DNA of 64,000 nt from IMG/VR virus record IMGVR_UViG_3300035703_000027, positions 1 to 64,000 of that record. The stretch is one strand, 5' to 3'. Positions 1-64,000 of the stretch are shown here, piece by piece. Under the pieces are notes generated by a model. That model was not told where the DNA came from, ran no database searches, and saw nothing but the letters and a program-made list of their open reading frames with translations. The position numbers and the translations under genes are program-made. Every line of letters begins with the position of its first letter. Within the stretch, counting starts at the first letter, position 1. Source of the DNA: a virus.

Positions 1-233
1 GGGACTTCCCGACGGTCAACTATGACGGCCCGCTAGAAAGCTGGTGGGAGACAGACTTCCGCGCAACGATGCACGCCGCCCCGCAGCCCCTGAGCCAGGA
101 GGCGCGCGAGAAGCGCAAGCCCCTGCCACCCGACGTGCTGGTGGGCGGCAGCGCCGAGCCTGTCGAGTCGGTGGGCCCGCCGCCCCAGGGGCGTGCGGCG
201 CGGACTGTGCGCAACGCAAAGAGGAGGGAGTGA
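1..233 (+). CDS. 3' end of an unidentified gene, truncated by the window edge
   Basis: An open frame runs from base 3 to a TGA at 231-233. It gives 76 residues that begin DFPTVNYDGPLESWW and end in a basic tail (KRRE). The gene's start lies outside the window. The TGA overlaps the ATG of the next gene (TGATG), the tight coupling used throughout this genome, which supports it as real coding sequence. The Trp-rich start followed by a Pro/Ala/Arg-rich tail looks like the disordered C-terminus of a larger protein. I do not recognise the family. Confidence 0.6.
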   Translation, partial: DFPTVNYDGPLESWWETDFRATMHAAPQPLSQEAREKRKPLPPDVLVGGSAEPVESVGPPPQGRAARTVRNAKRRE

Positions 234-535
234 TGGGCGTGCCCCTGGAGGCCCTCGCGGGCATCGGCAAGGCGTTCAAGCGCGCAGGGGTGGAAACCTG
301 CGACTGTGACGACCTCAACCGCCTGATTGCGGTGCTGTCGCCCCTGTTCGCGCCCGGGTACGACGGCCAGGTGGCCGCCCATGAGCGGACGGGCGAATCC
401 ACCCGGGTGCCGGCGTCGGTGTTCACGGCCGTGCTGCGGGCGATCGAGCGGCACGGGGTGACGGTCATCCACGCGGACGACTGCCACGCCATCCTGGTGG
501 CCCTCACGCCGATGTGCCAGCAGGCGGCGCGATGA
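233..535 (+). CDS. Hypothetical 100-aa protein upstream of terminase
   Basis: ATG 233 is preceded by a strong GAGGAGGGA ribosome site, so I prefer it to an in-frame start further upstream. The protein has a CDCDD cluster near residue 25 and is otherwise predicted helical, with no membrane segment. Its stop overlaps the terminase start (ATGA), so the two are translationally coupled. A small protein just before the large terminase subunit is the usual place for the small terminase subunit. I see no clear helix-turn-helix here, so that role is only a positional guess. Confidence 0.6.
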   Translation: MGVPLEALAGIGKAFKRAGVETCDCDDLNRLIAVLSPLFAPGYDGQVAAHERTGESTRVPASVFTAVLRAIERHGVTVIHADDCHAILVALTPMCQQAAR

Positions 536-2571
536 AGTCCCGTTACCCCAAGGGCCCCGCCGGCTGGGGCTCGTCCGAGGCCTATGCCGAGCTTTACGCC
601 CGCCTCTCCGCCGGGTCGGACCTCCGCGGCGAGGTGGTGCCGCTTCCCACGTTCATGGAGGATGCGGGCTGGGCGGACTTGCCCCTGCGCCCGCGCCAGC
701 GGCTGCTGCTCAAGGTGGCCGACAACGCCATCCACGGGCGCGAGCTGGACGAGGGGCTCGCCCTGGTGCCCCTCGTCGGGGCGCACGCCGTCGATACGGA
801 GGACGACCCCGAGGTGTCCACCCGGCTGGCCCGGCTACACGACCACGCGGTGGCCTTCGACGCGGCCCTCGGGGCCTACGTGTACGACGAGGTGGCGGAC
901 TGGGCCTACCTGCTCGCCGGCCACAACCAGTACGCGCGGGTGCTCTCGACCTACCAGCCCGGCAACCGCGGCTCTGAACCCCTGACGCTGGTGTTCATCA
1001 TGGGCCGCGGCAGCTCCAAGACCACCTACCTCAGCGCGGGCATCTCCGCCTGGGCGACCTACCGGATCCTGTCGAGCGCGAGCCCGCACGGGATGTTCGG
1101 CCTGGCGCCCGTGAAGCCGCTGCGCGTGCAGAACGTCGCGACCAGCGCGGTGCAGGCGGGCGAGTTCTTCGATTCGTTCCGCACCATCCTGGAGCGCACG
1201 CCCTGGTTCGCCGGGCGCCACGAGCCGCCCGGCGCCGGGCTCATCAAGTTCGAGCCGCACCTGTACGTCGAGAAAACCAGCTCCAACAGCCGCTCCAGCC
1301 GCGGCCGTGACACGGTGGTGTACGTGCACGACGAGATCGCGTTCGCGGACAAGACGCAGGGGCCGCGGAGCGACCGCAAGCTGTATGACGCCATTCGCAA
1401 GGCGGTCAAGACCCGCGCGCGCGGGCAGGGGCTCGTGGTGGTGGTCAGCAGCCCGGCCGAGGCCGACGGCGTGCTCTACGAGCTGTACTCGCAGGCGGAG
1501 GCCGGCACCCTCGCGCAGGCGATCGTGGTGCAGATGGCGACATGGGAGTCCATCCCCGGCCAGTCGAAGGCGGACTATGCCGCCGAGTACACCGCCGACG
1601 GCGACGTGGCGGATATGGAGTACGGCGCGCAGTTCTACAGCGGGGCCAGCAACCTGCTGCCCGCCATCGCGGGGCGCATCCCCGGGATGGAGGAGACGTA
1701 CAAGACCGTCACGGGGCTGCCCGGCCCGATGCCGCTGGAGCCGCTGCGGGACGCGAACGAGGAGGTGGCGTGGAAGCAGGCCCAGCGGCGCTACCCGCGG
1801 GTGGCGCACGTGGACACCAGCGCGGGGGGCGACCGCACGGTGCTGGTGCTCGCGCATGTGCGGGACCGCCGGGTGGTGGTGGACCTCGTGCGCGCCTGGG
1901 ATCGCGAGGTGGCGTTCAGCCGGGAGCTGCTGCCCTTCATCAAGCGGGTGGCGGCCCGGGTGCCGCTCGACCAGGTGACGTTCGACCAGGCGGACAGCTT
2001 GCAGCTCATCCAGGACCTGAACGACGCCGGCATCACGGCCATGAAAACGGCCTTCACCGCGCAGTACAACGACGCGATCGCCCGCAACCTCAAGACCATC
2101 GTGACGGAAGGCCTGCTCGCGCTCTACCCGCTCGCCCCCGAGGTGGGGCTGCACATCGAGCGCCAGCTCGCCACCGGCGCCTGGCAGGACGACCCGGCTC
2201 TGTGGCCGCAGGTGTCGATGGGCATCTTGCACCGCGAGCTGGCCGCCGCCAAGAAAACCGTGCGCGGCGCCTTCCTCGCGGCCGAGGCGCCGACGGCGGG
2301 CCCGGTGCAGACGGACGACTGCCTCGACGCCCTGATGGCCGCCGCCTACCAAGCCATGAAGCTCGTGGGCGGACTCGGGGAGTTCTTCACCGTGGCCCGA
2401 GGCCCCGAGGGGCTACAGGCCTCCGAGCGGCGCGAGCTGGACGGCGCCCCCGTGGCAGACAGCCGGCGCGACGTGCTGTGCCCCCACCACCGCGGCTGGG
2501 TGACGGTGGACGCCCGCGAGCGCATCGTGCCGTGCCCGACGTGCAAGGGGCTGATTCAGGCGCGGCTCTGA
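532..2571 (+). CDS. terL: Terminase large subunit
   Basis: Motor ATPase and nuclease that pumps DNA into the prohead. The start is ATG 532, overlapping the previous stop. The 679-aa protein shows a Walker A variant (GRGSSKT, near residue 157) and a Walker B strand ending in DE (VVYVHDE, near 265). An RNase-H-like nuclease domain follows: HVDTSAGGDRT near 430, then FDQADS and a DDCLDAL motif near 600. A C-terminal zinc ribbon (CPHH ... CPTC) occupies the last 35 residues and is less common in the family. Portal lies 11 kb downstream instead of adjacent, because accessory cassettes fill the gap. Confidence 0.93.
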   Translation: MKSRYPKGPAGWGSSEAYAELYARLSAGSDLRGEVVPLPTFMEDAGWADLPLRPRQRLLLKVADNAIHGRELDEGLALVPLVGAHAVDTEDDPEVSTRLARLHDHAVAFDAALGAYVYDEVADWAYLLAGHNQYARVLSTYQPGNRGSEPLTLVFIMGRGSSKTTYLSAGISAWATYRILSSASPHGMFGLAPVKPLRVQNVATSAVQAGEFFDSFRTILERTPWFAGRHEPPGAGLIKFEPHLYVEKTSSNSRSSRGRDTVVYVHDEIAFADKTQGPRSDRKLYDAIRKAVKTRARGQGLVVVVSSPAEADGVLYELYSQAEAGTLAQAIVVQMATWESIPGQSKADYAAEYTADGDVADMEYGAQFYSGASNLLPAIAGRIPGMEETYKTVTGLPGPMPLEPLRDANEEVAWKQAQRRYPRVAHVDTSAGGDRTVLVLAHVRDRRVVVDLVRAWDREVAFSRELLPFIKRVAARVPLDQVTFDQADSLQLIQDLNDAGITAMKTAFTAQYNDAIARNLKTIVTEGLLALYPLAPEVGLHIERQLATGAWQDDPALWPQVSMGILHRELAAAKKTVRGAFLAAEAPTAGPVQTDDCLDALMAAAYQAMKLVGGLGEFFTVARGPEGLQASERRELDGAPVADSRRDVLCPHHRGWVTVDARERIVPCPTCKGLIQARL

Positions 2572-2578
2572 GGGGCCC

Positions 2579-2620
2579 GCATAAATCCGCCGGGGTGCGG
2601 ATAGGGGAGGGCAGACACCC
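2579..2620 (+). promoter_or_regulatory. Class E promoter-like element, copy 1
   Basis: This is one of nine copies of a conserved block: GCATAAAYCCGG followed by GGTGCGGATAGGGG and, in most left-arm copies, GGGCAGACACCC. It sits just after the terminase stop and about 40 bases before the next ATG. The GGATAGGGG end resembles the initiation end of single-subunit phage RNA polymerase promoters. That identity is inference; the conservation is seen directly. Confidence 0.6.
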
Positions 2621-2647
2621 CCACCCCCGCCCCGAAAGGAATCCACC

Positions 2648-2830
2648 ATGACGATCGTGACGCTGCACGACCTCGCTGCCCACATCGAGGCCCTGCTGGG
2701 CCCCGAGGGCACGCCGGAGCTGGCCCGCCGAATCGCCGGCTGGCTGTGGGGCTGGGCGCCCATCGCCACGCCCATCACCCCGGAGTGGGTGGCGACGTTC
2801 GACCTGGCCGAGCTGGCCATCAAGCTGTAG
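2648..2830 (+). CDS. Hypothetical 60-aa protein
   Basis: This small gene sits in its own promoter cassette. ATG 2648 follows GAAAGGA with good spacing. The protein has two predicted amphipathic helices and a Trp-rich centre (GWLWGWAP). There is no zinc motif or clear membrane segment, and I do not recognise the family. The next gene begins nine bases after its stop with an AGGAGG site, so the two are probably co-transcribed. Confidence 0.6.
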   Translation: MTIVTLHDLAAHIEALLGPEGTPELARRIAGWLWGWAPIATPITPEWVATFDLAELAIKL

Positions 2831-2839
2831 GAGGAAACC

Positions 2840-3031
2840 ATGCCCAAGTGTCCCTGGTGCGCCAAGGCAATCGGCGCAGACTACTCGCAGGTAGGCCGTG
2901 GCGGCCGGAAGTACCACCCGGCCTGCCGTGAGGCCAAGGAGAACGGCGAGAAGGCGCCCGCGAAGCCGCCGAGCAAGCCTCGCAAGACTGATGGCTTCGA
3001 GAACAGCCTGGCGCGTTTCCTGGGCCTGTAG
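2840..3031 (+). CDS. Small zinc-finger-like protein (63 aa)
   Basis: The N-terminus holds CPWC and, about 24 residues on, HPAC. Together these suggest a single four-ligand zinc site of C2HC type. A Lys/Pro-rich linker follows, then a short C-terminal helix (FENSLARFLGL). ATG 2840 has a near-perfect AGGAGGAAACC ribosome site directly after the previous stop. Small zinc proteins like this are common in phage accessory regions and usually bind nucleic acid or protein partners. No function can be assigned. Confidence 0.7.
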   Translation: MPKCPWCAKAIGADYSQVGRGGRKYHPACREAKENGEKAPAKPPSKPRKTDGFENSLARFLGL

Positions 3032-3036
3032 TCCCC

Positions 3037-3068
3037 ACACCCCGAGCCGGGCGGGCAATCCCGGCGCG
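3037..3068 (+). repeat. 32-bp leader repeat, copy 1, with hairpin
   Basis: This sequence is repeated exactly at 3484-3515. Each copy lies directly before the ribosome site of one of two paralogous genes. It contains a 6-bp hairpin (GCCGGG ... CCCGGC, loop CGGGCAAT). It was probably copied together with the gene when the pair duplicated, or it is kept as a shared leader. Confidence 0.7.
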
Positions 3069-3081
3069 AAGGAGAACCCCC

Positions 3082-3432
3082 ATGACCAATCAGCAAGAGG
3101 ATCCCCGTGTCGAGGTGCGCGAGGTCGGGATCACCGACCCGCAGGGGCGCGCGGTCGCCCTCCGGGTGCACTACCGCACCGTGACCGTCACCGAGGGCGA
3201 ACGCGGCCGGGCGCCCGGCACCTACTTCCGGTGGCTGGTGGAGGAGGTGCGCATCACCGGGCGGCGCACCAGCCGCGTGGGCAAGGGTTTCAGCGGCGGC
3301 GGCACCTGCGCCACCCCCGAGGAGCGCGAGCAGGCCGTGGCGGCCTGCGTGGTGCACCGCCGGCGCCTGCGGGCGGACCAGTTCGCCCGGGGCCTCAAGC
3401 GCGTGCGAGGCCTGCCGTTGGTGGCCTATTGA
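3082..3432 (+). CDS. Tandem paralogue A, hypothetical 116-aa protein
   Basis: This protein is paralogous to the product of 3528-3893. Both share an ALRVHYR strand, a GTYxRWLVEE core, a VGKGxSGGGTCATPEEREQ segment and a helical, basic C-terminus. The pattern suggests a small beta-sheet followed by helices, with no catalytic motif that I recognise. ATG 3082 follows AAGGAGAACCCCC. The two genes are separated by about 95 bases and share a duplicated leader, so a recent tandem duplication is likely. The products may form a heterodimer or be copy variants. Confidence 0.75.
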   Translation: MTNQQEDPRVEVREVGITDPQGRAVALRVHYRTVTVTEGERGRAPGTYFRWLVEEVRITGRRTSRVGKGFSGGGTCATPEEREQAVAACVVHRRRLRADQFARGLKRVRGLPLVAY

Positions 3433-3483
3433 GGCGGGTATGAGCCCCGTGCACCTGGGCGGCCCACAAGTTCCTGAGCAGAA

Positions 3484-3515
3484 ACACCCCGAGCCGGGCG
3501 GGCAATCCCGGCGCG
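3484..3515 (+). repeat. 32-bp leader repeat, copy 2, with hairpin
   Basis: This is an exact second copy of the element at 3037-3068, again ending a few bases before the ribosome site (CAGGAGGAAACC) of the downstream paralogue. The GCCGGG/CCCGGC stem-loop is preserved. Confidence 0.7.
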
Positions 3516-3527
3516 CAGGAGGAAACC

Positions 3528-3893
3528 GTGCACGAGCACGAGCAGGAACGCTACGACGTTGAGCGCCCCACCGAAATGCGTGAGGTGGGGCTCAAGGACC
3601 CCCAGGGGTGCGAGGTCGCCCTCCGGGTGCACTACCGCATCGTGACCGTCTCCGAGGGCCATCCCGACCGGGCGCCCGGCACGTACTACCGCTGGCTGGT
3701 GGAGGAATGGCGGATCGGGCAGCGGGGCCAACGCCGCGTGGGCAAGGGCTGGAGCGGGGGCGGCACCTGCGCCACCCCCGAGGAACGCGAGCAGGCCGTG
3801 GCGGCTTGCGTGGTGGAGCGGCGGATGTTGCGGTGGTATCAGTTCACGCTTGGCCTCAAGCGTCTCGGCAGCCTGCCCAAGCCGAACCCATAG
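3528..3893 (+). CDS. Tandem paralogue B, hypothetical 121-aa protein
   Basis: GTG 3528 is chosen because it follows AGGAGGAAACC at ideal spacing. The protein aligns along its whole length with the product of 3082-3432, sharing the RVHYR, GTYYRWLVEE and GGGTCATPEEREQ blocks. Its extra charged N-terminus (HEHEQERYDVE) is not shared. No known domain is recognised. The strict conservation of the GGGTCATP turn in both copies marks the likely functional core. Confidence 0.75.
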   Translation: MHEHEQERYDVERPTEMREVGLKDPQGCEVALRVHYRIVTVSEGHPDRAPGTYYRWLVEEWRIGQRGQRRVGKGWSGGGTCATPEEREQAVAACVVERRMLRWYQFTLGLKRLGSLPKPNP

Positions 3894-3921
3894 GCCGGAC
3901 TACCAGGGCAAGGAGCAGACC

Positions 3922-4311
3922 ATGGCGTTTCCACACCGGCTCACGGCCAGCGGCGACTACTGCTACGCCTGCAAGGGCCTCGGCACCTTCGGGCGATCGC
4001 AGGACCCCTGCCGGCGCTGCAAGGGGACAGGCAAGGGCATCACCTGGCGGTTCGAGGACGCCGACGGCGACGCGCGGCGCGAAAGCGCCACGTGCCCCGG
4101 GCTGTCCCTGCACCAGGGGCCGGTGTACGCCCGGTTCTACTTCAACGGAGCCGCGATCTACGACTGGGAGATCAACCTGGCGTGCTCGCCCCGCCTGGAG
4201 GACTTCGGGTACATCGTGCCCGTCGGGCGGCAGCAAGCGGTGATCGCCGCCATCCGCGCCTACGGGGCCGCGGTCAAGGCGCGCATGCGCGCGGCGCAGC
4301 AGGGCCTGTAG
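3922..4311 (+). CDS. Hypothetical protein with DnaJ-type zinc motif (129 aa)
   Basis: The start is ATG 3922 behind AAGGAGCAGACC; an in-frame upstream ATG would overlap the previous gene and lacks a ribosome site. Near residue 12 there is CYACKGLGTFG and about 14 residues later CRRCKGTGKG. These are two CxxCxGxG repeats as in the DnaJ central zinc domain. The remainder looks like a mixed alpha/beta domain (YARFYFNGAAIYDWEI). Stand-alone CxxCxGxG proteins in phages are thought to act as zinc-bound binding modules. The function here is unknown. Confidence 0.75.
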   Translation: MAFPHRLTASGDYCYACKGLGTFGRSQDPCRRCKGTGKGITWRFEDADGDARRESATCPGLSLHQGPVYARFYFNGAAIYDWEINLACSPRLEDFGYIVPVGRQQAVIAAIRAYGAAVKARMRAAQQGL

Positions 4312-4338
4312 GCCGGCGCGGGCCCCTTCCCGGGCCGC

Positions 4339-4380
4339 GCATAAACCCGGCGGGGTGCGGATAGGGGTGGGCAGACAGCC
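4339..4380 (+). promoter_or_regulatory. Class E promoter-like element, copy 2
   Basis: GCATAAACCCGG and GGTGCGGATAGGGG lie between two genes, with the downstream ATG about 40 bases away. In this copy the bases after ATA form a perfect 9-bp hairpin (GGGGTGGGC, loop AGACA, GCCCACCCC, 4364-4386). If transcription starts at the GGGG, the mRNA would begin with this stem. Confidence 0.65.
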
Positions 4381-4406
4381 CACCCCCATCCCGTCAGGAG
4401 CCCCCG

Positions 4407-5498
4407 ATGCGCACCGTTTACCTCGCCGGAGCGAACCGCAGCACCTTGCCCGCCGTCGCCGGCAAGCACGTGCTGATCTCGTATCACGGCGAGGCGATGA
4501 GCCAGCGCGCCCTGCTCGCGGCCCGCGCGGCCCGCAAGGTGGCCGGCCTCATCCTGGATTGCGGCGCGTTCACCGCCTGGTCGAAGGGCCAGCCGGTGGA
4601 CCTCGCGGGCTACATCGCCTTCGTGCGCGAGGCGATCGCCGCCGGGCAGCTCGACCACGCGATCGCCCTCGACGTGATCCCCGGCGCCCCGGGCCGCGCG
4701 CCCTCGGCGGACGAGGTGGCGGCGGCCAAGGCCGAAACCTTCGCCAACCTCGACGCGATGCGCGCGGCCGGCATCCCCACGGCGCGCCTGCTGCCCGTCG
4801 CGACGCTGCACGACGCCGACTGGCAGGGCACCATCGGCGCCTACCTGGCGATGGGCTTCACGTACATCGCGCTGGGCGGCTGCGCCAAGGCCGGCAAGGC
4901 GGAGGCACAGGCCTGGCTCGACGCCGTGTTCGCCGCCTTCCCTGGCGTGGACTTCCACCTGCTGGGCATCACCCGGGCGTGGGCGGACCACTACCCTGCC
5001 CGGTCGGCGGACTCGACGAGCTGGCTTCAGCTCGCGAAGAACCGCCACGCGGAGGGCGGGCGCGGCCTCGCGGCCAACGCCTACGTCGCCAAGGGCCTCT
5101 CGACGGCCGACTACCTGCGGCACCGCCCGACGGCCGAGGTGGCCTGCGGCGGCGGCGCCGACCTGTCGGACGCGACCCTGCGCGCGGTGGGCGCCTTCGG
5201 GATGACCCGCAAGGCGGCCGGCGGCGCCGGGGCGTTCCTGCCGACGGCCGCCAAGGCGATCGACGGGGCGATCCTGGACCTGGTGGCACGCCACGGCTAC
5301 GGCGACGGCGAGGAAATCGACCTCGGCCTGATGGCCGAGTTCGTGGCGGACGAGGTGGCCCGCGGGGCGGCGGTGGCGCCCGCGTTCGCGTGGACCGCGG
5401 CGGACGCGGCCACCAACCGCGCCTTCCGCGCGCGCTTCGCCCCCGCGGTCGTCGTGACCGAGGGCGGCCAGCTCGCTTGGGACTTCCTGGCGGTCTGA
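4407..5498 (+). CDS. dpdA: DpdA/TGT-like 7-deazaguanine transglycosylase
   Basis: The 363-aa protein resembles the phage branch of the tRNA-guanine transglycosylase superfamily (DpdA), which swaps guanine in DNA for a 7-deazaguanine base. Supporting features are LDCGAFTAWSKG near residue 50, ALDVIPG near 88, a GGCAKAG phosphate-binding-like loop near 155, HLLGI, and SADSTSW near 197, which holds the candidate catalytic Asp. The usual TGT C-terminal zinc site is not evident, which fits DpdA better than tRNA TGT. It has its own promoter element and is followed by a DUF6884-like gene in an identical cassette. Genes for making the deazaguanine precursor are not in this window. Substrate specificity is inferred. 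Confidence 0.7.
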   Translation: MRTVYLAGANRSTLPAVAGKHVLISYHGEAMSQRALLAARAARKVAGLILDCGAFTAWSKGQPVDLAGYIAFVREAIAAGQLDHAIALDVIPGAPGRAPSADEVAAAKAETFANLDAMRAAGIPTARLLPVATLHDADWQGTIGAYLAMGFTYIALGGCAKAGKAEAQAWLDAVFAAFPGVDFHLLGITRAWADHYPARSADSTSWLQLAKNRHAEGGRGLAANAYVAKGLSTADYLRHRPTAEVACGGGADLSDATLRAVGAFGMTRKAAGGAGAFLPTAAKAIDGAILDLVARHGYGDGEEIDLGLMAEFVADEVARGAAVAPAFAWTAADAATNRAFRARFAPAVVVTEGGQLAWDFLAV

Positions 5499-5505
5499 GC
5501 CCGGC

Positions 5506-5548
5506 GCATAAACCCGGCGGGCCGCGGATAGGGGCAGGCGGACACCCT
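5506..5548 (+). promoter_or_regulatory. Class E promoter-like element, copy 3
   Basis: GCATAAACCCGG and GCCGCGGATAGGGG start eight bases after the previous stop. The ATG lies about 40 bases downstream of GGATAGGGG. The partial stem GGGG...CCCC with a GGACA loop is retained. Confidence 0.6.
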
Positions 5549-5575
5549 CACCCCCGACCCCGAAAGGACCCCCCG

Positions 5576-6010
5576 ATGCGCATCGTTCTCGTGGCCTGTG
5601 CGGCCAGCAAGGTGGAGCACGCCGCGCCCGCGGCCGAGCTGTACACGAGCGACCTGTTCACCAAGTCGCGCGCCTGGGCCGAGCGCGAGGTCGCCGCCGG
5701 CCGCGCGGACGCCTGGTTCATCCTGAGCGCCGAGCACGGCCTGGTGGCGCCCCGGCAGGTGCTCGCGCCCTACAACACGACCCTGAACGCGATGTCGCCC
5801 GCCGAGCGGCGCGCCTGGGCCGCCCGGGTGTGGGCGGTGCTGGGCCAGGCGTTCGTGGCGCCCGGCTCGCTGGTGTTCCTGGCGGGCGAGCACTACCGCG
5901 CGGCGCTGTCCGCCGCGGCTGCCGCGGAGGGGCACGCGATCGAGGTGCCGATGGCGGGCCTGGGCATCGGGCGGCAAAAAGCCTGGCTCAAGTCCGCGCT
6001 CGCGGCATGA
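5576..6010 (+). CDS. DUF6884-like protein, probable partner of the DpdA-like enzyme
   Basis: The 144-aa protein has the hallmarks I associate with DUF6884. It starts MRIVLVACAASK, followed by a YTSDLF segment, WFILSAEHGLV, an APYNTTLNAM segment and FLAGEHYR. The order suggests a small Rossmann-like domain with a conserved SAxHGL turn. It follows the DpdA/TGT-like gene directly and carries the same promoter element. A joint role in making or installing a modified base is plausible but not shown. ATG 5576 follows GAAAGGACC. The stop is 11 bases from the helicase start, so it may share a transcript with that gene. Confidence 0.7.
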   Translation: MRIVLVACAASKVEHAAPAAELYTSDLFTKSRAWAEREVAAGRADAWFILSAEHGLVAPRQVLAPYNTTLNAMSPAERRAWAARVWAVLGQAFVAPGSLVFLAGEHYRAALSAAAAAEGHAIEVPMAGLGIGRQKAWLKSALAA

Positions 6011-6021
6011 TGGAGGGCGCC

Positions 6022-8565
6022 ATGAATCCCATCCTTCAGACCACCCTGACCCTCGCGCTGCGGCAGGCCATGGATCCGCTCCAGCGGGACGAAGCCGGGT
6101 TCAGCAACTCCGACTTCGGGCTCGGCTTCCACCTCGCCGCGTCCGGCGACGTGCAGGGGGCCGCGGCGCTGCTGCTGCTCTACCCCCGGCAGTGCGGCAT
6201 CCCCCGGGAGGAGCTGCTCGCGCACCTGGAGCCCGAGGCGCGCGAGGTGGCGTTCACGCGCCAGGTGGCGCGCGAGGCCCTCGCCAAGAAGCGCGAGGCC
6301 TGCCGCGGCAAGCTCGCCTGGCTCGAAGCCGACGGCGTGGTGGCCTTCGTGGGCCTCGGCGCCCCCCCGGCCACGCTGCGCGTGCTGCGGGTGTTCGGCG
6401 AGCGCGGCGCCGGCGGCTACCGCGTGCCGGTGGGCCGCCTGCACCGCCTGCTGCCGCTGCTGGGGTCCGTGGAGCGCCGCGACGAGCTGGCGGCCCTCGC
6501 GGCAGCCAGCGCCCACCTCGACGACGGCTTCGGCGCCGCCCCGACCCCCGTCAGCCGGGAGCCCCGGGACACCGTGGCGCACGTGTCGGTGGCCGAGCGG
6601 GGCGACGGGACGGCCGCGGTCGCCTGGGCCGCGCCCTTCGGGCCGGGCGGCACCGCGGTGCGCGAGGCCGTCAAGCGATTCGGCGGCCGGTGGAACCCCG
6701 AGCACCTGCTCTGGCTGCTGCCGGTGGACCACCTCGGCGGGCTCGCGCGGGCGCTCGCCGACGCCCCCGACGTGGACGCCGCGGCGCTGGAGCCCTACGC
6801 GGACCAGCCCGAGCCGGACCTGACCCCCCGGGCGACGGTGGTGGCCCGCACCGACCGCCACGTGACCTTCACCATGTCGCAGCGCTGCGACGCCGTGTGG
6901 CACGCCGCCAAGGCGCAGGGCGCGCGCTGGGAGCCCAGCATCCGGGGCATCGTGCTGCCGCTCGATCGGCTGGAGGCCTACATGGCGGCCTGCGAGGTGC
7001 AGGCCGCCGAGGCGGACCTGACGGCGCTGCTGGCCGTGTGGCGCGCGCAGCTCGCGGCCCGGGCGGCGACCTTGCAGGCCCGGCTTCAGGTGAGGGCCCC
7101 CGAGGCCGCGCCCAACGGGGTGACGCTGTTCGCGCACCAGCGCGAGGGGATCCGGTTCCTGCTGTCCGCGGGCTGGGACGACCCCGGCATCAAGGGGGCC
7201 ATCCTGGCCGACGACATGGGCCTCGGCAAGACGGTCCAGACCATCCTGGCGGCGCGCCTCAAGGCGCCCACCGGCCGGGTGCTCGTGGTGTGCCCGGCCA
7301 GCCTCAAGGGCAACTGGCGCAACGAGATCCTGTTCTGGCTGGGCGAGGGCGAGCGGGTGCAGGTGCTCAAGGGCAAGCGGGACGTGATCGACCCGGAGGC
7401 CCGCTGGGTGATCGTCAACTACGACATCGTGGGCGCGCACCAGGCCGCGATCGCCAAGGGCGGGTTCGCGGTGGCGGCGCTCGACGAGGCGCACTACTGC
7501 AAGAACCCGGACGCGCAGCGCACGCAGGCGCTCATCGGAGTGGCGCGCAAGGGGCGCAGGGCGCCCGGCCTGCTCGACGCCATCCCGACGGTCTGGGCCC
7601 TGACGGGCACGCCCATCCTCAACCGCCCGGCGGAGCTGTGGCCGTTGCTCAAGGCTATCGGGCACAAGCACGGCGCCTCGTTCTGGCGCTTTGCTATCGC
7701 CTACTGCAACGCCCACCAGACCGAGTGGGGCTGGGAGCTGGGCGGGGCGTCCAACCTCGACGAGCTGGGGGCGGAGATGCGCACGGCCTACCTGCGGCGC
7801 GTCAAGGACGAGGTGCTCGACCTCCCGCCCAAGATCCAGCAGAGCGTGGCCGTGGCGCTGGAGCCGGCCGACCGCAAGGCCTACGAGGCGGCCGTCAAGG
7901 CCATGCTGACGCGCGGCAAGGATCCCGAGGCCCTCGACGACGAGGTGCACGTGCTCGCCGAGCTGAACGCCCTCAAGCTCCAGACGGCCCTCGCGAAGAT
8001 CCCCGCGGCGATCGAGCTGGCGGAGCAGCTCGTGGAGGCCGGCCGCAAGGTCGTCATCTTCACCAACTACACCGAGGTGCTGGACCGCCTCCAGGCCCGG
8101 TTCGGGGCCTCCGCCGTGCGCATCGACGGCAGCGTGGCGGCCGAGAAGCGCACCGCGATCGTCACCCGGTTCCAGCAGGACCCCGGCACCCGCGTGTTCC
8201 TCGGCAACATCCAGGCCGCCGGCGTGGGCCTCACGCTGACGGCCGCGCAGGACGTGCTGTTCGTGGACATGCCCTGGACCCCGGCCCTGCTCGACCAGGC
8301 CGCGGATCGCTGCTACCGCATCGGCCAGACCGGCACGGTCAACGTCCGCTACCTCGAAGCCGAGGGCACCTTCGACGCCGCCCTGACGGCCGCCCTGTCG
8401 GCCAAGCGCGACACGATCGCCTGGTTCGAGGACGCCGCCGCCGGCGAGGCCGAGGGCGACGGCCCCAGGCGCGCCCGCGGCGTGCTGGACGCCGTGCTCG
8501 GCGCCCTGAAGCGGGCCGAGCGCAAGGCTGCCCGGGCAGCGAAGAAGGCCGCCGCAAGCGCCTGA
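6022..8565 (+). CDS. SNF2-family helicase/ATPase with HARP-like repeats
   Basis: An 847-aa DNA translocase of the SNF2/SMARCAL1 type. Two HARP-like segments precede the motor: VKRFGGRWNPEHLLWLLP near 218 and AKAQGARWEPSIRGIVLP near 300. The motor shows motif I ADDMGLGKTVQT near 397, motif II DEAHYCKN near 487, motif III ALTGTPILN near 527, and motif V/VI from LTAAQDVLFVDMPW to DRCYRIGQTG near 735-775. All key residues are present. ATG 6022 is chosen for its GGAGGG site; ATG 6007 overlaps the previous stop and lacks one. Such proteins remodel forks and recombination intermediates. It lacks the N-terminal module of the second SNF2 protein at 34974. Confidence 0.88.
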   Translation: MNPILQTTLTLALRQAMDPLQRDEAGFSNSDFGLGFHLAASGDVQGAAALLLLYPRQCGIPREELLAHLEPEAREVAFTRQVAREALAKKREACRGKLAWLEADGVVAFVGLGAPPATLRVLRVFGERGAGGYRVPVGRLHRLLPLLGSVERRDELAALAAASAHLDDGFGAAPTPVSREPRDTVAHVSVAERGDGTAAVAWAAPFGPGGTAVREAVKRFGGRWNPEHLLWLLPVDHLGGLARALADAPDVDAAALEPYADQPEPDLTPRATVVARTDRHVTFTMSQRCDAVWHAAKAQGARWEPSIRGIVLPLDRLEAYMAACEVQAAEADLTALLAVWRAQLAARAATLQARLQVRAPEAAPNGVTLFAHQREGIRFLLSAGWDDPGIKGAILADDMGLGKTVQTILAARLKAPTGRVLVVCPASLKGNWRNEILFWLGEGERVQVLKGKRDVIDPEARWVIVNYDIVGAHQAAIAKGGFAVAALDEAHYCKNPDAQRTQALIGVARKGRRAPGLLDAIPTVWALTGTPILNRPAELWPLLKAIGHKHGASFWRFAIAYCNAHQTEWGWELGGASNLDELGAEMRTAYLRRVKDEVLDLPPKIQQSVAVALEPADRKAYEAAVKAMLTRGKDPEALDDEVHVLAELNALKLQTALAKIPAAIELAEQLVEAGRKVVIFTNYTEVLDRLQARFGASAVRIDGSVAAEKRTAIVTRFQQDPGTRVFLGNIQAAGVGLTLTAAQDVLFVDMPWTPALLDQAADRCYRIGQTGTVNVRYLEAEGTFDAALTAALSAKRDTIAWFEDAAAGEAEGDGPRRARGVLDAVLGALKRAERKAARAAKKAAASA

Positions 8566-8588
8566 CCCGGCCACGCCCGGGGCGGCTT

Positions 8589-8630
8589 GCATAAACCCGC
8601 TGGCGTGCGGATGGGGTCGGGAAGATACCC
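8589..8630 (+). promoter_or_regulatory. Class E promoter-like element, copy 4
   Basis: GCATAAACCCGC and GCGTGCGGATGGGG with a GATACCC tail. It is the most diverged left-arm copy and lies unusually far (about 120 bases) from the start codon of the lipoprotein gene. The leader between them holds no gene that I can support. Confidence 0.5.
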
Positions 8631-8733
8631 TGCCCCACCCCGAGCGGGCGCCGCATCCACTTGTTGCCTTTCGGGTACACAACCCCATACCCCGCCGGAT
8701 CTTGCCGGTCGGGCCCATCGAGAGGACATCGCC

Positions 8734-9696
8734 ATGACCACCCGCACCCTGTTGCTCGCCGCGCTTACCCTGACCGGGTGCACGGCCAACACCACCCTCA
8801 ACGTCGCCGCCCCGGTCACGATCGCGGCGCCCGTGAGCGTCACCGCGGCGACGCAGGTGAGCGTCGCCAGCAACACCCTGGCGATCGCCCCGGCGGCGCT
8901 GGCGACGCCGGCCCCGACGCCCTTGCCGACGGCCACCCCCTCGCCGGCGCCCACGCCCACGGCGACGCCGACACCCGTCCGCAAGAGCGGCGGCGGTGGG
9001 AGCGGCGGAGGCGGAGGCGGTCGCAGCGCGCCCGCCCCGGTGCCCGCTCCGACACCCGTGCCGACGCCCACGCCCACGCCACGGCCCGTCGCCTACGCGC
9101 CGAGCAGCCCCACGGGCGCCGGCACGGCCGACGCCGCGCACCTGCTGACGGGCGACACCAGCATATCGAGCGGCAACGGCACCAGCTACGCCCAGACCTT
9201 CAAGGCCACGCGTGACGGCCGGCTCGCGGCGCTCGCGGTGTACTGTTTGGCGGGCGGGCCCGAGTTCAACATCGCCATCCAGGGCGTGGACGCGCAGGGC
9301 CGGCCCGTCGGGCCGGACCTCGGCACCACGGTGCTGGACGGGTCGCAGATGTGGCGGCCCACCCCGCCCTTCAACCCGGACGACGTGTGGCCCGCTGTCA
9401 CGCCCGCGATCGTGCGCTTCGACCCGCCGGTGCCCGTGACAGCCGGGGCCACCTACGCCTGGGTGGCGACCCCGACGGAGGGCAGCCAGCATGCCAAGTG
9501 GGTGGGCACGATGGCCGACGGCTACGCCGACGGCAAGGCGTTCATCCGACTCAGCACGACGTGGAAGCCCATCACGCCCGGCGGGCTCGCGCCGACCGAC
9601 TACAACTTCGAGACGTTCCTGCTGGCGCCCGAGCAGCCGCCCGAAGCCTCCGGCGCGATCGCGGCGACGCCCGAGGCCTCCGGCACGGCCGAGTAG
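8734..9696 (+). CDS. Phage-encoded lipoprotein with jelly-roll-like C-terminal domain
   Basis: The 320-aa protein starts with a short lipoprotein signal: MTTRTLLLA, then lipobox LTGC with the acylated Cys near residue 16. Residues 60-125 are a Pro/Thr repeat linker interrupted by a Gly/Ser run. The last 190 residues (QTFKATRDG ... FNIAIQGVD ... PVPVTAGATYAW) have the alternating pattern of a beta-sandwich such as those in adhesins and carbohydrate-binding proteins. It should be anchored outside the cytoplasmic membrane. Possible roles are superinfection exclusion or surface alteration. ATG 8734 follows an AGAGGA site. Confidence 0.7.
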   Translation: MTTRTLLLAALTLTGCTANTTLNVAAPVTIAAPVSVTAATQVSVASNTLAIAPAALATPAPTPLPTATPSPAPTPTATPTPVRKSGGGGSGGGGGGRSAPAPVPAPTPVPTPTPTPRPVAYAPSSPTGAGTADAAHLLTGDTSISSGNGTSYAQTFKATRDGRLAALAVYCLAGGPEFNIAIQGVDAQGRPVGPDLGTTVLDGSQMWRPTPPFNPDDVWPAVTPAIVRFDPPVPVTAGATYAWVATPTEGSQHAKWVGTMADGYADGKAFIRLSTTWKPITPGGLAPTDYNFETFLLAPEQPPEASGAIAATPEASGTAE

Positions 9697-9703
9697 GGGC
9701 GGC

Positions 9704-9738
9704 GCACAAAACCGGCCGGGTGCGGATAGGGGGCTGCG
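9704..9738 (+). promoter_or_regulatory. Class E promoter-like element, copy 5
   Basis: GCACAAAACCGG and GGGTGCGGATAGGGGG start eight bases after the lipoprotein stop. The CAGACA loop is replaced by CTGCGTT, but the flanking GGGG and CCCC can still pair. Confidence 0.55.
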
Positions 9739-9767
9739 TTCCCCTTCCCACCCGGCCGGAGGCCTTT

Positions 9768-10481
9768 ATGGACACGCTGACCCTCTGCATCCCCTGCGGT
9801 GACGTGTGGGAGGCCTCGCTGGAGGCCACCTGCCCCCACTGCGGCGAGGCCTTCGCCCGCGTCGGCTTCGACGAGCTGCCGGTGCTGGAGGACGCCTGGC
9901 TGGAGGGCCGGGTGGACGACCTCACCTACGAGCGGGTGTGCGCCGCCTTCGCCGATGCGATCGCGGCGGAGAACCGGGCGGCCCGGGCGCGGGAGGCGGC
10001 GGCCCGCCGGGCCGGCAAGTCGTACATGGCGCTGCGGCTGCGGGCGGTGCGCTTCGCCGAGGCCTGCGCGTTCATCGACGCGCACCACCGGCACCACCGG
10101 CGCCCGCAGGGCTGGAAGTTCGGGCTAGGGCTGGAGGGCCCGGACGGCGCGCTGCGGGGCGTGCTGGTGGTCGGGCGTCCCGTCGCCCGGATGATCGCGA
10201 CGCGGGACGCCGGGGCGCTGGAGGTGACACGCTGCTGCGTGCTGCCGGACACCCCCAACGGCGCCTCGATGCTCTACGGCGCCGCCTGGCGCGCCGCGCG
10301 GCGGCTCGGCTGCAAGCGGCTCATCACCTACGTGCTCGACAGCGAGTCGGGCGTGAGCCTCAAGGCGGCCGGCTGGGGGCGGGTGGCGCCCTCGCGCGGC
10401 GGGAGCTGGAGCCGGCCCTCGCGCGGCCGGGTGGACGCCGCCCCCACCTGTGCCAAGTGGCGCTGGGAGCGGGTGGCCTGA
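9768..10481 (+). CDS. XF1762-like (GNAT-type) protein with N-terminal zinc ribbon
   Basis: A 237-aa two-part protein. Residues 5-26 form a zinc ribbon (CIPC ... CPHC). Next comes a short acidic helical segment (LPVLEDAWLEGRVDDLTYER), which recurs in the stand-alone protein at 11148. Residues 85-230 match the XF1762 family I know from phages and mobile elements: AFIDAHHRHHRRPQGWKF, VVGRPVARM, LEVTRCCV, MLYGAAWRAARRLG and ITYVLDSESG. That fold is thought to be acetyltransferase-like, with an unknown substrate. ATG 9768 is within good distance of GGCCGGAGG. Confidence 0.75.
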   Translation: MDTLTLCIPCGDVWEASLEATCPHCGEAFARVGFDELPVLEDAWLEGRVDDLTYERVCAAFADAIAAENRAARAREAAARRAGKSYMALRLRAVRFAEACAFIDAHHRHHRRPQGWKFGLGLEGPDGALRGVLVVGRPVARMIATRDAGALEVTRCCVLPDTPNGASMLYGAAWRAARRLGCKRLITYVLDSESGVSLKAAGWGRVAPSRGGSWSRPSRGRVDAAPTCAKWRWERVA

Positions 10482-10519
10482 CGGTTGCCCCGGGCCGCGG
10501 GTGGTGGAAACCCGCCCGC

Positions 10520-11083
10520 ATGACGACACGCGAGAGCTTCCACTTTTCCACCGGCACGCACGAGCACCAGGTCGGCGCGGTGCACGAGGCCTGCGACGGC
10601 CCCCGCCGGGCCGGGTACTTCCTGGTCCCGGCGCGCGGGCCGTTCGTGCCCGTCGAGCACCTGGTGCCCGGGCTGGTTACGTCCGCGGCGGACCACTTCC
10701 GCGACGCGGCCGGCCTGGTGTGGCCCCGGGAGCGCCGGGCCTGCTACGGCGGGCCGCTGCTGCCGCCGCATGTCGAGCTGGCGGACCCCGCCGTGCAGGC
10801 GTGGCGGGCCGCCCGTGCCGCCGGGCCGGGCCTCGCGCTGGTGGACGCCGCGCGGGGCCGGGTCGCCACGATGCTGGACGATCGCGGGGAGCGCCGGTGG
10901 TTCCGGGTGCAGACCGAGCGTGGGTTCACGACGGAGCACCACGACGTGCACATGGCCGTCTCGGGCGCGGCGCGCAACGTCGGGGGCATCGGGAGCCACG
11001 GCCGGGTGTGGTGCAGCGGGGTGTCGCGCGACGTGGTGGTGGCGGTGCTCGCGCTGTTCGGCTTGCGGGTGCCTGCCGCCTGA
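10520..11083 (+). CDS. Hypothetical 187-aa protein
   Basis: The start is taken at ATG 10520, 38 bases after the previous stop; the ribosome site is weak. The protein is Arg/Ala/Gly-rich, with a central stretch PGLALVDAARGRVATMLDD and a final hydrophobic helix (VVVAVLALFGLRV). His residues cluster (STGTHEHQV, TEHHDVHM). I do not recognise a family and the exact start is uncertain. The frame uses the same high-GC third positions as its neighbours, which is the main support. Confidence 0.5.
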   Translation: MTTRESFHFSTGTHEHQVGAVHEACDGPRRAGYFLVPARGPFVPVEHLVPGLVTSAADHFRDAAGLVWPRERRACYGGPLLPPHVELADPAVQAWRAARAAGPGLALVDAARGRVATMLDDRGERRWFRVQTERGFTTEHHDVHMAVSGAARNVGGIGSHGRVWCSGVSRDVVVAVLALFGLRVPAA

Positions 11084-11147
11084 CCGGGTGGCAGATTCGC
11101 CGCCGGGGCGCGCGCGAGCTGCTACAACGGGCCCGGGAGGGCGAGGC

Positions 11148-11354
11148 ATGCGGCGACTGGTGGTGGCGTGCCCGGACTGCGGCGACGTGCACTGGCACGA
11201 GCGCGGGCCGGTGGCGCGGTGCGCTGGGTGTGGCCGGGCCCCCTGGGTGGTCGCCCGGGCGTGGCTGCACGCGGTGGAGGACGCCTGGCTCGACGACCAG
11301 GTGGACGACACGACCTTCGCGCGCATCCGGGAGGCCGTGGGGGCCCTCGCATAA
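11148..11354 (+). CDS. Stand-alone zinc-ribbon protein (68 aa)
   Basis: CPDC and CAGC, separated by about 15 residues, form a zinc ribbon. The following AWLHAVEDAWLDDQVDDTTF segment is clearly homologous to the helical segment after the zinc ribbon of the XF1762-like protein at 9768. The protein therefore looks like a duplicated N-terminal half of that neighbour. ATG 11148 follows GGGAGGGCGAGGC. Its TAA stop is part of the GCATAAA block of the next promoter element, so gene and promoter overlap. Confidence 0.75.
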   Translation: MRRLVVACPDCGDVHWHERGPVARCAGCGRAPWVVARAWLHAVEDAWLDDQVDDTTFARIREAVGALA

Positions 11355-11390
11355 ATCCGGCGGGCCGCGGATAGGGGCGGGCAGACACCC
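11349..11390 (+). promoter_or_regulatory. Class E promoter-like element, copy 6
   Basis: GCATAAATCCGG and GCCGCGGATAGGGG followed by GGGCAGACACCC. The first bases encode the stop codon of the gene at 11148. The next ATG lies about 50 bases beyond GGATAGGGG. Confidence 0.65.
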
Positions 11391-11417
11391 TACCCCCGAC
11401 TCCGAAAGGACCCCCCG

Positions 11418-11732
11418 ATGCCCACGACCCACCTCGACGCCGGCACCCTGCTGGCCCAGCTCGGCGGCAACAAGTTCCTCGCCATGACCGGCGCGAAGAA
11501 CCTGCTCAAGGGCTACGACTTCCTCCAGATGGACCTCCCCGCGTCGCTGGTGAAGGACCGGGCGAACCGGCTCACGGTCCGCCTCAACGGGCTGGACCTG
11601 TACGACCTGGAGCTGACCCGCGTGACGAAGCGCGGGATGGAAATCCGCACCGTCGCCGAGGTGTGCAACGTGCCCGCCGAGGCGATCCGCCGCGTGTTCA
11701 CGGGCCTGACGGGCCTTGACACCCACCTGTGA
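11418..11732 (+). CDS. Conserved-looking 104-aa hypothetical protein
   Basis: ATG 11418 has a GAAAGGA ribosome site. The sequence is less biased than its neighbours: GNKFLAMTGAKNLLKG, then VRLNGLDLYDLEL, then a helical C-terminus with VPAEAIRRVF. It suggests a small alpha/beta DNA-associated protein. I recall similar proteins in phages and plasmids without an assigned role. It overlaps the following frame by a few bases and is probably the first gene of a three-gene transcript (11418-12359). Confidence 0.7.
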   Translation: MPTTHLDAGTLLAQLGGNKFLAMTGAKNLLKGYDFLQMDLPASLVKDRANRLTVRLNGLDLYDLELTRVTKRGMEIRTVAEVCNVPAEAIRRVFTGLTGLDTHL

Positions 11733-11746
11733 GAGAGGAGCCGACC

Positions 11747-12070
11747 GTGACGACCACAGACAACCGCTTCGACGCCGCCCTCGCCCTGGCCGAGGGGCTG
11801 GCCCTTCAGGTGCACCGCTTCGATGCCGGGTGGCTGGCCATCCAGCGCGAGGTGTTCGGCTGCGGAGCCGACGAGCAAGCCGTCATCGGCCTGGCGGCCG
11901 GGGAGGACAGCGCGGTGTTCGCCACTCTGTCCCGGGAGGGCGGCCGGCTGCGCCTGGAGCGCGGGGGCGTCTGCCACTGCGGGATGTGGGAGCACATCAA
12001 GGCAGGGTTGGCGCCGGTGCTGGCTGCGGGCGACGTGGTGGAGGGCGGCGCGCATGCTGGGCGTTACTGA
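11747..12070 (+). CDS. Hypothetical 107-aa protein
   Basis: GTG 11747 is chosen because GAGAGGAG lies just before it; an in-frame GTG at 11729 would overlap the previous gene without its own ribosome site. The sequence contains CHCGMWEH near the C-terminus, possibly half of a metal site, and otherwise looks like a small alpha/beta protein (DSAVFATLSREGGRLRLERG). The end overlaps the next gene by 17 bases. No family recognised. Confidence 0.6.
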   Translation: MTTTDNRFDAALALAEGLALQVHRFDAGWLAIQREVFGCGADEQAVIGLAAGEDSAVFATLSREGGRLRLERGGVCHCGMWEHIKAGLAPVLAAGDVVEGGAHAGRY

Positions 12071-12359
12071 TCGCGCCCTCGCCGCCACCGCGGCGCTGGA
12101 GGCGTCCGGCTACGTGCTGGAGGCGGCGAGCGCCTCCGGGCGGGCTGCCTGGGGCTCCGATCTGTTCCCGGTCACGACGCCCTACCGGCGCATCGTGCAG
12201 GACGGGGCATCGGTGGGTTTCCTGCTCGTGGCCCTGGGGCCCGACGAGCCGGGTCGCCTGGTGTTCGAGCGCGCCGGCGGGGCGTCGTTCGCCACGTGGG
12301 AGAGCGTGTACGCGCTGGTGGTGGATCACCTCGCGCCCGGGGACGCCTTCTACGTCTGA
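12054..12359 (+). CDS. Hypothetical 101-aa protein
   Basis: ATG 12054 lies inside the 3' end of the previous gene, with GGAGGG upstream. The protein resembles its upstream neighbour loosely in plan: a helix, then strands with FLLVALGP and RLVFERAGG, then a helical end. It may be a small partner or diverged paralogue. No catalytic or metal motif is visible. It closes the transcript that begins at the class E element at 11349. Confidence 0.6.
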   Translation: MLGVTDRALAATAALEASGYVLEAASASGRAAWGSDLFPVTTPYRRIVQDGASVGFLLVALGPDEPGRLVFERAGGASFATWESVYALVVDHLAPGDAFYV

Positions 12360-12370
12360 AGTGTGGTGGT

Positions 12371-12424
12371 GGCAATTTTTCGGCTCATCTGGCCCGGGTG
12401 CGGTTCACTAGAATCACCCGGGCC
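12371..12424 (+). promoter_or_regulatory. Class G promoter variant with inverted repeat around the -10
   Basis: GGCAA at 12371-12375 and TAGAAT at 12409-12414 fit the GGCAA...TACGAT promoter class, but the spacer is 33 bases instead of 28 or 29. A perfect 10-bp inverted repeat (GGCCCGGGTG at 12391-12400, CACCCGGGCC at 12415-12424) brackets TAGAAT, as expected for an operator over a promoter. It precedes the AsnRS-like gene. Confidence 0.5.
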
Positions 12425-12461
12425 GTTGTGTTGTGTGGGCCCGGATTGAGGGGAGGCCATC

Positions 12462-13451
12462 GTGCAAGGTCAGGTGATCGAGGGGATCGGGGCTGTCGCG
12501 TGCTCGCCGCGTCGCGCGGCGCTCATCCGGGTGTGGGCCGCGATGTTCCGCGGGGCGCGCCGGTACGTCGAGGCACAGGGCTTCGTGGGCGTGCACAACC
12601 TGCCCGAGTTGGTGGGCGTGACGGGTGCGTGCGAGAACGTGGACACGCTGTTCAGGGTGGATTTTTTCGGGCGCCCGGCCTACCTGGCGCAAAGCGACCA
12701 GCTCTACTTGGAGCTGCTGACGCCGGTGCTCGGCAAGGTCTACGCGGAGATCCAGTCGTTTCGGATGGAGCCGGAGGCGGATGAACGGCACCTGTGCCAG
12801 TTCGCGCTTTTCGAGATCGAGCACCAGGGCGGGCTCGACGAGCTGATCAAGCACCTGTCCGGGATCGTGCAGCACGCCGTGACGGAGGTCTTGAACACCT
12901 GCGCTGACGACCTCGCGACCCACTTCGGTCGTGACCTTCGGCAGCTTCGCGACCTCAGCTTCAAGCGCATCACCTACACGGAGGCTGTCGAGCGCTTGCA
13001 AGCCGACTTCCCGGACCTCGCGTGGGGCGACGACCTCAAGGCGAACCACGAGCGGCGCCTGACGGAGCTGTTCGGGCCGTGCTTCCTGACGCACTACCCG
13101 CTGCCCATCAAGTTCTTCAACATGAAGCAGAACGCGGAGGATCCGCGCGTGGTGAACTCGACGGACATGCTGCTGCCGTTCTCCGGCGAGTCTGCCGGGG
13201 CCGCGGAGCGCGAGCACGACCACGCCACCATCGAGCGGCGCTTGAAGTCGAGCGCCATGTACGAGCGCCTGATCGCCCTTGGTGGCAAGGACGAGGACTT
13301 CGCCTGGTATCTGGACGCCCACAAGGGCCGGGAGATCCCGCTGCACTCGGGCGCCGGCGTGGGGATGGCGCGGGTGGCGCAGTACATCCTGGGGGTCGGC
13401 GACATCCGGGAGGCGGTGCCGTTCGTGATCAACCGCGAGAACCTGCTGTGA
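12462..13451 (+). CDS. Asparaginyl/aspartyl-tRNA-synthetase-like enzyme without anticodon domain
   Basis: The 329-aa protein is the catalytic core of class II aminoacyl-tRNA synthetases of the Asp/Asn type. It shows AYLAQSDQLYLELL near 75, motif 2 (FRMEPEADERHLCQF) near 105, AGAAEREHDHATIERR near 248, FAWYLDAHKG near 285, and motif 3 (GAGVGMARVAQYILG) near 300, where the ATP-binding Arg is kept. The N-terminal OB-fold that reads the anticodon is missing, as in the asparagine-synthetase-related paralogues. It could make asparagine or transfer an amino acid to something other than tRNA. GTG 12462 follows GGGGAGG. Its stop overlaps the next ATG (TGATG). Confidence 0.8.
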   Translation: MQGQVIEGIGAVACSPRRAALIRVWAAMFRGARRYVEAQGFVGVHNLPELVGVTGACENVDTLFRVDFFGRPAYLAQSDQLYLELLTPVLGKVYAEIQSFRMEPEADERHLCQFALFEIEHQGGLDELIKHLSGIVQHAVTEVLNTCADDLATHFGRDLRQLRDLSFKRITYTEAVERLQADFPDLAWGDDLKANHERRLTELFGPCFLTHYPLPIKFFNMKQNAEDPRVVNSTDMLLPFSGESAGAAEREHDHATIERRLKSSAMYERLIALGGKDEDFAWYLDAHKGREIPLHSGAGVGMARVAQYILGVGDIREAVPFVINRENLL

Positions 13452-13669
13452 TGGCTGGCGGCGAGGCTGTTCCTTCGGGGCGTTGCATGGTGTGCCGGGC
13501 GGCGTTCGGGCCGTGCCGGCGCTGCGCAGGCCAGGCGCGAGCGCGCAAGGCCGAGGCGACCATGCGGGCGAACGGCACCTGGTACACCAAGACCCGTGGC
13601 GTCGAGATCGACTTCCGGCGCGATCCTGCCAAGTTCAAGCACGAGGTGGACCCCCACGGCAGCGGATAG
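13451..13669 (+). CDS. Small Cys-rich protein (72 aa)
   Basis: ATG 13451 overlaps the stop of the synthetase-like gene by one base. CMVC and CRRC, nine residues apart, form a compact zinc knuckle. A basic helix (ARARKAEATMRA) and a short polar tail follow. Tight coupling suggests the two products are made together, and it could be a binding partner of the synthetase-like protein. No family is recognised. Confidence 0.65.
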   Translation: MAGGEAVPSGRCMVCRAAFGPCRRCAGQARARKAEATMRANGTWYTKTRGVEIDFRRDPAKFKHEVDPHGSG

Positions 13670-13680
13670 CGGGGGCGGGC

Positions 13681-13737
13681 GGCAAAACGCGGGGCGGATG
13701 TGCGCGCCGGTGCTACGCTCAAAAGGCGCGCATCCGC
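13681..13737 (+). promoter_or_regulatory. Class G promoter upstream of portal
   Basis: GGCAA at 13681-13685, then 28 bases, then TACGCT at 13714-13719. Imperfect inverted-repeat arms (GCGGATGTGCGCGCC at 13694-13708 and GGCGCGCATCCGC at 13725-13737) lie on both sides of the TACGCT. The portal ATG is 28 bases further on. Confidence 0.6.
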
Positions 13738-13746
13738 TGAGGAACC

Positions 13747-15387
13747 ATGGCCAAGCAGAACCGCTCTTACGCCAAGGCGCCAGAGGCCAAGCCGGGCAAC
13801 TCGAAGCCCCTGCGGTCCTACCTGGTTGACCCCAACGTCCTCAACCTGTCGCACCTCGGCACCCGCCCGCAGGACGTGCGGCATGTGGGGTTCTACACGC
13901 TGCGCGAGATGGCGCGGGTGACGCAGCCCGTCACGGCCATCATCCGCACGCGCCAGAACCAGGTGGCGCGGTTCGCCAAGCTGCCGCGCTACCAGGGCGA
14001 CATCGGGGTGCAGGTGCGCATGCGCGACCCCGAGGCCAAGCCGACGAAGGCGGACAAAAAGCGCATGCGCGAGCTGGAGGACATCGTGCTGCGGTGCGGC
14101 GTGGCGCCCGACCCGGGGCGGCTGCGGCGGCCGGGGCTCGACCCGTTGCTGCGCATGATGGTCGAGGACAGCCTCACGCTGGACGCGATGGCGCTGGAGC
14201 TGCGGTACGACCGCAAGGACCGGCTGTTTGATTGGTGGGCCGTGGACGGGGCGACGGTGCGGCTGACGGTGCCGAGCTACACGGGCGGGCACACGTCGCA
14301 GACGGGCCCGGGCATCTACGGGCTGGTGGGCGAGGGGTACGGCGGGGTGGGGCAGGCGCGCGACGCCGTGATCCAGTACGTGCAGCTCTGGCAGGGCGCG
14401 CCGGTGGCGGAGTACACGGCGGACGAGATGGCCTACTGGGTGCGCAACCCGCGCACGGCGCTGGAGTCCAACGGGTACGGTCAGGCGGAGCTGGAGAGCC
14501 TGATCGAGGTGGTGGTCGGCTACCTGAACGCGATGCTCTACAACCAGCGCTACTTCACGCACAGCAGCATCCCCGAGGGCGTGCTGAGCGTGACGGGGCA
14601 GTACACGGCGGAGAACCTCGACGACTTCCGGCGCTACTGGAACGCGATGGTGTCGGGCGTGAACAACGCCTGGCGGGTGCCCATCCTGGCGAGCAAGGAC
14701 GGCAAGGGCGTCACGTGGACGGCGCTCAAGGGCAACAACAAGGAGATGCAGTTCCACGAGTGGCTCGACTTCCTGACGACGATCGCCTGTGCGGTGTTTC
14801 AGATCGACCGGGAGGAGCTGGGGCTGTCGGGCCGCGGGGCGGGGGACGGCGGGGCGTCGCTTTCCGAGGGCGGCAACGGCGCGACGCTGGCGCACAGCAT
14901 GAGCAAGGGCCTGCACCCGCTGCTGACGCGCATCGAGAGCGGCATCAACGACGACCTGTTCCCGCGGCTGGAGCACACCGAGGACTTCCTGTTCACCTGG
15001 GCGGGGCTGGACCCCGACCAGGAGGACAAGCGGATCGAGCGGGAGACGAAGCTGTTGCAGGCGGGGGTGATGACCGTGAACGAGATCCGGGCGGGGCGGG
15101 ACCTGAAGGGGATCGAGTCGGCGCTGCTGTGGGGCGACGCGCCGGCCAACACGACGCTGTACCAGGCCTGGGCGATGGGCATGCAGGCGAAGATGCAGGC
15201 TGAGGGCCAGGGCGGCGGCGACGACGCGGGCGATGGCGGGGACGGCGACGCGCCGGCCGACGGCCAGGCGCCGGGTGGTGACGGCCAGCCGGGTGCCGAC
15301 GCAAAGGGCGGCCCGCCGGCGGCGCTGCCCAAGGTGAACCCGGACGGCTCCGAGGAGCCCGACGACGAAGCCGGTGGTGGGTCGTGA
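13747..15387 (+). CDS. Portal protein
   Basis: A 546-aa protein with the signature of phage portals. Features are an N-terminal REMARVTQPVTAIIRTRQNQV segment, a DSLTLDAMALELRYD strand near 145, VVVGYLNAMLYNQRYFTHSSIPEGVLSV near 260, and QFHEWLDFLTTIACAVFQIDREELG near 335. The clip/stem helices follow (LTRIESGINDDLFP), and the C-terminal tail is acidic and Gly-rich and probably disordered. Portals form the dodecameric ring at the capsid vertex through which DNA and ejected proteins pass. The terminase gene is 11 kb upstream, an unusual separation. The large module-protein family starts about 2.6 kb downstream. Confidence 0.92.
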   Translation: MAKQNRSYAKAPEAKPGNSKPLRSYLVDPNVLNLSHLGTRPQDVRHVGFYTLREMARVTQPVTAIIRTRQNQVARFAKLPRYQGDIGVQVRMRDPEAKPTKADKKRMRELEDIVLRCGVAPDPGRLRRPGLDPLLRMMVEDSLTLDAMALELRYDRKDRLFDWWAVDGATVRLTVPSYTGGHTSQTGPGIYGLVGEGYGGVGQARDAVIQYVQLWQGAPVAEYTADEMAYWVRNPRTALESNGYGQAELESLIEVVVGYLNAMLYNQRYFTHSSIPEGVLSVTGQYTAENLDDFRRYWNAMVSGVNNAWRVPILASKDGKGVTWTALKGNNKEMQFHEWLDFLTTIACAVFQIDREELGLSGRGAGDGGASLSEGGNGATLAHSMSKGLHPLLTRIESGINDDLFPRLEHTEDFLFTWAGLDPDQEDKRIERETKLLQAGVMTVNEIRAGRDLKGIESALLWGDAPANTTLYQAWAMGMQAKMQAEGQGGGDDAGDGGDGDAPADGQAPGGDGQPGADAKGGPPAALPKVNPDGSEEPDDEAGGGS

Positions 15388-15433
15388 GGGCGCAGTGGTT
15401 CGGCGACGAGCTGGTTGCCGAGAAGGGGGAGAC

Positions 15434-15574
15434 ATGCACAAGTGGGACCTGGTAAAGGGCCTGTCGGATGACGCCGAGGTGCCCGGGCTGGCGCTCGACA
15501 TGATCAAGGGCAAGGCCTCGGAGCAGGAGCCGGAGGGCGCGCCCGAGGCGGAGCCCGCGGCCCCCGAGGCCTGA
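15434..15574 (+). CDS. 46-aa peptide after portal
   Basis: ATG 15434 follows GGGGGAGAC. The peptide begins HKWDLVKGLSDDAEVPGLALDMIKG and ends in a Glu/Pro/Ala-rich tail. It is followed directly by the Nudix gene. Its size, acidity and position would suit a small head-assembly factor, but nothing in the sequence fixes a role. It is supported by a good ribosome site and by filling an otherwise empty gap. Confidence 0.5.
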   Translation: MHKWDLVKGLSDDAEVPGLALDMIKGKASEQEPEGAPEAEPAAPEA

Positions 15575-15575
15575 C

Positions 15576-15983
15576 GTGCCGGCGGCGATCGCCGCCCGGG
15601 TGGTGCTGCTCGACGGCGACGGGCGGGTGCTGCTGGTGCGGCGGCCCGACACGGCGGCGCTGCACCCGGGCTGCTGGTGCCTGCCGGGTGGGGCGATCGA
15701 CCCATGGGAGACGCCCGAGCAGACAGCCGAGCGCGAGCTGCGCGAGGAGGTGGGCCTCACGGCGACCCTCGTGCCCGGGCAGGTGGCGCCGTTCTTTCAC
15801 GAGGGCGGGCACAGCGTGGGGATGCTGGCGCGCGACCCGGTGGGGTCGCTGCGGCTGTCGCGGCGCGAGGTGGCGGAGGCCTGCTGGGTGGCGCCCGGTG
15901 CGTTGCCGGCGCCGATGATGCCGGGGCATCCCGAGGTGATCGCGCTGCTGGCGCGGCAGGGGCAAGGGGGGGACTTGGCATGA
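15576..15983 (+). CDS. Nudix hydrolase
   Basis: A 135-aa protein with a complete Nudix box near residues 38-60: G-x5-E-x7-RELREEVGL, starting GGAIDPWE. This motif binds the metal ions used to cleave nucleoside diphosphates linked to another group. The surrounding strands (AARVVLLDGDGRVLLVRR, WVAPGALP) also fit the fold. The substrate cannot be told from sequence. Candidates include modified nucleotides, NAD-type cofactors or ADP-ribose; the last would be notable given an ADP-ribosyltransferase-like payload in this genome. GTG 15576 directly follows the previous stop. Its end overlaps the next start (ATGA). Confidence 0.85.
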   Translation: MPAAIAARVVLLDGDGRVLLVRRPDTAALHPGCWCLPGGAIDPWETPEQTAERELREEVGLTATLVPGQVAPFFHEGGHSVGMLARDPVGSLRLSRREVAEACWVAPGALPAPMMPGHPEVIALLARQGQGGDLA

Positions 15984-17875
15984 GGGCGGGGATCGACATG
16001 CTGCGCAAGGCGGTGGCGGGCGGCGGCACGCCGGATGCCGCGCGCGAGGCGCTGCTGCGGGAGATCGCGAAGCGTCGCAACCGGGTGAACGGCAAGTTCG
16101 CTTCGGGCAAGGTGACGGGGGATGAGCCGGCCAAGGGGCGCCGGCGGGCGGCGGCGAAGGCCCCGGGGGCACCGCAGGGCGCCGCGGAGGCGAGCCAGGC
16201 CCAAGGCCGGCCCCCCGAGCACCTGCACGAGGCGGCGCAGGGGGCGCTCGCGAAGCTGCGGAAGCTGAAGCCCGGCAGCGAGGAGCACGCGCACCTTCTG
16301 CGGCAGTACGAGGTGCTGCGGACGGCCATCAAGGGGTTCAACGCGCCGGCGCCGGCCGCGGGGCGATCGCGCCGGGAGGCCGGGCCGCGCACGCCGCGGC
16401 AGTTTGAACTCGCGGCGCTCAAGGCGGGCTCGCGCGGGGAGATGGAGCAGCTCGCGGAGCGGTTCGAGGCGGCGACGCAGGAGCCCGGCAACACGGGGCC
16501 GGCGTGGGATGCGGCGTGGAAGGAGATCAAGGGGGCGCTCAAGGGCCAGGCGAAGGCCGAAGGGGCCGAGACGGGTCCGCGCGAGCAGAAGCGCGGCGGC
16601 AAGAAGCGCCGGGCGGACGGGCGCGCGCCCGAGGCCCCGCAAGACGCGGCGGCGTCCGAGGAGGCACAGCCCGGGGAGGGGGGCGCCGACCAGCAAGCCC
16701 CCGGGGAGCGCCGGGGCGGCAAGCGGAAGGCGCCCGCGAAAGACGCACCCGAGGCAGCCCCGGAGAAGGCCGAGCCCGCAGAGGCCCCCGCGAAGGACGA
16801 GCCAGCCGAGGACCCGGAGAAGGCCGAGCCCACTGAGGCAGCCCCGGAGAAAGACGAACCCGCCGAGGCCCCCGCGAAAGACGAGCCAACCGAGGCCGAC
16901 GACGAGCCGGGGCCCGGGCGTAAGCTCAAGACCAACCCGGACGATCTCACGCCCGTGAAGGCGCGGGTGAACTACTGGGGCAAGCTGCTGCCGTTGACCG
17001 AGGACGAGGCCCTCACGCATGTCGGGCACGACTTCGAGGGGGGCGCGCCGAGCGAGGCCCATGCCGCGGCGGCGCGCGAGCTGGCCGACCTCGACGAGCA
17101 TGGCCGGGAGCGGGGTGAGGAAGGCAGGGAGGAGCGGCTGCGGGCGGCCTACGCCAAGCATCGCGTCTCCATCGAGGGGGAGGGTGACGCCGACCCCGAC
17201 CCGGCGCCCGTGAGCGACGCCGAGGTGATCGCCGGCGCGCGCAGCCGGGGCAGCACGCGGCCCGCGCCGCAGGCTTCCCGCATCCCGGCGGACCAGCTCG
17301 ACGGCCTTGCTGACCTCTACAGGTTATCCGGCAACACCTCGCTGCCGCTTGACGCGCAGGTGCAGGTGGGCCGGGAGCTGAAGGCGCGGCTGGAGGAGGT
17401 GTCCCGGGCGACGGGCCACGACGTGGAGGCGCTGGAGGCAGACCTCCGGCGGGCGGTGCTGGAGCGCGACTTCGGCCCGACAGAGGGCCGCGAGACGGCC
17501 GGCGGCCTGAAGGAGCCGTTGCCGGACCCGGCGCCCGAGCAGCCCGTGACGCCACAGCCGGCGACGCCGCAGCCCGTGACGCCGGACGCGGCTGCGGCGC
17601 AGGCCGCGGAGGTGCAGGCCCGCACGGAGGAGGCCCTCAAGGCGGCGGGGATGGCCCCACCGGCGGAGGGCCGCAAGGGGCGCACACGGCTCGGCCAGGC
17701 CGCGGCGGGTGGTCCGGCGGGAGGCGAGGCTTCCCGGTCCGGGGCGTCGCGGTCCGGGGCCGCCCAGTCCGAGCGGGCACGGCGCGGCCATGGGGGTCGC
17801 GAGGTGCTGCGCCGGGTGTCGGACGTGCTGAGCACGGTGATGGCGGAGCGCAACCAGGAGCACCTCGAAACCTGA
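15980..17875 (+). CDS. Repeat-rich head-proximal protein (631 aa)
   Basis: The start is ATG 15980, overlapping the Nudix stop. The N-terminal 60 residues are basic and include RRNRVNGKFASGKV. Residues about 255-310 are imperfect acidic repeats built from EKAEPAEAP and AKDEPAE units. Helical segments follow (VNYWGKLLPLTEDEAL, then QVQVGRELKARLEEVS), and the tail contains QPVTPQPATPQPVTP and GASRSGA repeats. Length, low complexity and location right after portal suit a scaffold or internal head protein, but no family is recognised. It may bridge the portal and the module proteins that follow. Confidence 0.6.
   Translation: MRAGIDMLRKAVAGGGTPDAAREALLREIAKRRNRVNGKFASGKVTGDEPAKGRRRAAAKAPGAPQGAAEASQAQGRPPEHLHEAAQGALAKLRKLKPGSEEHAHLLRQYEVLRTAIKGFNAPAPAAGRSRREAGPRTPRQFELAALKAGSRGEMEQLAERFEAATQEPGNTGPAWDAAWKEIKGALKGQAKAEGAETGPREQKRGGKKRRADGRAPEAPQDAAASEEAQPGEGGADQQAPGERRGGKRKAPAKDAPEAAPEKAEPAEAPAKDEPAEDPEKAEPTEAAPEKDEPAEAPAKDEPTEADDEPGPGRKLKTNPDDLTPVKARVNYWGKLLPLTEDEALTHVGHDFEGGAPSEAHAAAARELADLDEHGRERGEEGREERLRAAYAKHRVSIEGEGDADPDPAPVSDAEVIAGARSRGSTRPAPQASRIPADQLDGLADLYRLSGNTSLPLDAQVQVGRELKARLEEVSRATGHDVEALEADLRRAVLERDFGPTEGRETAGGLKEPLPDPAPEQPVTPQPATPQPVTPDAAAAQAAEVQARTEEALKAAGMAPPAEGRKGRTRLGQAAAGGPAGGEASRSGASRSGAAQSERARRGHGGREVLRRVSDVLSTVMAERNQEHLET
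16750..16898 (+). repeat. Tandem acidic coding repeats
   Basis: Within the head-proximal protein, units reading (A)PEKAEPAEAP / AKDEPAEDP recur about five times with small changes. At DNA level the phrases CCCGAGGCAGCCCCGGAGAA and GAGGCCCCCGCGAA reappear. Such runs grow and shrink by slippage, so the length may vary among relatives. Confidence 0.55.
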
Positions 17876-17886
17876 GCGCGTGGAGC

Positions 17887-17926
17887 GGCAAACGGGCGCC
17901 CCGCGTGCACACGGCGGGGCTACGAT
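17887..17926 (+). promoter_or_regulatory. Class G promoter before the first module protein
   Basis: GGCAA at 17887-17891, a 29-base spacer, then TACGAT at 17921-17926, 41 bases before the ATG. This is the first member of the family-specific series. Confidence 0.65.
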
Positions 17927-17967
17927 GGGCCTGGCGGAGCGCCAGCTAGTACCCGGGAGAGTCCCTG

Positions 17968-20520
17968 ATGCCGTACCGTGACATGCCCATCGAGCCCTGG
18001 ATGATCGACCTGATCAAGGCATTGATTCAGGTGCGCCAGCACACCCGCAAGGATGGCACGATGGTGCGGGCCCACCAGCGGAACATCCTGACGCACGGGG
18101 AAAAGAAAGACCTCGTTGGCAAGATGGCGGCGGCGCTGCGGGCACACGGCAAGCTGGACGTGTCCGAGCACAGCGCGCACCACGTGCACAAGGCTGCGGT
18201 CGAGGTCGCGCGGAAACTTAAGCGGCACGTGATGATACACCGCGACGCGGACGGCAAGCTGTACGTGCAGCACAATCACCCAGGCAACACGCCGCACATG
18301 ATGGTGTACCCCGACCTCATGACGGCTGTGCGGGACGGCAAGGGCGGCTCGCAGGAGGTTTACCACGAAGATGCCCAGCGCGCCCTGCGGGCCAAGAAGG
18401 GCAAGCAGATAGCGGCTGAGGGCAAGCCGGCAGAGAAGAAGGCCGTGGAGGCGACGAAGCCCGCCGAGCCCGAGCACCCCGGCATGCTGGCTGACAAGCA
18501 CCTGATGACCTACGCGCAGTACCGGCAGAGCGCGTGGGGCGACCTCACGGGCCCGACCACGGTGTCGTCGCACAAGAACGCCATTCGCGAGGCGCTGAAG
18601 GCCGGCAAGGAAGTGCCCGCGCACGTGATGAACGAGCACGAGGGGTACGGCCACCAGGCGAAGAAGGAGATCGCGGAGAGCCGCGAACGGGTGAAGAACT
18701 CGGAGCGCATCGCCAAGGAGCGCGGCTGGACCACCGACTCGGACTACGCGGGCGAGAAGAAGATGGCCCGGGACGAGGCGAAGCGGGAGAAGGCGGCGGC
18801 GAAGGGCCAGAAGCCCGCGGCGCCCGAAAGCCCTATTGGGCCTGCTACCCCCGAGAGTGTGCGCCCTGGCGACGTTATCCAGCACGCGAGCAGTGGCCAT
18901 AAGTACACCGTGGTGAACCCGGGCACTGGCGATCAGTCGGCACTGGTGTATGACCACCAGGCCAAGCGCCTGACGCCTCGTTCTTTCAATAAGATGAGCC
19001 ATACCGGAGAAGTCAGAAAAGACCACCTCGGCGTCCTGGCGAACTACAAGCCCAAGCCGGCCTCATCGGGCAAAACGGGTGCAGCCACGCTGGGAAATAC
19101 CAAGCCGGGCGACTGGGTTGTGGATGGGAATGGAACACCGCGGCAGGTGGTGGAGGTTGAACCCGAATGGGAGGGTTCGCGCGGTGGTCGCATCACCACG
19201 TACAACCAGGAACTGAATCACCCCAGCGACCATTTCTTCGGCAATCATGACGAAGAAGATGAAAGCCCTTTGCGTCATTATGGGCCGGAAAAAAAGAGCC
19301 GCAAGCCTAGTCCGGCCGCGTTCGGCAACCCCACGCACGCTCTTTTGCAGCTCATCGCGGACCACCCGCGCACGGTGAAGAAGCCGGGGCTCGACTTGGA
19401 CGGTGCGGCAGCCGTTCTTGGCGGGAGCCCCGCGAGCTTCCACCCCAAGATGGGAAAGGAGCGGGCCAGAGCGCTCAAAAACCACCCTGCGTTTGGGGTG
19501 GATAGACCATCGAAAGCCCTCGACACCGTGAAGGACGCGATGGGTCAGGGCCTGCTGCAACGGGTTTCGGGGGGGGTTGCTGTCCGGGGCCTCAGCCTGA
19601 CCGAAAAGGGCAAGGCGCGCCTGGCGGAAATGTCGGATGCCGCAAGCAAAGCGGGGCCGAAGCCTGCGCCCAAGAAGATCCACACCTACGGCCTGCAACC
19701 CGATAGCCTGGTCCGGGACCACCTGCCGCCGGGGCGTGTCGGCGTGAGCCCACACCCGGTGTTTGCCCATGGCGCTGTCGAGTACGATCGCGAGCTGACG
19801 CCCGAGGAGGTCAGCCATTATGGGCTGGACCGCCTGACCAGCAAGGGGCGGTCGGAAATCCGCGAGGATCGGAAGGCTGCGGAGGTGCTGGGCAACGAGC
19901 CGAAGGACATCAACGCGGAGTACCTGCACGCCACCCTGGACATGTCGAAGGAGGACCACCCGGCGGAGTTTGCCGAGGCCCTCGAACACCTGAAGGAGCG
20001 CCGGCCCGACCTTGCCGACTCGATCGCCGCGTGGGAACAGCGAACGGGCGGCAGTGAAGCCAAGCCTGAGCCGGCAACCAAAAAGGCCGGCCCCGCCTCG
20101 TTCAGTAGCCCGACCCACGCCATGTTGCAGCTCATCGCCGACCACCCGCAAACGGCACAAAAGTCGGGGCTCAGCCCGCTCATGGTCGAATACGCCATGC
20201 GGGGCGAGCACATCGGGCGTTCCCAGGTGAAGGGCGTCGGGGAGCATCCGGCGTTCGGGCACCTCAAAGACGGAGGCGCGGGCGAGGCGGCTGACCTCGT
20301 GAGCCGCGCGCTGAGCGAGGGCCTCGTGGCTCCCAAGGCGGGCCTTTACCCAGGCCTCGGTCTTACCACTAAGGGCCAGGCGCGCCTCGCCGAGTTGGGC
20401 GGCACGCCTGCGCCACGGGCCAAGCGCGCGCCGGAGCCGGCGCCCAAGGCGGACCCGGCGTCCAGCCTCGCCAAGTCGTGGCGGTTCGCCGGGGGCGGTG
20501 CCGGCGGCGGCGACGCCTGA
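17968..20520 (+). CDS. Module protein 1: N-module with two winged-helix-like repeats
   Basis: An 850-aa protein. Residues 13-35 hold the hydrophobic helix and HTRKDGTMVRAHQR; the rest of the module is more diverged than in its siblings. A segment AIREALKAGKEVPAHVMNEH (near 205) is typical of large phage polyvalent proteins. Two PGD-type SH3-like segments lie near 300 and 370. Two related winged-helix-like domains (FxxPTHAxLQLIADHP ... LTxKGxARLAE) lie at 450-556 and 710-811. Between them is a domain at 572-690 (YGLQ ... YDRELTPEEV ... EALEHLKERRPDLA) that is shared with module protein 4. ATG 17968 is preceded by GGGAGA. The function is unknown. A virion-carried DNA-binding effector is the best reading. 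Confidence 0.75.
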   Translation: MPYRDMPIEPWMIDLIKALIQVRQHTRKDGTMVRAHQRNILTHGEKKDLVGKMAAALRAHGKLDVSEHSAHHVHKAAVEVARKLKRHVMIHRDADGKLYVQHNHPGNTPHMMVYPDLMTAVRDGKGGSQEVYHEDAQRALRAKKGKQIAAEGKPAEKKAVEATKPAEPEHPGMLADKHLMTYAQYRQSAWGDLTGPTTVSSHKNAIREALKAGKEVPAHVMNEHEGYGHQAKKEIAESRERVKNSERIAKERGWTTDSDYAGEKKMARDEAKREKAAAKGQKPAAPESPIGPATPESVRPGDVIQHASSGHKYTVVNPGTGDQSALVYDHQAKRLTPRSFNKMSHTGEVRKDHLGVLANYKPKPASSGKTGAATLGNTKPGDWVVDGNGTPRQVVEVEPEWEGSRGGRITTYNQELNHPSDHFFGNHDEEDESPLRHYGPEKKSRKPSPAAFGNPTHALLQLIADHPRTVKKPGLDLDGAAAVLGGSPASFHPKMGKERARALKNHPAFGVDRPSKALDTVKDAMGQGLLQRVSGGVAVRGLSLTEKGKARLAEMSDAASKAGPKPAPKKIHTYGLQPDSLVRDHLPPGRVGVSPHPVFAHGAVEYDRELTPEEVSHYGLDRLTSKGRSEIREDRKAAEVLGNEPKDINAEYLHATLDMSKEDHPAEFAEALEHLKERRPDLADSIAAWEQRTGGSEAKPEPATKKAGPASFSSPTHAMLQLIADHPQTAQKSGLSPLMVEYAMRGEHIGRSQVKGVGEHPAFGHLKDGGAGEAADLVSRALSEGLVAPKAGLYPGLGLTTKGQARLAELGGTPAPRAKRAPEPAPKADPASSLAKSWRFAGGGAGGGDA

Positions 20521-20536
20521 ACCCCTGCGCACGGCC

Positions 20537-21790
20537 ATGAGGCGTCACCCCACCCCCGCCGCCCCCTCCCCGGGGGTGGCGGACCTGGAGGCCCTGTTCA
20601 AGGCGATCGTCCAGGTGCGGGCGCACACCCGCAAGGACGGCTCGCAGGTGCGGGCCCACACCCGCACCATCGCGGACACGGCCGCCATCGTCGAGGGCCT
20701 CGCGCAGCGCCTGAAACACGGCGAGGCGATCGCGCACGCGACGGCGGGCTCGGCCCTCACGCTGGCGCGGCACGCGTCCACGGCCAACGAGAGGCCGGCG
20801 TTCGCCTACCGGCACCCCGCCGGGCACTGGGTCGCCACCCACGACCACCGGCACCTGCCCCACGCCCACCACCGGATCGTGGCGTCGGGGGGCAAGGCCA
20901 CGCTGACCCGCCCGGGCCAGCCGCCCAAGCCCCTGCCGGAGACGCCCCCCGAGGTGGCGCCGCTCGACCACGCCCCGCCGGCGCACGTGCACCGCGAGCT
21001 GGTGGGCAGCGGCAGCACGGGCGAGGTGTACCGCGAGGGCCAGGAGGTCGTGAAGCAGGCGCAGATGGCGTGGGGCGCCAAGGACGGCGTGAGCGTCGAG
21101 GGCCAGGTCTATGCGGCCCTGGCGGGCACGCCCGGCATCGCCGCCGGGCGGCAGGAGGGGAACCAGATTCGCCTGCCGTGGTATCCCGCCATTGTCAGCG
21201 TGGACGCCGTGAAGCCGGGCGATCGCGCGCAGTTCGCGGCGGTCGTCCGGCCCAACGTGGCGCGCATCAACCAGGCCGTCAGCGCCCTGTCCGAGCGCGG
21301 GTACTACTACGCCGACCCCCTCCAGTTCGGCATGCGCGACGGCCACATGGATCTGCTCGACTTCAGCAACGTGCACGAGAAGCCGGTGGACAGCCCCACG
21401 GACGATCCCCGGAGCCTGAACCTAACCCTGCTGGGGATGTTCTACAAGGAGTTCGGGCTGCCCGACGAGGCCAAGAAGGTCGGCGTGGCAGGGCGGGCCC
21501 GGAAGGCGGTCATGTACTTCGTGTGGAACAAGGGACGCGACCTCCACGACCTGATGGTGCAGGTGCACGGAGGGCCCATCAAGGGCCAGCACGAGCGCCT
21601 GCTCGACGAGCTGCAAGGCGAGCCGCCGCGCTGCGTCTACTACGGCGACGCCGCGCCCGAGGGGCTGCCAGCGGGCGCCGCGCACGTCGAGGTGGACGGC
21701 GTGCACGTGGTGCTGTCGGGCAAACCGCTGCCACCCGAGGCGATCGCGCGGGGCGGGCTGACGCCGCTGGTGCACCCGACCAAGGCGTAG
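20537..21790 (+). CDS. Module protein 2: N-module fused to kinase-like domain
   Basis: The start at ATG 20537 (417 aa) begins just before the module; a GTG at 20498 would overlap the previous gene. Residues 20-50 carry FKAIVQVRAHTRKDGSQV. Residues 154-282 are protein-kinase-like: the glycine loop GSGSTGEVY, then VVKQ with the ATP-binding Lys, then YYYADPLQFG (candidate catalytic Asp) and LLDFSN in the place of DFG. The catalytic loop is degenerate, so activity is uncertain. The C-terminal part (YYGDAAPEGLPAGAAHV) is also found after the kinase of module protein 5. No class G promoter is seen, so it is probably read through from 17968. Confidence 0.75.
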   Translation: MRRHPTPAAPSPGVADLEALFKAIVQVRAHTRKDGSQVRAHTRTIADTAAIVEGLAQRLKHGEAIAHATAGSALTLARHASTANERPAFAYRHPAGHWVATHDHRHLPHAHHRIVASGGKATLTRPGQPPKPLPETPPEVAPLDHAPPAHVHRELVGSGSTGEVYREGQEVVKQAQMAWGAKDGVSVEGQVYAALAGTPGIAAGRQEGNQIRLPWYPAIVSVDAVKPGDRAQFAAVVRPNVARINQAVSALSERGYYYADPLQFGMRDGHMDLLDFSNVHEKPVDSPTDDPRSLNLTLLGMFYKEFGLPDEAKKVGVAGRARKAVMYFVWNKGRDLHDLMVQVHGGPIKGQHERLLDELQGEPPRCVYYGDAAPEGLPAGAAHVEVDGVHVVLSGKPLPPEAIARGGLTPLVHPTKA

Positions 21791-21798
21791 GGCGCCCT

Positions 21799-21838
21799 GG
21801 CAAACCGTGGCCGCGGGGCGCCGGCCCGGGGCTACGAT
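21799..21838 (+). promoter_or_regulatory. Class G promoter before module protein 3
   Basis: GGCAA at 21799-21803, a 29-base spacer, TACGAT at 21833-21838, then GGGGCCGGAGGA leading into the ATG at 21857. Confidence 0.65.
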
Positions 21839-21856
21839 GGGGCCGGAGGATTCCCC

Positions 21857-23584
21857 ATGCTGCTCGTCCCCGTGCGCGCGTCGCTGCCCCTGCCGGCGTT
21901 CTTCGACCTGTGGAAGGCCATGATCCAGGTCAAGGCCCACACCCGCCGGGACGGCACCCAGGTGCGGGCGCACACCCGTAACATCCAGTCCCATGCGGAG
22001 CGCAAAGAGCTGGTGACGGCCCTCGCGCGCAAGATGGCCGCGGGCGAGCACACGCGGCACGCCACCCTGGCGTCCGCGGTGGGGGCCGCGCGGCACGCGT
22101 CCAAGGTCAACGGGAAGGCCGTGCACGTGTACGAACACCCGGAAGGTGGCTGGGTGGCGACGCACGACGAGACGCACACGGAGGGCCACGACGAGCGCAT
22201 CGTCGCGCACAAGGGCAAGGCGCGCCTGCACCGGCGCGGCGAGGCCTCGCTCGGGCTTGCGCACCTCAAGGGGCCCATCGCGGAGCACGTCGAGAAGCCC
22301 GCGCCGGCGCCCAAGGTGAAGAAGCCACGGCCCAAGGCCGCCCCCAGGCAGCGCCCGGAGGCCGCCGCGAAGCAGACGCCTGCGGTCAACCCCAAGCTCG
22401 CGGGCCTCGACAACGTGCTGCACCACGTCGAGGGCAGCCACACCGTGGCCGCCATCCACCCGTCAAAGATCCAGGTGGACGCCAACGCCTACCAGTTCAA
22501 GGGCGGCGGAGACTCCCACGGCGTGACGGACCGGCTGCGGAGCGTCCAGAAGTGGGACTACATGGCAGGCGCCATGAACCCGGTCATGGTGCACAAGCGC
22601 AACGACGGCAGCATGTACGTGGTGGACGGCCACCAGCGCACCGGACTTGCCCGGCGCCTGCTGGCCGAGGGGCACGACGTGCCGGCGCTGAACGCCGTGG
22701 TGTTCCACGAGGCCGACGGCTACACCGTGGGCGAGATGAAGCGCATGGGGGCGCTCGCCAACATCCAGCAGGGCACGGGCACGGCGGTGGACGTTGCCAA
22801 GGTGCTGCGGGAGCGCCCGCTGTCCGAGGCGGAGCGCGCCACCATCCCGGCGGGGTCGAACGAGGCGTTCAAGGACGGCGAGGATCTCGCGCGGCTGTCG
22901 GACGAGGCCTTCACCTACGTGGCGAACCAGAAGCTGCACCACGACCCCAAGAAGAACGCCGCGTTCGGCGCCATCGTCGCGCGGGCCTTCAGTGAGCCCG
23001 GGCAGCAGCTCGCGGCGCTGCAAGAGCTGGCGAAGGACAGGCCGGCCGGACGGCAGGAAGCCGAAGACATGGTGCGGGAGATCAAGGCGGCGGGGTTCGC
23101 GTCGGCAAACCAGGCCACGCTGTTCGGCGTCGAACAGTACCAGGAAACCCTGCACAAGCCCATCGCCAAGATCCTGGGCAACGTGCGCCGGCGCCTGGCC
23201 GACGAGAAAAACGCGCTGGGCAACGCCATCCGCAACCGGGCCCGGCTGGAGGCGCGCGGCAGCCAGATTGACGCCGGCCAGGCCGCCGAAGGCAAGCAGC
23301 AGGCGGACGCGTTGGTGGGCGTGCTGAATGTGGTACACGACAAGTCGGGCGCGTTCCGCGAGGCGCTCAAGGCGTCCGCGCGCGGCCTGAAGGAGGGAGC
23401 GTTCAATGAGCGACAAGCAACCGATGCCGTCATCAGCGCCCTCGAACGAGAGTTCGAGCAGCTCAAACCGGGTGGTGCAGGGCCTTCAGATTTACCAGGC
23501 GGTGGGCGAGGCGATGAAGAAGGTCGCGAAGAAGGCCCGCGGCCGGTCGTCATAGACCCCGGCCAGGCGTCCATGTTCGGCTGA
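21857..23584 (+). CDS. Module protein 3: N-module fused to DdrB-like ParB domain
   Basis: 575 aa. Residues 15-155 are a textbook copy of the shared module (KAHTRRDGTQVRAHTRN, then HVYEHPEGGWVATHDE, then SLGLAHLKGPIAEHVEKP). A short Pro/Lys linker follows. Residues 183-305 form a ParB-like nuclease/CTPase fold: VEGSHTVAAIHPSKIQVD, PVMVHKRNDGSMYVVDGHQR and the final FHEADGYTV. This matches the DdrB-like ParB domains of polyvalent proteins. A long helical tail (305-575) follows. These domains are thought to act on DNA or protect incoming phage DNA. ATG 21857 follows GGAGGA. Confidence 0.82.
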   Translation: MLLVPVRASLPLPAFFDLWKAMIQVKAHTRRDGTQVRAHTRNIQSHAERKELVTALARKMAAGEHTRHATLASAVGAARHASKVNGKAVHVYEHPEGGWVATHDETHTEGHDERIVAHKGKARLHRRGEASLGLAHLKGPIAEHVEKPAPAPKVKKPRPKAAPRQRPEAAAKQTPAVNPKLAGLDNVLHHVEGSHTVAAIHPSKIQVDANAYQFKGGGDSHGVTDRLRSVQKWDYMAGAMNPVMVHKRNDGSMYVVDGHQRTGLARRLLAEGHDVPALNAVVFHEADGYTVGEMKRMGALANIQQGTGTAVDVAKVLRERPLSEAERATIPAGSNEAFKDGEDLARLSDEAFTYVANQKLHHDPKKNAAFGAIVARAFSEPGQQLAALQELAKDRPAGRQEAEDMVREIKAAGFASANQATLFGVEQYQETLHKPIAKILGNVRRRLADEKNALGNAIRNRARLEARGSQIDAGQAAEGKQQADALVGVLNVVHDKSGAFREALKASARGLKEGAFNERQATDAVISALEREFEQLKPGGAGPSDLPGGGRGDEEGREEGPRPVVIDPGQASMFG

Positions 23585-23605
23585 GCGCCAGCCGCTTCCG
23601 GGCGT

Positions 23606-23645
23606 GGCAAAACGCGACCGCGGGGCGCCACGCCGGGGCTACGAT
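23606..23645 (+). promoter_or_regulatory. Class G promoter before module protein 4
   Basis: GGCAA at 23606-23610, a 29-base spacer, TACGAT at 23640-23645. The sequence between is almost the same as in the copy at 21799, showing that promoter and module were duplicated together. Confidence 0.65.
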
Positions 23646-23664
23646 GGGGCCGGAGGATTGCCCC

Positions 23665-25467
23665 ATGCTGCTCGTCCCCGCGCGCCCGTCGCTGTCTTTG
23701 CTGGCCTTCTTCGACCTCTGGAAGGCCATGATCCAGGTCAAGGCGCACACGCGCAAGGACGGGACCCAGGTCAAGGCGCATACGCGCAACATCCAGTCGC
23801 GCGCCGAGCGCAAGGAGCTGGTGGCGGCCCTCGCGCGCAAGATGGCGGACGGCGCGCACACGCGCCACGCCACGCTGGCGTCGGCCGTCGGGGCAGCCCG
23901 GTACGCCTCGAAGGCGAACGGCAAGGCCGTGCACGTGTACGAGCATGCCGAGGGCGGGTGGGTCGCGACCCATGACGCCAGCCACACCGAGGGCCACGAC
24001 GAGAAGATTGTGGCCCACAAGGGCAAGGCGCGCCTGCATCGGGCCGGCGAGGCCTCGCGCAGCCTGGCGCACCTCAAGGGACCGATCGCGGAGCACGTCG
24101 CAAAGCCGGCGCCCGCGCCCAAGGTGAAGCCGGCCCGGCCCAAGGCGGAGAAGAAACCCGCCCCGGAGGCCACGCCCAAGCGCTACACCTACGGCCTCCA
24201 GATGCGGCCCCCGTCGATCGGGGCGGTGCCGAAGGACTACGTGGGGCTGGAGCCGCCCAACGAGCACTTCCGGCACGGCCTCATTCACTACGATCGCGAG
24301 CTGACGCCCGAGGAGGTCAAGAGCTACGAACTGGACCACCTCACGAGCAAGGGGCGCTCGCAGGCGCGCGAGGACATGAAGGCCTCGAACGTGTTCCTCG
24401 GCACGGAGCCGATGAAGATCACGGCCGAGCACCTGGACGCCACCCTCGACATGGCGAAGGAGGACAATCCGGGCGCGTTCGACGAGGCCCTGGAGCACCT
24501 CAAGGAACGCCGGCCGGACCTCGCCGGGGCGATCGCGGCGTGGGAGAAGAAAGCGGGCGGGGCGCCGGAGCCCGCGCAAGGCGACGCGCCTGCCGAGACG
24601 GCTATGGCCCGGGGCTGGCCCGGCGCGGCTGCGCAGGACAACGGCAAGGCCGGGAAGCCGGTGCACCCGAGCACCTTGGCGGCGGGCGACATGCTGATGG
24701 GACAGCACCCGGGTGGTCAATTCCAGACCCTGGTGGTGCTGGCAGACCCCACCGTGAAGCCCGAAGGCCAGTTCGTGATCGAGAATGAGGACGGCCGTCA
24801 GCTCAGGGTGGACGGCGGGTTTTTCAAGCGGCCTGGCATATCCTGGACGCACGCCGGCCAGGCCTACCCCGAGGCCACGCCGCAGGCCGCGGGGCAGGAC
24901 TCCCAGGTGCGCGCCATCGTCGAGCGGAGCGGCGGCACGCTGCTGTCCGGCCCCTCGCCCAAGGTGCGCACCCCCAAGTACGACAAGCTTGCGACCGACA
25001 AGTCCGGCCGCTTCCACATCTACGACCAGCGGCTCGCGCTCGTGGGGCGGGAAAGGCCCAACCTGCTGTCCAAGAAGGCCGAGGCCTTCGGCAGTGCCGA
25101 TGTCCCCTACGTCAAGGCCGACCCCAAGGCGATGCGGATGGTCAGCGAGGTCGCGTTCTTCCCTGCGACAGCATCCGACAAGGCGCACAAGCTTCAGGGG
25201 ATCACGGCGCTGTCAGACGGCACCATGGTCAACACCGGCCACTTGCAAGCGCTGCGCAGCGCGTTCCCCGACGCCACGCTGCACGTGCTGCCGCCAGGCG
25301 ACCCGCTGGCCGGCAACGCCTACACCACGATGGTGTATGCCATCGGGAGGATGGGCGAACTGGTCGGGTTTATGGGGTCGGTGGGCGCGGAGGAGCCGCA
25401 CCTGCGACAGTTGAGCGCCGCCCTCAAGGGAGCGACCACCAGCCGCCCCGCGCCCGTCGCACGCTGA
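23665..25467 (+). CDS. Module protein 4: N-module with unassigned payload
   Basis: A 600-aa protein starting at ATG 23665 (GGAGGATTGCCCC before it). Residues 15-160 are the shared module, very close to those of proteins 3 and 8. Residues 173-295 (YTYGLQ ... HYDRELTPEEVKSYELDHL ... EALEHLKERRPDLAGAI) match the central domain of module protein 1 and look like a reusable payload. The last 250 residues (KYDKLATDKSGRFHIYDQR ... LPPGDPLAGNAYTTMVYAIG) are not recognised. No catalytic motif is clear. It ends four bases before protein 5, so both probably share one transcript. Confidence 0.72.
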   Translation: MLLVPARPSLSLLAFFDLWKAMIQVKAHTRKDGTQVKAHTRNIQSRAERKELVAALARKMADGAHTRHATLASAVGAARYASKANGKAVHVYEHAEGGWVATHDASHTEGHDEKIVAHKGKARLHRAGEASRSLAHLKGPIAEHVAKPAPAPKVKPARPKAEKKPAPEATPKRYTYGLQMRPPSIGAVPKDYVGLEPPNEHFRHGLIHYDRELTPEEVKSYELDHLTSKGRSQAREDMKASNVFLGTEPMKITAEHLDATLDMAKEDNPGAFDEALEHLKERRPDLAGAIAAWEKKAGGAPEPAQGDAPAETAMARGWPGAAAQDNGKAGKPVHPSTLAAGDMLMGQHPGGQFQTLVVLADPTVKPEGQFVIENEDGRQLRVDGGFFKRPGISWTHAGQAYPEATPQAAGQDSQVRAIVERSGGTLLSGPSPKVRTPKYDKLATDKSGRFHIYDQRLALVGRERPNLLSKKAEAFGSADVPYVKADPKAMRMVSEVAFFPATASDKAHKLQGITALSDGTMVNTGHLQALRSAFPDATLHVLPPGDPLAGNAYTTMVYAIGRMGELVGFMGSVGAEEPHLRQLSAALKGATTSRPAPVAR

Positions 25468-25471
25468 CGCC

Positions 25472-28400
25472 ATGACCCGCATCCACCTGCCCCTCATCGC
25501 CAACCCCGATCGCCGCCTGGCCCTGCTCAAGGCCATGGTGCAAGTCCGCACGCACACGCGGGCGGACGGCGCCACGGTGCAGGGCTACACCCGCGAGCAG
25601 CAGACCGCCCCGGAGCGCGCCGAGCTGGTGGACCACCTCGCGCGGACCCTCAAGGCCGGCGGCCGGGAGGCCGTGCAGGTGCTCGGGCCCGCGGACGCCC
25701 ACCGCACCGCCGTCGCGATCGCCCGCAAGAACCGCAAGCCGGTGCACCTGCACCACGCCCGGGACGCGTGGCGCTTCAGCCACCGCAAGCCGCCCGGGCG
25801 GGCCTGCCACGAGGTGCACCGCCACCACACGGTGGCCCACGCGGCCGGCGAGGCCCCGCGCAAGCTGACGCACCGCCAGGCGCGCGAGGCCCTCAAGGCC
25901 GCGCACCAGCCACCGCCGGCCCCGGTGCCGGGGGCGGAGACGACCCGGCTGGCGCACGTGTACCACCACGTCCCCGGCTCGCACACCCTCGCGGCGGTGG
26001 AGCCCGGGCGCATCGAGGTGGACCCGGGCGCCTACCAGCACCGCGCGGGCGCCAACGCCCGCGGGGAGGTGCGCGCCTGGGACGGCCCCGAGGCATGGGA
26101 TCCGGCGCACAGCTACAAGCCCGTGCTGCTGCACCGGCGCCGGAACGGCAAGCTCTACATGGTGGACGGCCACCACCGCCTCGCGCAGGCCCACCGGCTG
26201 CTCAAGGCCGGGCACGCCCTGCCGCCCATGAACGCCGTCATCCTGAGCGAGAAGGACGGTTACACCCCCGCGCACATGCGCGCCATCAACGCGCTGGCGG
26301 CCCAGAGGAGCGACGACGATGCCCAAACAACCCCACCCCAAGGTCCAGCAGGGGCTGGCAATCTACCAGCAGGTGCAGGCGGCCCTGACACCCAAGCCGG
26401 CTGGCAGCCCGTCGGCGCCGGCAACACCGGCACGGTCTACCGGGACGGCGCCGAGGTCGTAAAGCGCACCGTGACCACGGACGGCGCCCGGACGGCCGAG
26501 GGCGACGTGTACGACGCCCTGCGGGGCACCCCGGGCATCGCCCCGGGCTACCGGGACGGCGACGCCATCCGGCTGCCCCACTACCCCACGATCCTGAGCA
26601 CGGACGCCGTGCCGGCCGAGGCGCGCGCGCGGCACGCCGCGGCCCTACGGGCGAACGCCCCGCGCCTCAACGCGGCGGTTCATGCCCTCTCCGAGGCCGG
26701 CTACAACTACGCGGACCCGTTGCAGGCCGGGCTCGACGCCGACGGCACGCTGCACCTGCTCGACTTCAGCAACGCGCACCGGCGCGGCCCCGCGGACCTG
26801 ACGCACGCCGACAACAACGGCTACCTCCAGGCCTACTACCGGGCCTTCGGGCTCGACGACCTCGCGGCGCAGGTGGGCGCCGCCCACCACGCCCGGCGCG
26901 CCATGGGGGCGATCGCCGGGGCGGAGCGGGAGCTGGCGGACGTGGGACTCTCCGAGGACGAGCTGGCGGCGGAGCGGGACCTCACGGCGCAGATGCACGG
27001 GGCGCACATCCACGCCCACCACGACCGGATGCGGCGCGAGTTGGCGGGCGAGCCGCGTTACAGTTACGTGGGCACGGCGCACCCGGGCAAGCTGCCCATC
27101 GGGACCACGCACGTCGAGGCCCCGGGCGGGCACCACGTCGTGCTGGCCGCGCACCCGCTGGACGCGGAGGCGATCGCGCGGCATGGGTTGCTGCCGGTGG
27201 AACATCCGGCCGTGACGCCCGAGGGGGGCGCGGCCGACGCCATGGCCCTCGCGCGCCTGGAGGCCCTGCACCAGGCCGAGCAGGGGCAGGCGGCGCCGGT
27301 GGCCGACGCGCTGGAGAAGGGCGGGCTCGGAGCCGACGCGCGCGGCCTGAGCGTGGACGCGCTGCTGGACATGCTCAAGGCCTTGATTCAGGTGAAGGCC
27401 CACACCCGCCGGGACGGGACGCAGGTGCGGGCCCACACGCGCAACATCCAGTCGCGGGCGGAGCGTCAGGAGCTGGTGGACGCGCTGGCGCGCCGGATGG
27501 CCGAAGGGGATCACACGCGGCACGCCACGCTGGCGTCAGCCGTCGGGGCGGCCCGGCACGCGTCGAAGGTCAACGGGAAGGCCGTGCACGTGTACGAACA
27601 CGCCGAGGGCGGCTGGGTCGCGACGCACGACGCCAGCCACACCGAGGGCCACGACGAGCGGATCGTGGCGGTGAAGGGCCGGGCGCGGCTGCACCGGGCG
27701 GGCGAGGCATCGCGAAGCCTGGCGCACCTCAAGGGGCCCATCGCCGAGCACGTCGAGAAGCCCGCGCCCGAGCCGAGGGTCAAGAAGCCCCGGCCGAAGG
27801 TGGAGAAGAAGCCCGCCCTGCCGGATACGCCAGCGGGCCGGCTCGCTGGCGCGTACTTGGCGACCGCCCACGAGAGCCGGCGCGAGGCGGAAAGCCGCTT
27901 CTACGAGCTGCTTGAGAAGCGCGAGGCGAGTGGCGAGAAGGTGCCTACCACGGGTGGCCTGCCCACCTACTACAACGACGCCACGGGGCAGTTCCTGGAG
28001 GCGCTTGAGGCGGACATGGAGGCGCATGGCGGTGAGGTGTCGCGCCATGTTGAGGCAGCGGGGTTCCGCCTGCTGGATCGCGACGAGGCGAGCCGATTGG
28101 CCCAGGCCTACGACCAGTCGCAGCAAGAGCGGGCGTGGGAGTCGGAGATGGCCCGGTACACGCCGCAAAGCCTAGCAGACGAGTACGAGGCCCACGCAGG
28201 TGCAACCGACGCCGAGGCCCGGGAGAACTACAGTGCCCAAGAGGCGCGTCGCGCTGAACAGGGCGCGCAGATGAAAGGGGCCAAGCTGGAGTTCATGCAC
28301 GCCGAAACCGGGCGCGCCATGTATGTGGCAGATGAGGACAGCAAGCGCATGGGCGACGAGCTGCTGCGCAGGGGCTGGCGTCCAATTTCATGGGAGGAGA

Positions 28401-30025
28401 AGGCCGCACTCAGCCAAGCCAAGCGCGAGGAACGCAAGGCCGCATGGACAGCTTCCACGCTGGACGAGGTGATGTCCGGCAGGCCGGGCCGGTACAGCCT
28501 GTGGCGCGGCCAGGCGGACAAGCGCGAGGGGGCGCCCCTTGGGGCTGACGAGGCCAACCACCGGCACCTTAACATTCTCACCACGTCGTACACGGCAAGC
28601 GGACAGCACGCCGGCAAACCGGTCGCCGAAGAACGGCTGTTTACGGTGGGGGGGCGCGTCTCAAAGATGGACGTGGAGCTGCGGCGCCCCTTCGTGGGGG
28701 ACGCTGCCGGCCTTGAATCGCTGCGAGCGAAGTACCTCGCGACCAATTCGGAGATCGAAAAACTCCAGAAGGAGGGCGTCGTGGCGCTGCCGGCGTGGCT
28801 GCTGGCGGTCTTGAAGCGTGATGGCTTCGACGCGTTCGTAATGGGCAAAAAGGATGGCGCCGAGATGGCGGTGTTCCCGGACAAGCCGAGCACGGCCTTC
28901 GACCGCGTGGATGACTTCAAGCCCCCGGCTGCCGTTAAACTGTTTACGGGGCTCGGGCTTCGGATTACGCCCCAGGAGGCAGAGCTGGCCGGGCTTGCGT
29001 CACCTATTACGATGACCGCCACGGAGTGGGGCAAGCACCTGGGGGTCAAGCTCGGCAGTCCCCGATGGGGCACCGTGATGCGCGTGCATCGTGATGCCGT
29101 TGTGGAGGCGGTCAAGTCGGGCGCGGAGGTGCCGCGCCGGGTCAAGCGGTCGGTTTTCCGTTACGCTGGCGACGATCGCCCGGTGGGGCTCCCTGCGGGC
29201 GAAGTGCGCACCCGCCTGACTGAATTGCAGAAGCAGCAACAGGCAGAGCGGTCCGAACTAGAGCGGCGCCGCAAAGAACTGGGCAATCAGATTCTGGCCC
29301 ACAAGGGCGGCGCCATGCACAGCGATCCAGGAACCAAGTGGGACGACACGTATCGCAACTTGGTTGAGCGGGAAACCGAGATGTGTCGGGAAAGTTCCCG
29401 CATGTACCGCAAGCATAAAGAGGAGCAACGGGAGGCGGTGATGTGTCCCGAGAAGCTGGAAATGGTCGTCAGCTATGACGATCACCCGGAGGCTCGGCCG
29501 CACCACGAGACGTGGAGGCAAGCAGTAAACCAGTTTGCGCGCATGGTTGGCCCCCGTCCCGGGGTTCACTGCGTGCAGATGCGGTATGACGAAAGCTCTT
29601 TCTGGGGCGACCGCGCAAGCTATAGCGATCACGGCCTGTGCGTGAACCTCAAGGGCGCTGATGGCGACATAGATGGAACCATCGTGCATGAGCTTGGGCA
29701 CTGGTTTGAGGTCAACGCCCCCGAAGTCCTTGAAAAGGCCATCGCGTTCCATCGCCGGCGGACGGAAGGCGAAAAGTGGGTGACGATGAACGAGGCCGAA
29801 CCCGGCGCCAACTACCATGAAACCGAGCACACCAAGGTGGACAATTTTTTCCGCCCCTACGTGGGTAAGCTGTATGGCGACTACCTGAAAGACGATGGAA
29901 AGATTACGGCCACCGAGATCGTCTCGATGGGCATCGAGCTGATGTGGCGCAGCCCGTCTTACTTCGCCGAAACCGATCCCGATTACTTCGACTTTATCTG
30001 GGGCCTGCTGCGGAGGACGAAATGA
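25472..30025 (+). CDS. Module protein 5: double-module giant with ParB-, kinase-, ART- and zincin-like domains
   Basis: 1517 aa. The order is: a diverged first module (THTRADGATVQGYTRE, residues 15-100); a ParB-like domain (150-285, with YMVDGHHRLAQAH); a kinase-like domain (GAGNTGTVY near 314, YNYADPLQAG, LLDFSNAHR); a second, canonical module (626-790); and an ADP-ribosyltransferase-like segment (SLWRGQADKREG ... LTTSYTASG ... KRDGFDAFVMGKKDGAEMAVF, about 1003-1160). It ends in a zinc peptidase (HELGHWFE near 1405, third ligand probably the Glu of ATEIVSMG near 1480). It looks like two family members fused end to end. The 3' third has visibly lower GC. The start is ATG 25472, four bases after the previous stop. 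Confidence 0.8.
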   Translation: MTRIHLPLIANPDRRLALLKAMVQVRTHTRADGATVQGYTREQQTAPERAELVDHLARTLKAGGREAVQVLGPADAHRTAVAIARKNRKPVHLHHARDAWRFSHRKPPGRACHEVHRHHTVAHAAGEAPRKLTHRQAREALKAAHQPPPAPVPGAETTRLAHVYHHVPGSHTLAAVEPGRIEVDPGAYQHRAGANARGEVRAWDGPEAWDPAHSYKPVLLHRRRNGKLYMVDGHHRLAQAHRLLKAGHALPPMNAVILSEKDGYTPAHMRAINALAAQRSDDDAQTTPPQGPAGAGNLPAGAGGPDTQAGWQPVGAGNTGTVYRDGAEVVKRTVTTDGARTAEGDVYDALRGTPGIAPGYRDGDAIRLPHYPTILSTDAVPAEARARHAAALRANAPRLNAAVHALSEAGYNYADPLQAGLDADGTLHLLDFSNAHRRGPADLTHADNNGYLQAYYRAFGLDDLAAQVGAAHHARRAMGAIAGAERELADVGLSEDELAAERDLTAQMHGAHIHAHHDRMRRELAGEPRYSYVGTAHPGKLPIGTTHVEAPGGHHVVLAAHPLDAEAIARHGLLPVEHPAVTPEGGAADAMALARLEALHQAEQGQAAPVADALEKGGLGADARGLSVDALLDMLKALIQVKAHTRRDGTQVRAHTRNIQSRAERQELVDALARRMAEGDHTRHATLASAVGAARHASKVNGKAVHVYEHAEGGWVATHDASHTEGHDERIVAVKGRARLHRAGEASRSLAHLKGPIAEHVEKPAPEPRVKKPRPKVEKKPALPDTPAGRLAGAYLATAHESRREAESRFYELLEKREASGEKVPTTGGLPTYYNDATGQFLEALEADMEAHGGEVSRHVEAAGFRLLDRDEASRLAQAYDQSQQERAWESEMARYTPQSLADEYEAHAGATDAEARENYSAQEARRAEQGAQMKGAKLEFMHAETGRAMYVADEDSKRMGDELLRRGWRPISWEEKAALSQAKREERKAAWTASTLDEVMSGRPGRYSLWRGQADKREGAPLGADEANHRHLNILTTSYTASGQHAGKPVAEERLFTVGGRVSKMDVELRRPFVGDAAGLESLRAKYLATNSEIEKLQKEGVVALPAWLLAVLKRDGFDAFVMGKKDGAEMAVFPDKPSTAFDRVDDFKPPAAVKLFTGLGLRITPQEAELAGLASPITMTATEWGKHLGVKLGSPRWGTVMRVHRDAVVEAVKSGAEVPRRVKRSVFRYAGDDRPVGLPAGEVRTRLTELQKQQQAERSELERRRKELGNQILAHKGGAMHSDPGTKWDDTYRNLVERETEMCRESSRMYRKHKEEQREAVMCPEKLEMVVSYDDHPEARPHHETWRQAVNQFARMVGPRPGVHCVQMRYDESSFWGDRASYSDHGLCVNLKGADGDIDGTIVHELGHWFEVNAPEVLEKAIAFHRRRTEGEKWVTMNEAEPGANYHETEHTKVDNFFRPYVGKLYGDYLKDDGKITATEIVSMGIELMWRSPSYFAETDPDYFDFIWGLLRRTK

Positions 30026-30291
30026 TCGTTGTGGCGCTCGACGGGACCGAATACCGGCTCAGGGACGGCAAGTGGCTGGGGCTGCCGGGGCGCACCCTCA
30101 AGCTGCTGGAATCCACCCGCGACCTGTGGCAGCTCGACATGCCGGAAGGGACCGGGCCGGGCGTGCTGCCAACCCAGCGGGATCGCGACAGGGCGTGGGC
30201 GAAGTGGGTGGTGCGCCACTACGGCGGCGCCCTGGTGCACGAGTCCCCCCTTCCGCCCCACGCCCCGGAGCGCCCCGGCGTCGTTTACTGA
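30022..30291 (+). CDS. Hypothetical 89-aa protein coupled to module protein 5
   Basis: ATG 30022 overlaps the previous stop (ATGA), with CGGAGG upstream. The protein is a compact predicted beta sheet plus helix (MIVVALDGTEYRLRDGKW, LPGRTLKLLES) with no known motif. A similar small gene (33275) follows the other large zinc-peptidase member, also directly at its stop. Both could be antidotes, chaperones or assembly partners of the preceding large protein. That is a positional guess only. Confidence 0.65.
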   Translation: MIVVALDGTEYRLRDGKWLGLPGRTLKLLESTRDLWQLDMPEGTGPGVLPTQRDRDRAWAKWVVRHYGGALVHESPLPPHAPERPGVVY

Positions 30292-30304
30292 CGCGGGCGG
30301 CCCT

Positions 30305-30344
30305 GGCAATTCCTGACCTCGTGTCAGCAGCCCGGGGCTAGGAT
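30305..30344 (+). promoter_or_regulatory. Class G promoter before module protein 6
   Basis: GGCAA at 30305-30309, a 29-base spacer, TAGGAT at 30339-30344. The interior differs from the other copies while the two ends and their spacing are kept, which supports real selection on them. Confidence 0.65.
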
Positions 30345-30361
30345 GTGGGGGGAGCACCCCC

Positions 30362-33271
30362 ATGTCTGAACGCCGTTTCCCCGTCCCCGAGGCCGTCCGC
30401 GCCGCCTTCCGGCGCGGGCTCGCGTTGCACGCCGACGGGCGCAGCGGCGACGGCCTGGTGCCGGCCACCGTCGGCTGGGCCCGGCGCCTCGCGGCGGGTG
30501 CGCCCGTCAGCGAGCGCAAGCTGCGCAAGATGGCCGCCTGGCACGCCCGCCACGCCGTCGATCGCCGGCCGGGCTGGAGCAAGCGCGGGCACGAAACCCC
30601 GGGCTACGTCGCCTTCCTGCTGTGGGGTGGCGCGAGCGGGCGATCGTTCGCCAACCGGATGGTGCGCAAGCTCGACCGGCTGGAGAAGGGCGGCCCGGCG
30701 CCGCTGCTGCTGCTGCCCGCCCGGCGCGGGCTGTCGCTGCGGGCCCTGCTGACGCTGTGGAAGGCCCTCATCCAGGTGCGGGCCCACACCCGCAAGGACG
30801 GCACGCAGGTGCGGGCCCACACGCGGAACATCCAGACCCGGGCGGAGCGTCAGGAGCTGGTGAACGCCCTCGCGCGCAAGATGGCCGAGGGCGAGCACAC
30901 GCGGCACAAGACCCTCGCCTCGGCGCTCGGCGCGGCCCGGCACGCGTCGAAGGTCAACGGCAAGGCCGCCGCGGTGTACGAGCACCCCGACGGGGGCTGG
31001 GTGGCGACGCACGCCACGGAGCACCACGCCGACCACCCGGAGCGCATCGAGGTCAAGCAGGGGCGGGCGCACCTGGTGCGCGCGGGCGGCAAGCCGCAGA
31101 GCCTGAAGCACATCAAGGGGGCGATCGAGGAGGGGGCGCCGGCGGCGGTGGTGCCCAAGGTCAAGCCGGCCCGGCCCAAGGCGGAGAAGGCCGAGAATCC
31201 TGCGCCGGAGAAACCGGCAGAGCCCGAGCAGGCCGAGCCGCCCAAGCCGGAGGAGCCCGGCCTGCCCCCGCTGGACGAGCGGCACAAGGCGCTGCTGGAT
31301 GGGCTGCTGGCGGCGGCGGTGGCGAGCAAGGACTATGACGGACGCAGCCGGCAGGCGATCGAGGCCAACGGCTTTGTCGATGTGGGTTCAGCGCACTTCG
31401 GCCACGCCGACATGCGCCAGCTCAACGTGCCGCGTGAAGCGCTGGAGGCGCTGGCGCCGCACCTTGCGCAGGCGGGGTTCAAGCACTTAGGGGTCGAGGA
31501 TCATCTCCGGTACTTGGCGCACAACAAAAAACAAGAGCGTGCGGGCTGGTCCGCAAGCAGTCAGCAGCAGATCGACAAGGGCGAGGCGGGCCTGTATCGC
31601 TTCTATCGCGCGGATCGCGAGTACGCGGGAACGGCCGCCCCTGTGATGCTCAAGGCGCCCCAGGCCGGCGATGACTTCATCGCGCTGTACGAACAAAACG
31701 TCGAGCGCCCCCTGCATGCGTGGGATGAGGGCGTGGAGCAGCGCGTGGCGGAGGCGCTGGAGGACCATTACGGATGGGAACGCAAGACCATCAAGGGCAA
31801 GAAAAAACCGGATGGCACGCGGTACACAGACGAATGGGAGGACATGAAGGCCTACGCCGCAGAGCGAGCCAGGAAGATCCTGGCAGGCGGCAAGCCGCTG
31901 GAGAAAGAGCTGATGGCGATCCTTGGCACGTCGCCCCGCAGCCTGGGGGACGCGCTGTTCGTCAGGGTCGGCAAGAAAACCCTGATGTACAACGCCATGC
32001 ACGACGGCGAGCAGCGTGTTTCATCGATCGGCAGCCCGAATGACTTGCGCAAGCACATCCGAGACATGTACTCGGTCGGGCATCCGGTGAGTGAAAACGC
32101 GGCCGTGAACGCGGAGTATTATCCGCACCTTGATGCGGCCGTCAAGGCGATGCAGGCTCCGCACGCCCTTACCAGTGACGCCTACGTGAAGGCTATCGAG
32201 GGCGCCATCGGGAAGCATGAAACCAGCACCGACCTCGGCAAGGCGTTTCACCGGCACCGGGAGGCGATGCGCAAGGCCCTGGCCGACGGCAAGGAGGTGC
32301 CGGCGGCGGTGCGCAGCGAATACTTCGAGTTTGCCGACGGACCCAAGCTCCCCAAGGGGCCCCACACCGACGCCGTGATCGCCGCCGTTGCCGAGGTGAA
32401 GCGCCGCCGGAAAGAGGTCGCGGACCAGATGCAGCTCATGGCCAATCAGCGCATCGAGCGACACGAGGCGTTTGCGGCCAGGTATCCGCTTCTGGGGGCA
32501 GATGGCAAGCCGACAGGAATGATTGACGACAGCGCCGTGCCGCCCGAAGAATTGAAGCAGTACGAGGCGCAGCGGGACGCGGACTGGGAAGCCGTCGAGG
32601 CCATTCAGCAGTCTTACAGCGCGGAGCAGGCCCGGGCCGACGTGGACAAGCTGCTGCGGGGAGCCGGCAAGGCCCGGTACACGGCGCACTTCGACCCCGA
32701 AGTCAGCGACGAGCACAGGGCGGCCTACCAGAAGGCCCTGGACTACTACGCCGAGCTGGCGGGTGCTCGCGCCGGGCACCGTCACGTGGTGGTGCGCTAC
32801 GTCGCCGACGGCGAGCACGGCCTGGAGGATCGCGCCTTTTACCGGAACCCTGAGATGACGATCGCCATGGGCAAGAGCCTTCCCAGGTGGCATGTTGGGC
32901 AGGTTGTGGTGCACGAAATGGCGCACGGCCTGGAGTACGAGCACCCGGACAACGCCAAGGCGTCAGCGGCGTTCGTGTTCGAGCACACCGAGGATCGTTA
33001 CGAGAAGCTCAACACGCTCACGAACTCGGACAGGTTCCAGGACTATGAGGTCGCAAGGCCCGCCAAGGCCGACGGCAAGGCGCTCTGGGATCCCTACCTG
33101 GGCAAGGCTTACGGCGCAACAAAGGTCGCCCCGGGCACCATCGACGACGTGCGCGCCACAGAGCTGGTCAGCATGGGGATGGATAGACTCTATGAGGACC
33201 CCATCGCCTTCATCTCCGATCACCCCGAGCACTTCCGCGTGCTTTGGGGCATGCTGCGGTCACAGGAGTAA
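30362..33271 (+). CDS. Module protein 6: virion-type N-terminal domain, N-module, zinc peptidase
   Basis: 969 aa. Residues 1-105 form an extra domain (PVPEAVRAAFRRGLALHADG ... SERKLRKMAAWHARH ... YVAFLLWGGASGRSFANRMV) resembling a module seen in phage head proteins. The shared module follows (about 130-275), then an acidic Pro/Glu linker. Next come unassigned domains with lower GC and a GKAFHRHREAMRKALADGKEV helix typical of polyvalent proteins. The C-terminal metallopeptidase has HEMAHGLEYEH near 851 and a downstream ATELVSMGM Glu. The peptidase closely parallels that of protein 5. It is likely injected, with its substrate unknown. Confidence 0.8.
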   Translation: MSERRFPVPEAVRAAFRRGLALHADGRSGDGLVPATVGWARRLAAGAPVSERKLRKMAAWHARHAVDRRPGWSKRGHETPGYVAFLLWGGASGRSFANRMVRKLDRLEKGGPAPLLLLPARRGLSLRALLTLWKALIQVRAHTRKDGTQVRAHTRNIQTRAERQELVNALARKMAEGEHTRHKTLASALGAARHASKVNGKAAAVYEHPDGGWVATHATEHHADHPERIEVKQGRAHLVRAGGKPQSLKHIKGAIEEGAPAAVVPKVKPARPKAEKAENPAPEKPAEPEQAEPPKPEEPGLPPLDERHKALLDGLLAAAVASKDYDGRSRQAIEANGFVDVGSAHFGHADMRQLNVPREALEALAPHLAQAGFKHLGVEDHLRYLAHNKKQERAGWSASSQQQIDKGEAGLYRFYRADREYAGTAAPVMLKAPQAGDDFIALYEQNVERPLHAWDEGVEQRVAEALEDHYGWERKTIKGKKKPDGTRYTDEWEDMKAYAAERARKILAGGKPLEKELMAILGTSPRSLGDALFVRVGKKTLMYNAMHDGEQRVSSIGSPNDLRKHIRDMYSVGHPVSENAAVNAEYYPHLDAAVKAMQAPHALTSDAYVKAIEGAIGKHETSTDLGKAFHRHREAMRKALADGKEVPAAVRSEYFEFADGPKLPKGPHTDAVIAAVAEVKRRRKEVADQMQLMANQRIERHEAFAARYPLLGADGKPTGMIDDSAVPPEELKQYEAQRDADWEAVEAIQQSYSAEQARADVDKLLRGAGKARYTAHFDPEVSDEHRAAYQKALDYYAELAGARAGHRHVVVRYVADGEHGLEDRAFYRNPEMTIAMGKSLPRWHVGQVVVHEMAHGLEYEHPDNAKASAAFVFEHTEDRYEKLNTLTNSDRFQDYEVARPAKADGKALWDPYLGKAYGATKVAPGTIDDVRATELVSMGMDRLYEDPIAFISDHPEHFRVLWGMLRSQE

Positions 33272-33274
33272 CCG

Positions 33275-33547
33275 ATGCGCATCCACCTGAGCGACGGCCT
33301 GGACACGGCCGTGCTGGACGACAGCGGACCCGAGCTGCGCTGGGAGTCCGACCGCCCGAGGCTGCGGGCTGCGCTTGATGCCTGCGTGCCCCGCTGGCGC
33401 AGCCGGGTCCAACCCCACCCCGACGACGGCACGATGCAGATCGCGAAGATGGCCGCGGCCGACTTTGCGCTGACCATCGTGAAGGTCGAAGGGGCGCGCA
33501 AGCGCCGCGCAGGGGCCGAGCCGCCCCCGCCCGGCACGGTGCTGTAG
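33275..33547 (+). CDS. Hypothetical 90-aa protein following module protein 6
   Basis: ATG 33275 is four bases after the previous stop. The protein begins MRIHLSDGLDTAVLDDSG and contains a helical KMAAADFALTIVKVEGARKRR stretch. It has no known motif. Its position matches that of the small gene after module protein 5, so it may serve the same purpose for a related peptidase-bearing protein. A hairpin (GAGCCG ... CGGCTC) after its stop is a weak terminator candidate, followed by TACAAT, a likely -10 for the nuclease gene. Confidence 0.6.
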   Translation: MRIHLSDGLDTAVLDDSGPELRWESDRPRLRAALDACVPRWRSRVQPHPDDGTMQIAKMAAADFALTIVKVEGARKRRAGAEPPPPGTVL

Positions 33548-33637
33548 GCCCCCCGGGAGCCGCACGCGCCGGCTCGCCTCGGCCGTTGTTTCCCCGCTGG
33601 CGCATAAGGGGTACAATCGAGGCCCGAGGAGAACGCC

Positions 33638-34498
33638 ATGGAAGCCCGACCCCCCGCGCTGTTCGGCCGCGCCGCCTTGCTGGTGGCGGCGGTGCTGTCC
33701 CTGTCATGTGCCGTCGCGGTGCCCGCGGAGGTGCTCGCGCCGCTGGCGGCGGCGTCGCCTGGCGCGTCCCCGGTGGCGGTGCCGAGCGCGGCGCCAACCG
33801 CCCCGGGCGAGGCCGCGCCGGTGCCGGCCCCCGAGGGGGGCTACCCCACGCCGGACCCGGGCGCGCGGCAGCTCCAGGTGGCGCGCGTGGTGGACGGCGA
33901 CACGATCCAGCTCGTGGAGGGCGGCAAGCGCTTTTCGGTGCGCCTCATCGGGATCGACACGCCGGAGACGGTGCACCCGAGCAAGGGCGTGGAGTGCTAC
34001 GGGCCGGAGGCGTCGGCGTTCGTGAAGGGCCTGCTGACGGGCAAGGTGGTGGCCTACGGGACGGACCCGACGCAGGGCGAGACGGACAAGTACGGGCGCG
34101 GCCTGGGCTACGTCTGGTACGAGGGGCGGCTGGTGAACCAGGAGATCGTGCAGCGGGGGCTCGGGCGCGAGTACACCTACGCGAAGCCCTACCGCTACCA
34201 GCGGGAGTTCCGGGCCGTCGAGGCCAGCGCCCGCGCGGCCGGGCTGGGCCTCTGGGGTGGGGCCTGCCCGCAGACGTTCGAGTTCAGGACCCGCACCGAG
34301 CCGCTGGACGGGCCGGCCCTGGTCGATGTGGACAGCCTCCCCGACGCGCCGGAGTACGTCGCGCCTTCGATCGCGGTGAGCCTCCCCGCCGTGGCAAGCC
34401 CGGAGCCGTACAACCCCTGCGGCCCGGGGATGGTCTGGGTGGACGGCTACACGCGCAAGGATGGCCGATCCGTGAAGGGCTACTGCCGGCGCAAGTGA
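33638..34498 (+). CDS. Secreted thermonuclease-family lipoprotein with C-terminal KDG motif
   Basis: A 286-aa staphylococcal-nuclease-fold enzyme. The N-terminus is a lipoprotein signal (LLVAAVLSLSC, Cys near 24), then a Pro/Ala linker. The catalytic core is complete: VVDGDTIQL, then VRLIGIDTPE (Arg and the Asp-Thr-x-Glu metal and base residues, near 105), then DKYGRGLGYV with the second Arg near 153. The extreme C-terminus reads VDGYTRKDGRSVKGYCRRK, the same hairpin motif as in the phage's N-modules, and includes a possible disulfide Cys pair. It is expected at the cell envelope, where it could degrade DNA of competing phages. ATG 33638 has CGAGGAGAACGCC. Confidence 0.85.
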   Translation: MEARPPALFGRAALLVAAVLSLSCAVAVPAEVLAPLAAASPGASPVAVPSAAPTAPGEAAPVPAPEGGYPTPDPGARQLQVARVVDGDTIQLVEGGKRFSVRLIGIDTPETVHPSKGVECYGPEASAFVKGLLTGKVVAYGTDPTQGETDKYGRGLGYVWYEGRLVNQEIVQRGLGREYTYAKPYRYQREFRAVEASARAAGLGLWGGACPQTFEFRTRTEPLDGPALVDVDSLPDAPEYVAPSIAVSLPAVASPEPYNPCGPGMVWVDGYTRKDGRSVKGYCRRK

Positions 34499-34522
34499 CG
34501 CGCTTGGCCCGCTGCCGCAGGC

Positions 34523-34834
34523 CTACCAGTCCGGCTCGACCGAGGTCGTCTCGATGCCGCCGCCGGCCGGCATCACCGTGTAGAGGCGGTTCTCGACCCG
34601 GTAGACGCACTCGCCCGTCCACGTGTCGAGCCGCACGTTGCGGTGGTTGAAGCTGGCGTAGCGGCCCGGGAAGGGCATGTCGAACGCCACGATCGCGAGG
34701 TACAGCCCCGCGGCCGTGAGCAGCGCGACCTGGAGCCGTGACAGCGGGGCCTCGCGGGCGCGCCGGTAGCACTCGGGGCACACCGTGGTCGCACGGGGCG
34801 GCGTCTCGGGGCTGGGTGGCGGGGTGGTCGTCAT
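34523..34834 (-). CDS. Small membrane protein with N-terminal CxxC (103 aa)
   Basis: This is the only minus-strand gene in the long plus-strand block. ATG at 34834 has a strong AGGAGGGCCCCACC ribosome site. Residues 19-25 (CPECYRRA) look like half a zinc knuckle. Residues 33-52 (LQVALLTAAGLYLAIVAF) form one membrane helix, and a polar 50-residue tail follows. It converges with the nuclease gene with only 24 bases between them. The orientation and separate ribosome site mark it as a moron-type insertion. Function unknown. Confidence 0.7.
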   Translation of the reverse strand: MTTTPPPSPETPPRATTVCPECYRRAREAPLSRLQVALLTAAGLYLAIVAFDMPFPGRYASFNHRNVRLDTWTGECVYRVENRLYTVMPAGGGIETTSVEPDW

Positions 34835-34912
34835 GGTGGGGCCCTCCTGACCACAGCCATACCCCGCCGCCGGGCGGACCACGCCGGCCCCGGAGCGATG
34901 CGCCCGCGTCGT

Positions 34913-34957
34913 GGCAATCAGGCGATCGCCCGGGCGCCAACGGTGGCACGCTAGAGG
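34913..34957 (+). promoter_or_regulatory. Class G promoter variant before module protein 7
   Basis: GGCAA at 34913-34917 and a TAGAGG at 34952-34957 are 34 bases apart, so this copy departs from the strict 28-29 spacing. Its place directly before a family gene argues it is a relic or a variant. Confidence 0.4.
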
Positions 34958-34973
34958 CTGCCCGGAGGTAGCC

Positions 34974-37900
34974 ATGGCCCTGACGTTGCGTGTCCCGACC
35001 CGCCTGCTGAACCGCGACGAGCTGCTCTCGCTGCTCAAGTCGCTCAGCCACACCCGCGCGCACACGCGCCAGACGAAGTACGGCGCGCAGTGGGTGCACG
35101 ACTACTTCCGGCAGAGCAAGGAGGAGCGGGCGGCCCTGGTGGGCAAGCTCGCCAGGAAGCTCGCCCGGGGCGACCACCACGAGGCCATCGGCACGCTCGC
35201 GCAGGCCACGCTGGTGGCGAAGCGCATCAGCCGGCAGGCGCCCATCGACGTGCACGTGACGCAGGACGCGGACGGGCGCTACGGGGTGACGGCGAAGCCG
35301 AAGGCGACGCTCGCCATGCCGGTGGTGGCGTCGGCCGGCAAGGCCTACGTGGAGCACCCGGTGGCCGGCCGCGTCGAGATGAACGCGGTGCTCGCGGGCC
35401 GGGGGCTGCACCAGGTCGGGCGCAAGACGCTGGAGAAGCACGCGCACGTCGTGGCGACGATCGACGGGACGGACCACGCCACGGCGCTTGCCAAGCTGCA
35501 CGGCCAGCAGCGCGAGGCGATCGCCGCCCGGCTGGCGGCCGGCAAGACGGTGGCGGCCCGGGTGGTGGCGCCCCACGATTCTGCGTTGCACGCGCAGCTC
35601 GCCGGGGTGAAGGCGGAGCGGGCCCGCAAGGCGGAGCAGCGTCAGGCGGTCCGGCTGGCGCGCCAGGCGGAGCGCGAGGCGCGCGCGCAGCGCAACCTGG
35701 CGCGCGAGCAGCAGCGCACGGTGCGCAGGGCCGAGCAGAACCGGGCGCGCGCCGAGAAGCGGCGCACGGGCACAGGCCGCAAGCCCGGCGCGCAGCCGGG
35801 GAACGACAACGCCCAGGGTGCGCACGAAGTGCCCGCCTGGGCGCAGGGCGAGCGTACGCTGCCCACCTGGTCCTTCGGGGACGGCGGGGCGCGGCACGTC
35901 GCGGGGCTCGTCAAGGACGCGCTGGGCGAGCACGCGTTCCCGCAGACCACTGCATCGGCACCGGGCGCCATGGCCTATGTTTCGTGGCCGATGGGCGGCT
36001 ACAGCTACAACCTGGAGGTACGCCCCACCGCCGGCAACGTCATGGTGGCCTCGCTGGTGGCGCAGGACGGCAAGGGCCAGCAGGCGACGGTGTGGGAGCG
36101 GGCGGTGGACGGCACGCGTGACGACACCGAGGCCGCCCTGAAGGAGGGCGCCGGGGTGGCGCTGGTGCATGCGGGCCTGAAGGCCGGCACCCTGCCGCCC
36201 CTGCCCGAGCGCTGGTGGGCGCCGAAGCCGCCCGAGGTGGCGCCCACGCCCGAGGTGAAGCCGGCGGCCGAGAAGAAGCCGCGCGTCCGCAGCGGCAAGA
36301 AGGCCGGCGCGCAGCCCGGGAACGACAACGCCAAGGGGCCGCACGACGTGGAGCCGGCCGCCGAGGTGGCGAACCTGCACGCGCACCGGCACGACCTCGC
36401 GGAGCTGGTCAAGGCTGCGCTGGGGCCGGCCGGGGCGCGGCTGCGGGTGCAGGACTTCGCCCCGCGCGGACAGGGGGGCGTGCGGTCGATCATGGGACTT
36501 TCGGGCGCGGACCGGAAGGCGGCTATCGACGGGGTGGTGGGCCCCGGCAGTGCCCTGGAGATCGTAAGCGGCGAGCAGGGCGGGCCGGTCGAGCTGAGCT
36601 GGAGCATGCGGGGGGTCGCAGGGGTCGAGGAGAGCTACAGCCTGAAGGCCACGCCGGGTGGCGAGGTCGAGCTGGGGATGTGGCGCACCGACTACGACAA
36701 CCCGGACGCCAGCGGCTACGTGCCGCTGTGGCGCCAGCCGGCGGGGGCCTCGCTCGCGGAGGTGCAGGCCGCCCTTGCGGCGGGTGCCGAGGCAGCCCTG
36801 GTGCACGCCGGCGAGCGGGGGGACCAGGAGCTGCCGCCGCTGGGCGACGACACGGGCCGCAAGCCCGGCGCGCAGCCCGGGAACGACAACGCCAAGGGCA
36901 CCCGCGGCAAGAAGAAGGAGCGCGCGCCTCTGGCGACCCGGGACATCGCCGGCATGTCGCTGGAGGAGGTCAAGGCGCTCGTCGAGGACACCGCGTCCAT
37001 GCTGGATGGCAACACCGTCTACGACGGCGTGGTGATGGTCCAGGACGGCGCCGGGTTCAACGCGACGGACCACCACGCGGCGCTGCGCTGGCTGGGGCAG
37101 CACTACAAGACGGACCTCGACTACGTGCTGATGGCGCAGTCGCTCATCAAGTACAAGGGGCAGTACCTCGACGATCGCGCGGAGGTGTTCAAGGCGCTGG
37201 TGCGGGCGGCGGCCCCCGAGGACGGTGGTTCCGGGCCGCGCTTCAAGTGGAACATCAAGGCGGCGGGCTGGGTGCTCGGCAACGGGGACGTGCAGGGTGA
37301 GCGCCCGCCCATGTGCGTCTACGCCAAGGGCGAGGGCCAGTACGGGGTGCAGTTCAAGTACAACGCCGACTTCGTGGACGGCATCAAGCGGCTGGTGCCG
37401 CCAGGTCAGCGCACGTGGGACTCCGCCCGCAAGGAGTGGACCGTCAGCGCCCTGGGGGCGAACAAGCTGCTTGGGGAGTTTGGGCACCGGGTCGGGATCG
37501 ACTTCGAGGGGCACCAGGCCCTCGCGGCGGCGATGGAGTCCGAGGCGGGTGAAGCCGCCAAGAAGGAAGCCGCCGAGGCCGAGAAGCGCGCGGCCGAGCT
37601 GGCGGAGGCGCGGGTGCTGATGGGCGACGAGGTGCCGCAGGACGGAGAGTACGTGCTGCGGGGGCTCAAGGTCATCAAGGCGGCGCCTTACGTCACGCTG
37701 GAGGCGGTGCCGGGCTACGCGACCAACTACCAGGTGGCAGTGAAGTTCAACCAGTTCGACCCCGAGTTCAAGGATCGGCTCAAGGGGGCGGTGCGGGCGC
37801 GCTGGGAGCCTGCTTACAAGTCGTGGCTGGTGGACGCCCGCGAGGTGCGGGAGGTGCTCGCGCTGTTCCCGGGGGCCGGCATGGACGCCGCGGTGTACGA

Positions 37901-40460
37901 GGCCCACGGAGCCCTGCTTTCGGAGTCCGACGACGACCTCCGGCGGGCGCTGGGCATGTTCCCGGTCGTGAGCAAGGAGAACACCGACTTCCAGGAGCCG
38001 GCGGGCTGGTCCACGCACACGATGCACGACTACCAGCGCAAGGGTGCCAACTGGCTGCTGGAGACGAAGAAGGGGATCCTGGGGTTCGGGGTGGGGCTCG
38101 GCAAGTGCCTGGGGCACGGGACGCCGGTCATGATGGCCGACGGGAGCATCAAGCCGGTGCAGGACATCGTGAATGGCGATCGCGTGATGGGGCCGGACTC
38201 GGCGCCGCGGACCGTCATGGGGGTCAACCGGGGCCGCGGGCCGCTCTACCGCATCGAGCCCGTGAAGGGCGACGCCTGGGTCTGCAACGACGTGCACGTG
38301 CTGACGCTGCGCCAGAGCGTGGGCGGGGCGGTGTTCGACATTCCGCTGGACCAGTACCTCGCGCACAAGGACACGCGGGCGCTACGCGACGCCAAGCTGT
38401 TCCGGGTGCCGGTGGAGTTCCCGGCCCGGGCGACGGCGCTCGACCCCTACATCCTCGGGGTGTGGCTCGGGGATGGAAACTCGCACCGGCCGAACATCCA
38501 CACGGTGGACGAGCCGGTGATCGAGTACCTGGTGCGCGAGGCGCCGAAGTACGGCGTGGAGGCGAAGGTAAGCCCGCAGCGGACGTGCACGGACGTGTAC
38601 ATGACGACGGCACGGGGCAGTCGGCAGCGCAACGTGGTGCTGGAGGAGGTCCGGCGCTGCTGGGTGGGCGAGGAGAAGCGCATCCCGGCGGACTATCTGC
38701 GCAACGGGCGCGAGGCACGGCTGTTGCTGCTCGCCGGGCTTATCGACACGGACGGCCACCTGACGGGCGGGTGTTACGAGGTCATCACCAAGTTCCCCGG
38801 GTTGCGGGACGACGTGCTCTACCTGGCGCGCAGCCTCGGCTTCGCGGCGTATGCCTCACGGAAGGTGGCGACCATCAAGGCGACCGGCTTCGAGGGGGTG
38901 TACTGGCGCGTCGTCATCAGCGGCGAGCTGGATCAGGTGCCGTGCCGGGTGGCGCGCAAGCAGGCCCCGCCGCGGCGCAGCAAGAAGCTCGTGACCAACA
39001 CGGGGTTCACGGCGGTGCCGCTCGGGGAGGGCGACTACTACGGCTTCACGCTGGACGGTGATGGCCGGTTTTTGCTCGGGGACTTCACGGTCACGCACAA
39101 CACCAACATCAGCATCGCGGCGGCCTGCAAGGCGCAGGAAGAGCACCCGGGCCGGCCTGCTATCTGCGTGGTGCCCGGCAAGCGCCTGTATGGCTGGAAG
39201 GCGGACATCGAGGCGGCGATGCCGGGCAAAAAGGTGTTCGTGTTCGACCAGGGCACCTCAGAGCGCGAGCAGATCAAGAAGGCGGGCGACCTGAGCCAGT
39301 ACGACTTCATCGTCGTGACCTACCGGATGCAGACGATCGAGAAGGACCACCTGGTGGGCCTGAAGCCCAGCGTGGTCATCTACGACGAGGCGCACAAGCT
39401 CAAGAACAAGAAGGCCCAGCAGTCGCAGGCAGCGGCGGAGCTGTCGGCGGCGGCGCCCTATGTGTGGGACCTGACGGCCACGCCGATGCCCAACCGGCCG
39501 GACGAGCTGATGGCCCTCATTCAGCGCAACCACGGCAAGAAGGCCATCCCGTCCAAGGACCTGTGGAACCGCTACTACAAGGTCGAAAAGAGCCGGTTCG
39601 GCTCGAAGGTGGTGGGCATCAAGGATCCCGAGGGCCTTAAGCAGGCGATCGCGCCGTTCGTGTTCATGAAGCGGGGCGACGACGCGGACGTGAACCTCAA
39701 TCTGCCGCCGCTGCGCAAGGGGCGCACGGTGCTGGAGCAGACGCAGTTCGAGCCGGATCAGCGCAGGGCGTACAACAGCGCTGCCGCGAACGTCCTGGCC
39801 TACATCAAGAGCATCGGGGGCAACCCGACGGCGGCGCAGCGGGCGGAGGCGCTGGTGCGCATGGGCAAGCTGGAGCAGATTGCCATCACGCCGGAGCTGG
39901 TGGATCCGACCTACAGCAAGCGGACGCCGAAGATACAGGAGATGCTCGACGAGATCGAGAACCGGGAGGGCGAGTTCCCGGGCAAGGGCCACGTGGTGTT
40001 CTGCCGGTTCGCGCAGGCCCTCCAGATTGCGAAGCGCGAGGCCCTCGCGGACGGGATGTTCAGGCCGGATGAGATCGCCATCATCGACGGGGCCACGTCC
40101 AAGCCGGACGTGCAGCGCATCCAGGACGCCCTGAACGCGGGCCGGCTGAAGCTGGTGCTGTGCTCGGATGCGGCGATGGAGGGCCTGAACTTCCAGCGGG
40201 GCTCGAATCACATGGTGCACCTCGACACCCCGTGGAGCCCGTACATGCAAGAGCAGCGCGACGGCCGGGTGTACCGGCAGGGCCAGCAGGAGCCGGTGCG
40301 CATCCAGACCATCGCGCAGGGCCCGATCGACCAGCATAAGGACACCCTGTCGATGCGCAAGGAGCGCATGAACGCGCAACTGTTCGGCAAGCAAGACGAG
40401 GAGGCCGCGGCCGCCGCCGTGACGGTGGCCGACCTCATGACGATGGCCCGGGAGGTGTAG
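34974..40460 (+). CDS. Module protein 7: SNF2 helicase interrupted by an intein
   Basis: 1828 aa before splicing. The N-module is diverged (LLKSLSHTRAHTRQTKYG, then ERAALVGKLARKLARG). Three copies of a GAQPGNDNAKG-type motif separate middle segments, near 270, 445 and 630. Two HARP-like domains lie near 780-850 and 890-960. The SNF2 motor follows: YQRKGANWLL near 1025, Walker A GVGLGK-T split by the intein, DEAHKLKN near 1470, DLTATPMPNRP near 1500 and RVYRQGQQEP near 1770. After splicing the motor is complete. A translocase carried with the genome could clear host proteins from or repair incoming DNA. ATG 34974 follows CGGAGG. Confidence 0.85.
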   Translation: MALTLRVPTRLLNRDELLSLLKSLSHTRAHTRQTKYGAQWVHDYFRQSKEERAALVGKLARKLARGDHHEAIGTLAQATLVAKRISRQAPIDVHVTQDADGRYGVTAKPKATLAMPVVASAGKAYVEHPVAGRVEMNAVLAGRGLHQVGRKTLEKHAHVVATIDGTDHATALAKLHGQQREAIAARLAAGKTVAARVVAPHDSALHAQLAGVKAERARKAEQRQAVRLARQAEREARAQRNLAREQQRTVRRAEQNRARAEKRRTGTGRKPGAQPGNDNAQGAHEVPAWAQGERTLPTWSFGDGGARHVAGLVKDALGEHAFPQTTASAPGAMAYVSWPMGGYSYNLEVRPTAGNVMVASLVAQDGKGQQATVWERAVDGTRDDTEAALKEGAGVALVHAGLKAGTLPPLPERWWAPKPPEVAPTPEVKPAAEKKPRVRSGKKAGAQPGNDNAKGPHDVEPAAEVANLHAHRHDLAELVKAALGPAGARLRVQDFAPRGQGGVRSIMGLSGADRKAAIDGVVGPGSALEIVSGEQGGPVELSWSMRGVAGVEESYSLKATPGGEVELGMWRTDYDNPDASGYVPLWRQPAGASLAEVQAALAAGAEAALVHAGERGDQELPPLGDDTGRKPGAQPGNDNAKGTRGKKKERAPLATRDIAGMSLEEVKALVEDTASMLDGNTVYDGVVMVQDGAGFNATDHHAALRWLGQHYKTDLDYVLMAQSLIKYKGQYLDDRAEVFKALVRAAAPEDGGSGPRFKWNIKAAGWVLGNGDVQGERPPMCVYAKGEGQYGVQFKYNADFVDGIKRLVPPGQRTWDSARKEWTVSALGANKLLGEFGHRVGIDFEGHQALAAAMESEAGEAAKKEAAEAEKRAAELAEARVLMGDEVPQDGEYVLRGLKVIKAAPYVTLEAVPGYATNYQVAVKFNQFDPEFKDRLKGAVRARWEPAYKSWLVDAREVREVLALFPGAGMDAAVYEAHGALLSESDDDLRRALGMFPVVSKENTDFQEPAGWSTHTMHDYQRKGANWLLETKKGILGFGVGLGKCLGHGTPVMMADGSIKPVQDIVNGDRVMGPDSAPRTVMGVNRGRGPLYRIEPVKGDAWVCNDVHVLTLRQSVGGAVFDIPLDQYLAHKDTRALRDAKLFRVPVEFPARATALDPYILGVWLGDGNSHRPNIHTVDEPVIEYLVREAPKYGVEAKVSPQRTCTDVYMTTARGSRQRNVVLEEVRRCWVGEEKRIPADYLRNGREARLLLLAGLIDTDGHLTGGCYEVITKFPGLRDDVLYLARSLGFAAYASRKVATIKATGFEGVYWRVVISGELDQVPCRVARKQAPPRRSKKLVTNTGFTAVPLGEGDYYGFTLDGDGRFLLGDFTVTHNTNISIAAACKAQEEHPGRPAICVVPGKRLYGWKADIEAAMPGKKVFVFDQGTSEREQIKKAGDLSQYDFIVVTYRMQTIEKDHLVGLKPSVVIYDEAHKLKNKKAQQSQAAAELSAAAPYVWDLTATPMPNRPDELMALIQRNHGKKAIPSKDLWNRYYKVEKSRFGSKVVGIKDPEGLKQAIAPFVFMKRGDDADVNLNLPPLRKGRTVLEQTQFEPDQRRAYNSAAANVLAYIKSIGGNPTAAQRAEALVRMGKLEQIAITPELVDPTYSKRTPKIQEMLDEIENREGEFPGKGHVVFCRFAQALQIAKREALADGMFRPDEIAIIDGATSKPDVQRIQDALNAGRLKLVLCSDAAMEGLNFQRGSNHMVHLDTPWSPYMQEQRDGRVYRQGQQEPVRIQTIAQGPIDQHKDTLSMRKERMNAQLFGKQDEEAAAAAVTVADLMTMAREV
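38106..39101 (+). mobile_element. Intein with LAGLIDADG homing endonuclease in the SNF2 Walker A
   Basis: A 332-residue in-frame insertion. It begins with Cys (CLGHGTPVMMADG, Hint block A), has the block B region (VCNDVHVLTL), two LAGLIDADG endonuclease motifs (YILGVWLGDG and LLAGLIDTDG) and ends FLLGDFTVTHN, with Thr as the first extein residue. It sits exactly between the Lys and Thr of the helicase GLGKT nucleotide-binding motif, a favoured intein site because it cannot be lost imprecisely. All splice-critical residues look intact, so both splicing and homing are plausible. Confidence 0.92.
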
Positions 40461-40462
40461 CC

Positions 40463-40711
40463 GTGGCGCTGCTTTCAAAAGACGTGATCCTGCACATGCT
40501 CTACTGGGGCCAGAGCACGGCCCACCGGCTGGCCTACTTCGAGCCCGAGGCCTATGCCGACCTGAAGGAGAGCCTCGCGGCGCTGGGGCTGGCTGCCGAG
40601 GCCCCGCCGTGGATCGACGAGCCGGCCGACGCCGGGTACGCGGCGCAGCGTGCCGCGCGTCTCGCGGCGCTGGAGCGTGACGAGGACGACGGGGGCGCCG
40701 ACGGGGAGTAG
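40463..40711 (+). CDS. Hypothetical 82-aa acidic protein
   Basis: GTG 40463 lies two bases after the helicase stop. The start reads MALLSKDVILHMLYWGQSTAHRL and the protein ends in an Asp/Glu/Gly-rich tail (DEDDGGADGE). It is mostly helical. It is the third small gene found directly after a large module protein (compare 30022 and 33275), but shares no sequence with those. No family recognised. Confidence 0.6.
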   Translation: MALLSKDVILHMLYWGQSTAHRLAYFEPEAYADLKESLAALGLAAEAPPWIDEPADAGYAAQRAARLAALERDEDDGGADGE

Positions 40712-40713
40712 CT

Positions 40714-40753
40714 GGCAAACACCCGGCCCCCGTGGCGCGCGCTGCGCTACGCT
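40714..40753 (+). promoter_or_regulatory. Class G promoter before module protein 8
   Basis: GGCAA at 40714-40718, a 29-base spacer, TACGCT at 40748-40753, then GGGGCCGGAGGG and the ATG at 40773. Confidence 0.65.
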
Positions 40754-40772
40754 GGGGCCGGAGGGTGTCGCC

Positions 40773-43598
40773 ATGCGGTTGTTTGCTGCCATCTACCTGG
40801 ACCTGTTGAAGGCCCTGATTCAGGTCAAGGCCCACACCCGGAAGGACGGCACCCAGGTGCGGGCGCACACCCGCAACATCCAGTCCCGGGCCGAGCGCAA
40901 GGAGCTGGTGGCGGCCCTCGCGCGCAAGATGGCGGACGGCGCGCGCACGCGCCACGCCACCCTGGCGTCGGCCGTCGGGGCCGCCCGGTACGCGTCGAAG
41001 GTCAACGGCAAGGCCGTGCACGTGTACGAGCACCCGGAAGGCGGCTGGGTCGCGACCCATGACGAGACGCACACGGAGGGGCACCCCGAGAAGATCGTCG
41101 CCCTGAAGGGCCGGGCGCGGCTGCACCGGGCGGGCGAGGCCTCGCGCAGCCTGGCGCACCTCAAGGGGCCCATCCTGGAGCACGTCGAGAAGCCGGCGCC
41201 CGCACCCAAGGTGAAGCCGGCCCGGCCCAAGCGGGAGAAGCAGCCGGAGCCGGTGGCGACGCCCGAGCCGGCCGCGAACGACGCGGAGGGGCTGCGCGCG
41301 CAGGCGGAGGCGCTGGGGATCCGGCTGTCGGCGGTGGAGAAGCGGGCGCTGGCGAACGGCAACCGGGTCGTGATGGGCTGGCTGCGCAAGCAGATCGAGA
41401 AGCGGCAGGGCAAGCCCGCGGCGCCCAAGCCGGCGCCCGTGGCGCCCGAGGTGGAGCAGGTGGCGCCCGAGCCTGACGCGCCCAAGCCGGAAGAGAAGCC
41501 CGCCGAACGGAAGCCCCGGGCGGAGAAGCCCAAGGCCCCCGCGCCGGAGAAGGCGGCCGACGCGGAACCCAAGGGGCCGCGCGGTGAACGCGAGTACGAG
41601 GACGTGGGCGAGAAGATCGGGGGGGCGCGCAAGGACCTCGCGGCAGCGTTCGCCCGGGGCGAAAAGAGCTTCGAGAACATCGACTGGTCCGAGATGCAGG
41701 AACTCCCCGAGACGGCGGCCAAGGTCATCATCAAGGCCAACCTGATTGGGCACCTGACACCAGAGCACCTCAAGAGCTTGGGGATGGACGCCCGCGCCGC
41801 GTACATGCTGGATCACATCCTCGGGACCATCGTGCGGGCTCCCAAAGACAGCAACTTGGAGCGTTATCGCTATGCGCGGGCGCTGGACCGCATCGCCAGG
41901 GCGGTGCGTAACGTCAAAACGCTGGACGACCTGCACGGCATGCTGCGAGATATGCACGACGAAGCCGCTGGCGTTTACGGCGACGCCGAGGATCTTGCCC
42001 CCCTGCAACTGCTACAGGCCAAAAAGGCCGTGGTCAGCAAGCGAATCCAGGACCTATATGCCGCTGGCATCCACCCGTCTGGAGACAACGCAGAACTCAA
42101 CAACCTGTTGGCGGAACGCAACAACCTGTGGGACGAGATGAGCACGCAGCTCGACAAGGTGCGCGCCAAGTCACGCAGCACGCCACACCCCTGGGGTGCA
42201 TGCTACGGCGCACTCGGTGCGAACTTCGCCAAAGGCCTGGACAAGCTCGGCTACCAGGTCAGCGATTTTGGGATCCCGTCAGACACCAAGACGATCATGA
42301 ACCTGCCCCGCGGCACCTACAAGACCTCGTGGAGTGACGCCCTGAGCAAGGCGCGCGGCATGAAGGCCGACGACTGGAGCTGGTCCGAAAAGGCGTCAGA
42401 GGGCTCTACGGCCCCGAAGGAAAAGGCAGCCAAGGGAGCAAAGCCGACGGGCGAGATTCGCCTGCCGGACTGGAAGCGCAAGACCCCCGAGCAGTACGAG
42501 CGCACGGGCGGCAAGACGGTGGACTTCGGCGCCCTCTCGAAAGACGGCAAGATCAAGCCGGAGGGCATTATGCAGGCGTTCAAGCTGCGAGGTGTCGAGT
42601 ACGGCAACTGGGTCACGCAGGCCGAGGCGGCCCACCACACGCAGCGCGCCGGCGAGGCCCTGCAAGACCTCGCGACAATTCTGGGGGTCACGCCAGAGCA
42701 TGTCAGCTATGGCGGACGGCTGGCCCTGGCGTTTGGGGCGCGGGGTTCGGGGAAAGCTTTGGCGCACTACGAGTCCGAACGTAAGGTCATCAACCTGACC
42801 AAGCACGCTGGTGGCGGCACGCTGGCCCACGAGTGGGCCCACTTCCTCGACAACATCGTGGCAAACGTCTCGCAGCCGACAACGGGTGAGGTGCAGGACG
42901 CGACGCGTTACATGTCTCACTGGGACGAGAAGGGGGTGCCCGGCCAGGCGCACCCACGCGTCGCACAGGCGATCGCGGGCGTCCTCAAGGCCATGCACGA
43001 GGGCGGCGTTCCCCAGCTTGAATCAGTCAAGCCGCCAAAAAACCCGGCCCCGCTCTACTACAGATACGCCGACCTGGACCAGTTTGTCGCCGAGCACGGC
43101 CCGCAAGAAGGCTTCAACAAGTACATCGAGGGCAAGCGTCAGACCGCGCGGTGGCAGATGCGCACGAGCACCGTGCGCGACTATGCCAAGTACGTCGCGG
43201 CGAAAACGGGGACCATCATCCACTATGACGTGGGGACGCAGAACAGCGATTTTTACACGACGGCCATCACGCAGGACATGGGCTCACCAAAATACTGGGC
43301 AACGCCCCACGAAATGTTTGCGCGGGCGTTCGAGGCCTACGTGCAGGACAAGGGCGCAGAGAAGGGCATCACCAACAACTACCTGGTGGACGGAACCAGG
43401 GTGCCCTCGGACCTCACATACCGGCACCCCACGGCAGGAGAGCGCCCCTTCGCGGTGTACCCGGTGGGCGAGGAGCGCAAGCGCATCAACGCCGCGATGG
43501 ACGACCTGATGGCCGCCCTGCGGGAGACGGACACCCTGAAGAAGGCCCTGGCGCTCGCGGGCCCGTCGAGCGGGATGCTGTTCCGGCGCTGGTGGTAG
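40773..43598 (+). CDS. Module protein 8: N-module with LPD1-type metallopeptidase-like domain
   Basis: 941 aa. Residues 8-155 are a canonical module (LLKALIQVKAHTRKDGTQV). A Pro/Glu/Lys linker carries a small helical domain (LRAQAEALGIRLSAVEKRAL). Near 275 comes DVGEKIGGARKDL, a sequence I know from large polyvalent proteins. Residues 577-720 match the LPD1 domain (IMQAFKLRGVEYGNWV ... LALAFGARGSG ... ERKVINLTKHAG ... AHEWAHFLDN, His-Glu motif near 686). LPD1 is peptidase-like; its targets are not known. The 41.9-43.3 kb part has lower GC than the module. ATG 40773 is used; upstream in-frame codons overlap the previous gene. Confidence 0.82.
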   Translation: MRLFAAIYLDLLKALIQVKAHTRKDGTQVRAHTRNIQSRAERKELVAALARKMADGARTRHATLASAVGAARYASKVNGKAVHVYEHPEGGWVATHDETHTEGHPEKIVALKGRARLHRAGEASRSLAHLKGPILEHVEKPAPAPKVKPARPKREKQPEPVATPEPAANDAEGLRAQAEALGIRLSAVEKRALANGNRVVMGWLRKQIEKRQGKPAAPKPAPVAPEVEQVAPEPDAPKPEEKPAERKPRAEKPKAPAPEKAADAEPKGPRGEREYEDVGEKIGGARKDLAAAFARGEKSFENIDWSEMQELPETAAKVIIKANLIGHLTPEHLKSLGMDARAAYMLDHILGTIVRAPKDSNLERYRYARALDRIARAVRNVKTLDDLHGMLRDMHDEAAGVYGDAEDLAPLQLLQAKKAVVSKRIQDLYAAGIHPSGDNAELNNLLAERNNLWDEMSTQLDKVRAKSRSTPHPWGACYGALGANFAKGLDKLGYQVSDFGIPSDTKTIMNLPRGTYKTSWSDALSKARGMKADDWSWSEKASEGSTAPKEKAAKGAKPTGEIRLPDWKRKTPEQYERTGGKTVDFGALSKDGKIKPEGIMQAFKLRGVEYGNWVTQAEAAHHTQRAGEALQDLATILGVTPEHVSYGGRLALAFGARGSGKALAHYESERKVINLTKHAGGGTLAHEWAHFLDNIVANVSQPTTGEVQDATRYMSHWDEKGVPGQAHPRVAQAIAGVLKAMHEGGVPQLESVKPPKNPAPLYYRYADLDQFVAEHGPQEGFNKYIEGKRQTARWQMRTSTVRDYAKYVAAKTGTIIHYDVGTQNSDFYTTAITQDMGSPKYWATPHEMFARAFEAYVQDKGAEKGITNNYLVDGTRVPSDLTYRHPTAGERPFAVYPVGEERKRINAAMDDLMAALRETDTLKKALALAGPSSGMLFRRWW

Positions 43599-43599
43599 C

Positions 43600-43639
43600 G
43601 GCAAGGGGGAGCCTCACGGGGCGCCCCCGCCCTTACGAT
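43600..43639 (+). promoter_or_regulatory. Class G promoter before module protein 9
   Basis: GGCAA at 43600-43604, a 29-base spacer, TACGAT at 43634-43639. It begins within two bases of the previous stop codon. Confidence 0.65.
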
Positions 43640-43657
43640 GGGGGCGGAGGACACCCC

Positions 43658-45529
43658 ATGCGTTCGATGTCGCACAGGCCTGGCCTGGCGTTGCTCAAGG
43701 CCCTCATCCAGGTGCGCCAGCACACCCGGAAGGACGGCACGACCGTGCGGGCCCACACGCGCAACGTGCAGACCCGGGGCGAGCGGCGCGCGCTGGTGGC
43801 GACGATGGCGGAGCGCATGGCCGGCGGTGCGCCCGTGCGGCACGCGAGCCTCGGGTCCGCCCTCGGGGCGGCCCGGCACGCGTCCAAGGTCAACGGCAGG
43901 GCCGCGCACGTGTACGAGCACCCGGAGGGGGGCTGGGTATCGACGCACGACGGCAGCCACACGGAGGGCCACGACGAGAAGATCGTGGCGGTGAAGGGCC
44001 GGGCGCGCCTGCACCGTGCGGGCGAGGCATCGCGCAGCCTGGCGCACCTCAAGGGGCCCATCGCGGAGCACGTCGAGAAGCCCGCGCCCGCGCCCGCGCC
44101 CAAGGTGAAGCCGGCCCGCCCCAAGGCCCCGCCGCCCGCGGCCGAGCCGGTGCCCGCCGCCCCGGCCGCGGACGCGGCGGCGGCGCGGCAGCGCGAGGCG
44201 GTCCTGCCCGCGGAGCGGCTGACCTACCCGGGGGCGCCGGAGGCGGTGGTGTACCACGACGCCAACAACCACTCGGTCGTGATCAGCTTCCGCGGCGGGG
44301 TGTCCACGGCGGCGACCCGCGAGGCCCTCAAAGCCCGGGGGTTCCGCTACAACGAGGTCGGCAACGACTGGTACGCGCCCCACACGCCCGAGGCCGTGCG
44401 CCTGGCGAACTACACGCGCCGGCGCTACAACGGCCTGACGCCCGAAGAGCACGCCCAGCGGGAGGCCTGGGACACCCTGACGCCCGCGAAGCGCCACGCG
44501 ATCGCCTACGAGCCGCTGACGCAGCTCGGGGGCGCCGGCCCGCAGCACGACAACCGCCCGCACGGGTTGCTGGCGCGCGCCCGGGGCCTCGACCTTCCCG
44601 TGTCGCCGGAGATGGCGCAGGCGGTGCAGGCGCACGACCACCTGGCCATGGTGCAACTGCACGGCGCGGTGCATGCCGCCGAGGGGCGGCGGGGCCGGGA
44701 GGAGGAGCTGCACGACGGCGTGGACCCCCACCCGATGGCGCTGCTGAAAGCGGCGTCCGAGGCCGGGCTGACGTTTGCCCCCGACGAGGTGCAAGCCCTC
44801 GTGGCGCGGCAGCGGCCCGCCCTGCTGGCGGCGCAGACGCGGGTGGCCGAGGCGCAGGTACAGGCCAAGCGCCGCCGGGCGCTGGACAACGCGGGCCTGA
44901 CGGGCGGCGCGCAGCCGCGCGCGTCCTTCACCGCCCCCATCCAGGTGCGGCGGCCCGGCGGGGGCGTCGCGGCGGTGTCCCACACCTTCGAGACCGGCCA
45001 GCGGGTGCTCTGGTCGCGCAAGGGGCAAGCGGTCCCCGTGACGCTCGCCGGCATCATGCAGAAGCCCGGCCAGGCGCCTACCTTCCAGGTGTTCAGCGAT
45101 GACGGGCAGCCGTTCAACGTGCCGGTGGCCGCCATCGCCGGGGCCCCGACCTACGACGCCCCGCCGGCGCAGGGCCCGGCCGACGGGCCCAGGTTCGTGG
45201 ACGCCTACACCGCCAACATCGAGGTCTGGGAGAAGCGGGGCGACGGGGCGGCAGGGGTGCGCAGGCCGCACACCTTCCGGCCCGGCCAGCGCGTCCGCTT
45301 TGCGGACGGCCGCGGCTTCTCCACCGGCGTGCTGCTGTTCATCTACCAGGAGGCCGGCAAGCGCCAGCCGACGTTCCGCGTGGTGAACGATCACACCGGC
45401 GAGGTGCATGCCGTGGTGGCCGACAACATGGTGCGGCGCGTGACCTACAGCCGGCCGCCGGCGCAGGCGGACGAGCTGCGCAAGGCCCTGGAGGGCCCGT
45501 CGAGCCGGCTGCTGGTCGCGCGCTTGTAG
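43658..45529 (+). CDS. Module protein 9: N-module with two SH3-like repeats
   Basis: 623 aa starting at ATG 43658 (GGCGGAGG upstream). The module (residues 8-155) has the RQHTRKDGTTVRAHTRN variant shared with protein 10. Near 198-258 is a segment (VVISFRGGVSTAATREALKA ... WYAPHTPEAVRLANYTRRRY) also present in protein 10 and reminiscent of short DNA-associated domains in polyvalent proteins. Two related beta-barrel segments (SHTFETGQRVLW near 445, PHTFRPGQRVRF near 540) end the protein. Proteins 9 and 10 are tandem paralogues. No enzyme motif is visible, so a binding role is more likely. Confidence 0.75.
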   Translation: MRSMSHRPGLALLKALIQVRQHTRKDGTTVRAHTRNVQTRGERRALVATMAERMAGGAPVRHASLGSALGAARHASKVNGRAAHVYEHPEGGWVSTHDGSHTEGHDEKIVAVKGRARLHRAGEASRSLAHLKGPIAEHVEKPAPAPAPKVKPARPKAPPPAAEPVPAAPAADAAAARQREAVLPAERLTYPGAPEAVVYHDANNHSVVISFRGGVSTAATREALKARGFRYNEVGNDWYAPHTPEAVRLANYTRRRYNGLTPEEHAQREAWDTLTPAKRHAIAYEPLTQLGGAGPQHDNRPHGLLARARGLDLPVSPEMAQAVQAHDHLAMVQLHGAVHAAEGRRGREEELHDGVDPHPMALLKAASEAGLTFAPDEVQALVARQRPALLAAQTRVAEAQVQAKRRRALDNAGLTGGAQPRASFTAPIQVRRPGGGVAAVSHTFETGQRVLWSRKGQAVPVTLAGIMQKPGQAPTFQVFSDDGQPFNVPVAAIAGAPTYDAPPAQGPADGPRFVDAYTANIEVWEKRGDGAAGVRRPHTFRPGQRVRFADGRGFSTGVLLFIYQEAGKRQPTFRVVNDHTGEVHAVVADNMVRRVTYSRPPAQADELRKALEGPSSRLLVARL

Positions 45530-45532
45530 GGT

Positions 45533-45572
45533 GGCAACTCGGGGCCCGGGCAGCCGCTTCCGGCCCTACGAT
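45533..45572 (+). promoter_or_regulatory. Class G promoter before module protein 10
   Basis: GGCAA at 45533-45537, a 29-base spacer, TACGAT at 45567-45572, starting three bases after the previous stop. Confidence 0.65.
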
Positions 45573-45590
45573 GGGGCAGGAGGCACCGCC

Positions 45591-47297
45591 ATGCGCTCGT
45601 ACTTCGTCGGCCCGGGGCTGCAAGCCCTGGAGAAGGCCCTCATCCAGGTGCGCCAGCACACCCGGAAGGATGGTACGGTCGTGCGGGCCCACACCCGCAA
45701 CGTCCAGTCCCGCTCCGAGCGGCACGACATGGTGGCGGCCCTGTCGCGCCGGATGGCGGGCGGGGAGCACGTGCGGCACGCCACGCTGGCCTCCGCCCTG
45801 GGGGGCGCCCGGCACGCCTCGAAGGCGAACGGCAAGGCGGCCCACGTGTACGAGCACGCCGACGGCGGCTGGGTGGTGACGCACGACGCCAGCCACACCG
45901 AGGGCCACAAAGAGCGCATCGTGGCGGTGAAGGGCAAGGCGCGCCTGCACCGGGCGAAGGGACCCTCGCGCAGCCTGGCGCACCTCAAGGGCCCCATCGC
46001 GGAGCACACGCCCAAGCCGTTCGTGCCCAAGGTGAAGCCGGCCCGGCCGAAGAAGCAGCCACCGGCCCCCGTGGTGGCGCCGCTGGACGCGCATGGGGCC
46101 AAGCAGCGCGACCGGGTGCTGCCGCCGCAGCGCATCGCGCTGGAGGAGCGCCCCACGGTGCTTGCCGCGCGCGACATGACGGCGCGCAAGGTCGTCATCA
46201 AGTTCAAGGGGGCGCTCCCGAGCCTCAAGACGGCGGAGGTGTTGCGGGCGCGCGGGTTCGAGCCGCAGCCGGGCGACCAGGTGTGGCTCGCCCCGCTTTC
46301 GCGGCGGGCGGTCCAGCTCGCGAACTACACGCGCCGGCGCTACAACGGGCTGTCGCCCGAGGAGCAGGCCGCCTGGGAGCGCTGGCCCGAGCTGCACCCG
46401 CACGAGCGGGAGCTGCTGGCTGCCGCCCCCCTGCCGCGCATCCGGGAGCGGCCCAAAGACTACCTGGTGCCTAACGACCTCACGGAGCGGGCGCGGGCCG
46501 CGGGCGCGGCCTACGGCATCGACCCGCAGTTCTGGCGCAAGGCCCAGGAGTCGCCCGCGTGGCAGCGGCACCTGGAGCGCCGGGTGGCGATCGCCGAGGC
46601 GGCGATCGACCCCGGGCAGCAGGAGCCCGACGACACCCCGCACGGCCTGCTGCTGCGGGCGCACCGCCTCGCCTTGCCGGTGGCGCAAGACCTCGCCGAT
46701 GCGGCCGTGAAGCTGGACCATGCCGCCCTCGCGAACCTCGCCGGCCAGGTCGAAGCGGCCGAACGGTCCGCGGGCGTGGCCCCCGCCTGGGAGCCTGCCG
46801 ACGATCGCAACGTGCGGCACGAGCCCGTTTCCCCGGGCGAGCTGATTCAGCGCGCGCACCGGGCGGGCCTCACGCTGCCGCGCGAGAGCCTGCAAGTGCT
46901 GCTGGCGGAGAAGCCCGACGAGACGGCGGAGGCCCTGCGGCGCGTCAAGGCGGCGGAGGCCGCGCAGTCCGGGACGGGCAGCTTCACGGCCACGCTGCGC
47001 ACGCCCACGGGGCCGGTGTCCCACACCTTCCGGCCCGGCCAGCGCGTGCTCTACCGGACGCCGTGGGGGCGTGTCGAGGAGGCCACCTTGCAGTCGATCG
47101 ACCTGGAGAAGCGCCGCGTCGGGCTGGTGACGTGGCGCGGTGCGAGCGTCGAGGCCCCGATCCTCGACATCACGCAGCCGATGTACCGGGTCATGCCCAA
47201 GGACCCCCCGACGGGCCTGCCCATGGCCAAGGCGCTGGGCCTGCCGCCCCGGGCCCGGCCCGTCAGCTCGCGGCTGTTTGCACGCTTCCTCGGCTGA
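45591..47297 (+). CDS. Module protein 10: paralogue of protein 9 with one SH3-like domain
   Basis: 568 aa starting at ATG 45591. It has the N-module with RQHTRKDGTVVRAHTRN, then the shared KVVIKFKGALPSLKTAEVL ... LANYTRRRYNGLSPEE segment near 205-265. Helical regions (HGLLLRAHRLALPV, then ELIQRAHRAGLTLP) match the same order in protein 9, and a single SHTFRPGQRVLYR beta-barrel lies near 475-535. Relative to protein 9, one barrel is missing. It arose by duplication and divergence. Its last 35 bases overlap the end of the convergent replication gene. Confidence 0.75.
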   Translation: MRSYFVGPGLQALEKALIQVRQHTRKDGTVVRAHTRNVQSRSERHDMVAALSRRMAGGEHVRHATLASALGGARHASKANGKAAHVYEHADGGWVVTHDASHTEGHKERIVAVKGKARLHRAKGPSRSLAHLKGPIAEHTPKPFVPKVKPARPKKQPPAPVVAPLDAHGAKQRDRVLPPQRIALEERPTVLAARDMTARKVVIKFKGALPSLKTAEVLRARGFEPQPGDQVWLAPLSRRAVQLANYTRRRYNGLSPEEQAAWERWPELHPHERELLAAAPLPRIRERPKDYLVPNDLTERARAAGAAYGIDPQFWRKAQESPAWQRHLERRVAIAEAAIDPGQQEPDDTPHGLLLRAHRLALPVAQDLADAAVKLDHAALANLAGQVEAAERSAGVAPAWEPADDRNVRHEPVSPGELIQRAHRAGLTLPRESLQVLLAEKPDETAEALRRVKAAEAAQSGTGSFTATLRTPTGPVSHTFRPGQRVLYRTPWGRVEEATLQSIDLEKRRVGLVTWRGASVEAPILDITQPMYRVMPKDPPTGLPMAKALGLPPRARPVSSRLFARFLG

Positions 47298-48126
47298 CGG
47301 CGGCCACCTCGGCCGGGTCGAAGCCGTGCTGCAAGGGGTCGAGGCCCACGCGCAGCGCTTCCTGGATGGCGGCGAGGCGCACCGGGGCCAGCCGGCTCCG
47401 GGCGCGGCGAGACAGCGTGCCCTGCACGGTTTCGCGGCTCGCCAGGCGCGCCGGCTCCGCGGGCGTCACCACCCGCTCGGGCGGGGCGGCCACCGCCACC
47501 GCCGCCCGGGCGATCGCCTGGTGGTCGGCGTCGGGGCCGGCGGCAGCCACCAGGGCCGTCGCCATCGTCGCGGCCTCGGCCCGCTCGCGGGCCCGGTGCG
47601 CCTCGCCCTCCACCAGTCCGGCGGGCTTCGTCCACATCGGGCGCCAGTCGCCCAGGATGGCGAGCCGCAGGTAGTGCCCGGGCGCCACGGGCTGCCCCTT
47701 GAGCCGGAAGGTCCAGCCCGCGGCCTTGCGCTCCGCGTGGTAGCCGAGCTGGCGCTCCACCCGCTCCCGGCCGTGCTCCCGAATCAGGTTGACCGCCGCC
47801 CCCGGGTAGATGCCCTCGGCCCGCAGGGCCTGCACCAGCGGGTCGTCGTCCGTCAGCGCAGCCCCCTGCGCAGCATCCTGCGCCGATCCTCTCTCTGTCC
47901 CATGCTCGATCTTACGATCGTCATGCGAAGAATCCTGCGCAGGGACGACGCCGACCTCCCGGACAGCCTTCAGCCCCCCCTCGATGGTGCGCACCGAGCA
48001 GCCCCATGCCTCCGCCCACCGGCCCTTCGGGCAGGGGCCGTCGGTTTCGAGCGACAGCGCGACCAGCACCTGCATGGGGTTCAGGCCGGCGGCAAACAAA
48101 GCGGTGATGCGGTTGTGCAGCGACAT
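47263..48126 (-). CDS. Phage replication-initiator-like HTH protein
   Basis: 287 aa. ATG at 48126 has GAAAGGA upstream; an in-frame ATG further up lacks one. Residues 1-70 form a winged-helix-like domain (ALFAAGLNPMQVLVALSLE ... WAEAWGCSVRTIEGGLKAVRE). Near 105-175, VQALRAEGIYPGAAVNLIRE, then RVERQLGYHAERKAAG, then HYLRLAILGDW follows the pattern I associate with phage replication proteins of the DnaD/initiator kind. The Ala-rich C-terminus is of low complexity. It faces away from the sigma-like gene across a 360-bp regulatory gap. An origin could lie nearby, but I see no clear iterons. Confidence 0.65.
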   Translation of the reverse strand: MSLHNRITALFAAGLNPMQVLVALSLETDGPCPKGRWAEAWGCSVRTIEGGLKAVREVGVVPAQDSSHDDRKIEHGTERGSAQDAAQGAALTDDDPLVQALRAEGIYPGAAVNLIREHGRERVERQLGYHAERKAAGWTFRLKGQPVAPGHYLRLAILGDWRPMWTKPAGLVEGEAHRARERAEAATMATALVAAAGPDADHQAIARAAVAVAAPPERVVTPAEPARLASRETVQGTLSRRARSRLAPVRLAAIQEALRVGLDPLQHGFDPAEVAAVSRGSVQTAAS

Positions 48127-48173
48127 GGGCAATCCTTTCAAGGGGTCCGGCGAAAACACGCCGGGGGGAGCCC

Positions 48174-48202
48174 TTGACACCTGGATCGCGCTGCCATACG
48201 CT
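48174..48202 (+). promoter_or_regulatory. Sigma-70-type promoter
   Basis: TTGACA at 48174-48179, a 17-base spacer, TACGCT at 48197-48202. It is the only textbook-spaced host-type promoter I found on the plus strand. No gene begins downstream before a strong hairpin at 48338, so it may drive a short RNA. TGACACC here and GGTGTCA at 48244-48250 form a spaced inverted repeat that could bind a regulator. Confidence 0.5.
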
Positions 48203-48208
48203 GGATCT

Positions 48209-48381
48209 GCTCTTGATCTTGTATGGCTTTTTGCGCGGTTTTGGGTGTCAGGGGCGGCGGCTCTAGGGCGGCGGCTTAGGAAACCAACTCCGACGGGTTA
48301 GATGCTTCGGTGTCTGACTGGGCTATCTCGATCCTCGTAACCACCTCCGTGTTCACGCACGGGGGTGGTTATGTTTTATAG
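48209..48381 (+). ncRNA. Candidate small RNA between promoter and terminator
   Basis: This stretch of the 48127-48489 gap lies between a sigma-70-type promoter and a hairpin followed by TGTTTTA. It has no convincing reading frame and a lower, more even base composition than coding DNA here. It would give a transcript of about 170 bases. I looked for tRNA features (T-loop, acceptor pairing) and found none. It could instead be an untranslated leader or part of a replication origin. Confidence 0.3.
48338..48377 (+). terminator. Strong hairpin with T-rich tail
   Basis: A 14-bp stem (TAACCACCTCCGTG at 48338-48351, CACGGGGGTGGTTA at 48358-48371, one G-T pair, loop TTCACG) is followed by TGTTTTAT. 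This is the classic shape of a factor-independent terminator on the plus strand. Confidence 0.65.
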
Positions 48382-48429
48382 GGGCTCGCTCGGTTGGATC
48401 GCAAGGTCGGCGATCGCAGACGGGACCGG

Positions 48430-48469
48430 GGCAATCCGCCGCGAAGCGCGCACGGGGCCGTGTTACGGT
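48430..48469 (+). promoter_or_regulatory. Class G promoter before the sigma-like protein
   Basis: GGCAA at 48430-48434, a 29-base spacer, TACGGT at 48464-48469, then an ACGGAGG site and the ATG at 48490. The family-type promoter supports grouping this gene with the module proteins despite its weak module. Confidence 0.65.
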
Positions 48470-48489
48470 GGATCCACGGAGGTCCCCCC

Positions 48490-50334
48490 ATGCCCCACCT
48501 GCTGCGATCCGTTGCCGATCACCTCGCCGGGTCCACCCCGCTCCAACGGGTCGCCGGCGCGCTGGCCGGCCCCCTCGAAAAGGGCCTCGTCCACACCTAC
48601 ACGCGCCACATGCACGGCGTCGCCCAGGTGGTGCCCGAGCACATGCGCGCGGACCCCGCCGCCATCATCGGGATGCTTGCCAAGCGGCACCACCACCAGC
48701 TCAGCTTCGACCTGTTCGGCGGTGGCGGCGGCGGGGCGCCCCCGGCCGTCCAGCCCCACGGCGCCGGCAACGGTGGCACGGTGCAGCGCGACAGCATGTA
48801 CCGGGTGCAGGACCAGGAGCCGGCCGTCGGCAGCATCGCGCAGGCCACCTTCAAGCCCGAGCCCGCGCCCCCGGCCACGCAGACGCACCGTCCGCGCGTG
48901 CCCCAGGGGCTGCACCTGCCGGCGGAGAAGGCCGAGGCCCGCAAGGTGCTGGAGGGGGCGCACCGGGACCTGGTGACGGCCCGCCAGCTCGAAGAGGACG
49001 CCAAGCTGGAGCCCGGCCGCCGCGAGGCGCTGCTCGCGCGCGCCACCACGCTGCGCGCGCGGCTCGCCGACGCGGCCGGCCCGGACTACGAGCGCGCCGT
49101 CGAGGGCAAGCTCGTGGCGAACTACGCCCCGGAGATTGGCGGCGTGGTGGCCGACTGGGCCCACAAGGTGGGCGTGCCCGTCGAGCGGGACGCGCACGGC
49201 CGGCCGTCGGGGAACTTCGGCCTGCTGCATGCCGAGGCGCTCGACGCCGCCTACCAGGCGGTGCACCGCTACCGCACCCACAACCGCACCGGCCTGCTGA
49301 AGCTCGTGAAGGGCCAGGTGGAGCAGCGCCTGTTCCGGCACTGGAAGCGGGCCGTCGGCAAGGGCGCGTTCAACATGGGCCAGAACGAGGCCGAGGACGC
49401 GAGCAAGGTCGCACGCTACACCAGCGCGCACGCGTCGGCCTACGGCGAGCAGCCCACGGACGAGCAGGTGGCGGAGGCCCTCGGGATGACGCCCAAGCGG
49501 GTCGCCGACATCAAGCGGCAGGCGATCGCCGCGCTCGGGGACAGCCTGAACCAGACCAGCGAGGACGGCAGCGAGCTGGGAGAGCGGGTGGGCAGCAGCC
49601 GCCAGGACCCGGCCCGGCGGGCGGAGGCCGACGAACTGTCCGACGCCGTGCATACCGCGCTTGCGGAGCTGGATCCGCTGAAGCGCGCCACGGTCCGGGT
49701 GGCGCACGGCATGGGGCTCGACGCGGACACGGCCGCGCACCTCGCCGCGCACACGCAGCTCGACGACCTCGCGGCGGCCTTGCAGGACCACGCCCACCTC
49801 GCCGAGCCCGACGCCCGCGCGACGGCCGCGGTGGGGGCGGTCCAGTGGCGCGCCCCGGGGGACGCGGCGCTGCGGGTGCGGGCGGCGCTGCACCTGCTGG
49901 ACCACGGCGCGGACCCGGTGCAGGCCTTGCAGGCGCCCGAGCAGCGGGAGGATGGGGACAAGCACGACATTTCCGTCTCCGAGGTCTACCGGCGCGTCGG
50001 GCTGAAGCCGGCCAACAGCGGCAGCGTGCTGCGGTCTGCTGAGCAGGCGCTGGCCCGGCACCCGGCGCTGGTCGGCTTCCGGGACGCGCTGCACAAAAGC
50101 TTGTTCGCGCCCATTGGCACGCCGTGGGGGTCGCTGCTCGCGGCGATCGCCCCTGCGGCCCTCCTTGCGAGCCTGCCGGCGCCCTTGGCAGCCCTCGCGC
50201 CCTCGCTCCTCGAAGATGATCGGCACGGCTGGGCGCTGGTGCGGGAGGATCGCGCCGCGGAGGCTGCCATTCTGGCGGCGGCGGCCCAGGGGGGTGGGGA
50301 TGAAACGGTTCACGGTGACGGCGCGGGGCGTTAG
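48490..50334 (+). CDS. Module protein 11: sigma-70-like protein
   Basis: 614 aa. The N-terminus has a reduced module (GPLEKGLVHTYTRHMHG) and a Gly/Pro linker. Residues about 205-300 follow sigma region 2 (VANYAPEIGGVVADWA ... AEALDAAYQAVHRYRTHN ... LVKGQVEQRLFRHWKRAVG). Residues 318-343 fit region 3 (YGEQPTDEQVAEALGMTP, then KRVADIKR). Near 351-375, SLNQTSEDGSELGERVGSSR matches the linker before region 4, followed by ALAELDPLKRATVRVAHGMG. A second HTH-like piece lies near 500 (VSEVYRRVGLKPANSGSVL). It is a highly diverged sigma factor that may arrive with the virion. DNA recognition and RNA-polymerase binding are inferred. Confidence 0.65.
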   Translation: MPHLLRSVADHLAGSTPLQRVAGALAGPLEKGLVHTYTRHMHGVAQVVPEHMRADPAAIIGMLAKRHHHQLSFDLFGGGGGGAPPAVQPHGAGNGGTVQRDSMYRVQDQEPAVGSIAQATFKPEPAPPATQTHRPRVPQGLHLPAEKAEARKVLEGAHRDLVTARQLEEDAKLEPGRREALLARATTLRARLADAAGPDYERAVEGKLVANYAPEIGGVVADWAHKVGVPVERDAHGRPSGNFGLLHAEALDAAYQAVHRYRTHNRTGLLKLVKGQVEQRLFRHWKRAVGKGAFNMGQNEAEDASKVARYTSAHASAYGEQPTDEQVAEALGMTPKRVADIKRQAIAALGDSLNQTSEDGSELGERVGSSRQDPARRAEADELSDAVHTALAELDPLKRATVRVAHGMGLDADTAAHLAAHTQLDDLAAALQDHAHLAEPDARATAAVGAVQWRAPGDAALRVRAALHLLDHGADPVQALQAPEQREDGDKHDISVSEVYRRVGLKPANSGSVLRSAEQALARHPALVGFRDALHKSLFAPIGTPWGSLLAAIAPAALLASLPAPLAALAPSLLEDDRHGWALVREDRAAEAAILAAAAQGGGDETVHGDGAGR

Positions 50335-50506
50335 GTTCAAGAGCGCCAGCCGCGGGGGTCTGGTGGACCCCAAACACAAGCAACCGACGAACATCAGCTA
50401 CACCATCCTGGCAGAGGACATGGAAGCCGCCGCGGACCAGATCGAGTGGGTGATGCGGGCGGAGGACTTCGTGTTCCAGGATCTGCTCGTCACGGGCCCC
50501 CTGTGA
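50300..50506 (+). CDS. Hypothetical 68-aa protein
   Basis: ATG 50300 lies inside the end of the sigma-like gene, with a GGGGTGGGG site. The start is basic (MKRFTVTARGVRFKS), and a KHKQPTNISYTILAEDMEAA strand-helix and an acidic amphipathic end follow. It is tightly coupled to the sigma-like gene, so it could modulate it, for example as an anti-sigma or chaperone. The sequence itself does not show this. A perfect hairpin terminator follows four bases after its stop. Confidence 0.6.
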   Translation: MKRFTVTARGVRFKSASRGGLVDPKHKQPTNISYTILAEDMEAAADQIEWVMRAEDFVFQDLLVTGPL

Positions 50507-50510
50507 CGTG

Positions 50511-50546
50511 CAGCGCCCGTGCTGCGGGCGTGCAGCACGGGCGCTG
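50511..50546. terminator. Bidirectional hairpin between convergent genes
   Basis: A perfect 15-bp stem (CAGCGCCCGTGCTGC at 50511-50525, loop GGGCGT, GCAGCACGGGCGCTG at 50532-50546) fills the space between the plus-strand gene ending at 50506 and the minus-strand gene ending at 50575. There is no T tract, as is common at very high GC. Confidence 0.65.
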
Positions 50547-50574
50547 TGCGGGGGCTGCGTGCGCGCGGCGCGCC

Positions 50575-50886
50575 CTAGACGGGGGCCTCGTCCGCGCTCG
50601 CGGCGCTCGATGGGGGCGCGGGGGCGGCCGGGGCGGTGGGGGGTGCGGCCGGCGGGTGCACGCGGGTGCCCTCGGGGCGGCCGGGAGGCGGCGGGGTGAC
50701 GGGGTCGCACGTCGGGCAGGCCGCGGCGCGCCGCACCGGCACCTTGATCATGGCGGCGAGCGCGTCGGCGTAGCGCTGGGCGTCCGGCTCGGCCCACGCG
50801 TTCGTGAGGTTGAGCCGCTCCCCGTCGCCCACGAGGTCCACGGCCAGGAAGCGGCCGGGGTAGTGCATGTGGAGTTCGATGTGCAT
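50575..50886 (-). CDS. Hypothetical 103-aa protein
   Basis: ATG at 50886 is followed by MHIELHMHYPGRFLAVDLVG, a beta-rich start, then a helical segment (DAQRYADALAAMIKV), CPTC and a Pro/Ala-rich disordered tail. The lone CPTC may be half of an intermolecular zinc site. It is the last gene of the minus-strand block that holds RecT and probably shares that transcript. No family recognised. Confidence 0.6.
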   Translation of the reverse strand: MHIELHMHYPGRFLAVDLVGDGERLNLTNAWAEPDAQRYADALAAMIKVPVRRAAACPTCDPVTPPPPGRPEGTRVHPPAAPPTAPAAPAPPSSAASADEAPV

Positions 50887-50944
50887 GGGGCCTCCATGAG
50901 GAAGGGCCGCGCAGCGGGTGCCGCGCGGCCCGGGGCGGGGCGGT

Positions 50945-51874
50945 TCAGAAGGGCAGCTCGGCGTCGTCGGCCGCGTCCGCGTCGGGCGCCTCGGCCGCCG
51001 GGGCGTCCTGCGCCGCCTTGGCGGCCTTGGCCCGCAGGGCGAGCGCCAGCGCCCGGAGCTGGGCGGGCGTCAGCTTGGTGAAGCCGGCGTACCCGGGGAT
51101 GGTGTCCCGGCAGAACTGCGAGAGCGCCGCCTTGTCGAGCCCGGCGGCCTCGGCCGCGGCCTTGACGGCCGCCAGCGCGTCGCCGTCGGGCCCCTCGGGC
51201 TGCGCGGGCGCTGCGGGCACGCTGCGCACGGGCGGCATGGGCGCAACGGGCGTGTTGCGCATCGGCGGCTCGGCCGCCGCCACCGGGTTCTGGGCCTGGT
51301 CCATCTCCTCGGAGACGTACACGCCGCTCAGCTCGGACGGGAAGGCCCGCCGCAGCGCGAGGGCCTCGGCCACCTTGCCGATCATGACCTCGGGCATGGC
51401 GGCCCAGAACTTCATCAGGCCCCCGTCGCGCCGGCGGGCGGCGTAGGCGTTGAAGCGCGCCACCCCGTAGAGGGGCTGGGTGAACCCGTGCTTGAGCACG
51501 CCCACGCGGGCGGCGACCGGCGGCGTGTCGTAGGGCCACGCCTCGTGCCAGTTGCCGTCCTTGTCGAGCCAGTGCGGGCCCACCTGCCCGGCGTACCGCC
51601 CCGACCGCTCCGCGATGAGGCGGAAGCCGTCGATCGACACCTGGACCGCCACCACGTCGCGGCCCGCGTCATCGCGGCGCTTGACGTAGAACACCTGCCG
51701 GGCGAACGGGTCGAGCCGCAGGCGATTGGTCATGGCGATCGCCATGTCCACCTGGTCGGCCGGGGCGCCCGCCAGCATGGTGCGCTTGAGCAGCGCGATC
51801 TCTTCCTCGGAAAGGAAGGGGCGCTCGATGCTGACCACCTCGCCGGTGGTGTTGTTCACGTGCTCTGCCGTCAT
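50945..51874 (-). CDS. recT: RecT/Bet-family single-strand annealing protein
   Basis: 309 aa with the phage recombinase core: LLKRTMLAGAPADQVDMAI, then RLRLDPFARQVFYVKRRDD, then VQVSIDGFRLIAERSGRYAGQ near 85-105, KHGFTQPLYGVARFNAYA near 150, and FWAAMPEVMIGKVAEALALR near 180. It pairs complementary single strands during phage recombination and replication. The C-terminus is acidic and ends ADDAELPF, recalling the protein-docking tip of single-strand-binding proteins. ATG at 51874 has AAGGAGGAACC and lies about 40 bases after a class E promoter. No exonuclease partner is obvious; the neighbour at 51935 is unassigned. Confidence 0.88.
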   Translation of the reverse strand: MTAEHVNNTTGEVVSIERPFLSEEEIALLKRTMLAGAPADQVDMAIAMTNRLRLDPFARQVFYVKRRDDAGRDVVAVQVSIDGFRLIAERSGRYAGQVGPHWLDKDGNWHEAWPYDTPPVAARVGVLKHGFTQPLYGVARFNAYAARRRDGGLMKFWAAMPEVMIGKVAEALALRRAFPSELSGVYVSEEMDQAQNPVAAAEPPMRNTPVAPMPPVRSVPAAPAQPEGPDGDALAAVKAAAEAAGLDKAALSQFCRDTIPGYAGFTKLTPAQLRALALALRAKAAKAAQDAPAAEAPDADAADDAELPF

Positions 51875-51910
51875 GGTTCCTCCTTGGCCGGCTGCCTGCC
51901 GGGCTCAGGG

Positions 51911-51940
51911 GGGCCTATCCGCGCTGTCTGTGATTTATGC
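51911..51940 (-). promoter_or_regulatory. Class E promoter-like element, copy 7 (minus strand)
   Basis: Read on the minus strand it is GCATAAATCACA followed by GCGCGGATAGG. It lies before RecT, and its TAA is the stop codon of the upstream gene. The centre differs from the left-arm copies but both ends are kept. Confidence 0.55.
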
Positions 51941-52492
51941 CGCGCCGATCGGGGCGATGGGCATGGCGGCGTCGGCCACCGTGCCCTTGCGCACCTCGAC
52001 GCGGTAGGGCCACAGCAGCGCGTGCTCCAGGATGACGAGCAGGTGCGGGCGCATGTGCATCGGATCGGCGTTCCGGTTGGCGATTGCCTTGGCGCGCAGC
52101 AGATCCGTCACGAGCGCCATGAGGGGGCCGGCCTGCGGCTGAATCTGGAGCCAGTCGTTGTGCACCTGGTAGGTGGGAGAGGGCTGGCGCGTCACCAGCT
52201 CCTCCGCGAGCTGCCCGCGGAAGCGCACGCGCTTGTCGGCGTCTTGCGTGTCCACGCCCGCCCCCGTCTGAAGGGCGGCGAGCATCAGGGCCCCGAGCTG
52301 GAGGCTGTGCGCGAGCGCCACGTCCGAGTCGAGCCCCGGGCCCTCCACGGCCTGCTGGTAGCCCGGCAGCAGCGCGAGCCCGCGGGCGATCGCCTCCTTC
52401 GCGGACACCGGGCGGGACAGCACCGGGTCGTCCGGGTTCTCCACCAGGTTCGCGAACAAACCCATCCAGCGCTTGAGCGCCAACTCTTCCAT
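51935..52492 (-). CDS. Hypothetical 185-aa protein upstream of RecT
   Basis: ATG at 52492 follows GAAAGGACACGGCC; in-frame upstream codons would run into the SpoVS-like gene. The sequence is helical: ALKRWMGLFANLVENPDDPV, ALAHSLQLGALMLAALQTGA, then LLRAKAIANRNADPMHMRPH. The stop is embedded in the RecT promoter. Its place between RecT and an Alba-like protein suggests a recombination or replication accessory, possibly a RecT partner, but no nuclease motif is visible. Confidence 0.65.
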   Translation of the reverse strand: MEELALKRWMGLFANLVENPDDPVLSRPVSAKEAIARGLALLPGYQQAVEGPGLDSDVALAHSLQLGALMLAALQTGAGVDTQDADKRVRFRGQLAEELVTRQPSPTYQVHNDWLQIQPQAGPLMALVTDLLRAKAIANRNADPMHMRPHLLVILEHALLWPYRVEVRKGTVADAAMPIAPIGAA

Positions 52493-52520
52493 GGCCGTGT
52501 CCTTTCGATGTGGGGGTGGG

Positions 52521-52829
52521 TCAGAGCCCTTCCAGCCAGCCGAGCCGGAACACGTAGCGCACCTGGTGCGCCTCCGCGAGGGCCTCGCCGGCCGTGACCT
52601 GGCGCGTGCCGGCACAGAAGCCCAGGTAGAGGTCAGGGCGCTCCGCCGCCAGGTAGCCCTGCGCGCGCGCCAGCGCCTTGATCGCCACGTAGACCGCCTG
52701 CTGGCCGATCGCCGTGACCTCCAGGTTCAGCTCGCGCCGGAACTCACGCTCCCGCACCGCATGCGCGATGGCGCCGGCGACACGCGCCGGCTGCGACTCG
52801 TTCTTGACCCGGATGGCCGTGGTGCTCAT
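52521..52829 (-). CDS. SpoVS/Alba-like nucleic-acid-binding protein
   Basis: 102 aa. It aligns with the SpoVS family (Alba fold): IRVKNESQPARVAGAIAHAV, then LEVTAIGQQAVYVAIKALARAQGYLA, matching the SpoVS pattern of VxxxSxPxxVAGAIA and AIGxxAVxxAIKAxAIARGYLA. SpoVS affects sporulation in Firmicutes and occurs widely in other bacteria; the fold usually binds DNA or RNA. Here it lies in the RecT gene block and may coat or organise phage DNA or regulate it. The C-terminal 30 residues extend beyond the usual family length. Confidence 0.78.
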   Translation of the reverse strand: MSTTAIRVKNESQPARVAGAIAHAVREREFRRELNLEVTAIGQQAVYVAIKALARAQGYLAAERPDLYLGFCAGTRQVTAGEALAEAHQVRYVFRLGWLEGL

Positions 52830-52847
52830 GGCCCCACCGTAACACGG

Positions 52848-53108
52848 TCAGAACGGCTCAAAGTCCTCATCTTCCACAGGCTCGTGCAACGCGTCGCGCC
52901 CGCCCGGGCCCGCGTCGCCTGCGCGCAGGTGCGCGCGGCCCGCCACCCAGAACACCGACCGCTTCAGGTAGGGGCCGCGCAGCAGCCCCTCGATGCGCGC
53001 CACGCCGGCCGCCCCCTGGCCGAAGTAGAAGGCCAGCTCCAGCGGCGTCGCCGGCCCAAGGGTCGCGAGCGCGTCGAGCAACGTGAAGATCGTGACGCGC
53101 CGCGGCAT
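52848..53108 (-). CDS. Small winged-helix-like protein (86 aa)
   Basis: ATG at 53108 lies four bases after the stop of the upstream gene. The sequence MPRRVTIFTLLDALATLGPATPLEL ... YFGQGAAGVARIEGLL ... KRSVFWVAG fits a winged helix: helix, turn-like PATPLELAFYF, recognition helix, then a strand wing. An acidic tail follows (EPVEDEDFEPF). It is probably a small transcription regulator working with the HTH/coiled-coil protein just upstream. The family is not named. Confidence 0.6.
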   Translation of the reverse strand: MPRRVTIFTLLDALATLGPATPLELAFYFGQGAAGVARIEGLLRGPYLKRSVFWVAGRAHLRAGDAGPGGRDALHEPVEDEDFEPF

Positions 53109-53112
53109 CCCT

Positions 53113-53718
53113 TCAGCCCCCGAACAACCGCGCGAGGAACCCCTTGGGCTTCTCGGGGGGCGCCTGCAACGCCGCGAGCTGCTGCTGCGCCGCAAGCAAC
53201 TCGCCCTGCAACCGCACAATCTCCGCCTGCGCGTCCCGGTCCGCCTGCAACTTCTCGACCATCGCGCGCGAGGCCTCGGCGAACTTCTCCAGCCGTGCCT
53301 CGGAGGACTCCGCGATCGCCAGGGCCTGCGCCTGCGTCTCCTGCATCGCCGCCCGCACCGCCTCGGCCACCGCCTGGTGCAGGTCCCGCTGCTCGGGCAG
53401 CGCCGCCGTCAGCCGGTCCAGGCGTTGCAGCACCTCCGCGAGGTCGGGCCCCACGCCCGCGCCCTTGCGGCTCGGGTGCGCCGTCGGGTGCTCCGCCTCG
53501 AACCGCCGCCGAATCTCCTCCCACGGCAGCTCGGGCTTCACCGTCAGCCGCAGCGGCTTGGCGTAGGCCAGCAGCGCCATGTCGTCCGGCGTGAACAGGT
53601 GCGTGTTGCCGGAGGTCAGCTCCGGGTCGAGCTGCAAGCTCGACACCCACGTGCGGAACTGCCCCGGCGTCAGGCCCAGGCGCTCCCGCACCTCGGCGCC
53701 GGTCATCTTCTTCTCCAT
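53113..53718 (-). CDS. MerR-like HTH protein with long coiled coil
   Basis: 201 aa starting at ATG 53718 (AGGAGCCACC). Residues 4-70 have a MerR-type HTH (MTGAEVRERLGLTPGQFRTWVSSL ... LFTPDDMALLAYAKPLRL). Residues 100-185 are a heptad coiled coil (VLQRLDRLTAALPEQRDLHQ ... AEIVRLQGELLAAQQQLAAL). The end GFLARLFGG is an amphipathic helix of the type used for membrane attachment. This plan recalls chromosome-anchoring proteins such as RacA. It could tether phage DNA or regulate transcription. Confidence 0.68.
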   Translation of the reverse strand: MEKKMTGAEVRERLGLTPGQFRTWVSSLQLDPELTSGNTHLFTPDDMALLAYAKPLRLTVKPELPWEEIRRRFEAEHPTAHPSRKGAGVGPDLAEVLQRLDRLTAALPEQRDLHQAVAEAVRAAMQETQAQALAIAESSEARLEKFAEASRAMVEKLQADRDAQAEIVRLQGELLAAQQQLAALQAPPEKPKGFLARLFGG

Positions 53719-53951
53719 GGTGGCTCCTATGGTCGCGCACGGCCGCCTCGACGCGTGCACGCGACACGCTTGCAGCACGCTTGCGGCAGGCACGCTGCGC
53801 CCGCGCCGCCCGCGGCAGCCGGTAGCCCAGGCGCGCGAGCGCCGCGAGCGTCTCGGGCGAGAGGTGGACCGGGCGACGGTGGCAGCGAAGGGGATACATG
53901 CCGCCAGCGTAGCGCCCGCGCGCCCCGCGGGGAGGTGATGCCCGTCACCAA

Positions 53952-53989
53952 GCAGCGTGGGTGCTGCAAGCCTGTTGCAGGCACGCTGC
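53952..53989. other. Nested inverted repeat in the intergenic region
   Basis: An outer 8-bp stem (GCAGCGTG and CACGCTGC) encloses an inner 6-bp stem (CTGCAA and TTGCAG) with loop GCCTG. It lies in the 293-bp gap (53719-54011) upstream of the MerR-like gene. Another GCACGCTGC copy (53790-53798) is nearby. The rest of the gap holds no gene that I can support. It is possibly an operator or a processed leader. Confidence 0.5.
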
Positions 53990-54007
53990 ACCGGCGCAAC
54001 GCGCGCG

Positions 54008-54036
54008 CCGCTCACGGCTGCCCCAGCCGGGCGGCG
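54008..54036 (-). repeat. 29-bp repeat, copy 1
   Basis: Identical to 54443-54471. On the minus strand it encodes the ending AARLGQP plus the stop codon of the gene at 54447, and the same ending of a very short frame here. This points to local duplication or recombination at gene ends. Confidence 0.65.
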
Positions 54037-54116
54037 GCAAGGCCACCGTCGAGCGTCCAGAACCAGGACGTAGATGGCCCAGCAGGTCGGGCTTTCAGTG
54101 CTTTGCGGTCAGGCAT
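54012..54116 (-). CDS. Possible 34-aa ORF, remnant ending in LAAARLGQP
   Basis: A frame opens with ATG at 54116, overlapping the stop of the upstream gene, and reads MPDRKALKARPAGPS to a C-terminus nearly the same as that of the protein at 54447. It may be a real micro-gene or the surviving 3' tip of a duplicated gene. There is no separate ribosome site beyond coupling. Confidence 0.3.
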   Translation of the reverse strand: MPDRKALKARPAGPSTSWFWTLDGGLAAARLGQP

Positions 54117-54378
54117 CGAGTTTGTCCCACAGCGCCAAGTCCTCCGGCCGCGGGTTGTCTTTTAACGCCTCGCGGTGGGCCACGGCCGCATCGACCAGCG
54201 CCCACATGCGGCGCATCTCGCCCTCGGCACGCAGTCGCAAGGCTTCCAGCTCCTTCACCATCGCGGCGATGTCGGCATGGTCGATGTCTTCCGGCTGCGT
54301 CTTGCGGAAGACGGTCACTATGCGGGGTTCTGACGCCCTGAAGGCGAGCTTTTTCTTGATGGGTTCCAAGTCCAACAT
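54109..54378 (-). CDS. Hypothetical 89-aa helical protein
   Basis: ATG at 54378 follows AAAGGACAGCCCA. The protein begins MLDLEPIKKKLAFRASEPRIV, then has two charged helices (DIAAMVKELEALRLRAEGEMRR, then HREALKDNPRPEDLALWDKLDA). Base composition is a little lower in GC than its neighbours. It resembles the small, variable, coiled early proteins common in phage right arms. No function is known. The stop overlaps the ATG of the micro-ORF below it. Confidence 0.65.
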   Translation of the reverse strand: MLDLEPIKKKLAFRASEPRIVTVFRKTQPEDIDHADIAAMVKELEALRLRAEGEMRRMWALVDAAVAHREALKDNPRPEDLALWDKLDA

Positions 54379-54442
54379 TGGGCTGTCCTTTCTTTTATCG
54401 GGGTTGGCAGACCTGTCATGCGTTCTCGCAGCGCCACCTGAA

Positions 54443-54471
54443 CCGCTCACGGCTGCCCCAGCCGGGCGGCG
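54443..54471 (-). repeat. 29-bp repeat, copy 2
   Basis: Exact copy of 54008-54036, here forming the 3' end and stop codon of the gene at 54447. Confidence 0.65.
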
Positions 54472-54704
54472 ATCGCGAGGCAGCGTGGGCAATCCGCCGC
54501 GGTGTTCCTGGTTTTCACCTCGGTGCTGAAGTGGTTAGCCAGCACGGCTTCCGGCCGGCACAGCAGTGTCATCGCTGGGCGCTTGATGCGCCCGACGGTC
54601 AGGTCCTCGTCCGTCATCCAATGGACGCGATCCATCAGCTTAAGCTCTATAAGACTACGACGCCCGAATCGGCGCAGGATCATTTGGGCCCTCACCAGTG
54701 CCAT
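54447..54704 (-). CDS. Hypothetical 85-aa protein with C-terminal CxxC
   Basis: It starts at ATG 54704, two bases after the upstream stop. The N-terminus is basic and beta-rich (RAQMILRRFGRRSLIELKL). The C-terminus CPRCLAIAARLGQP resembles the end of the protein at 57072 (CLRCLEIAERLALP). The two share this tail in the same setting (preceded by a few polar residues), so they may be distant relatives using a common zinc or interaction tail. No function is recognised. Confidence 0.65.
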   Translation of the reverse strand: MALVRAQMILRRFGRRSLIELKLMDRVHWMTDEDLTVGRIKRPAMTLLCRPEAVLANHFSTEVKTRNTAADCPRCLAIAARLGQP

Positions 54705-54705
54705 G

Positions 54706-55767
54706 TCACACCTCCTCGTCGTGCAGCTCGGCCGCCTGGCGCGCCAGGTAGGCGCTCAGGGCGCCCTCGGCCTCGTAGGGGTCGGCGTAGGCGGGGCTGA
54801 ACGCCCCCTCGCCCCAGGCGTCGCCCTCGTCGCCCGCGCCCTCGAAGTGCCAGCCATCCGGCTGGAGCGTCACGTCGAAGCCGGCCGGACCAGTGACGCG
54901 GCACGGGACGGCCCAGGCGCCGTTCACGTCGGCCACCATCCAGGCCCGGGCCCGGCGGACCGTCGTGCGCTCGATGAACACCACCAGGGTGTCCTCGCGC
55001 TGGCGCAGGGCCTCCAGGTAGGTGGCCTCCACGTCCGGCGGGGGCGGCTCGCCCTCGCCCTCCAGGCGCTGCGCGCGGGCCCACAGGGCCTCGGCCGGGG
55101 TCGCGACCCGGTGCCGGAGGTCGGCCCGGATTTCCTCGGCGAACAGCGCGTCCCAGTCGCCGCCTCGCGCGGCGTGGACCGCCTCGCAGGCGGCCAGCTC
55201 GGACTCGGCCTTCACGACGGCCAGGTCCCGGGTGTTGTCGGTCACGCGGTAGTAGGTCATGGTTTGTCTCCTTCTTGGCAGACCCCCATCCGCACCCGCC
55301 CCGGGGCTATGCGGACCCGCCGCCAGCAGCCGCGCGATCGCCGCCTTGCGGGTCGGTGCGGGCTCGCCCGCCCAGAGGCACGGGTCGCCGTCGGGCGCCA
55401 CGGGCACCCACCCGCCGGCCTCGGCGGTCGTCACCCAGCCGCGGAAGCGGCCGTCGGCGTCGTGCACCTCGCGGCACCCATCGAGCCGCGCGTCCCCGAT
55501 CGCCGTGTCGGGCGTCAGGGTCACGGCCCCCGTGCCGGGGCGATCGCCCGGGTGCAGGTGGCAGGGGAGGTCTTGCACGGCCTCGCCGTAGGGCCATGGC
55601 TGGTCGCCCGTGGCAGCGCGCCACACGTCACGATCGCTGTGCGCCCACATGTCCGGCCCGAGGGCCGCGATCGCGGCCTCGACGGCCGCGGCGTCCGCCC
55701 GGGCGCCGCACACGCGGGCCAGGCGCTCCGCCACCAGGGCGCGCTGCAAGGGGGTGGTGGGGGTCAT
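54706..55767 (-). CDS. 353-aa open frame, probably two fused genes with an internal start
   Basis: The frame opens at ATG 55767, overlapping the upstream stop (ATGA), and runs without a stop to 54706. A class E promoter-like element (55278-55312) and a good AAGGAGACAAACC site before ATG 55260 lie in the middle. The N-terminal 169 residues (GPDMWAHSDRDVWRAATGDQ ... FRGWVTTAEAGGWVPV) and the C-terminal 184 (MTYYRVTDNTRDLAVV ... FIERTTVRRARAWMVADV) look like separate proteins. Elsewhere this element contains TAA; here it reads CATAGC in another phase, so readthrough may have arisen by loss of a stop. A short product from 55260 is likely in addition to or instead of the fusion. Neither half is recognised. 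Confidence 0.6.
   Translation of the reverse strand: MTPTTPLQRALVAERLARVCGARADAAAVEAAIAALGPDMWAHSDRDVWRAATGDQPWPYGEAVQDLPCHLHPGDRPGTGAVTLTPDTAIGDARLDGCREVHDADGRFRGWVTTAEAGGWVPVAPDGDPCLWAGEPAPTRKAAIARLLAAGPHSPGAGADGGLPRRRQTMTYYRVTDNTRDLAVVKAESELAACEAVHAARGGDWDALFAEEIRADLRHRVATPAEALWARAQRLEGEGEPPPPDVEATYLEALRQREDTLVVFIERTTVRRARAWMVADVNGAWAVPCRVTGPAGFDVTLQPDGWHFEGAGDEGDAWGEGAFSPAYADPYEAEGALSAYLARQAAELHDEEV
55278..55312 (-). promoter_or_regulatory. Class E promoter-like element, copy 8 (minus strand), inside an open frame
   Basis: On the minus strand it reads GCATAGCCCCGG followed by GGTGCGGATGGGGGTCTGCC. It lies 18-50 bases upstream of ATG 55260, as expected for that gene, yet is itself open in the frame from 55767. 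Confidence 0.5.
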
Positions 55768-56534
55768 GGGGCCTCCGGGTCTGCGCCCGGGTGACGCGAG
55801 CTAGATGAGGGCGGTATGAATCGGGGTCGCATGAACACCTGCCGCTCGGGGTAGCCGAAGTCCACGCCGTCGAGCCACGAACTGCTGGTTTTGCCGGCCA
55901 GGTCGTAGTAGAGGCCGAGCAAGGGGCCTTTCTCCATAGCGCGCAGCGGCTCGTCGGTCTGATGGTCGAAAAGCCACATGGCAAGTTTTCCTGCGGACTT
56001 TTCACGCGCAATACAGGCCTCCAGCGCTTCTTCGGGCAGCTCGAAGGCGCCGCTCAGCCGCCCCTTACCATCCGCCCGTTGGTAGTGCCAGGTGAAATCT
56101 CCATCGCCGTACTGGGCCAGGACCACATAGCCACCGGGCACGTAGGATCGTGCCTCGACGGCATCCACCCAGCCCTCTTTTCCCGAGCCCTCTTCTACGC
56201 CTCGCACCAGCCACACGCGCCCGCCGTAAGCCACAAGCAGGCTGGCGCTATCCGATTTGCAAAACTCCATCCAGGTGGCTGTCAGGGCTGGCGGCACGGA
56301 GAGGCCTCCTCCCTGGTACATCACCTCGGTGTCACCGTCCTGAAGGAAAAAGTTGAACTCTTCGTCCCACGTTTCTCGGCAGGGCAGGTCGCCAGGGATG
56401 GCCTCCACCCCAACGTCCAAGAAAAAGATGTTGTAGGTGTGCACCAGCTCCATGATGTCGTCGCCCGAGTCGTCGTCGTGGACCACCCCGATCGTGCGTC
56501 CGTTCTTCTTCTCGAAAACGTGGTAGTAGGGCAC
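55764..56534 (-). CDS. Hypothetical 256-aa protein of lower GC
   Basis: GTG at 56534 follows GGACGGAGCT. The protein begins MPYYHVFEKKNGRTIGVVHDDDSGDDIMELV and is acidic and beta-rich, with Trp and Tyr spread through it (WDEEFNFFLQDGD, YVVLAQYGDGDFTWHY, LWLF-type segments). The gene is visibly lower in GC and uses more A/T third positions than its neighbours, suggesting recent acquisition. There is no membrane segment and no recognised family. It sits at the head of a minus-strand run and couples to the next gene by ATGA. Confidence 0.65.
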   Translation of the reverse strand: MPYYHVFEKKNGRTIGVVHDDDSGDDIMELVHTYNIFFLDVGVEAIPGDLPCRETWDEEFNFFLQDGDTEVMYQGGGLSVPPALTATWMEFCKSDSASLLVAYGGRVWLVRGVEEGSGKEGWVDAVEARSYVPGGYVVLAQYGDGDFTWHYQRADGKGRLSGAFELPEEALEACIAREKSAGKLAMWLFDHQTDEPLRAMEKGPLLGLYYDLAGKTSSSWLDGVDFGYPERQVFMRPRFIPPSSSSRHPGADPEAP

Positions 56535-56544
56535 AGCTCCGTCC

Positions 56545-56784
56545 TCACTTCACCGTCACGTGCACGCGACCCTCGACATGGTTGCCGTAGCGGTCGGTGC
56601 GGATCGCCATCCCGATGTAGGCCCCGGGGACCACGCGGTCCGAGGCATCGACCGGCCCGCGCCGGTTCTCCCACTGGACGGTCCAGGCGTCGCCGTCCTT
56701 AAAACCGCACGCGCGCAGCGCGGCCCGGTCGATCCCGTCCGGGGTGCGGGCCTTGGCCGTGGTCTGCCCTTCGATGGTGTACAT
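56545..56784 (-). CDS. Hypothetical 79-aa protein
   Basis: ATG at 56784 follows AGGAGGCACCC. The sequence MYTIEGQTTAKARTPDGIDRAALRACGFKDG ... GPVDASDRVVPGAYIGMAI ... GRVHVTVK suggests a small beta barrel of OB or SH3 type. It lies ten bases upstream of the lower-GC gene and has normal high-GC codon use. No function known. Confidence 0.65.
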   Translation of the reverse strand: MYTIEGQTTAKARTPDGIDRAALRACGFKDGDAWTVQWENRRGPVDASDRVVPGAYIGMAIRTDRYGNHVEGRVHVTVK

Positions 56785-56793
56785 GGGTGCCTC

Positions 56794-57060
56794 CTACATG
56801 TCGCCGTTGCTAAGGATGTAGCCGAGCGTCTCGCGGTAGCCCCCGAGCGGGGCCTCGATGACCTCGGCCGCCTGCTCCGGGGTGACGCCCTGGTCGTGCA
56901 GCTCCTTCGCCGCCCGCGGCTGGTAGGTCTTGGCCGCGATGTAGCCGCGGATCAAGTCCTCACCGAGCCCCGTCGCGACCCACTCGGCCGCGATGGTTGG
57001 GGCGGGCTCGCCGCCGGTCAGCCAGTCCCCCTGGCTCTCGATGAAGGCAATCAGGTCCAT
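56794..57060 (-). CDS. Hypothetical 88-aa protein
   Basis: ATG at 57060 follows AGGAGGAACTACC. It starts MDLIAFIESQGDWLTGGE and is helical (AAEWVATGLGEDLIRGYI, then LHDQGVTPEQAAEVIEAPLGGYRETLGYIL), like small phage proteins that bind host enzymes. No homology recognised. It is part of the run of small genes controlled from the class E element at 57455. Confidence 0.65.
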   Translation of the reverse strand: MDLIAFIESQGDWLTGGEPAPTIAAEWVATGLGEDLIRGYIAAKTYQPRAAKELHDQGVTPEQAAEVIEAPLGGYRETLGYILSNGDM

Positions 57061-57071
57061 GGTAGTTCCTC

Positions 57072-57431
57072 CTAACACTGTGCGCCACTTGCTTCGGGCG
57101 CGGGAAGGGCGAGCCGCTCGGCAATCTCCAGGCACCGCAGGCAGTTGGCCTTGTCGGCATGCCCGGGTTGCAGGCCCCAGAACTTGTGACTTGGCTTGCA
57201 CAGGGCGTCGCCCGCCTTGCGTTTGAGCCGGCCGCTGGCGATCGCCTCGGCCACGACGATGTGGTCGCCGCCGTCATTGGTGGCAGTTTGCGACCAGCCC
57301 ATATAGGCGTGCTTCACGACCGTCGGGAACGGCAGCCGCGCACGGAGCGCTTCGCCGGCCGCCAGGAAACCCTGCTTGGTCGCATCCGCGGCAGCACTGG
57401 CCTCGATCTCGTACTCGGTGATGGTGCTCAT
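57072..57431 (-). CDS. Hypothetical 119-aa protein with CxxC tail
   Basis: ATG at 57431 has AAAGGAGGCTCCCC and lies just downstream of a class E element. The protein contains EYEIEASAAADATKQGFLAAGEALRA, a GWSQTATNDGGDHIVVAEAI segment, then KPSHKFWGLQPGHADKANCLRCLEIAERL. The CLRC motif, with the His and Cys residues before it, may bind zinc. The tail resembles that of the protein at 54447. No function assigned. Confidence 0.65.
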   Translation of the reverse strand: MSTITEYEIEASAAADATKQGFLAAGEALRARLPFPTVVKHAYMGWSQTATNDGGDHIVVAEAIASGRLKRKAGDALCKPSHKFWGLQPGHADKANCLRCLEIAERLALPAPEASGAQC

Positions 57432-57454
57432 GGGGAGCCTCCTTTCGGTGGCCT

Positions 57455-57482
57455 TCCCTATCCACCCGTGCCCGGGTTTATG
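57455..57482 (-). promoter_or_regulatory. Class E promoter-like element, copy 9 (minus strand)
   Basis: On the minus strand it reads GCATAAACCCGGGC followed by GGGTGGATAGGG. The whole block lies within the end of the gene at 57458 and supplies its last codons and TAG stop. It drives the gene starting at 57431. Confidence 0.6.
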
Positions 57483-57667
57483 CGCAGCCGGTCCGCGGCG
57501 GCACCCATCTTGATGAGGTCCAGCGGCGCGACCCAGCGCCGGACCCCATCGTCGAAGCGCACCTCGACGCCGCGCTCGTCCACGGCCAGGACCACGCCCT
57601 GCCGCAGCCCGCGCTCGTTGGGCACGGGCCGCCCCACGCGCTGCCCGGGCGCGATCGCCTCCGACAT
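57458..57667 (-). CDS. Hypothetical 69-aa SH3-like protein
   Basis: ATG at 57667 overlaps the upstream stop (TGATG). The sequence PGQRVGRPVPNERGLRQGVVLAVDERGVEVRFDDGVRRWV is a typical small SH3-like barrel, as in KOW-type or Tudor-like folds, with the pattern GxVxAVDxxGVEVRFDDG. The last eight residues (INPGTGG) are encoded by the promoter element at 57455, so this C-terminus is probably fixed by the promoter rather than by protein function. Confidence 0.65.
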   Translation of the reverse strand: MSEAIAPGQRVGRPVPNERGLRQGVVLAVDERGVEVRFDDGVRRWVAPLDLIKMGAAADRLRINPGTGG

Positions 57668-57894
57668 CACGCCCCCTTGCCGACCGCCAGCGGCAGCGCG
57701 AGTTGGCCCTGCAACGCCGGCAGGCCAAGCCCCCCCGCAAAGCGCTGCAACGCGATACCCGCCTCGCCCCGGGCGACCACCACCGTGATGGCCTCGCCGG
57801 GTGCCTGCGAGACGCTCACGACCTCCAGCGGCAGCCCGCGGGCCTCCAGCGCTGCGACGAGCGCGTGAATGGGTTGCTCCAGTAAATGCTGCAC
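57667..57894 (-). CDS. Hypothetical 75-aa protein
   Basis: GTG at 57894 follows GAGGGAACC. The sequence MQHLLEQPIHALVAALEARGLPLEVVSVSQAPGEAITVVVARGEAG has an alpha-beta-beta outline, with a hydrophobic Gly/Leu-rich C-terminus. No motif recognised. It is coupled to the SH3-like gene by a one-base overlap. Confidence 0.6.
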   Translation of the reverse strand: MQHLLEQPIHALVAALEARGLPLEVVSVSQAPGEAITVVVARGEAGIALQRFAGGLGLPALQGQLALPLAVGKGA

Positions 57895-57930
57895 GGTTCC
57901 CTCAGCAGACCAGTTACCCGCCCGCGGGGC

Positions 57931-58500
57931 TCAGGGCACGAGCTTGAACGACTGCACGACCCGTTTCAGGTCGGCCTGGATGCGGGGGACCAGCTCGGCG
58001 TTGGCCGTGTCGTAGGTCGCCAGGATGACGAACAGGTTGTCGGTCACGTAGACGTGGTGGTTCTTCTTCAGCAGCCGGTGCGTGCCCCACGCCTCGCACG
58101 CCTGCCGCTCGCCGATCGTGAGCGTTTCCTGGTTCATCGGTGTGTGCATGTCTTTGAGCACCGCAACCGCCCCGTCGCACAGCTTGGCGGGATCGATGGT
58201 GCTCTCAGCCTGCACCCGCATCACGCTGACAATCAGGTGGATGCCGCGCGCGTACTCGGCGCCAACGCTGACGAGGTTCAGGTCGAGATTGCCGGCCTTG
58301 GGCTTCACCGTCCAGCCTGTCGGGTGCTCCAGCGTGAAGCCGTCCGCGCGGCCGTCATACAGCGCGTAGGCTGCCTGGCCGGAGGCGGCGGGCGCTGCGG
58401 CCAGGGTGTCGGGCGTCGGGGCCGCGGCCGGGGTGGTGGGCGTGGCCTGGCACGCGGCCAGCACGGCGGTCAGGGCGATCGCCAGGACGATGGGCTTCAC
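57931..58500 (-). CDS. Lipoprotein, 189 aa
   Basis: The N-terminus MKPIVLAIALTAVLAAC is a lipoprotein signal with the acylated Cys at about residue 17, followed by a Thr/Pro/Ala linker. The mature domain (FTLEHPTGWTVKPKAGNLDL ... EARGIHLIVSVMRV ... VYVTDNLFVILATYDTANA) has the alternating strands of PsbP/Mog1-like small domains, though I cannot name it firmly. It is expected to be attached to the outer face of a membrane. Superinfection immunity is one possibility. It is 260 bp from the next lipoprotein gene. Confidence 0.68.
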   Translation of the reverse strand: MKPIVLAIALTAVLAACQATPTTPAAAPTPDTLAAAPAASGQAAYALYDGRADGFTLEHPTGWTVKPKAGNLDLNLVSVGAEYARGIHLIVSVMRVQAESTIDPAKLCDGAVAVLKDMHTPMNQETLTIGERQACEAWGTHRLLKKNHHVYVTDNLFVILATYDTANAELVPRIQADLKRVVQSFKLVP

Positions 58501-58533
58501 GGGGACACCTCGCGTTCGGAAAGGGGGAGCCCC

Positions 58534-58564
58534 ATGGTAGCCCGCCAGTTGTCAGACTTGTCAA
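58534..58564 (-). promoter_or_regulatory. Possible host-type promoter for the lipoprotein gene
   Basis: On the minus strand, TTGACA (58564-58559) and TACCAT (58539-58534) are 19 bases apart, which is a little long. A GACAAGTCTGACAAC direct repeat overlaps the -35 and could be an operator. The rest of the 58501-58759 gap contains GC-rich inverted sequence, one GCACGCTGC (58733-58741) and no gene. Confidence 0.35.
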
Positions 58565-58759
58565 CGCCAGTTGAAAGCCCTCCCGCCCCGAGGGGCGGAA
58601 GGGCTCAAGGAGCCGGTGCACCAGCACCTGCATGAACGCGCCGGGGGCAAGCTCCGGCCTGCTCTCCTATTCAAACCAGTTCCAGCCCCCAGGTTGCCCG
58701 ATGCCCCCTCAGCGTAACACGGCGCGCTGCACGCACGCTGCACGTTTGCACCGTGCACG

Positions 58760-59206
58760 CTACCGGGTTCCCCCGCACCACTTTTTTCCGTAGACGCGGC
58801 GCCGGATTCCACGCTCGTCCATCTCCATATTGGTGTGGTTGTAGCCCTCCGCCGTGAAGCCGAACGCCATGTACTCCGCCTCGCTGATGTAGCCGTTCCG
58901 GTTGGCGTCGAGCCGGGCGAAGGCCTCGTCGCACATCGGCGACGGCAGCGGATACGGGAAGCCCTTGGGGTAGAAATCGTAGGGCACCGGCGCCCTGGGG
59001 GTGGGAGTGGGGCTCGGGGCCGGGCTCCGGGTGATGAGCATCGGCCGCCCCAGCGGAGCCGGGGTGCCGCTGGCGGTGGTGCGGGTGCTGGGGGCGGCGG
59101 AGGCGCCGCCGAGGCTGATCAGGGCGGGCACGGGCGTGCCGGCCGGCACCTGAATGACACAGGCACACAGCGCCAGCGCCGCGGTAATCAACAGGGGGAT
59201 GCGCAT
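58760..59206 (-). CDS. EF-hand lipoprotein, 148 aa
   Basis: ATG at 59206 has AGAGGAGCACCCG; an in-frame upstream ATG is possible but would put a charged stretch before the signal. MRIPLLITAALALCAC is a lipoprotein signal, followed by a Pro/Thr/Ser-rich linker (PAPSPTPTPRAPVPY). Near residues 105-117 FARLDANRNGYISEAEYMAFGF is a complete EF-hand loop (Asp, Asn, Asn, Tyr, Ser, Glu at ligand positions). A surface calcium-binding phage lipoprotein is unusual. Its role could be adhesion, superinfection exclusion or host fitness. Confidence 0.75.
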   Translation of the reverse strand: MRIPLLITAALALCACVIQVPAGTPVPALISLGGASAAPSTRTTASGTPAPLGRPMLITRSPAPSPTPTPRAPVPYDFYPKGFPYPLPSPMCDEAFARLDANRNGYISEAEYMAFGFTAEGYNHTNMEMDERGIRRRVYGKKWCGGTR

Positions 59207-59336
59207 CGGGTGCTCCTCTCGGGTGGTCCGGCCGTCGTGTTGTCTCATGTGATAAACTTTACCCCGCCGGGCAAGGGCAGGGGTCCCCATCCCGGGCGCC
59301 AGAGAATTATGCGGGCCGCGGCCCGGGGGAGGCGTC

Positions 59337-59663
59337 GTGCGCGGGGTAGACCTGTATCCCTGGCTGCGGTTCTACGTGGCTGTGCTGCGGTGCTTCAACG
59401 GGCTGTCGCTGGGCGGCCTGGTGGTGTTCGTGGTCGCCGCCACCTACGGCACCCTGCAACTGCCCCCGCTGTTCGCGGCGCTGGGCACGGCGTGGGCCCT
59501 GCTGGTCGTCGTCGCCCCGTGGCTCATGTCCATCGCGGTGCTGGGGGTGTTCCACGAGGCCGCCGCCGCCCTTGCGGACCTCGCCGAGGCCGCCGCCGAG
59601 GCGGCCCTTCACGCCGGGCGCATCGAGCGGGGGCTTGCAGCGCCCGCGTCGCACGCGTCGTGA
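59337..59663 (+). CDS. Small membrane protein, 108 aa
   Basis: GTG 59337 follows GGGGGAGGC. Two hydrophobic helices (LSLGGLVVFVVAATYG near 25-42, LGTAWALLVVVAPWLMSIAVLG near 48-72) are followed by an Ala/Glu-rich amphipathic helix (ALADLAEAAAEAAL). A GGCAA followed about 30 bases later by AATTAT lies upstream and may be a loose class G promoter. The plan could suit a holin, but no lysis genes are near, so I do not call it that. It precedes the last module protein. Confidence 0.6.
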   Translation: MRGVDLYPWLRFYVAVLRCFNGLSLGGLVVFVVAATYGTLQLPPLFAALGTAWALLVVVAPWLMSIAVLGVFHEAAAALADLAEAAAEAALHAGRIERGLAAPASHAS

Positions 59664-59693
59664 TCGCACGCTGCGCGCCTGCTGCGTGCAGGC

Positions 59694-59732
59694 GGCAATT
59701 CAGGCGCCGGCGGGCGTGCGGGGCTCTAGAAT
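59694..59732 (+). promoter_or_regulatory. Class G promoter before module protein 12
   Basis: GGCAA at 59694-59698, a 28-base spacer, TAGAAT at 59727-59732. This copy lies 12 kb from the main family cluster yet keeps the same geometry. Confidence 0.65.
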
Positions 59733-59751
59733 GGGAGCGGAGGAACGCCCC

Positions 59752-62037
59752 ATGCTGCTGGTCCCGGTTCGCTCATCCCTCTCGCTCTCGGCCTACCTGA
59801 CGCTGCTCAAGGCCCTGATCCAGGTCAAGGCCCACACCCGCAAGGATGGGACGCGGGTCCAGGCGCACACGCGCAACATCCAGTCGAGGGCCGAACGCCG
59901 CGAGCTGGTCGAGGCCCTCGCCAAGAAGATGGGGAGCGGCGAGCACACGCGCCACGCCACCCTGGCGTCCGCGGTCGGCGCGGCGCGCTTCGCCTCGCGC
60001 GCCAACGGCAAGGCCGTGCACGTCTACGAGCACGCCGACGGCGGCTGGGTGGCGACGCACGACGAGACGCACACCGAGGGCCACGACGAGAAGATCGTGG
60101 CCCACAAGGGCAAGGCGCGGCTGCACCGGGCGGGCGAGGCCTCGCGCAGCCTGGCGCACCTCAAGGGTCCGATTGCCGAGCACGTCGAGAAGCCGTTTGT
60201 GCCCAAGGTCAAGCCGGCCCGCCCCAAGGCGGAAAAGAAGCCGGCCCCGACGCCCGTGGCCCCCGCCCCGGGCAAGGTGGACTTCGGCGCGGAGAAAACG
60301 GTCAAGGGGGAGACGCACGTCCCCGTGACGGTGGACGGGCAGATGACGCACGCCTTGACGAAGGACCGCCAGACGGGAGTCTGGGCGTTGCAGCGCGTGG
60401 ACGAGCGCGACCACCAGGGGCCGGTCAAGATGACGCTGGTGCGGGAGGGGATGACCCGAAAGGAAGCCCAGCAGTACGCCGCCGCCCTCGCCGGGAACGA
60501 TGCGGGCGAGCTGGCCCGCGTGCACCAGTACGATCGCGGCGTGCCGGTGTCGGAGATGCCGCAACTCAAGCAGATGCGGGATTTCTCCGCACTGCTTACT
60601 GGGCAGGATGGAGAGGGGCGCACCTGGTACACGCAGGGGTACTACCTCTCAACGGCCAATCAGGATGACTACCTCCTGCCAGGCGCCCAAGAGCAACCGA
60701 TGGTGCGCAGTGCCGGTGTGGTGGATGAGTTCATCCCAGCCGCCACCACCCCGGTCCACCCGGTCGCCTTCAAGACCTCGCCGACCAACGGCCGAACAGG
60801 CGCCGTCGTGTTCGACAACGGCGCCGTTGCAAGCGCCGAATACGTCCAGCGGCTGATGAAGCTGCACCCCGGGGCCTCCTGGCACTACGGCACCACCGCG
60901 ACCTCGGTTGCCGGCGTCCCGATCAACGGCGTGGGCGACGGCAGCTTCCCGTTCGTGCTGAAGGACCGCCACGGCGCGAACGTCGCCATGCTGATGCCGC
61001 TGAAAGCAGAGGCCGGCAAGGACGGCCTCAAGGAGCTGGCCGACCAGGTGGCCGCCGGCTACCGCCCGGCCAGCATAAAGCCCGAAAAGCCCGGATATGA
61101 GGGGCCGGAGGGTAAAGATATGACCGACGACAACGCAGCGGAGAGGAAGGCAGGCAGTGACCTCCGGGCCGCCGTGGCGGACAAGAACGGCGCGGTCGCG
61201 AAGGCACGCATCCGCCTGCACGACGACGTGGCGGACATCTACGCCGTCAAGCACCCCGACGGGCACATCACCGCCACCGTGCACTGGGTCGAAGGACAAA
61301 AGGCGCGCACTCAGCCCCACAACAGCTTCAACCTGGAGGGGTTCACGTCCAGCTTCAGCGGACCCAGGAAGTGGGACACCATCACGGCGTTCAAGCGCGA
61401 CCTGGATCGCAAGTTCGGGGGGAAGGGCTACGTTCATCCGAACTGGCGCGACGCCCACTACGAAAGCGAGCTTGAGGTACGCGACTTCAGCGAGGAGCAC
61501 GCCAGGGCCGTCGCGATCAAGGAAAAGCGGCGCAGGGCCGAAGCAGACGCCTACCGAGCAGGTGAGTCGGGTCGCAATCAAAGCCAGCAGTCCCGTCCCG
61601 TCAACTTGGCCGAGGAGTTAGCCAGGCAGGCAGCCGTGGCGACCGGCGATCGCGCGGACCTCAAGCACCCGGCCACGCGCAAGGCCGTGGTGGACGACCT
61701 TAAGAAGCTCGACGTGCACACCCTGGCGCCGCGGGCGCGGTGGAACAACATCGACCCCGACGTGACGGGCAAGCAGCTCACCGCGCGCGTCCAGCTCAAG
61801 CGGGCCGTGCCGCACCAGATGACGTACATCAACCCGAACACGGGCGAGAACCAGGGCCGTCTGGTCGAGCATGACGGCTACGATCTTCAGTGGCACCCCG
61901 ATCGGGGCGTCTCGCTCAAGAACGACGATGGCAAGAAGGTCTGGTCCGACCCGGCGGCCACGAAGGACCCCGTGGCTGCCGTGAAGGCCGCGCTTCAGGC
62001 CGCCAACGCGCTGCCGGATATGACCTACAAGTCCTGA
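59752..62037 (+). CDS. Module protein 12: N-module with unassigned payload
   Basis: 761 aa starting at ATG 59752 (GGAGGAACGCCCC). Residues 15-160 are a canonical module (LTLLKALIQVKAHTRKDG ... HVYEHADGGWVATHDE ... HLKGPIAEHVEKP), closest to proteins 3 and 4. The payload has a beta-rich first part (VPVTVDGQMTHALTKDRQTG), a middle part with SWHYGTTATSVAGVPINGVG, and a helical, charged end (LARQAAVATGDRADLKHP ... YDLQWHPDRGVSL). I recognise no enzyme. It lies alone among minus-strand genes, showing the unit of module plus promoter can move as a cassette. Confidence 0.75.
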   Translation: MLLVPVRSSLSLSAYLTLLKALIQVKAHTRKDGTRVQAHTRNIQSRAERRELVEALAKKMGSGEHTRHATLASAVGAARFASRANGKAVHVYEHADGGWVATHDETHTEGHDEKIVAHKGKARLHRAGEASRSLAHLKGPIAEHVEKPFVPKVKPARPKAEKKPAPTPVAPAPGKVDFGAEKTVKGETHVPVTVDGQMTHALTKDRQTGVWALQRVDERDHQGPVKMTLVREGMTRKEAQQYAAALAGNDAGELARVHQYDRGVPVSEMPQLKQMRDFSALLTGQDGEGRTWYTQGYYLSTANQDDYLLPGAQEQPMVRSAGVVDEFIPAATTPVHPVAFKTSPTNGRTGAVVFDNGAVASAEYVQRLMKLHPGASWHYGTTATSVAGVPINGVGDGSFPFVLKDRHGANVAMLMPLKAEAGKDGLKELADQVAAGYRPASIKPEKPGYEGPEGKDMTDDNAAERKAGSDLRAAVADKNGAVAKARIRLHDDVADIYAVKHPDGHITATVHWVEGQKARTQPHNSFNLEGFTSSFSGPRKWDTITAFKRDLDRKFGGKGYVHPNWRDAHYESELEVRDFSEEHARAVAIKEKRRRAEADAYRAGESGRNQSQQSRPVNLAEELARQAAVATGDRADLKHPATRKAVVDDLKKLDVHTLAPRARWNNIDPDVTGKQLTARVQLKRAVPHQMTYINPNTGENQGRLVEHDGYDLQWHPDRGVSLKNDDGKKVWSDPAATKDPVAAVKAALQAANALPDMTYKS

Positions 62038-62047
62038 GCAGCACGGC

Positions 62048-62087
62048 CGCGGCGCGCGCGCAGCATGCAAGCTGCACGCGCGCCGCG
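62048..62087. terminator. Bidirectional hairpin between convergent genes
   Basis: An 11-bp stem (CGCGGCGCGCG and CGCGCGCCGCG) with one mismatch and a further 5-bp stem (GCAGC and GCTGC), loop ATGCAA, lies between the stop at 62037 and the opposing stop at 62090. It has the same role and style as the hairpin at 50511. Confidence 0.6.
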
Positions 62088-62089
62088 TG

Positions 62090-62755
62090 CTAGAAGCGCA
62101 TCCCCACCCCGACAAAGGGGCCGTGCCCGGCGGGCGCCCAGCTCCCCTGGTAGCCCAGGGCGGCGAACACCTTGTCCCCCGCGGCGATCGCGAGGCCGGC
62201 CTGGTTGAGGTTGGCCTCCACGTCCAGGCTCACCTCCAGCGCGCCGGCCGCCTGGGGCAGCACGTGCCAGTCCGCGAGGGGCCGCAGCGGCGTGCCGCGC
62301 ACGAGCTGCACGTCGAGCGCCACCACGCCCGGGAACGTGCCCGCGAGCACCCCGAGCCGGGCGTGGGCCTCGGGCGCCTGGGGCCCAGCCTGCATGGGCA
62401 TGGCCTGCATCAGCGGGGCCGGGTGCACGGTGGTCCGGGTCTTGGTGACGATCTTGATCACCTCGCCCGCGGGGCCCGGGGGCAGCGTGGGCACCGCGGA
62501 GGGCTCGCCCGGCTGTGCTGGCATCCCGGGCGGGCGCCCCGGCACCGCGGGGGTCGCTGTCGCCACGTGGCCGCCGGCCGGCCGCACGACCACCACCTCC
62601 GTCGTCGTCTGCGTCTCCACCCAGGGCGTCGCCACCGGCGTGGGCTTACCCACCGGCGCCACCGGGGTGGGCTTGTCGCACCCGACGTGCTGGCTGGCCC
62701 ACGTCAGTACGCCCAGGACCACCGCGCCGGCCGCGCCGGCCTTCTTCTTCTCCAT
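62090..62755 (-). CDS. Membrane-anchored Pro-rich protein, 221 aa
   Basis: ATG at 62755 has GAGGAGGGCGTC. Residues 5-22 (AGAAGAVVLGVLTWASQHVG) form a signal anchor, with a Cys at about 26 that may be lipidated although the site is not ideal. A Pro/Thr/Val linker follows to about 110. The C-terminal 100 residues (EAHARLGVLAGTFPGVVALDV ... SLDVEANLNQAGLAIAAG ... FVGVGMRF) have alternating strands and a terminal Phe like outer-membrane barrel proteins. It could be a periplasmic structural or lysis protein. Unassigned. Confidence 0.6.
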   Translation of the reverse strand: MEKKKAGAAGAVVLGVLTWASQHVGCDKPTPVAPVGKPTPVATPWVETQTTTEVVVVRPAGGHVATATPAVPGRPPGMPAQPGEPSAVPTLPPGPAGEVIKIVTKTRTTVHPAPLMQAMPMQAGPQAPEAHARLGVLAGTFPGVVALDVQLVRGTPLRPLADWHVLPQAAGALEVSLDVEANLNQAGLAIAAGDKVFAALGYQGSWAPAGHGPFVGVGMRF

Positions 62756-62901
62756 GACGCCCTCCTCAACGAGACGCCCCCAGCATAGGCCCCGCCAGCC
62801 TCGCCGGGCGCCCGCGTTGCCACCGCGCAGCACGCACGCGGCACTCGCGCTGCATGGTGGCAGCGTGCGCGCAGCGCCAGGGGTGCGCGCACGCTGCGCG
62901 C

Positions 62902-63675
62902 CTATCGGACCGCCTTCAGCTTCGTCTCCAGGCTGGCCGGCAGCCCCTGGGGCTTCGCCTCGCGCAGCGCGAGGGCCTCCGTGCGCGACAGCCGGACCCC
63001 GCCGCGCACGTGCTCCTCCCAGGCCGCCACCGCGGCCGGCACGTGCGGCGTGATGAGGTCCAGCAGCGCCTGCGCGTACACCTGGATCTCCTGCTGCGCG
63101 TGCGCGTCGATCCGCAGGCTGATGAACCGCAGCAGGTTGTGCAGGTCGATCCGCCAGTACCACTCCGTGTAGAGCGACAGCGGCAGCACCAGCCGCGCCA
63201 GCTCGCGCGCGACCCCCGCCTCCAGCAGCCCGTCGTAGGCCGCATAGGCCTCCGCGTTCTGCATGGCGAGGGCCGCGATCGCCTCCTGTGCCACCTCGGG
63301 CGGCAGGGCCTCGCCGCTGCCTTGCCGGTTCACCGGGTCCTGCCCCTGGATGCGCCCGGGTTCGGGCTGGTAGAACACGTCCTTGAGCACGCTGTAGCGC
63401 CCCGACACCTCGTTCACGCTCGCCATCCGGTGCCGCAGCCACTGCCGCGCCACGAACAGCGGCGCCCGCACGTGGAACTTGAACACCACCATCTCCAGCG
63501 GCGTCGTGTGCTGGTTCCGCACCAGGTAGTCGATCAGGCGCGCGTCCTCGCGCACCGTCTTGGTGCCCTCGCCGTAGCTCACCCGCGCCGCCTGCACGAT
63601 CGCGGCGTCGCTCCCCATCACGTCCACGAGCCGCACCAGCCCGTGGTCGAGCACCCGAATCGTCGCCTCGCTCAC
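62902..63675 (-). CDS. thyX: Flavin-dependent thymidylate synthase ThyX
   Basis: Converts dUMP to dTMP with FAD, NADPH and methylene-tetrahydrofolate. The signature RHRMASVNEVSGRYS (RHRxxSxNExSxRY) is complete at about residue 87 of the 257-aa form. Flanking segments also match: IVQAARVSYGEGTKTVREDARLI, then LEMVVFKFHVRAPLFVARQW, then YTEWYWRIDLHNLLRFISLR. I place the start at GTG 63675, which follows GGGGAGGGCAAGACACT; an in-frame GTG at 63738 gives 21 more residues. It is common in phages for raising the dTTP supply. The gap downstream holds two GCACGCTGC motifs. Confidence 0.92.
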   Translation of the reverse strand: MSEATIRVLDHGLVRLVDVMGSDAAIVQAARVSYGEGTKTVREDARLIDYLVRNQHTTPLEMVVFKFHVRAPLFVARQWLRHRMASVNEVSGRYSVLKDVFYQPEPGRIQGQDPVNRQGSGEALPPEVAQEAIAALAMQNAEAYAAYDGLLEAGVARELARLVLPLSLYTEWYWRIDLHNLLRFISLRIDAHAQQEIQVYAQALLDLITPHVPAAVAAWEEHVRGGVRLSRTEALALREAKPQGLPASLETKLKAVR

Positions 63676-63819
63676 AGTGTCTTGCCCTCCCCTGTATGCC
63701 GCCGCCAGGTGGTAAACCCGGCGCATCCCGTCATGCACGATGCCCCATCCCTCGTTTGCTGCGTCCGTGCCGCCCGCGCGCAGCGTGCACGCGACGTGCG
63801 CACGGCGGCCGTGCCGCTT

Positions 63820-64000
63820 TCAGCGCCACCGCGCCCGCAGTCGGTCCAGCGTCTGGCGCGCCAGGCGCCCGCAATCCTGGGCCGGCGCCTGGCTGTAGCC
63901 TCCCTGCTCGTCGCGCGGGCATTTCCAGTTTTCTTCCTTGGCGTAGTGGAGCAGGGCCTCCTTCGCCTCCAGCAGCTCTCGCTCCCGACGCTCCACCGTC
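63820..64000 (-). CDS. Truncated helical gene at the window edge
   Basis: A minus-strand frame enters at base 63999 and ends with TGA at 63820. It gives 59 residues: VERRERELLEAKEALLHYA, then a KCPRDEQGGYSQAPAQDCG segment with two Cys, then a basic helix (RLARQTLDRLRARWR). The start lies outside the window. The N-terminal part looks like a coiled coil. No family recognised. Confidence 0.6.
   Translation of the reverse strand, partial: TVERRERELLEAKEALLHYAKEENWKCPRDEQGGYSQAPAQDCGRLARQTLDRLRARWR

Follow-up and report, generated by a model that had tools for sequence, protein, structure and literature searches.

Phage sigma factors that switch the host RNA polymerase are well known, and sigma cascades are the rule in the SPO1 lineage. 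Injected polymerases are likewise well known, the virion RNA polymerases (vRNAPs) of N4 and of phiKZ/AR9 being examples. In phiEco32-like phages, late sigma factors (7-11 gp47 and phi32_gp36) act on the host core at dedicated late promoters that precede structural genes; in phage 7-11 these promoters are bipartite, with the consensus GTAAtg-16-aCTA (PMC8948821). Sigma factors are also common in jumbo phages that lack a polymerase (PMC7824862, PMC7598289), and the sigma factor of CBB lies within a region that its authors take as early (PMC5259590). The P100-like phage CKA15 encodes a putative sigma factor whose transcript peaks mid-infection and for which a role in the early-to-late transcription switch has been proposed (PMC12282133). 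We found no documented case of a virion-delivered sigma factor in the open-access literature that could be searched, and the word "sigma" is absent from the main text of the polyvalent-protein survey (PMC5512222). A sigma factor present in a virion preparation of SU10 was rejected as proof of packaging, as it was represented by one peptide in PEG-precipitated material that had not been CsCl-purified.

We analysed a 64,000-nt stretch of phage DNA (the window), part of a record of 121,189 bases that has genes for a terminase, a prohead protease, and a tail sheath, as well as for a portal and a major head protein that are both of SPO1 type. Judged from this set of genes, the phage is myovirus-like. 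The portal and the head protein have their homologues in the SPO1 lineage (Herelleviridae), in which we know of no cargo cluster of the present type. Adjoining the portal gene is a class II tRNA synthetase-like ORF of the D/K/N type (12462-13451; Pfam PF00152, 3e-37). After the portal gene begins a run of large ORFs that have in common an N-terminal module of about 130 amino acids (KALIQVRxHTRKDGTxVRAHTRN...), the N-module, which eleven ORFs carry and one has in two copies. Since these ORFs match DarA_C, PHROG 1926 ("released from the phage upon host infection"), LPD1, and an SNF2 helicase with a DarB-like match, they are probably injected cargo of the P1 Dar or polyvalent-protein type (Iyer et al. 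2017). The SNF2-type ORF (34911-40460; 1849 aa, with an N-module) is interrupted by an apparent intein with Hom_end_hint, Hom_end, and LAGLIDADG matches, and the 1517-aa ORF at 25472-30025, with N-modules at residues 13-141 and 629-760, resembles a fusion of two cargo genes. Past the cargo-like run, with one minus-strand gene between, lies the gene for a sigma-like protein, P0001 (Table 1), which itself lacks DarA_C, LPD1, and SNF2 domains. The GC content of its three codon positions is 0.80/0.51/0.93.

Table 1. Coordinates of the sigma-like gene, its upstream elements, and the cargo-like ORFs in the window
Feature	Coordinates	Strand	Residues	Basis
Ten clustered large ORFs that have the N-module in common, with DarA_C, SNF2, and LPD1 domains	17968..47297	+		
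Eleventh N-module ORF	59572-62037			
Host-type promoter candidate, TTGACA-N17-TACGCT	48174..48202	+		
Intrinsic terminator, 17-bp stem then TTTTAT	48336..48379	+		
Class G promoter, GGGCAA (48429-48434), 29 bp, TACGGT (48464-48469)	48429..48469	+		
Ribosome-binding site, GGAGG	48478..48482	+		Sequence; layout same as in N-module genes
CDS, sigma-like protein P0001, 614 aa, ATG at 48490, stop 50334	48490..50334	+		
N-terminal part, partly Gly/Pro-rich, without detectable N-module	48490..49068	+	1-193	
Region-2-like helical domain	49069..49359	+	194-290	AlphaFold2 and PDB fold matches
Region 3.0/3.1, containing YGEQPTDEQVAEALGMTP (residues 318-335)	49393..49524	+	302-345	Sigma70_r3, TIGR02393, hhalign
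Region 3.2 linker, SEDGSELGERVGSSR	49558..49602	+	357-371	SigA match, hhalign, residue alignment
Region 4.1-like helix, LDPLKRATVRVAHGM	49669..49713	+	394-408	TIGR02393, hhalign, residue alignment
Insert of ~86 aa at the expected 4.1/4.2 junction	49714..49971	+	409-494	Inferred from hhalign and residue alignment
Possible degenerate 4.2 helix-turn-helix, SVSEVYRRVGLKPANSGSVLRSAEQALARHP	49972..50070	+	from 495	By eye only

A sequence-only reading of this DNA had described the protein as a sigma-70-like factor with recognisable region 2, region 3, and region 4 linker patterns. Residues 301-411 matched region 3, the 3.2 linker, and region 4.1 by sequence. The protein was matched by TIGR02393 (1.1e-7), PHROG 351 (5.5e-6), Pfam Sigma70_r3 (3e-5; 24.5 bits, slightly short of the curated cut-off of 25.3), and a PDB SigA sequence (0.0026). 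With hhalign against a profile of eight sigma factors, among them jumbo-phage sigmas of the CBB/GAP32/SE_PL group, the match had an E value of 2.6e-8, and none of 60 shuffles equalled its score. Both patterns that the reading had quoted were located, in regions 3 and 3.2, and the similarity over regions 3, 3.2, and 4.1 is well above chance. By sequence, region 2 gave no significant match (3 of 60 shuffles reached the hhalign score, and the Sigma70_r2 profile did not match), and the region 4.2 helix-turn-helix was undetected by profile (17 of 60 and 10 of 60 shuffles reached the hhalign score). A match to PF04545 was rejected as region 4, as it lands on the region 3 helix-turn-helix instead.

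For region 2, the evidence is the predicted fold. An AlphaFold2 model of residues 192-560 was confident over regions 2-3 only. Every one of the 50 PDB matches listed for this model was a sigma factor or an entry containing one (best E 6.8e-4), and no fold unrelated to sigma emerged. The model does not predict how the domains are placed, which keeps the global TM-scores low, at about 0.2. Modelled separately, residues 194-300 gave a pLDDT of 82 and a pTM of 0.71, and the PDB matches ranked 1-7 were all sigma region 2 (FliA, SigE, SigI1, and WhiG). These seven had TM-scores to the query of 0.52-0.64 and probabilities of 0.92-1.0, yet E values of at least 0.4; the top two superimposed with an rmsd of 2.3-2.6 Å over about 90 columns. 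With no homologue found, the structure was deduced from single-sequence models, which indicate that region 2 is probably present. With the sequence matches over residues 301-411 and the sigma fold matches, the 614-aa protein is a real, diverged relative of the sigma-70 family, as the earlier reading had proposed.

The divergence includes residues with known roles. Two alignments set L272, G275, and Q276 against E. coli Y430, W433, and W434, and both have a gap over E. coli 402-409; an ungapped extension made by eye places D403, Q406, and N409 at L245, A248, and L251, with E407 kept as E249. The usual region 2 residues for core binding (D403, Q406, N409) and melting (Y430, W433, W434) thus appear largely lost. 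The tryptophan pair (W433, W434) is likewise absent from the CBB sigma and from FliA, so its loss alone does not exclude function. At the stretch that might hold a degenerate region 4.2, AlphaFold2 placed helices with low confidence.

Searches for relatives of the protein (peptide-pattern scans of IMG/VR and 85k genomes, and tblastn in INPHARED) returned none, and tblastn against plasmids returned only ordinary RpoD (E 0.03-0.09). Nor were relatives of the phage found in IMG/VR through its portal, capsid, or N-module. A search of IMG/VR with its RecT-like protein gave two contigs, neither with a sigma match. The nearest phage sigma factors are the RpoD-like proteins of the jumbo phages CBB, GAP32, and SE_PL (tblastn E 0.8-9), which have the same 2-3-3.2-4.1 order but are about 330 aa long, with regions 2, 3, and 4 recognised. 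Compared with 7-11 gp47, the 614-aa protein appears to have additional N-terminal and inserted parts.

The gene was also said to carry the promoter of the neighbouring gene family, and a site of this class, GGCAA-N29-TACGGT, is present at 48430, about 60 bp ahead of the ATG and with a spacing of exactly 29 bp. The pattern GGCAA-N29-TAnnnT, which we call class G, occurs at 14 sites in the 121-kb record versus 0.15 expected, with four more at 28 bp. From the expected figure, the arithmetic chance of a site in the 100 bases before the sigma-like gene is roughly 6e-5. In an unbiased scan of all 5-mers, the only words to show strong enrichment at one set distance ahead of TAnnnT were the overlapping ones of TGGCAAA. 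A wide PWM was over-fitted and scored the site of the sigma-like gene poorly, and we used the core pattern instead. In IMG/VR and the genomes, the pattern gave single scattered matches, and no record had an enriched set.

Class G sites (for example at 13681, 21799, 23606, 30305, 40714, and 45533, and beyond the window at 89755, 101713, and 106514) lie in the main ahead of genes for the portal, cargo, tail, and lysis. The genes with a site are that of the portal, eight with an N-module, those for the tail and further structural proteins, a pair that looks holin/endolysin-like by eye, and a small number of others. The genes served suggest a late promoter class, and the site ahead of the sigma-like gene makes it probably a late gene, in line with the earlier proposal that it has a late-class promoter in common with the cargo-like genes. 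The -10 half resembles that of the primary sigma factor; the upstream half lies 12 bp farther out than a -35 element, so that canonical -35 spacing is ruled out. A sigma-54 reading of TGGCA was ruled out by eye, there being no conserved -12 GC. In phage 7-11, by comparison, the two promoter halves have sequences other than those of class G and are separated by 16 rather than 29 bp. At one class G site outside the window (record position 74606, minus strand), the upstream box is also part of an inverted repeat, TGGCAA-N13-TTGCCA, a hint that a dimeric protein may bind it.

Farther upstream of the sigma-like gene is a host-type promoter candidate (48174) with a perfect -35, and between it and the gene stands a strong terminator, the hairpin of which begins about 135 bp past the TACGCT. 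The plus-strand interval 48174-48379 could possibly yield a small RNA of about 170 nt or an attenuated leader. Its pre-terminator part (48202-48336) folds ordinarily (z -0.5), which led us to reject a structured RNA there, and an Rfam search of this region gave no convincing match.

The sequence-only reading had further held that the protein has a reduced N-module and is built like a virion effector. Neither claim found support at the protein level: an HMM built from the N-modules of the 11 other genes scored the protein at -3.8 bits, versus 134-328 for members, and pairwise shuffle tests against the N-modules showed no local similarity significant after eleven tests (best p 0.008). The case for packaging therefore depends on the DarA_C/LPD1/SNF2 neighbourhood and the promoter class. 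Since P1 Dar proteins have no common N-terminal consensus (PMC9024508), absence of the module does not exclude packaging. Packing into the virion and injection are thus plausible but unproven; promoter class and position are compatible with them and also with an ordinary late or self-amplifying sigma, and an ordinary phage sigma made in the cell fits the data about as well.

The reading that we tentatively place first is that the protein is a phage sigma factor that works with host RNA polymerase on class G promoters, its own included. Its 2-3-3.2-4.1 part would bind the host core and steer it to TGGCAA, 29 bp, TAnnnT; class G would then drive not only the genes for portal, cargo, tail, and lysis but also that of the sigma. 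The protein would be made during infection and boost its own synthesis, the starting molecules perhaps coming from read-through from the upstream host-type promoter or from leaky initiation. The homology over residues 301-411, the sigma fold, the SPO1-lineage portal and capsid, the precedent of phage 7-11, and the fixed 29-bp spacing, unexplained by a canonical -35, all speak for it. Circumstantially, so do the dedicated promoter class and the detection of no other sigma-like gene in the 121-kb record with the Sigma70_r2/r4 and PHROG 351 profiles. Against it, region 4.2, needed for the upstream box, is undetected, the core-binding and melting residues are not conserved, and a sigma that drives its own promoter faces a start-up problem. 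Moreover, since the class G -10 is host-like, host holoenzyme with an activator could read these promoters. The start-up problem also bears on a close rival, which we regard as possible though somewhat doubtful: a sigma made late, packed into the head with the neighbouring cargo, and ejected with the DNA, which would redirect host RNA polymerase at once, ahead of any phage gene expression. Because the terminator cuts off the 48174 promoter, the first molecules, if class G needs the sigma-like protein, would have to come from leakage, read-through, or the particle, which favours packaging. It is not obvious which later promoters a late-only sigma would serve, so keeping it for the next infection would be reasonable; in addition, the phage has a prohead protease, and the gene adjoins the cargo-like cluster and belongs to the same promoter class. 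However, the N-module is absent, a minus-strand gene separates the gene from the cluster, and class G, which stands before lysis genes and some others as well, marks lateness rather than packaging. The likeness to the N4 and phiKZ/AR9 vRNAPs is in the idea of transcription specificity delivered with the DNA; those are polymerases, whereas a sigma, if packaged here, would borrow the host enzyme.

Less likely than either is a sigma-derived binder of RNA polymerase that does not initiate, an anti-sigma-like decoy that would fill sigma sites and, through region 3/3.2, the exit channel, blocking or biasing host transcription. The best-conserved part, region 3-3.2-4.1, is one that contacts polymerase, few of the residues that bind the clamp helix and melt the -10 are left, and 4.2 is undetected; the sigma 2 fold is seemingly kept, however, and the tryptophan pair is missing from other phage sigmas too. 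Improbable, in our view, is a virion-packed, injected sigma whose stretched region 4, lengthened by ~86 residues between 4.1 and a degenerate 4.2, lets one polymerase contact the -10 and the box 29 bp upstream; were this true, the particle would itself supply the host RNA polymerase with promoter specificity. The large size, divergence, and structural and cargo surroundings would also suit a protein with a structural or DNA-binding role, one that has taken over a sigma-like helical fold and has no contact with RNA polymerase; we give this very little weight, as the 3.2 linker is conserved and its known role is inside the polymerase. Virion delivery is a testable possibility and not a finding: with one candidate protein, one promoter class of fixed spacing, and likely injected cargo nearby, the question of a virion sigma can be addressed directly in this genome. 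Even the ordinary outcome would be a new sigma-promoter pair with non-canonical geometry.

The N-terminal part of the sigma-like protein contains QLSFDLF (residues 70-76; 48697-48717), which resembles a sliding-clamp-binding motif, a post hoc observation that we treat as a lead only. The one other match to such a motif in the predicted proteome, also noted post hoc, is QASMFG at the C terminus of the cargo ORF at 21857-23584. The phage has its own sliding clamp gene (record positions 71124-72296).
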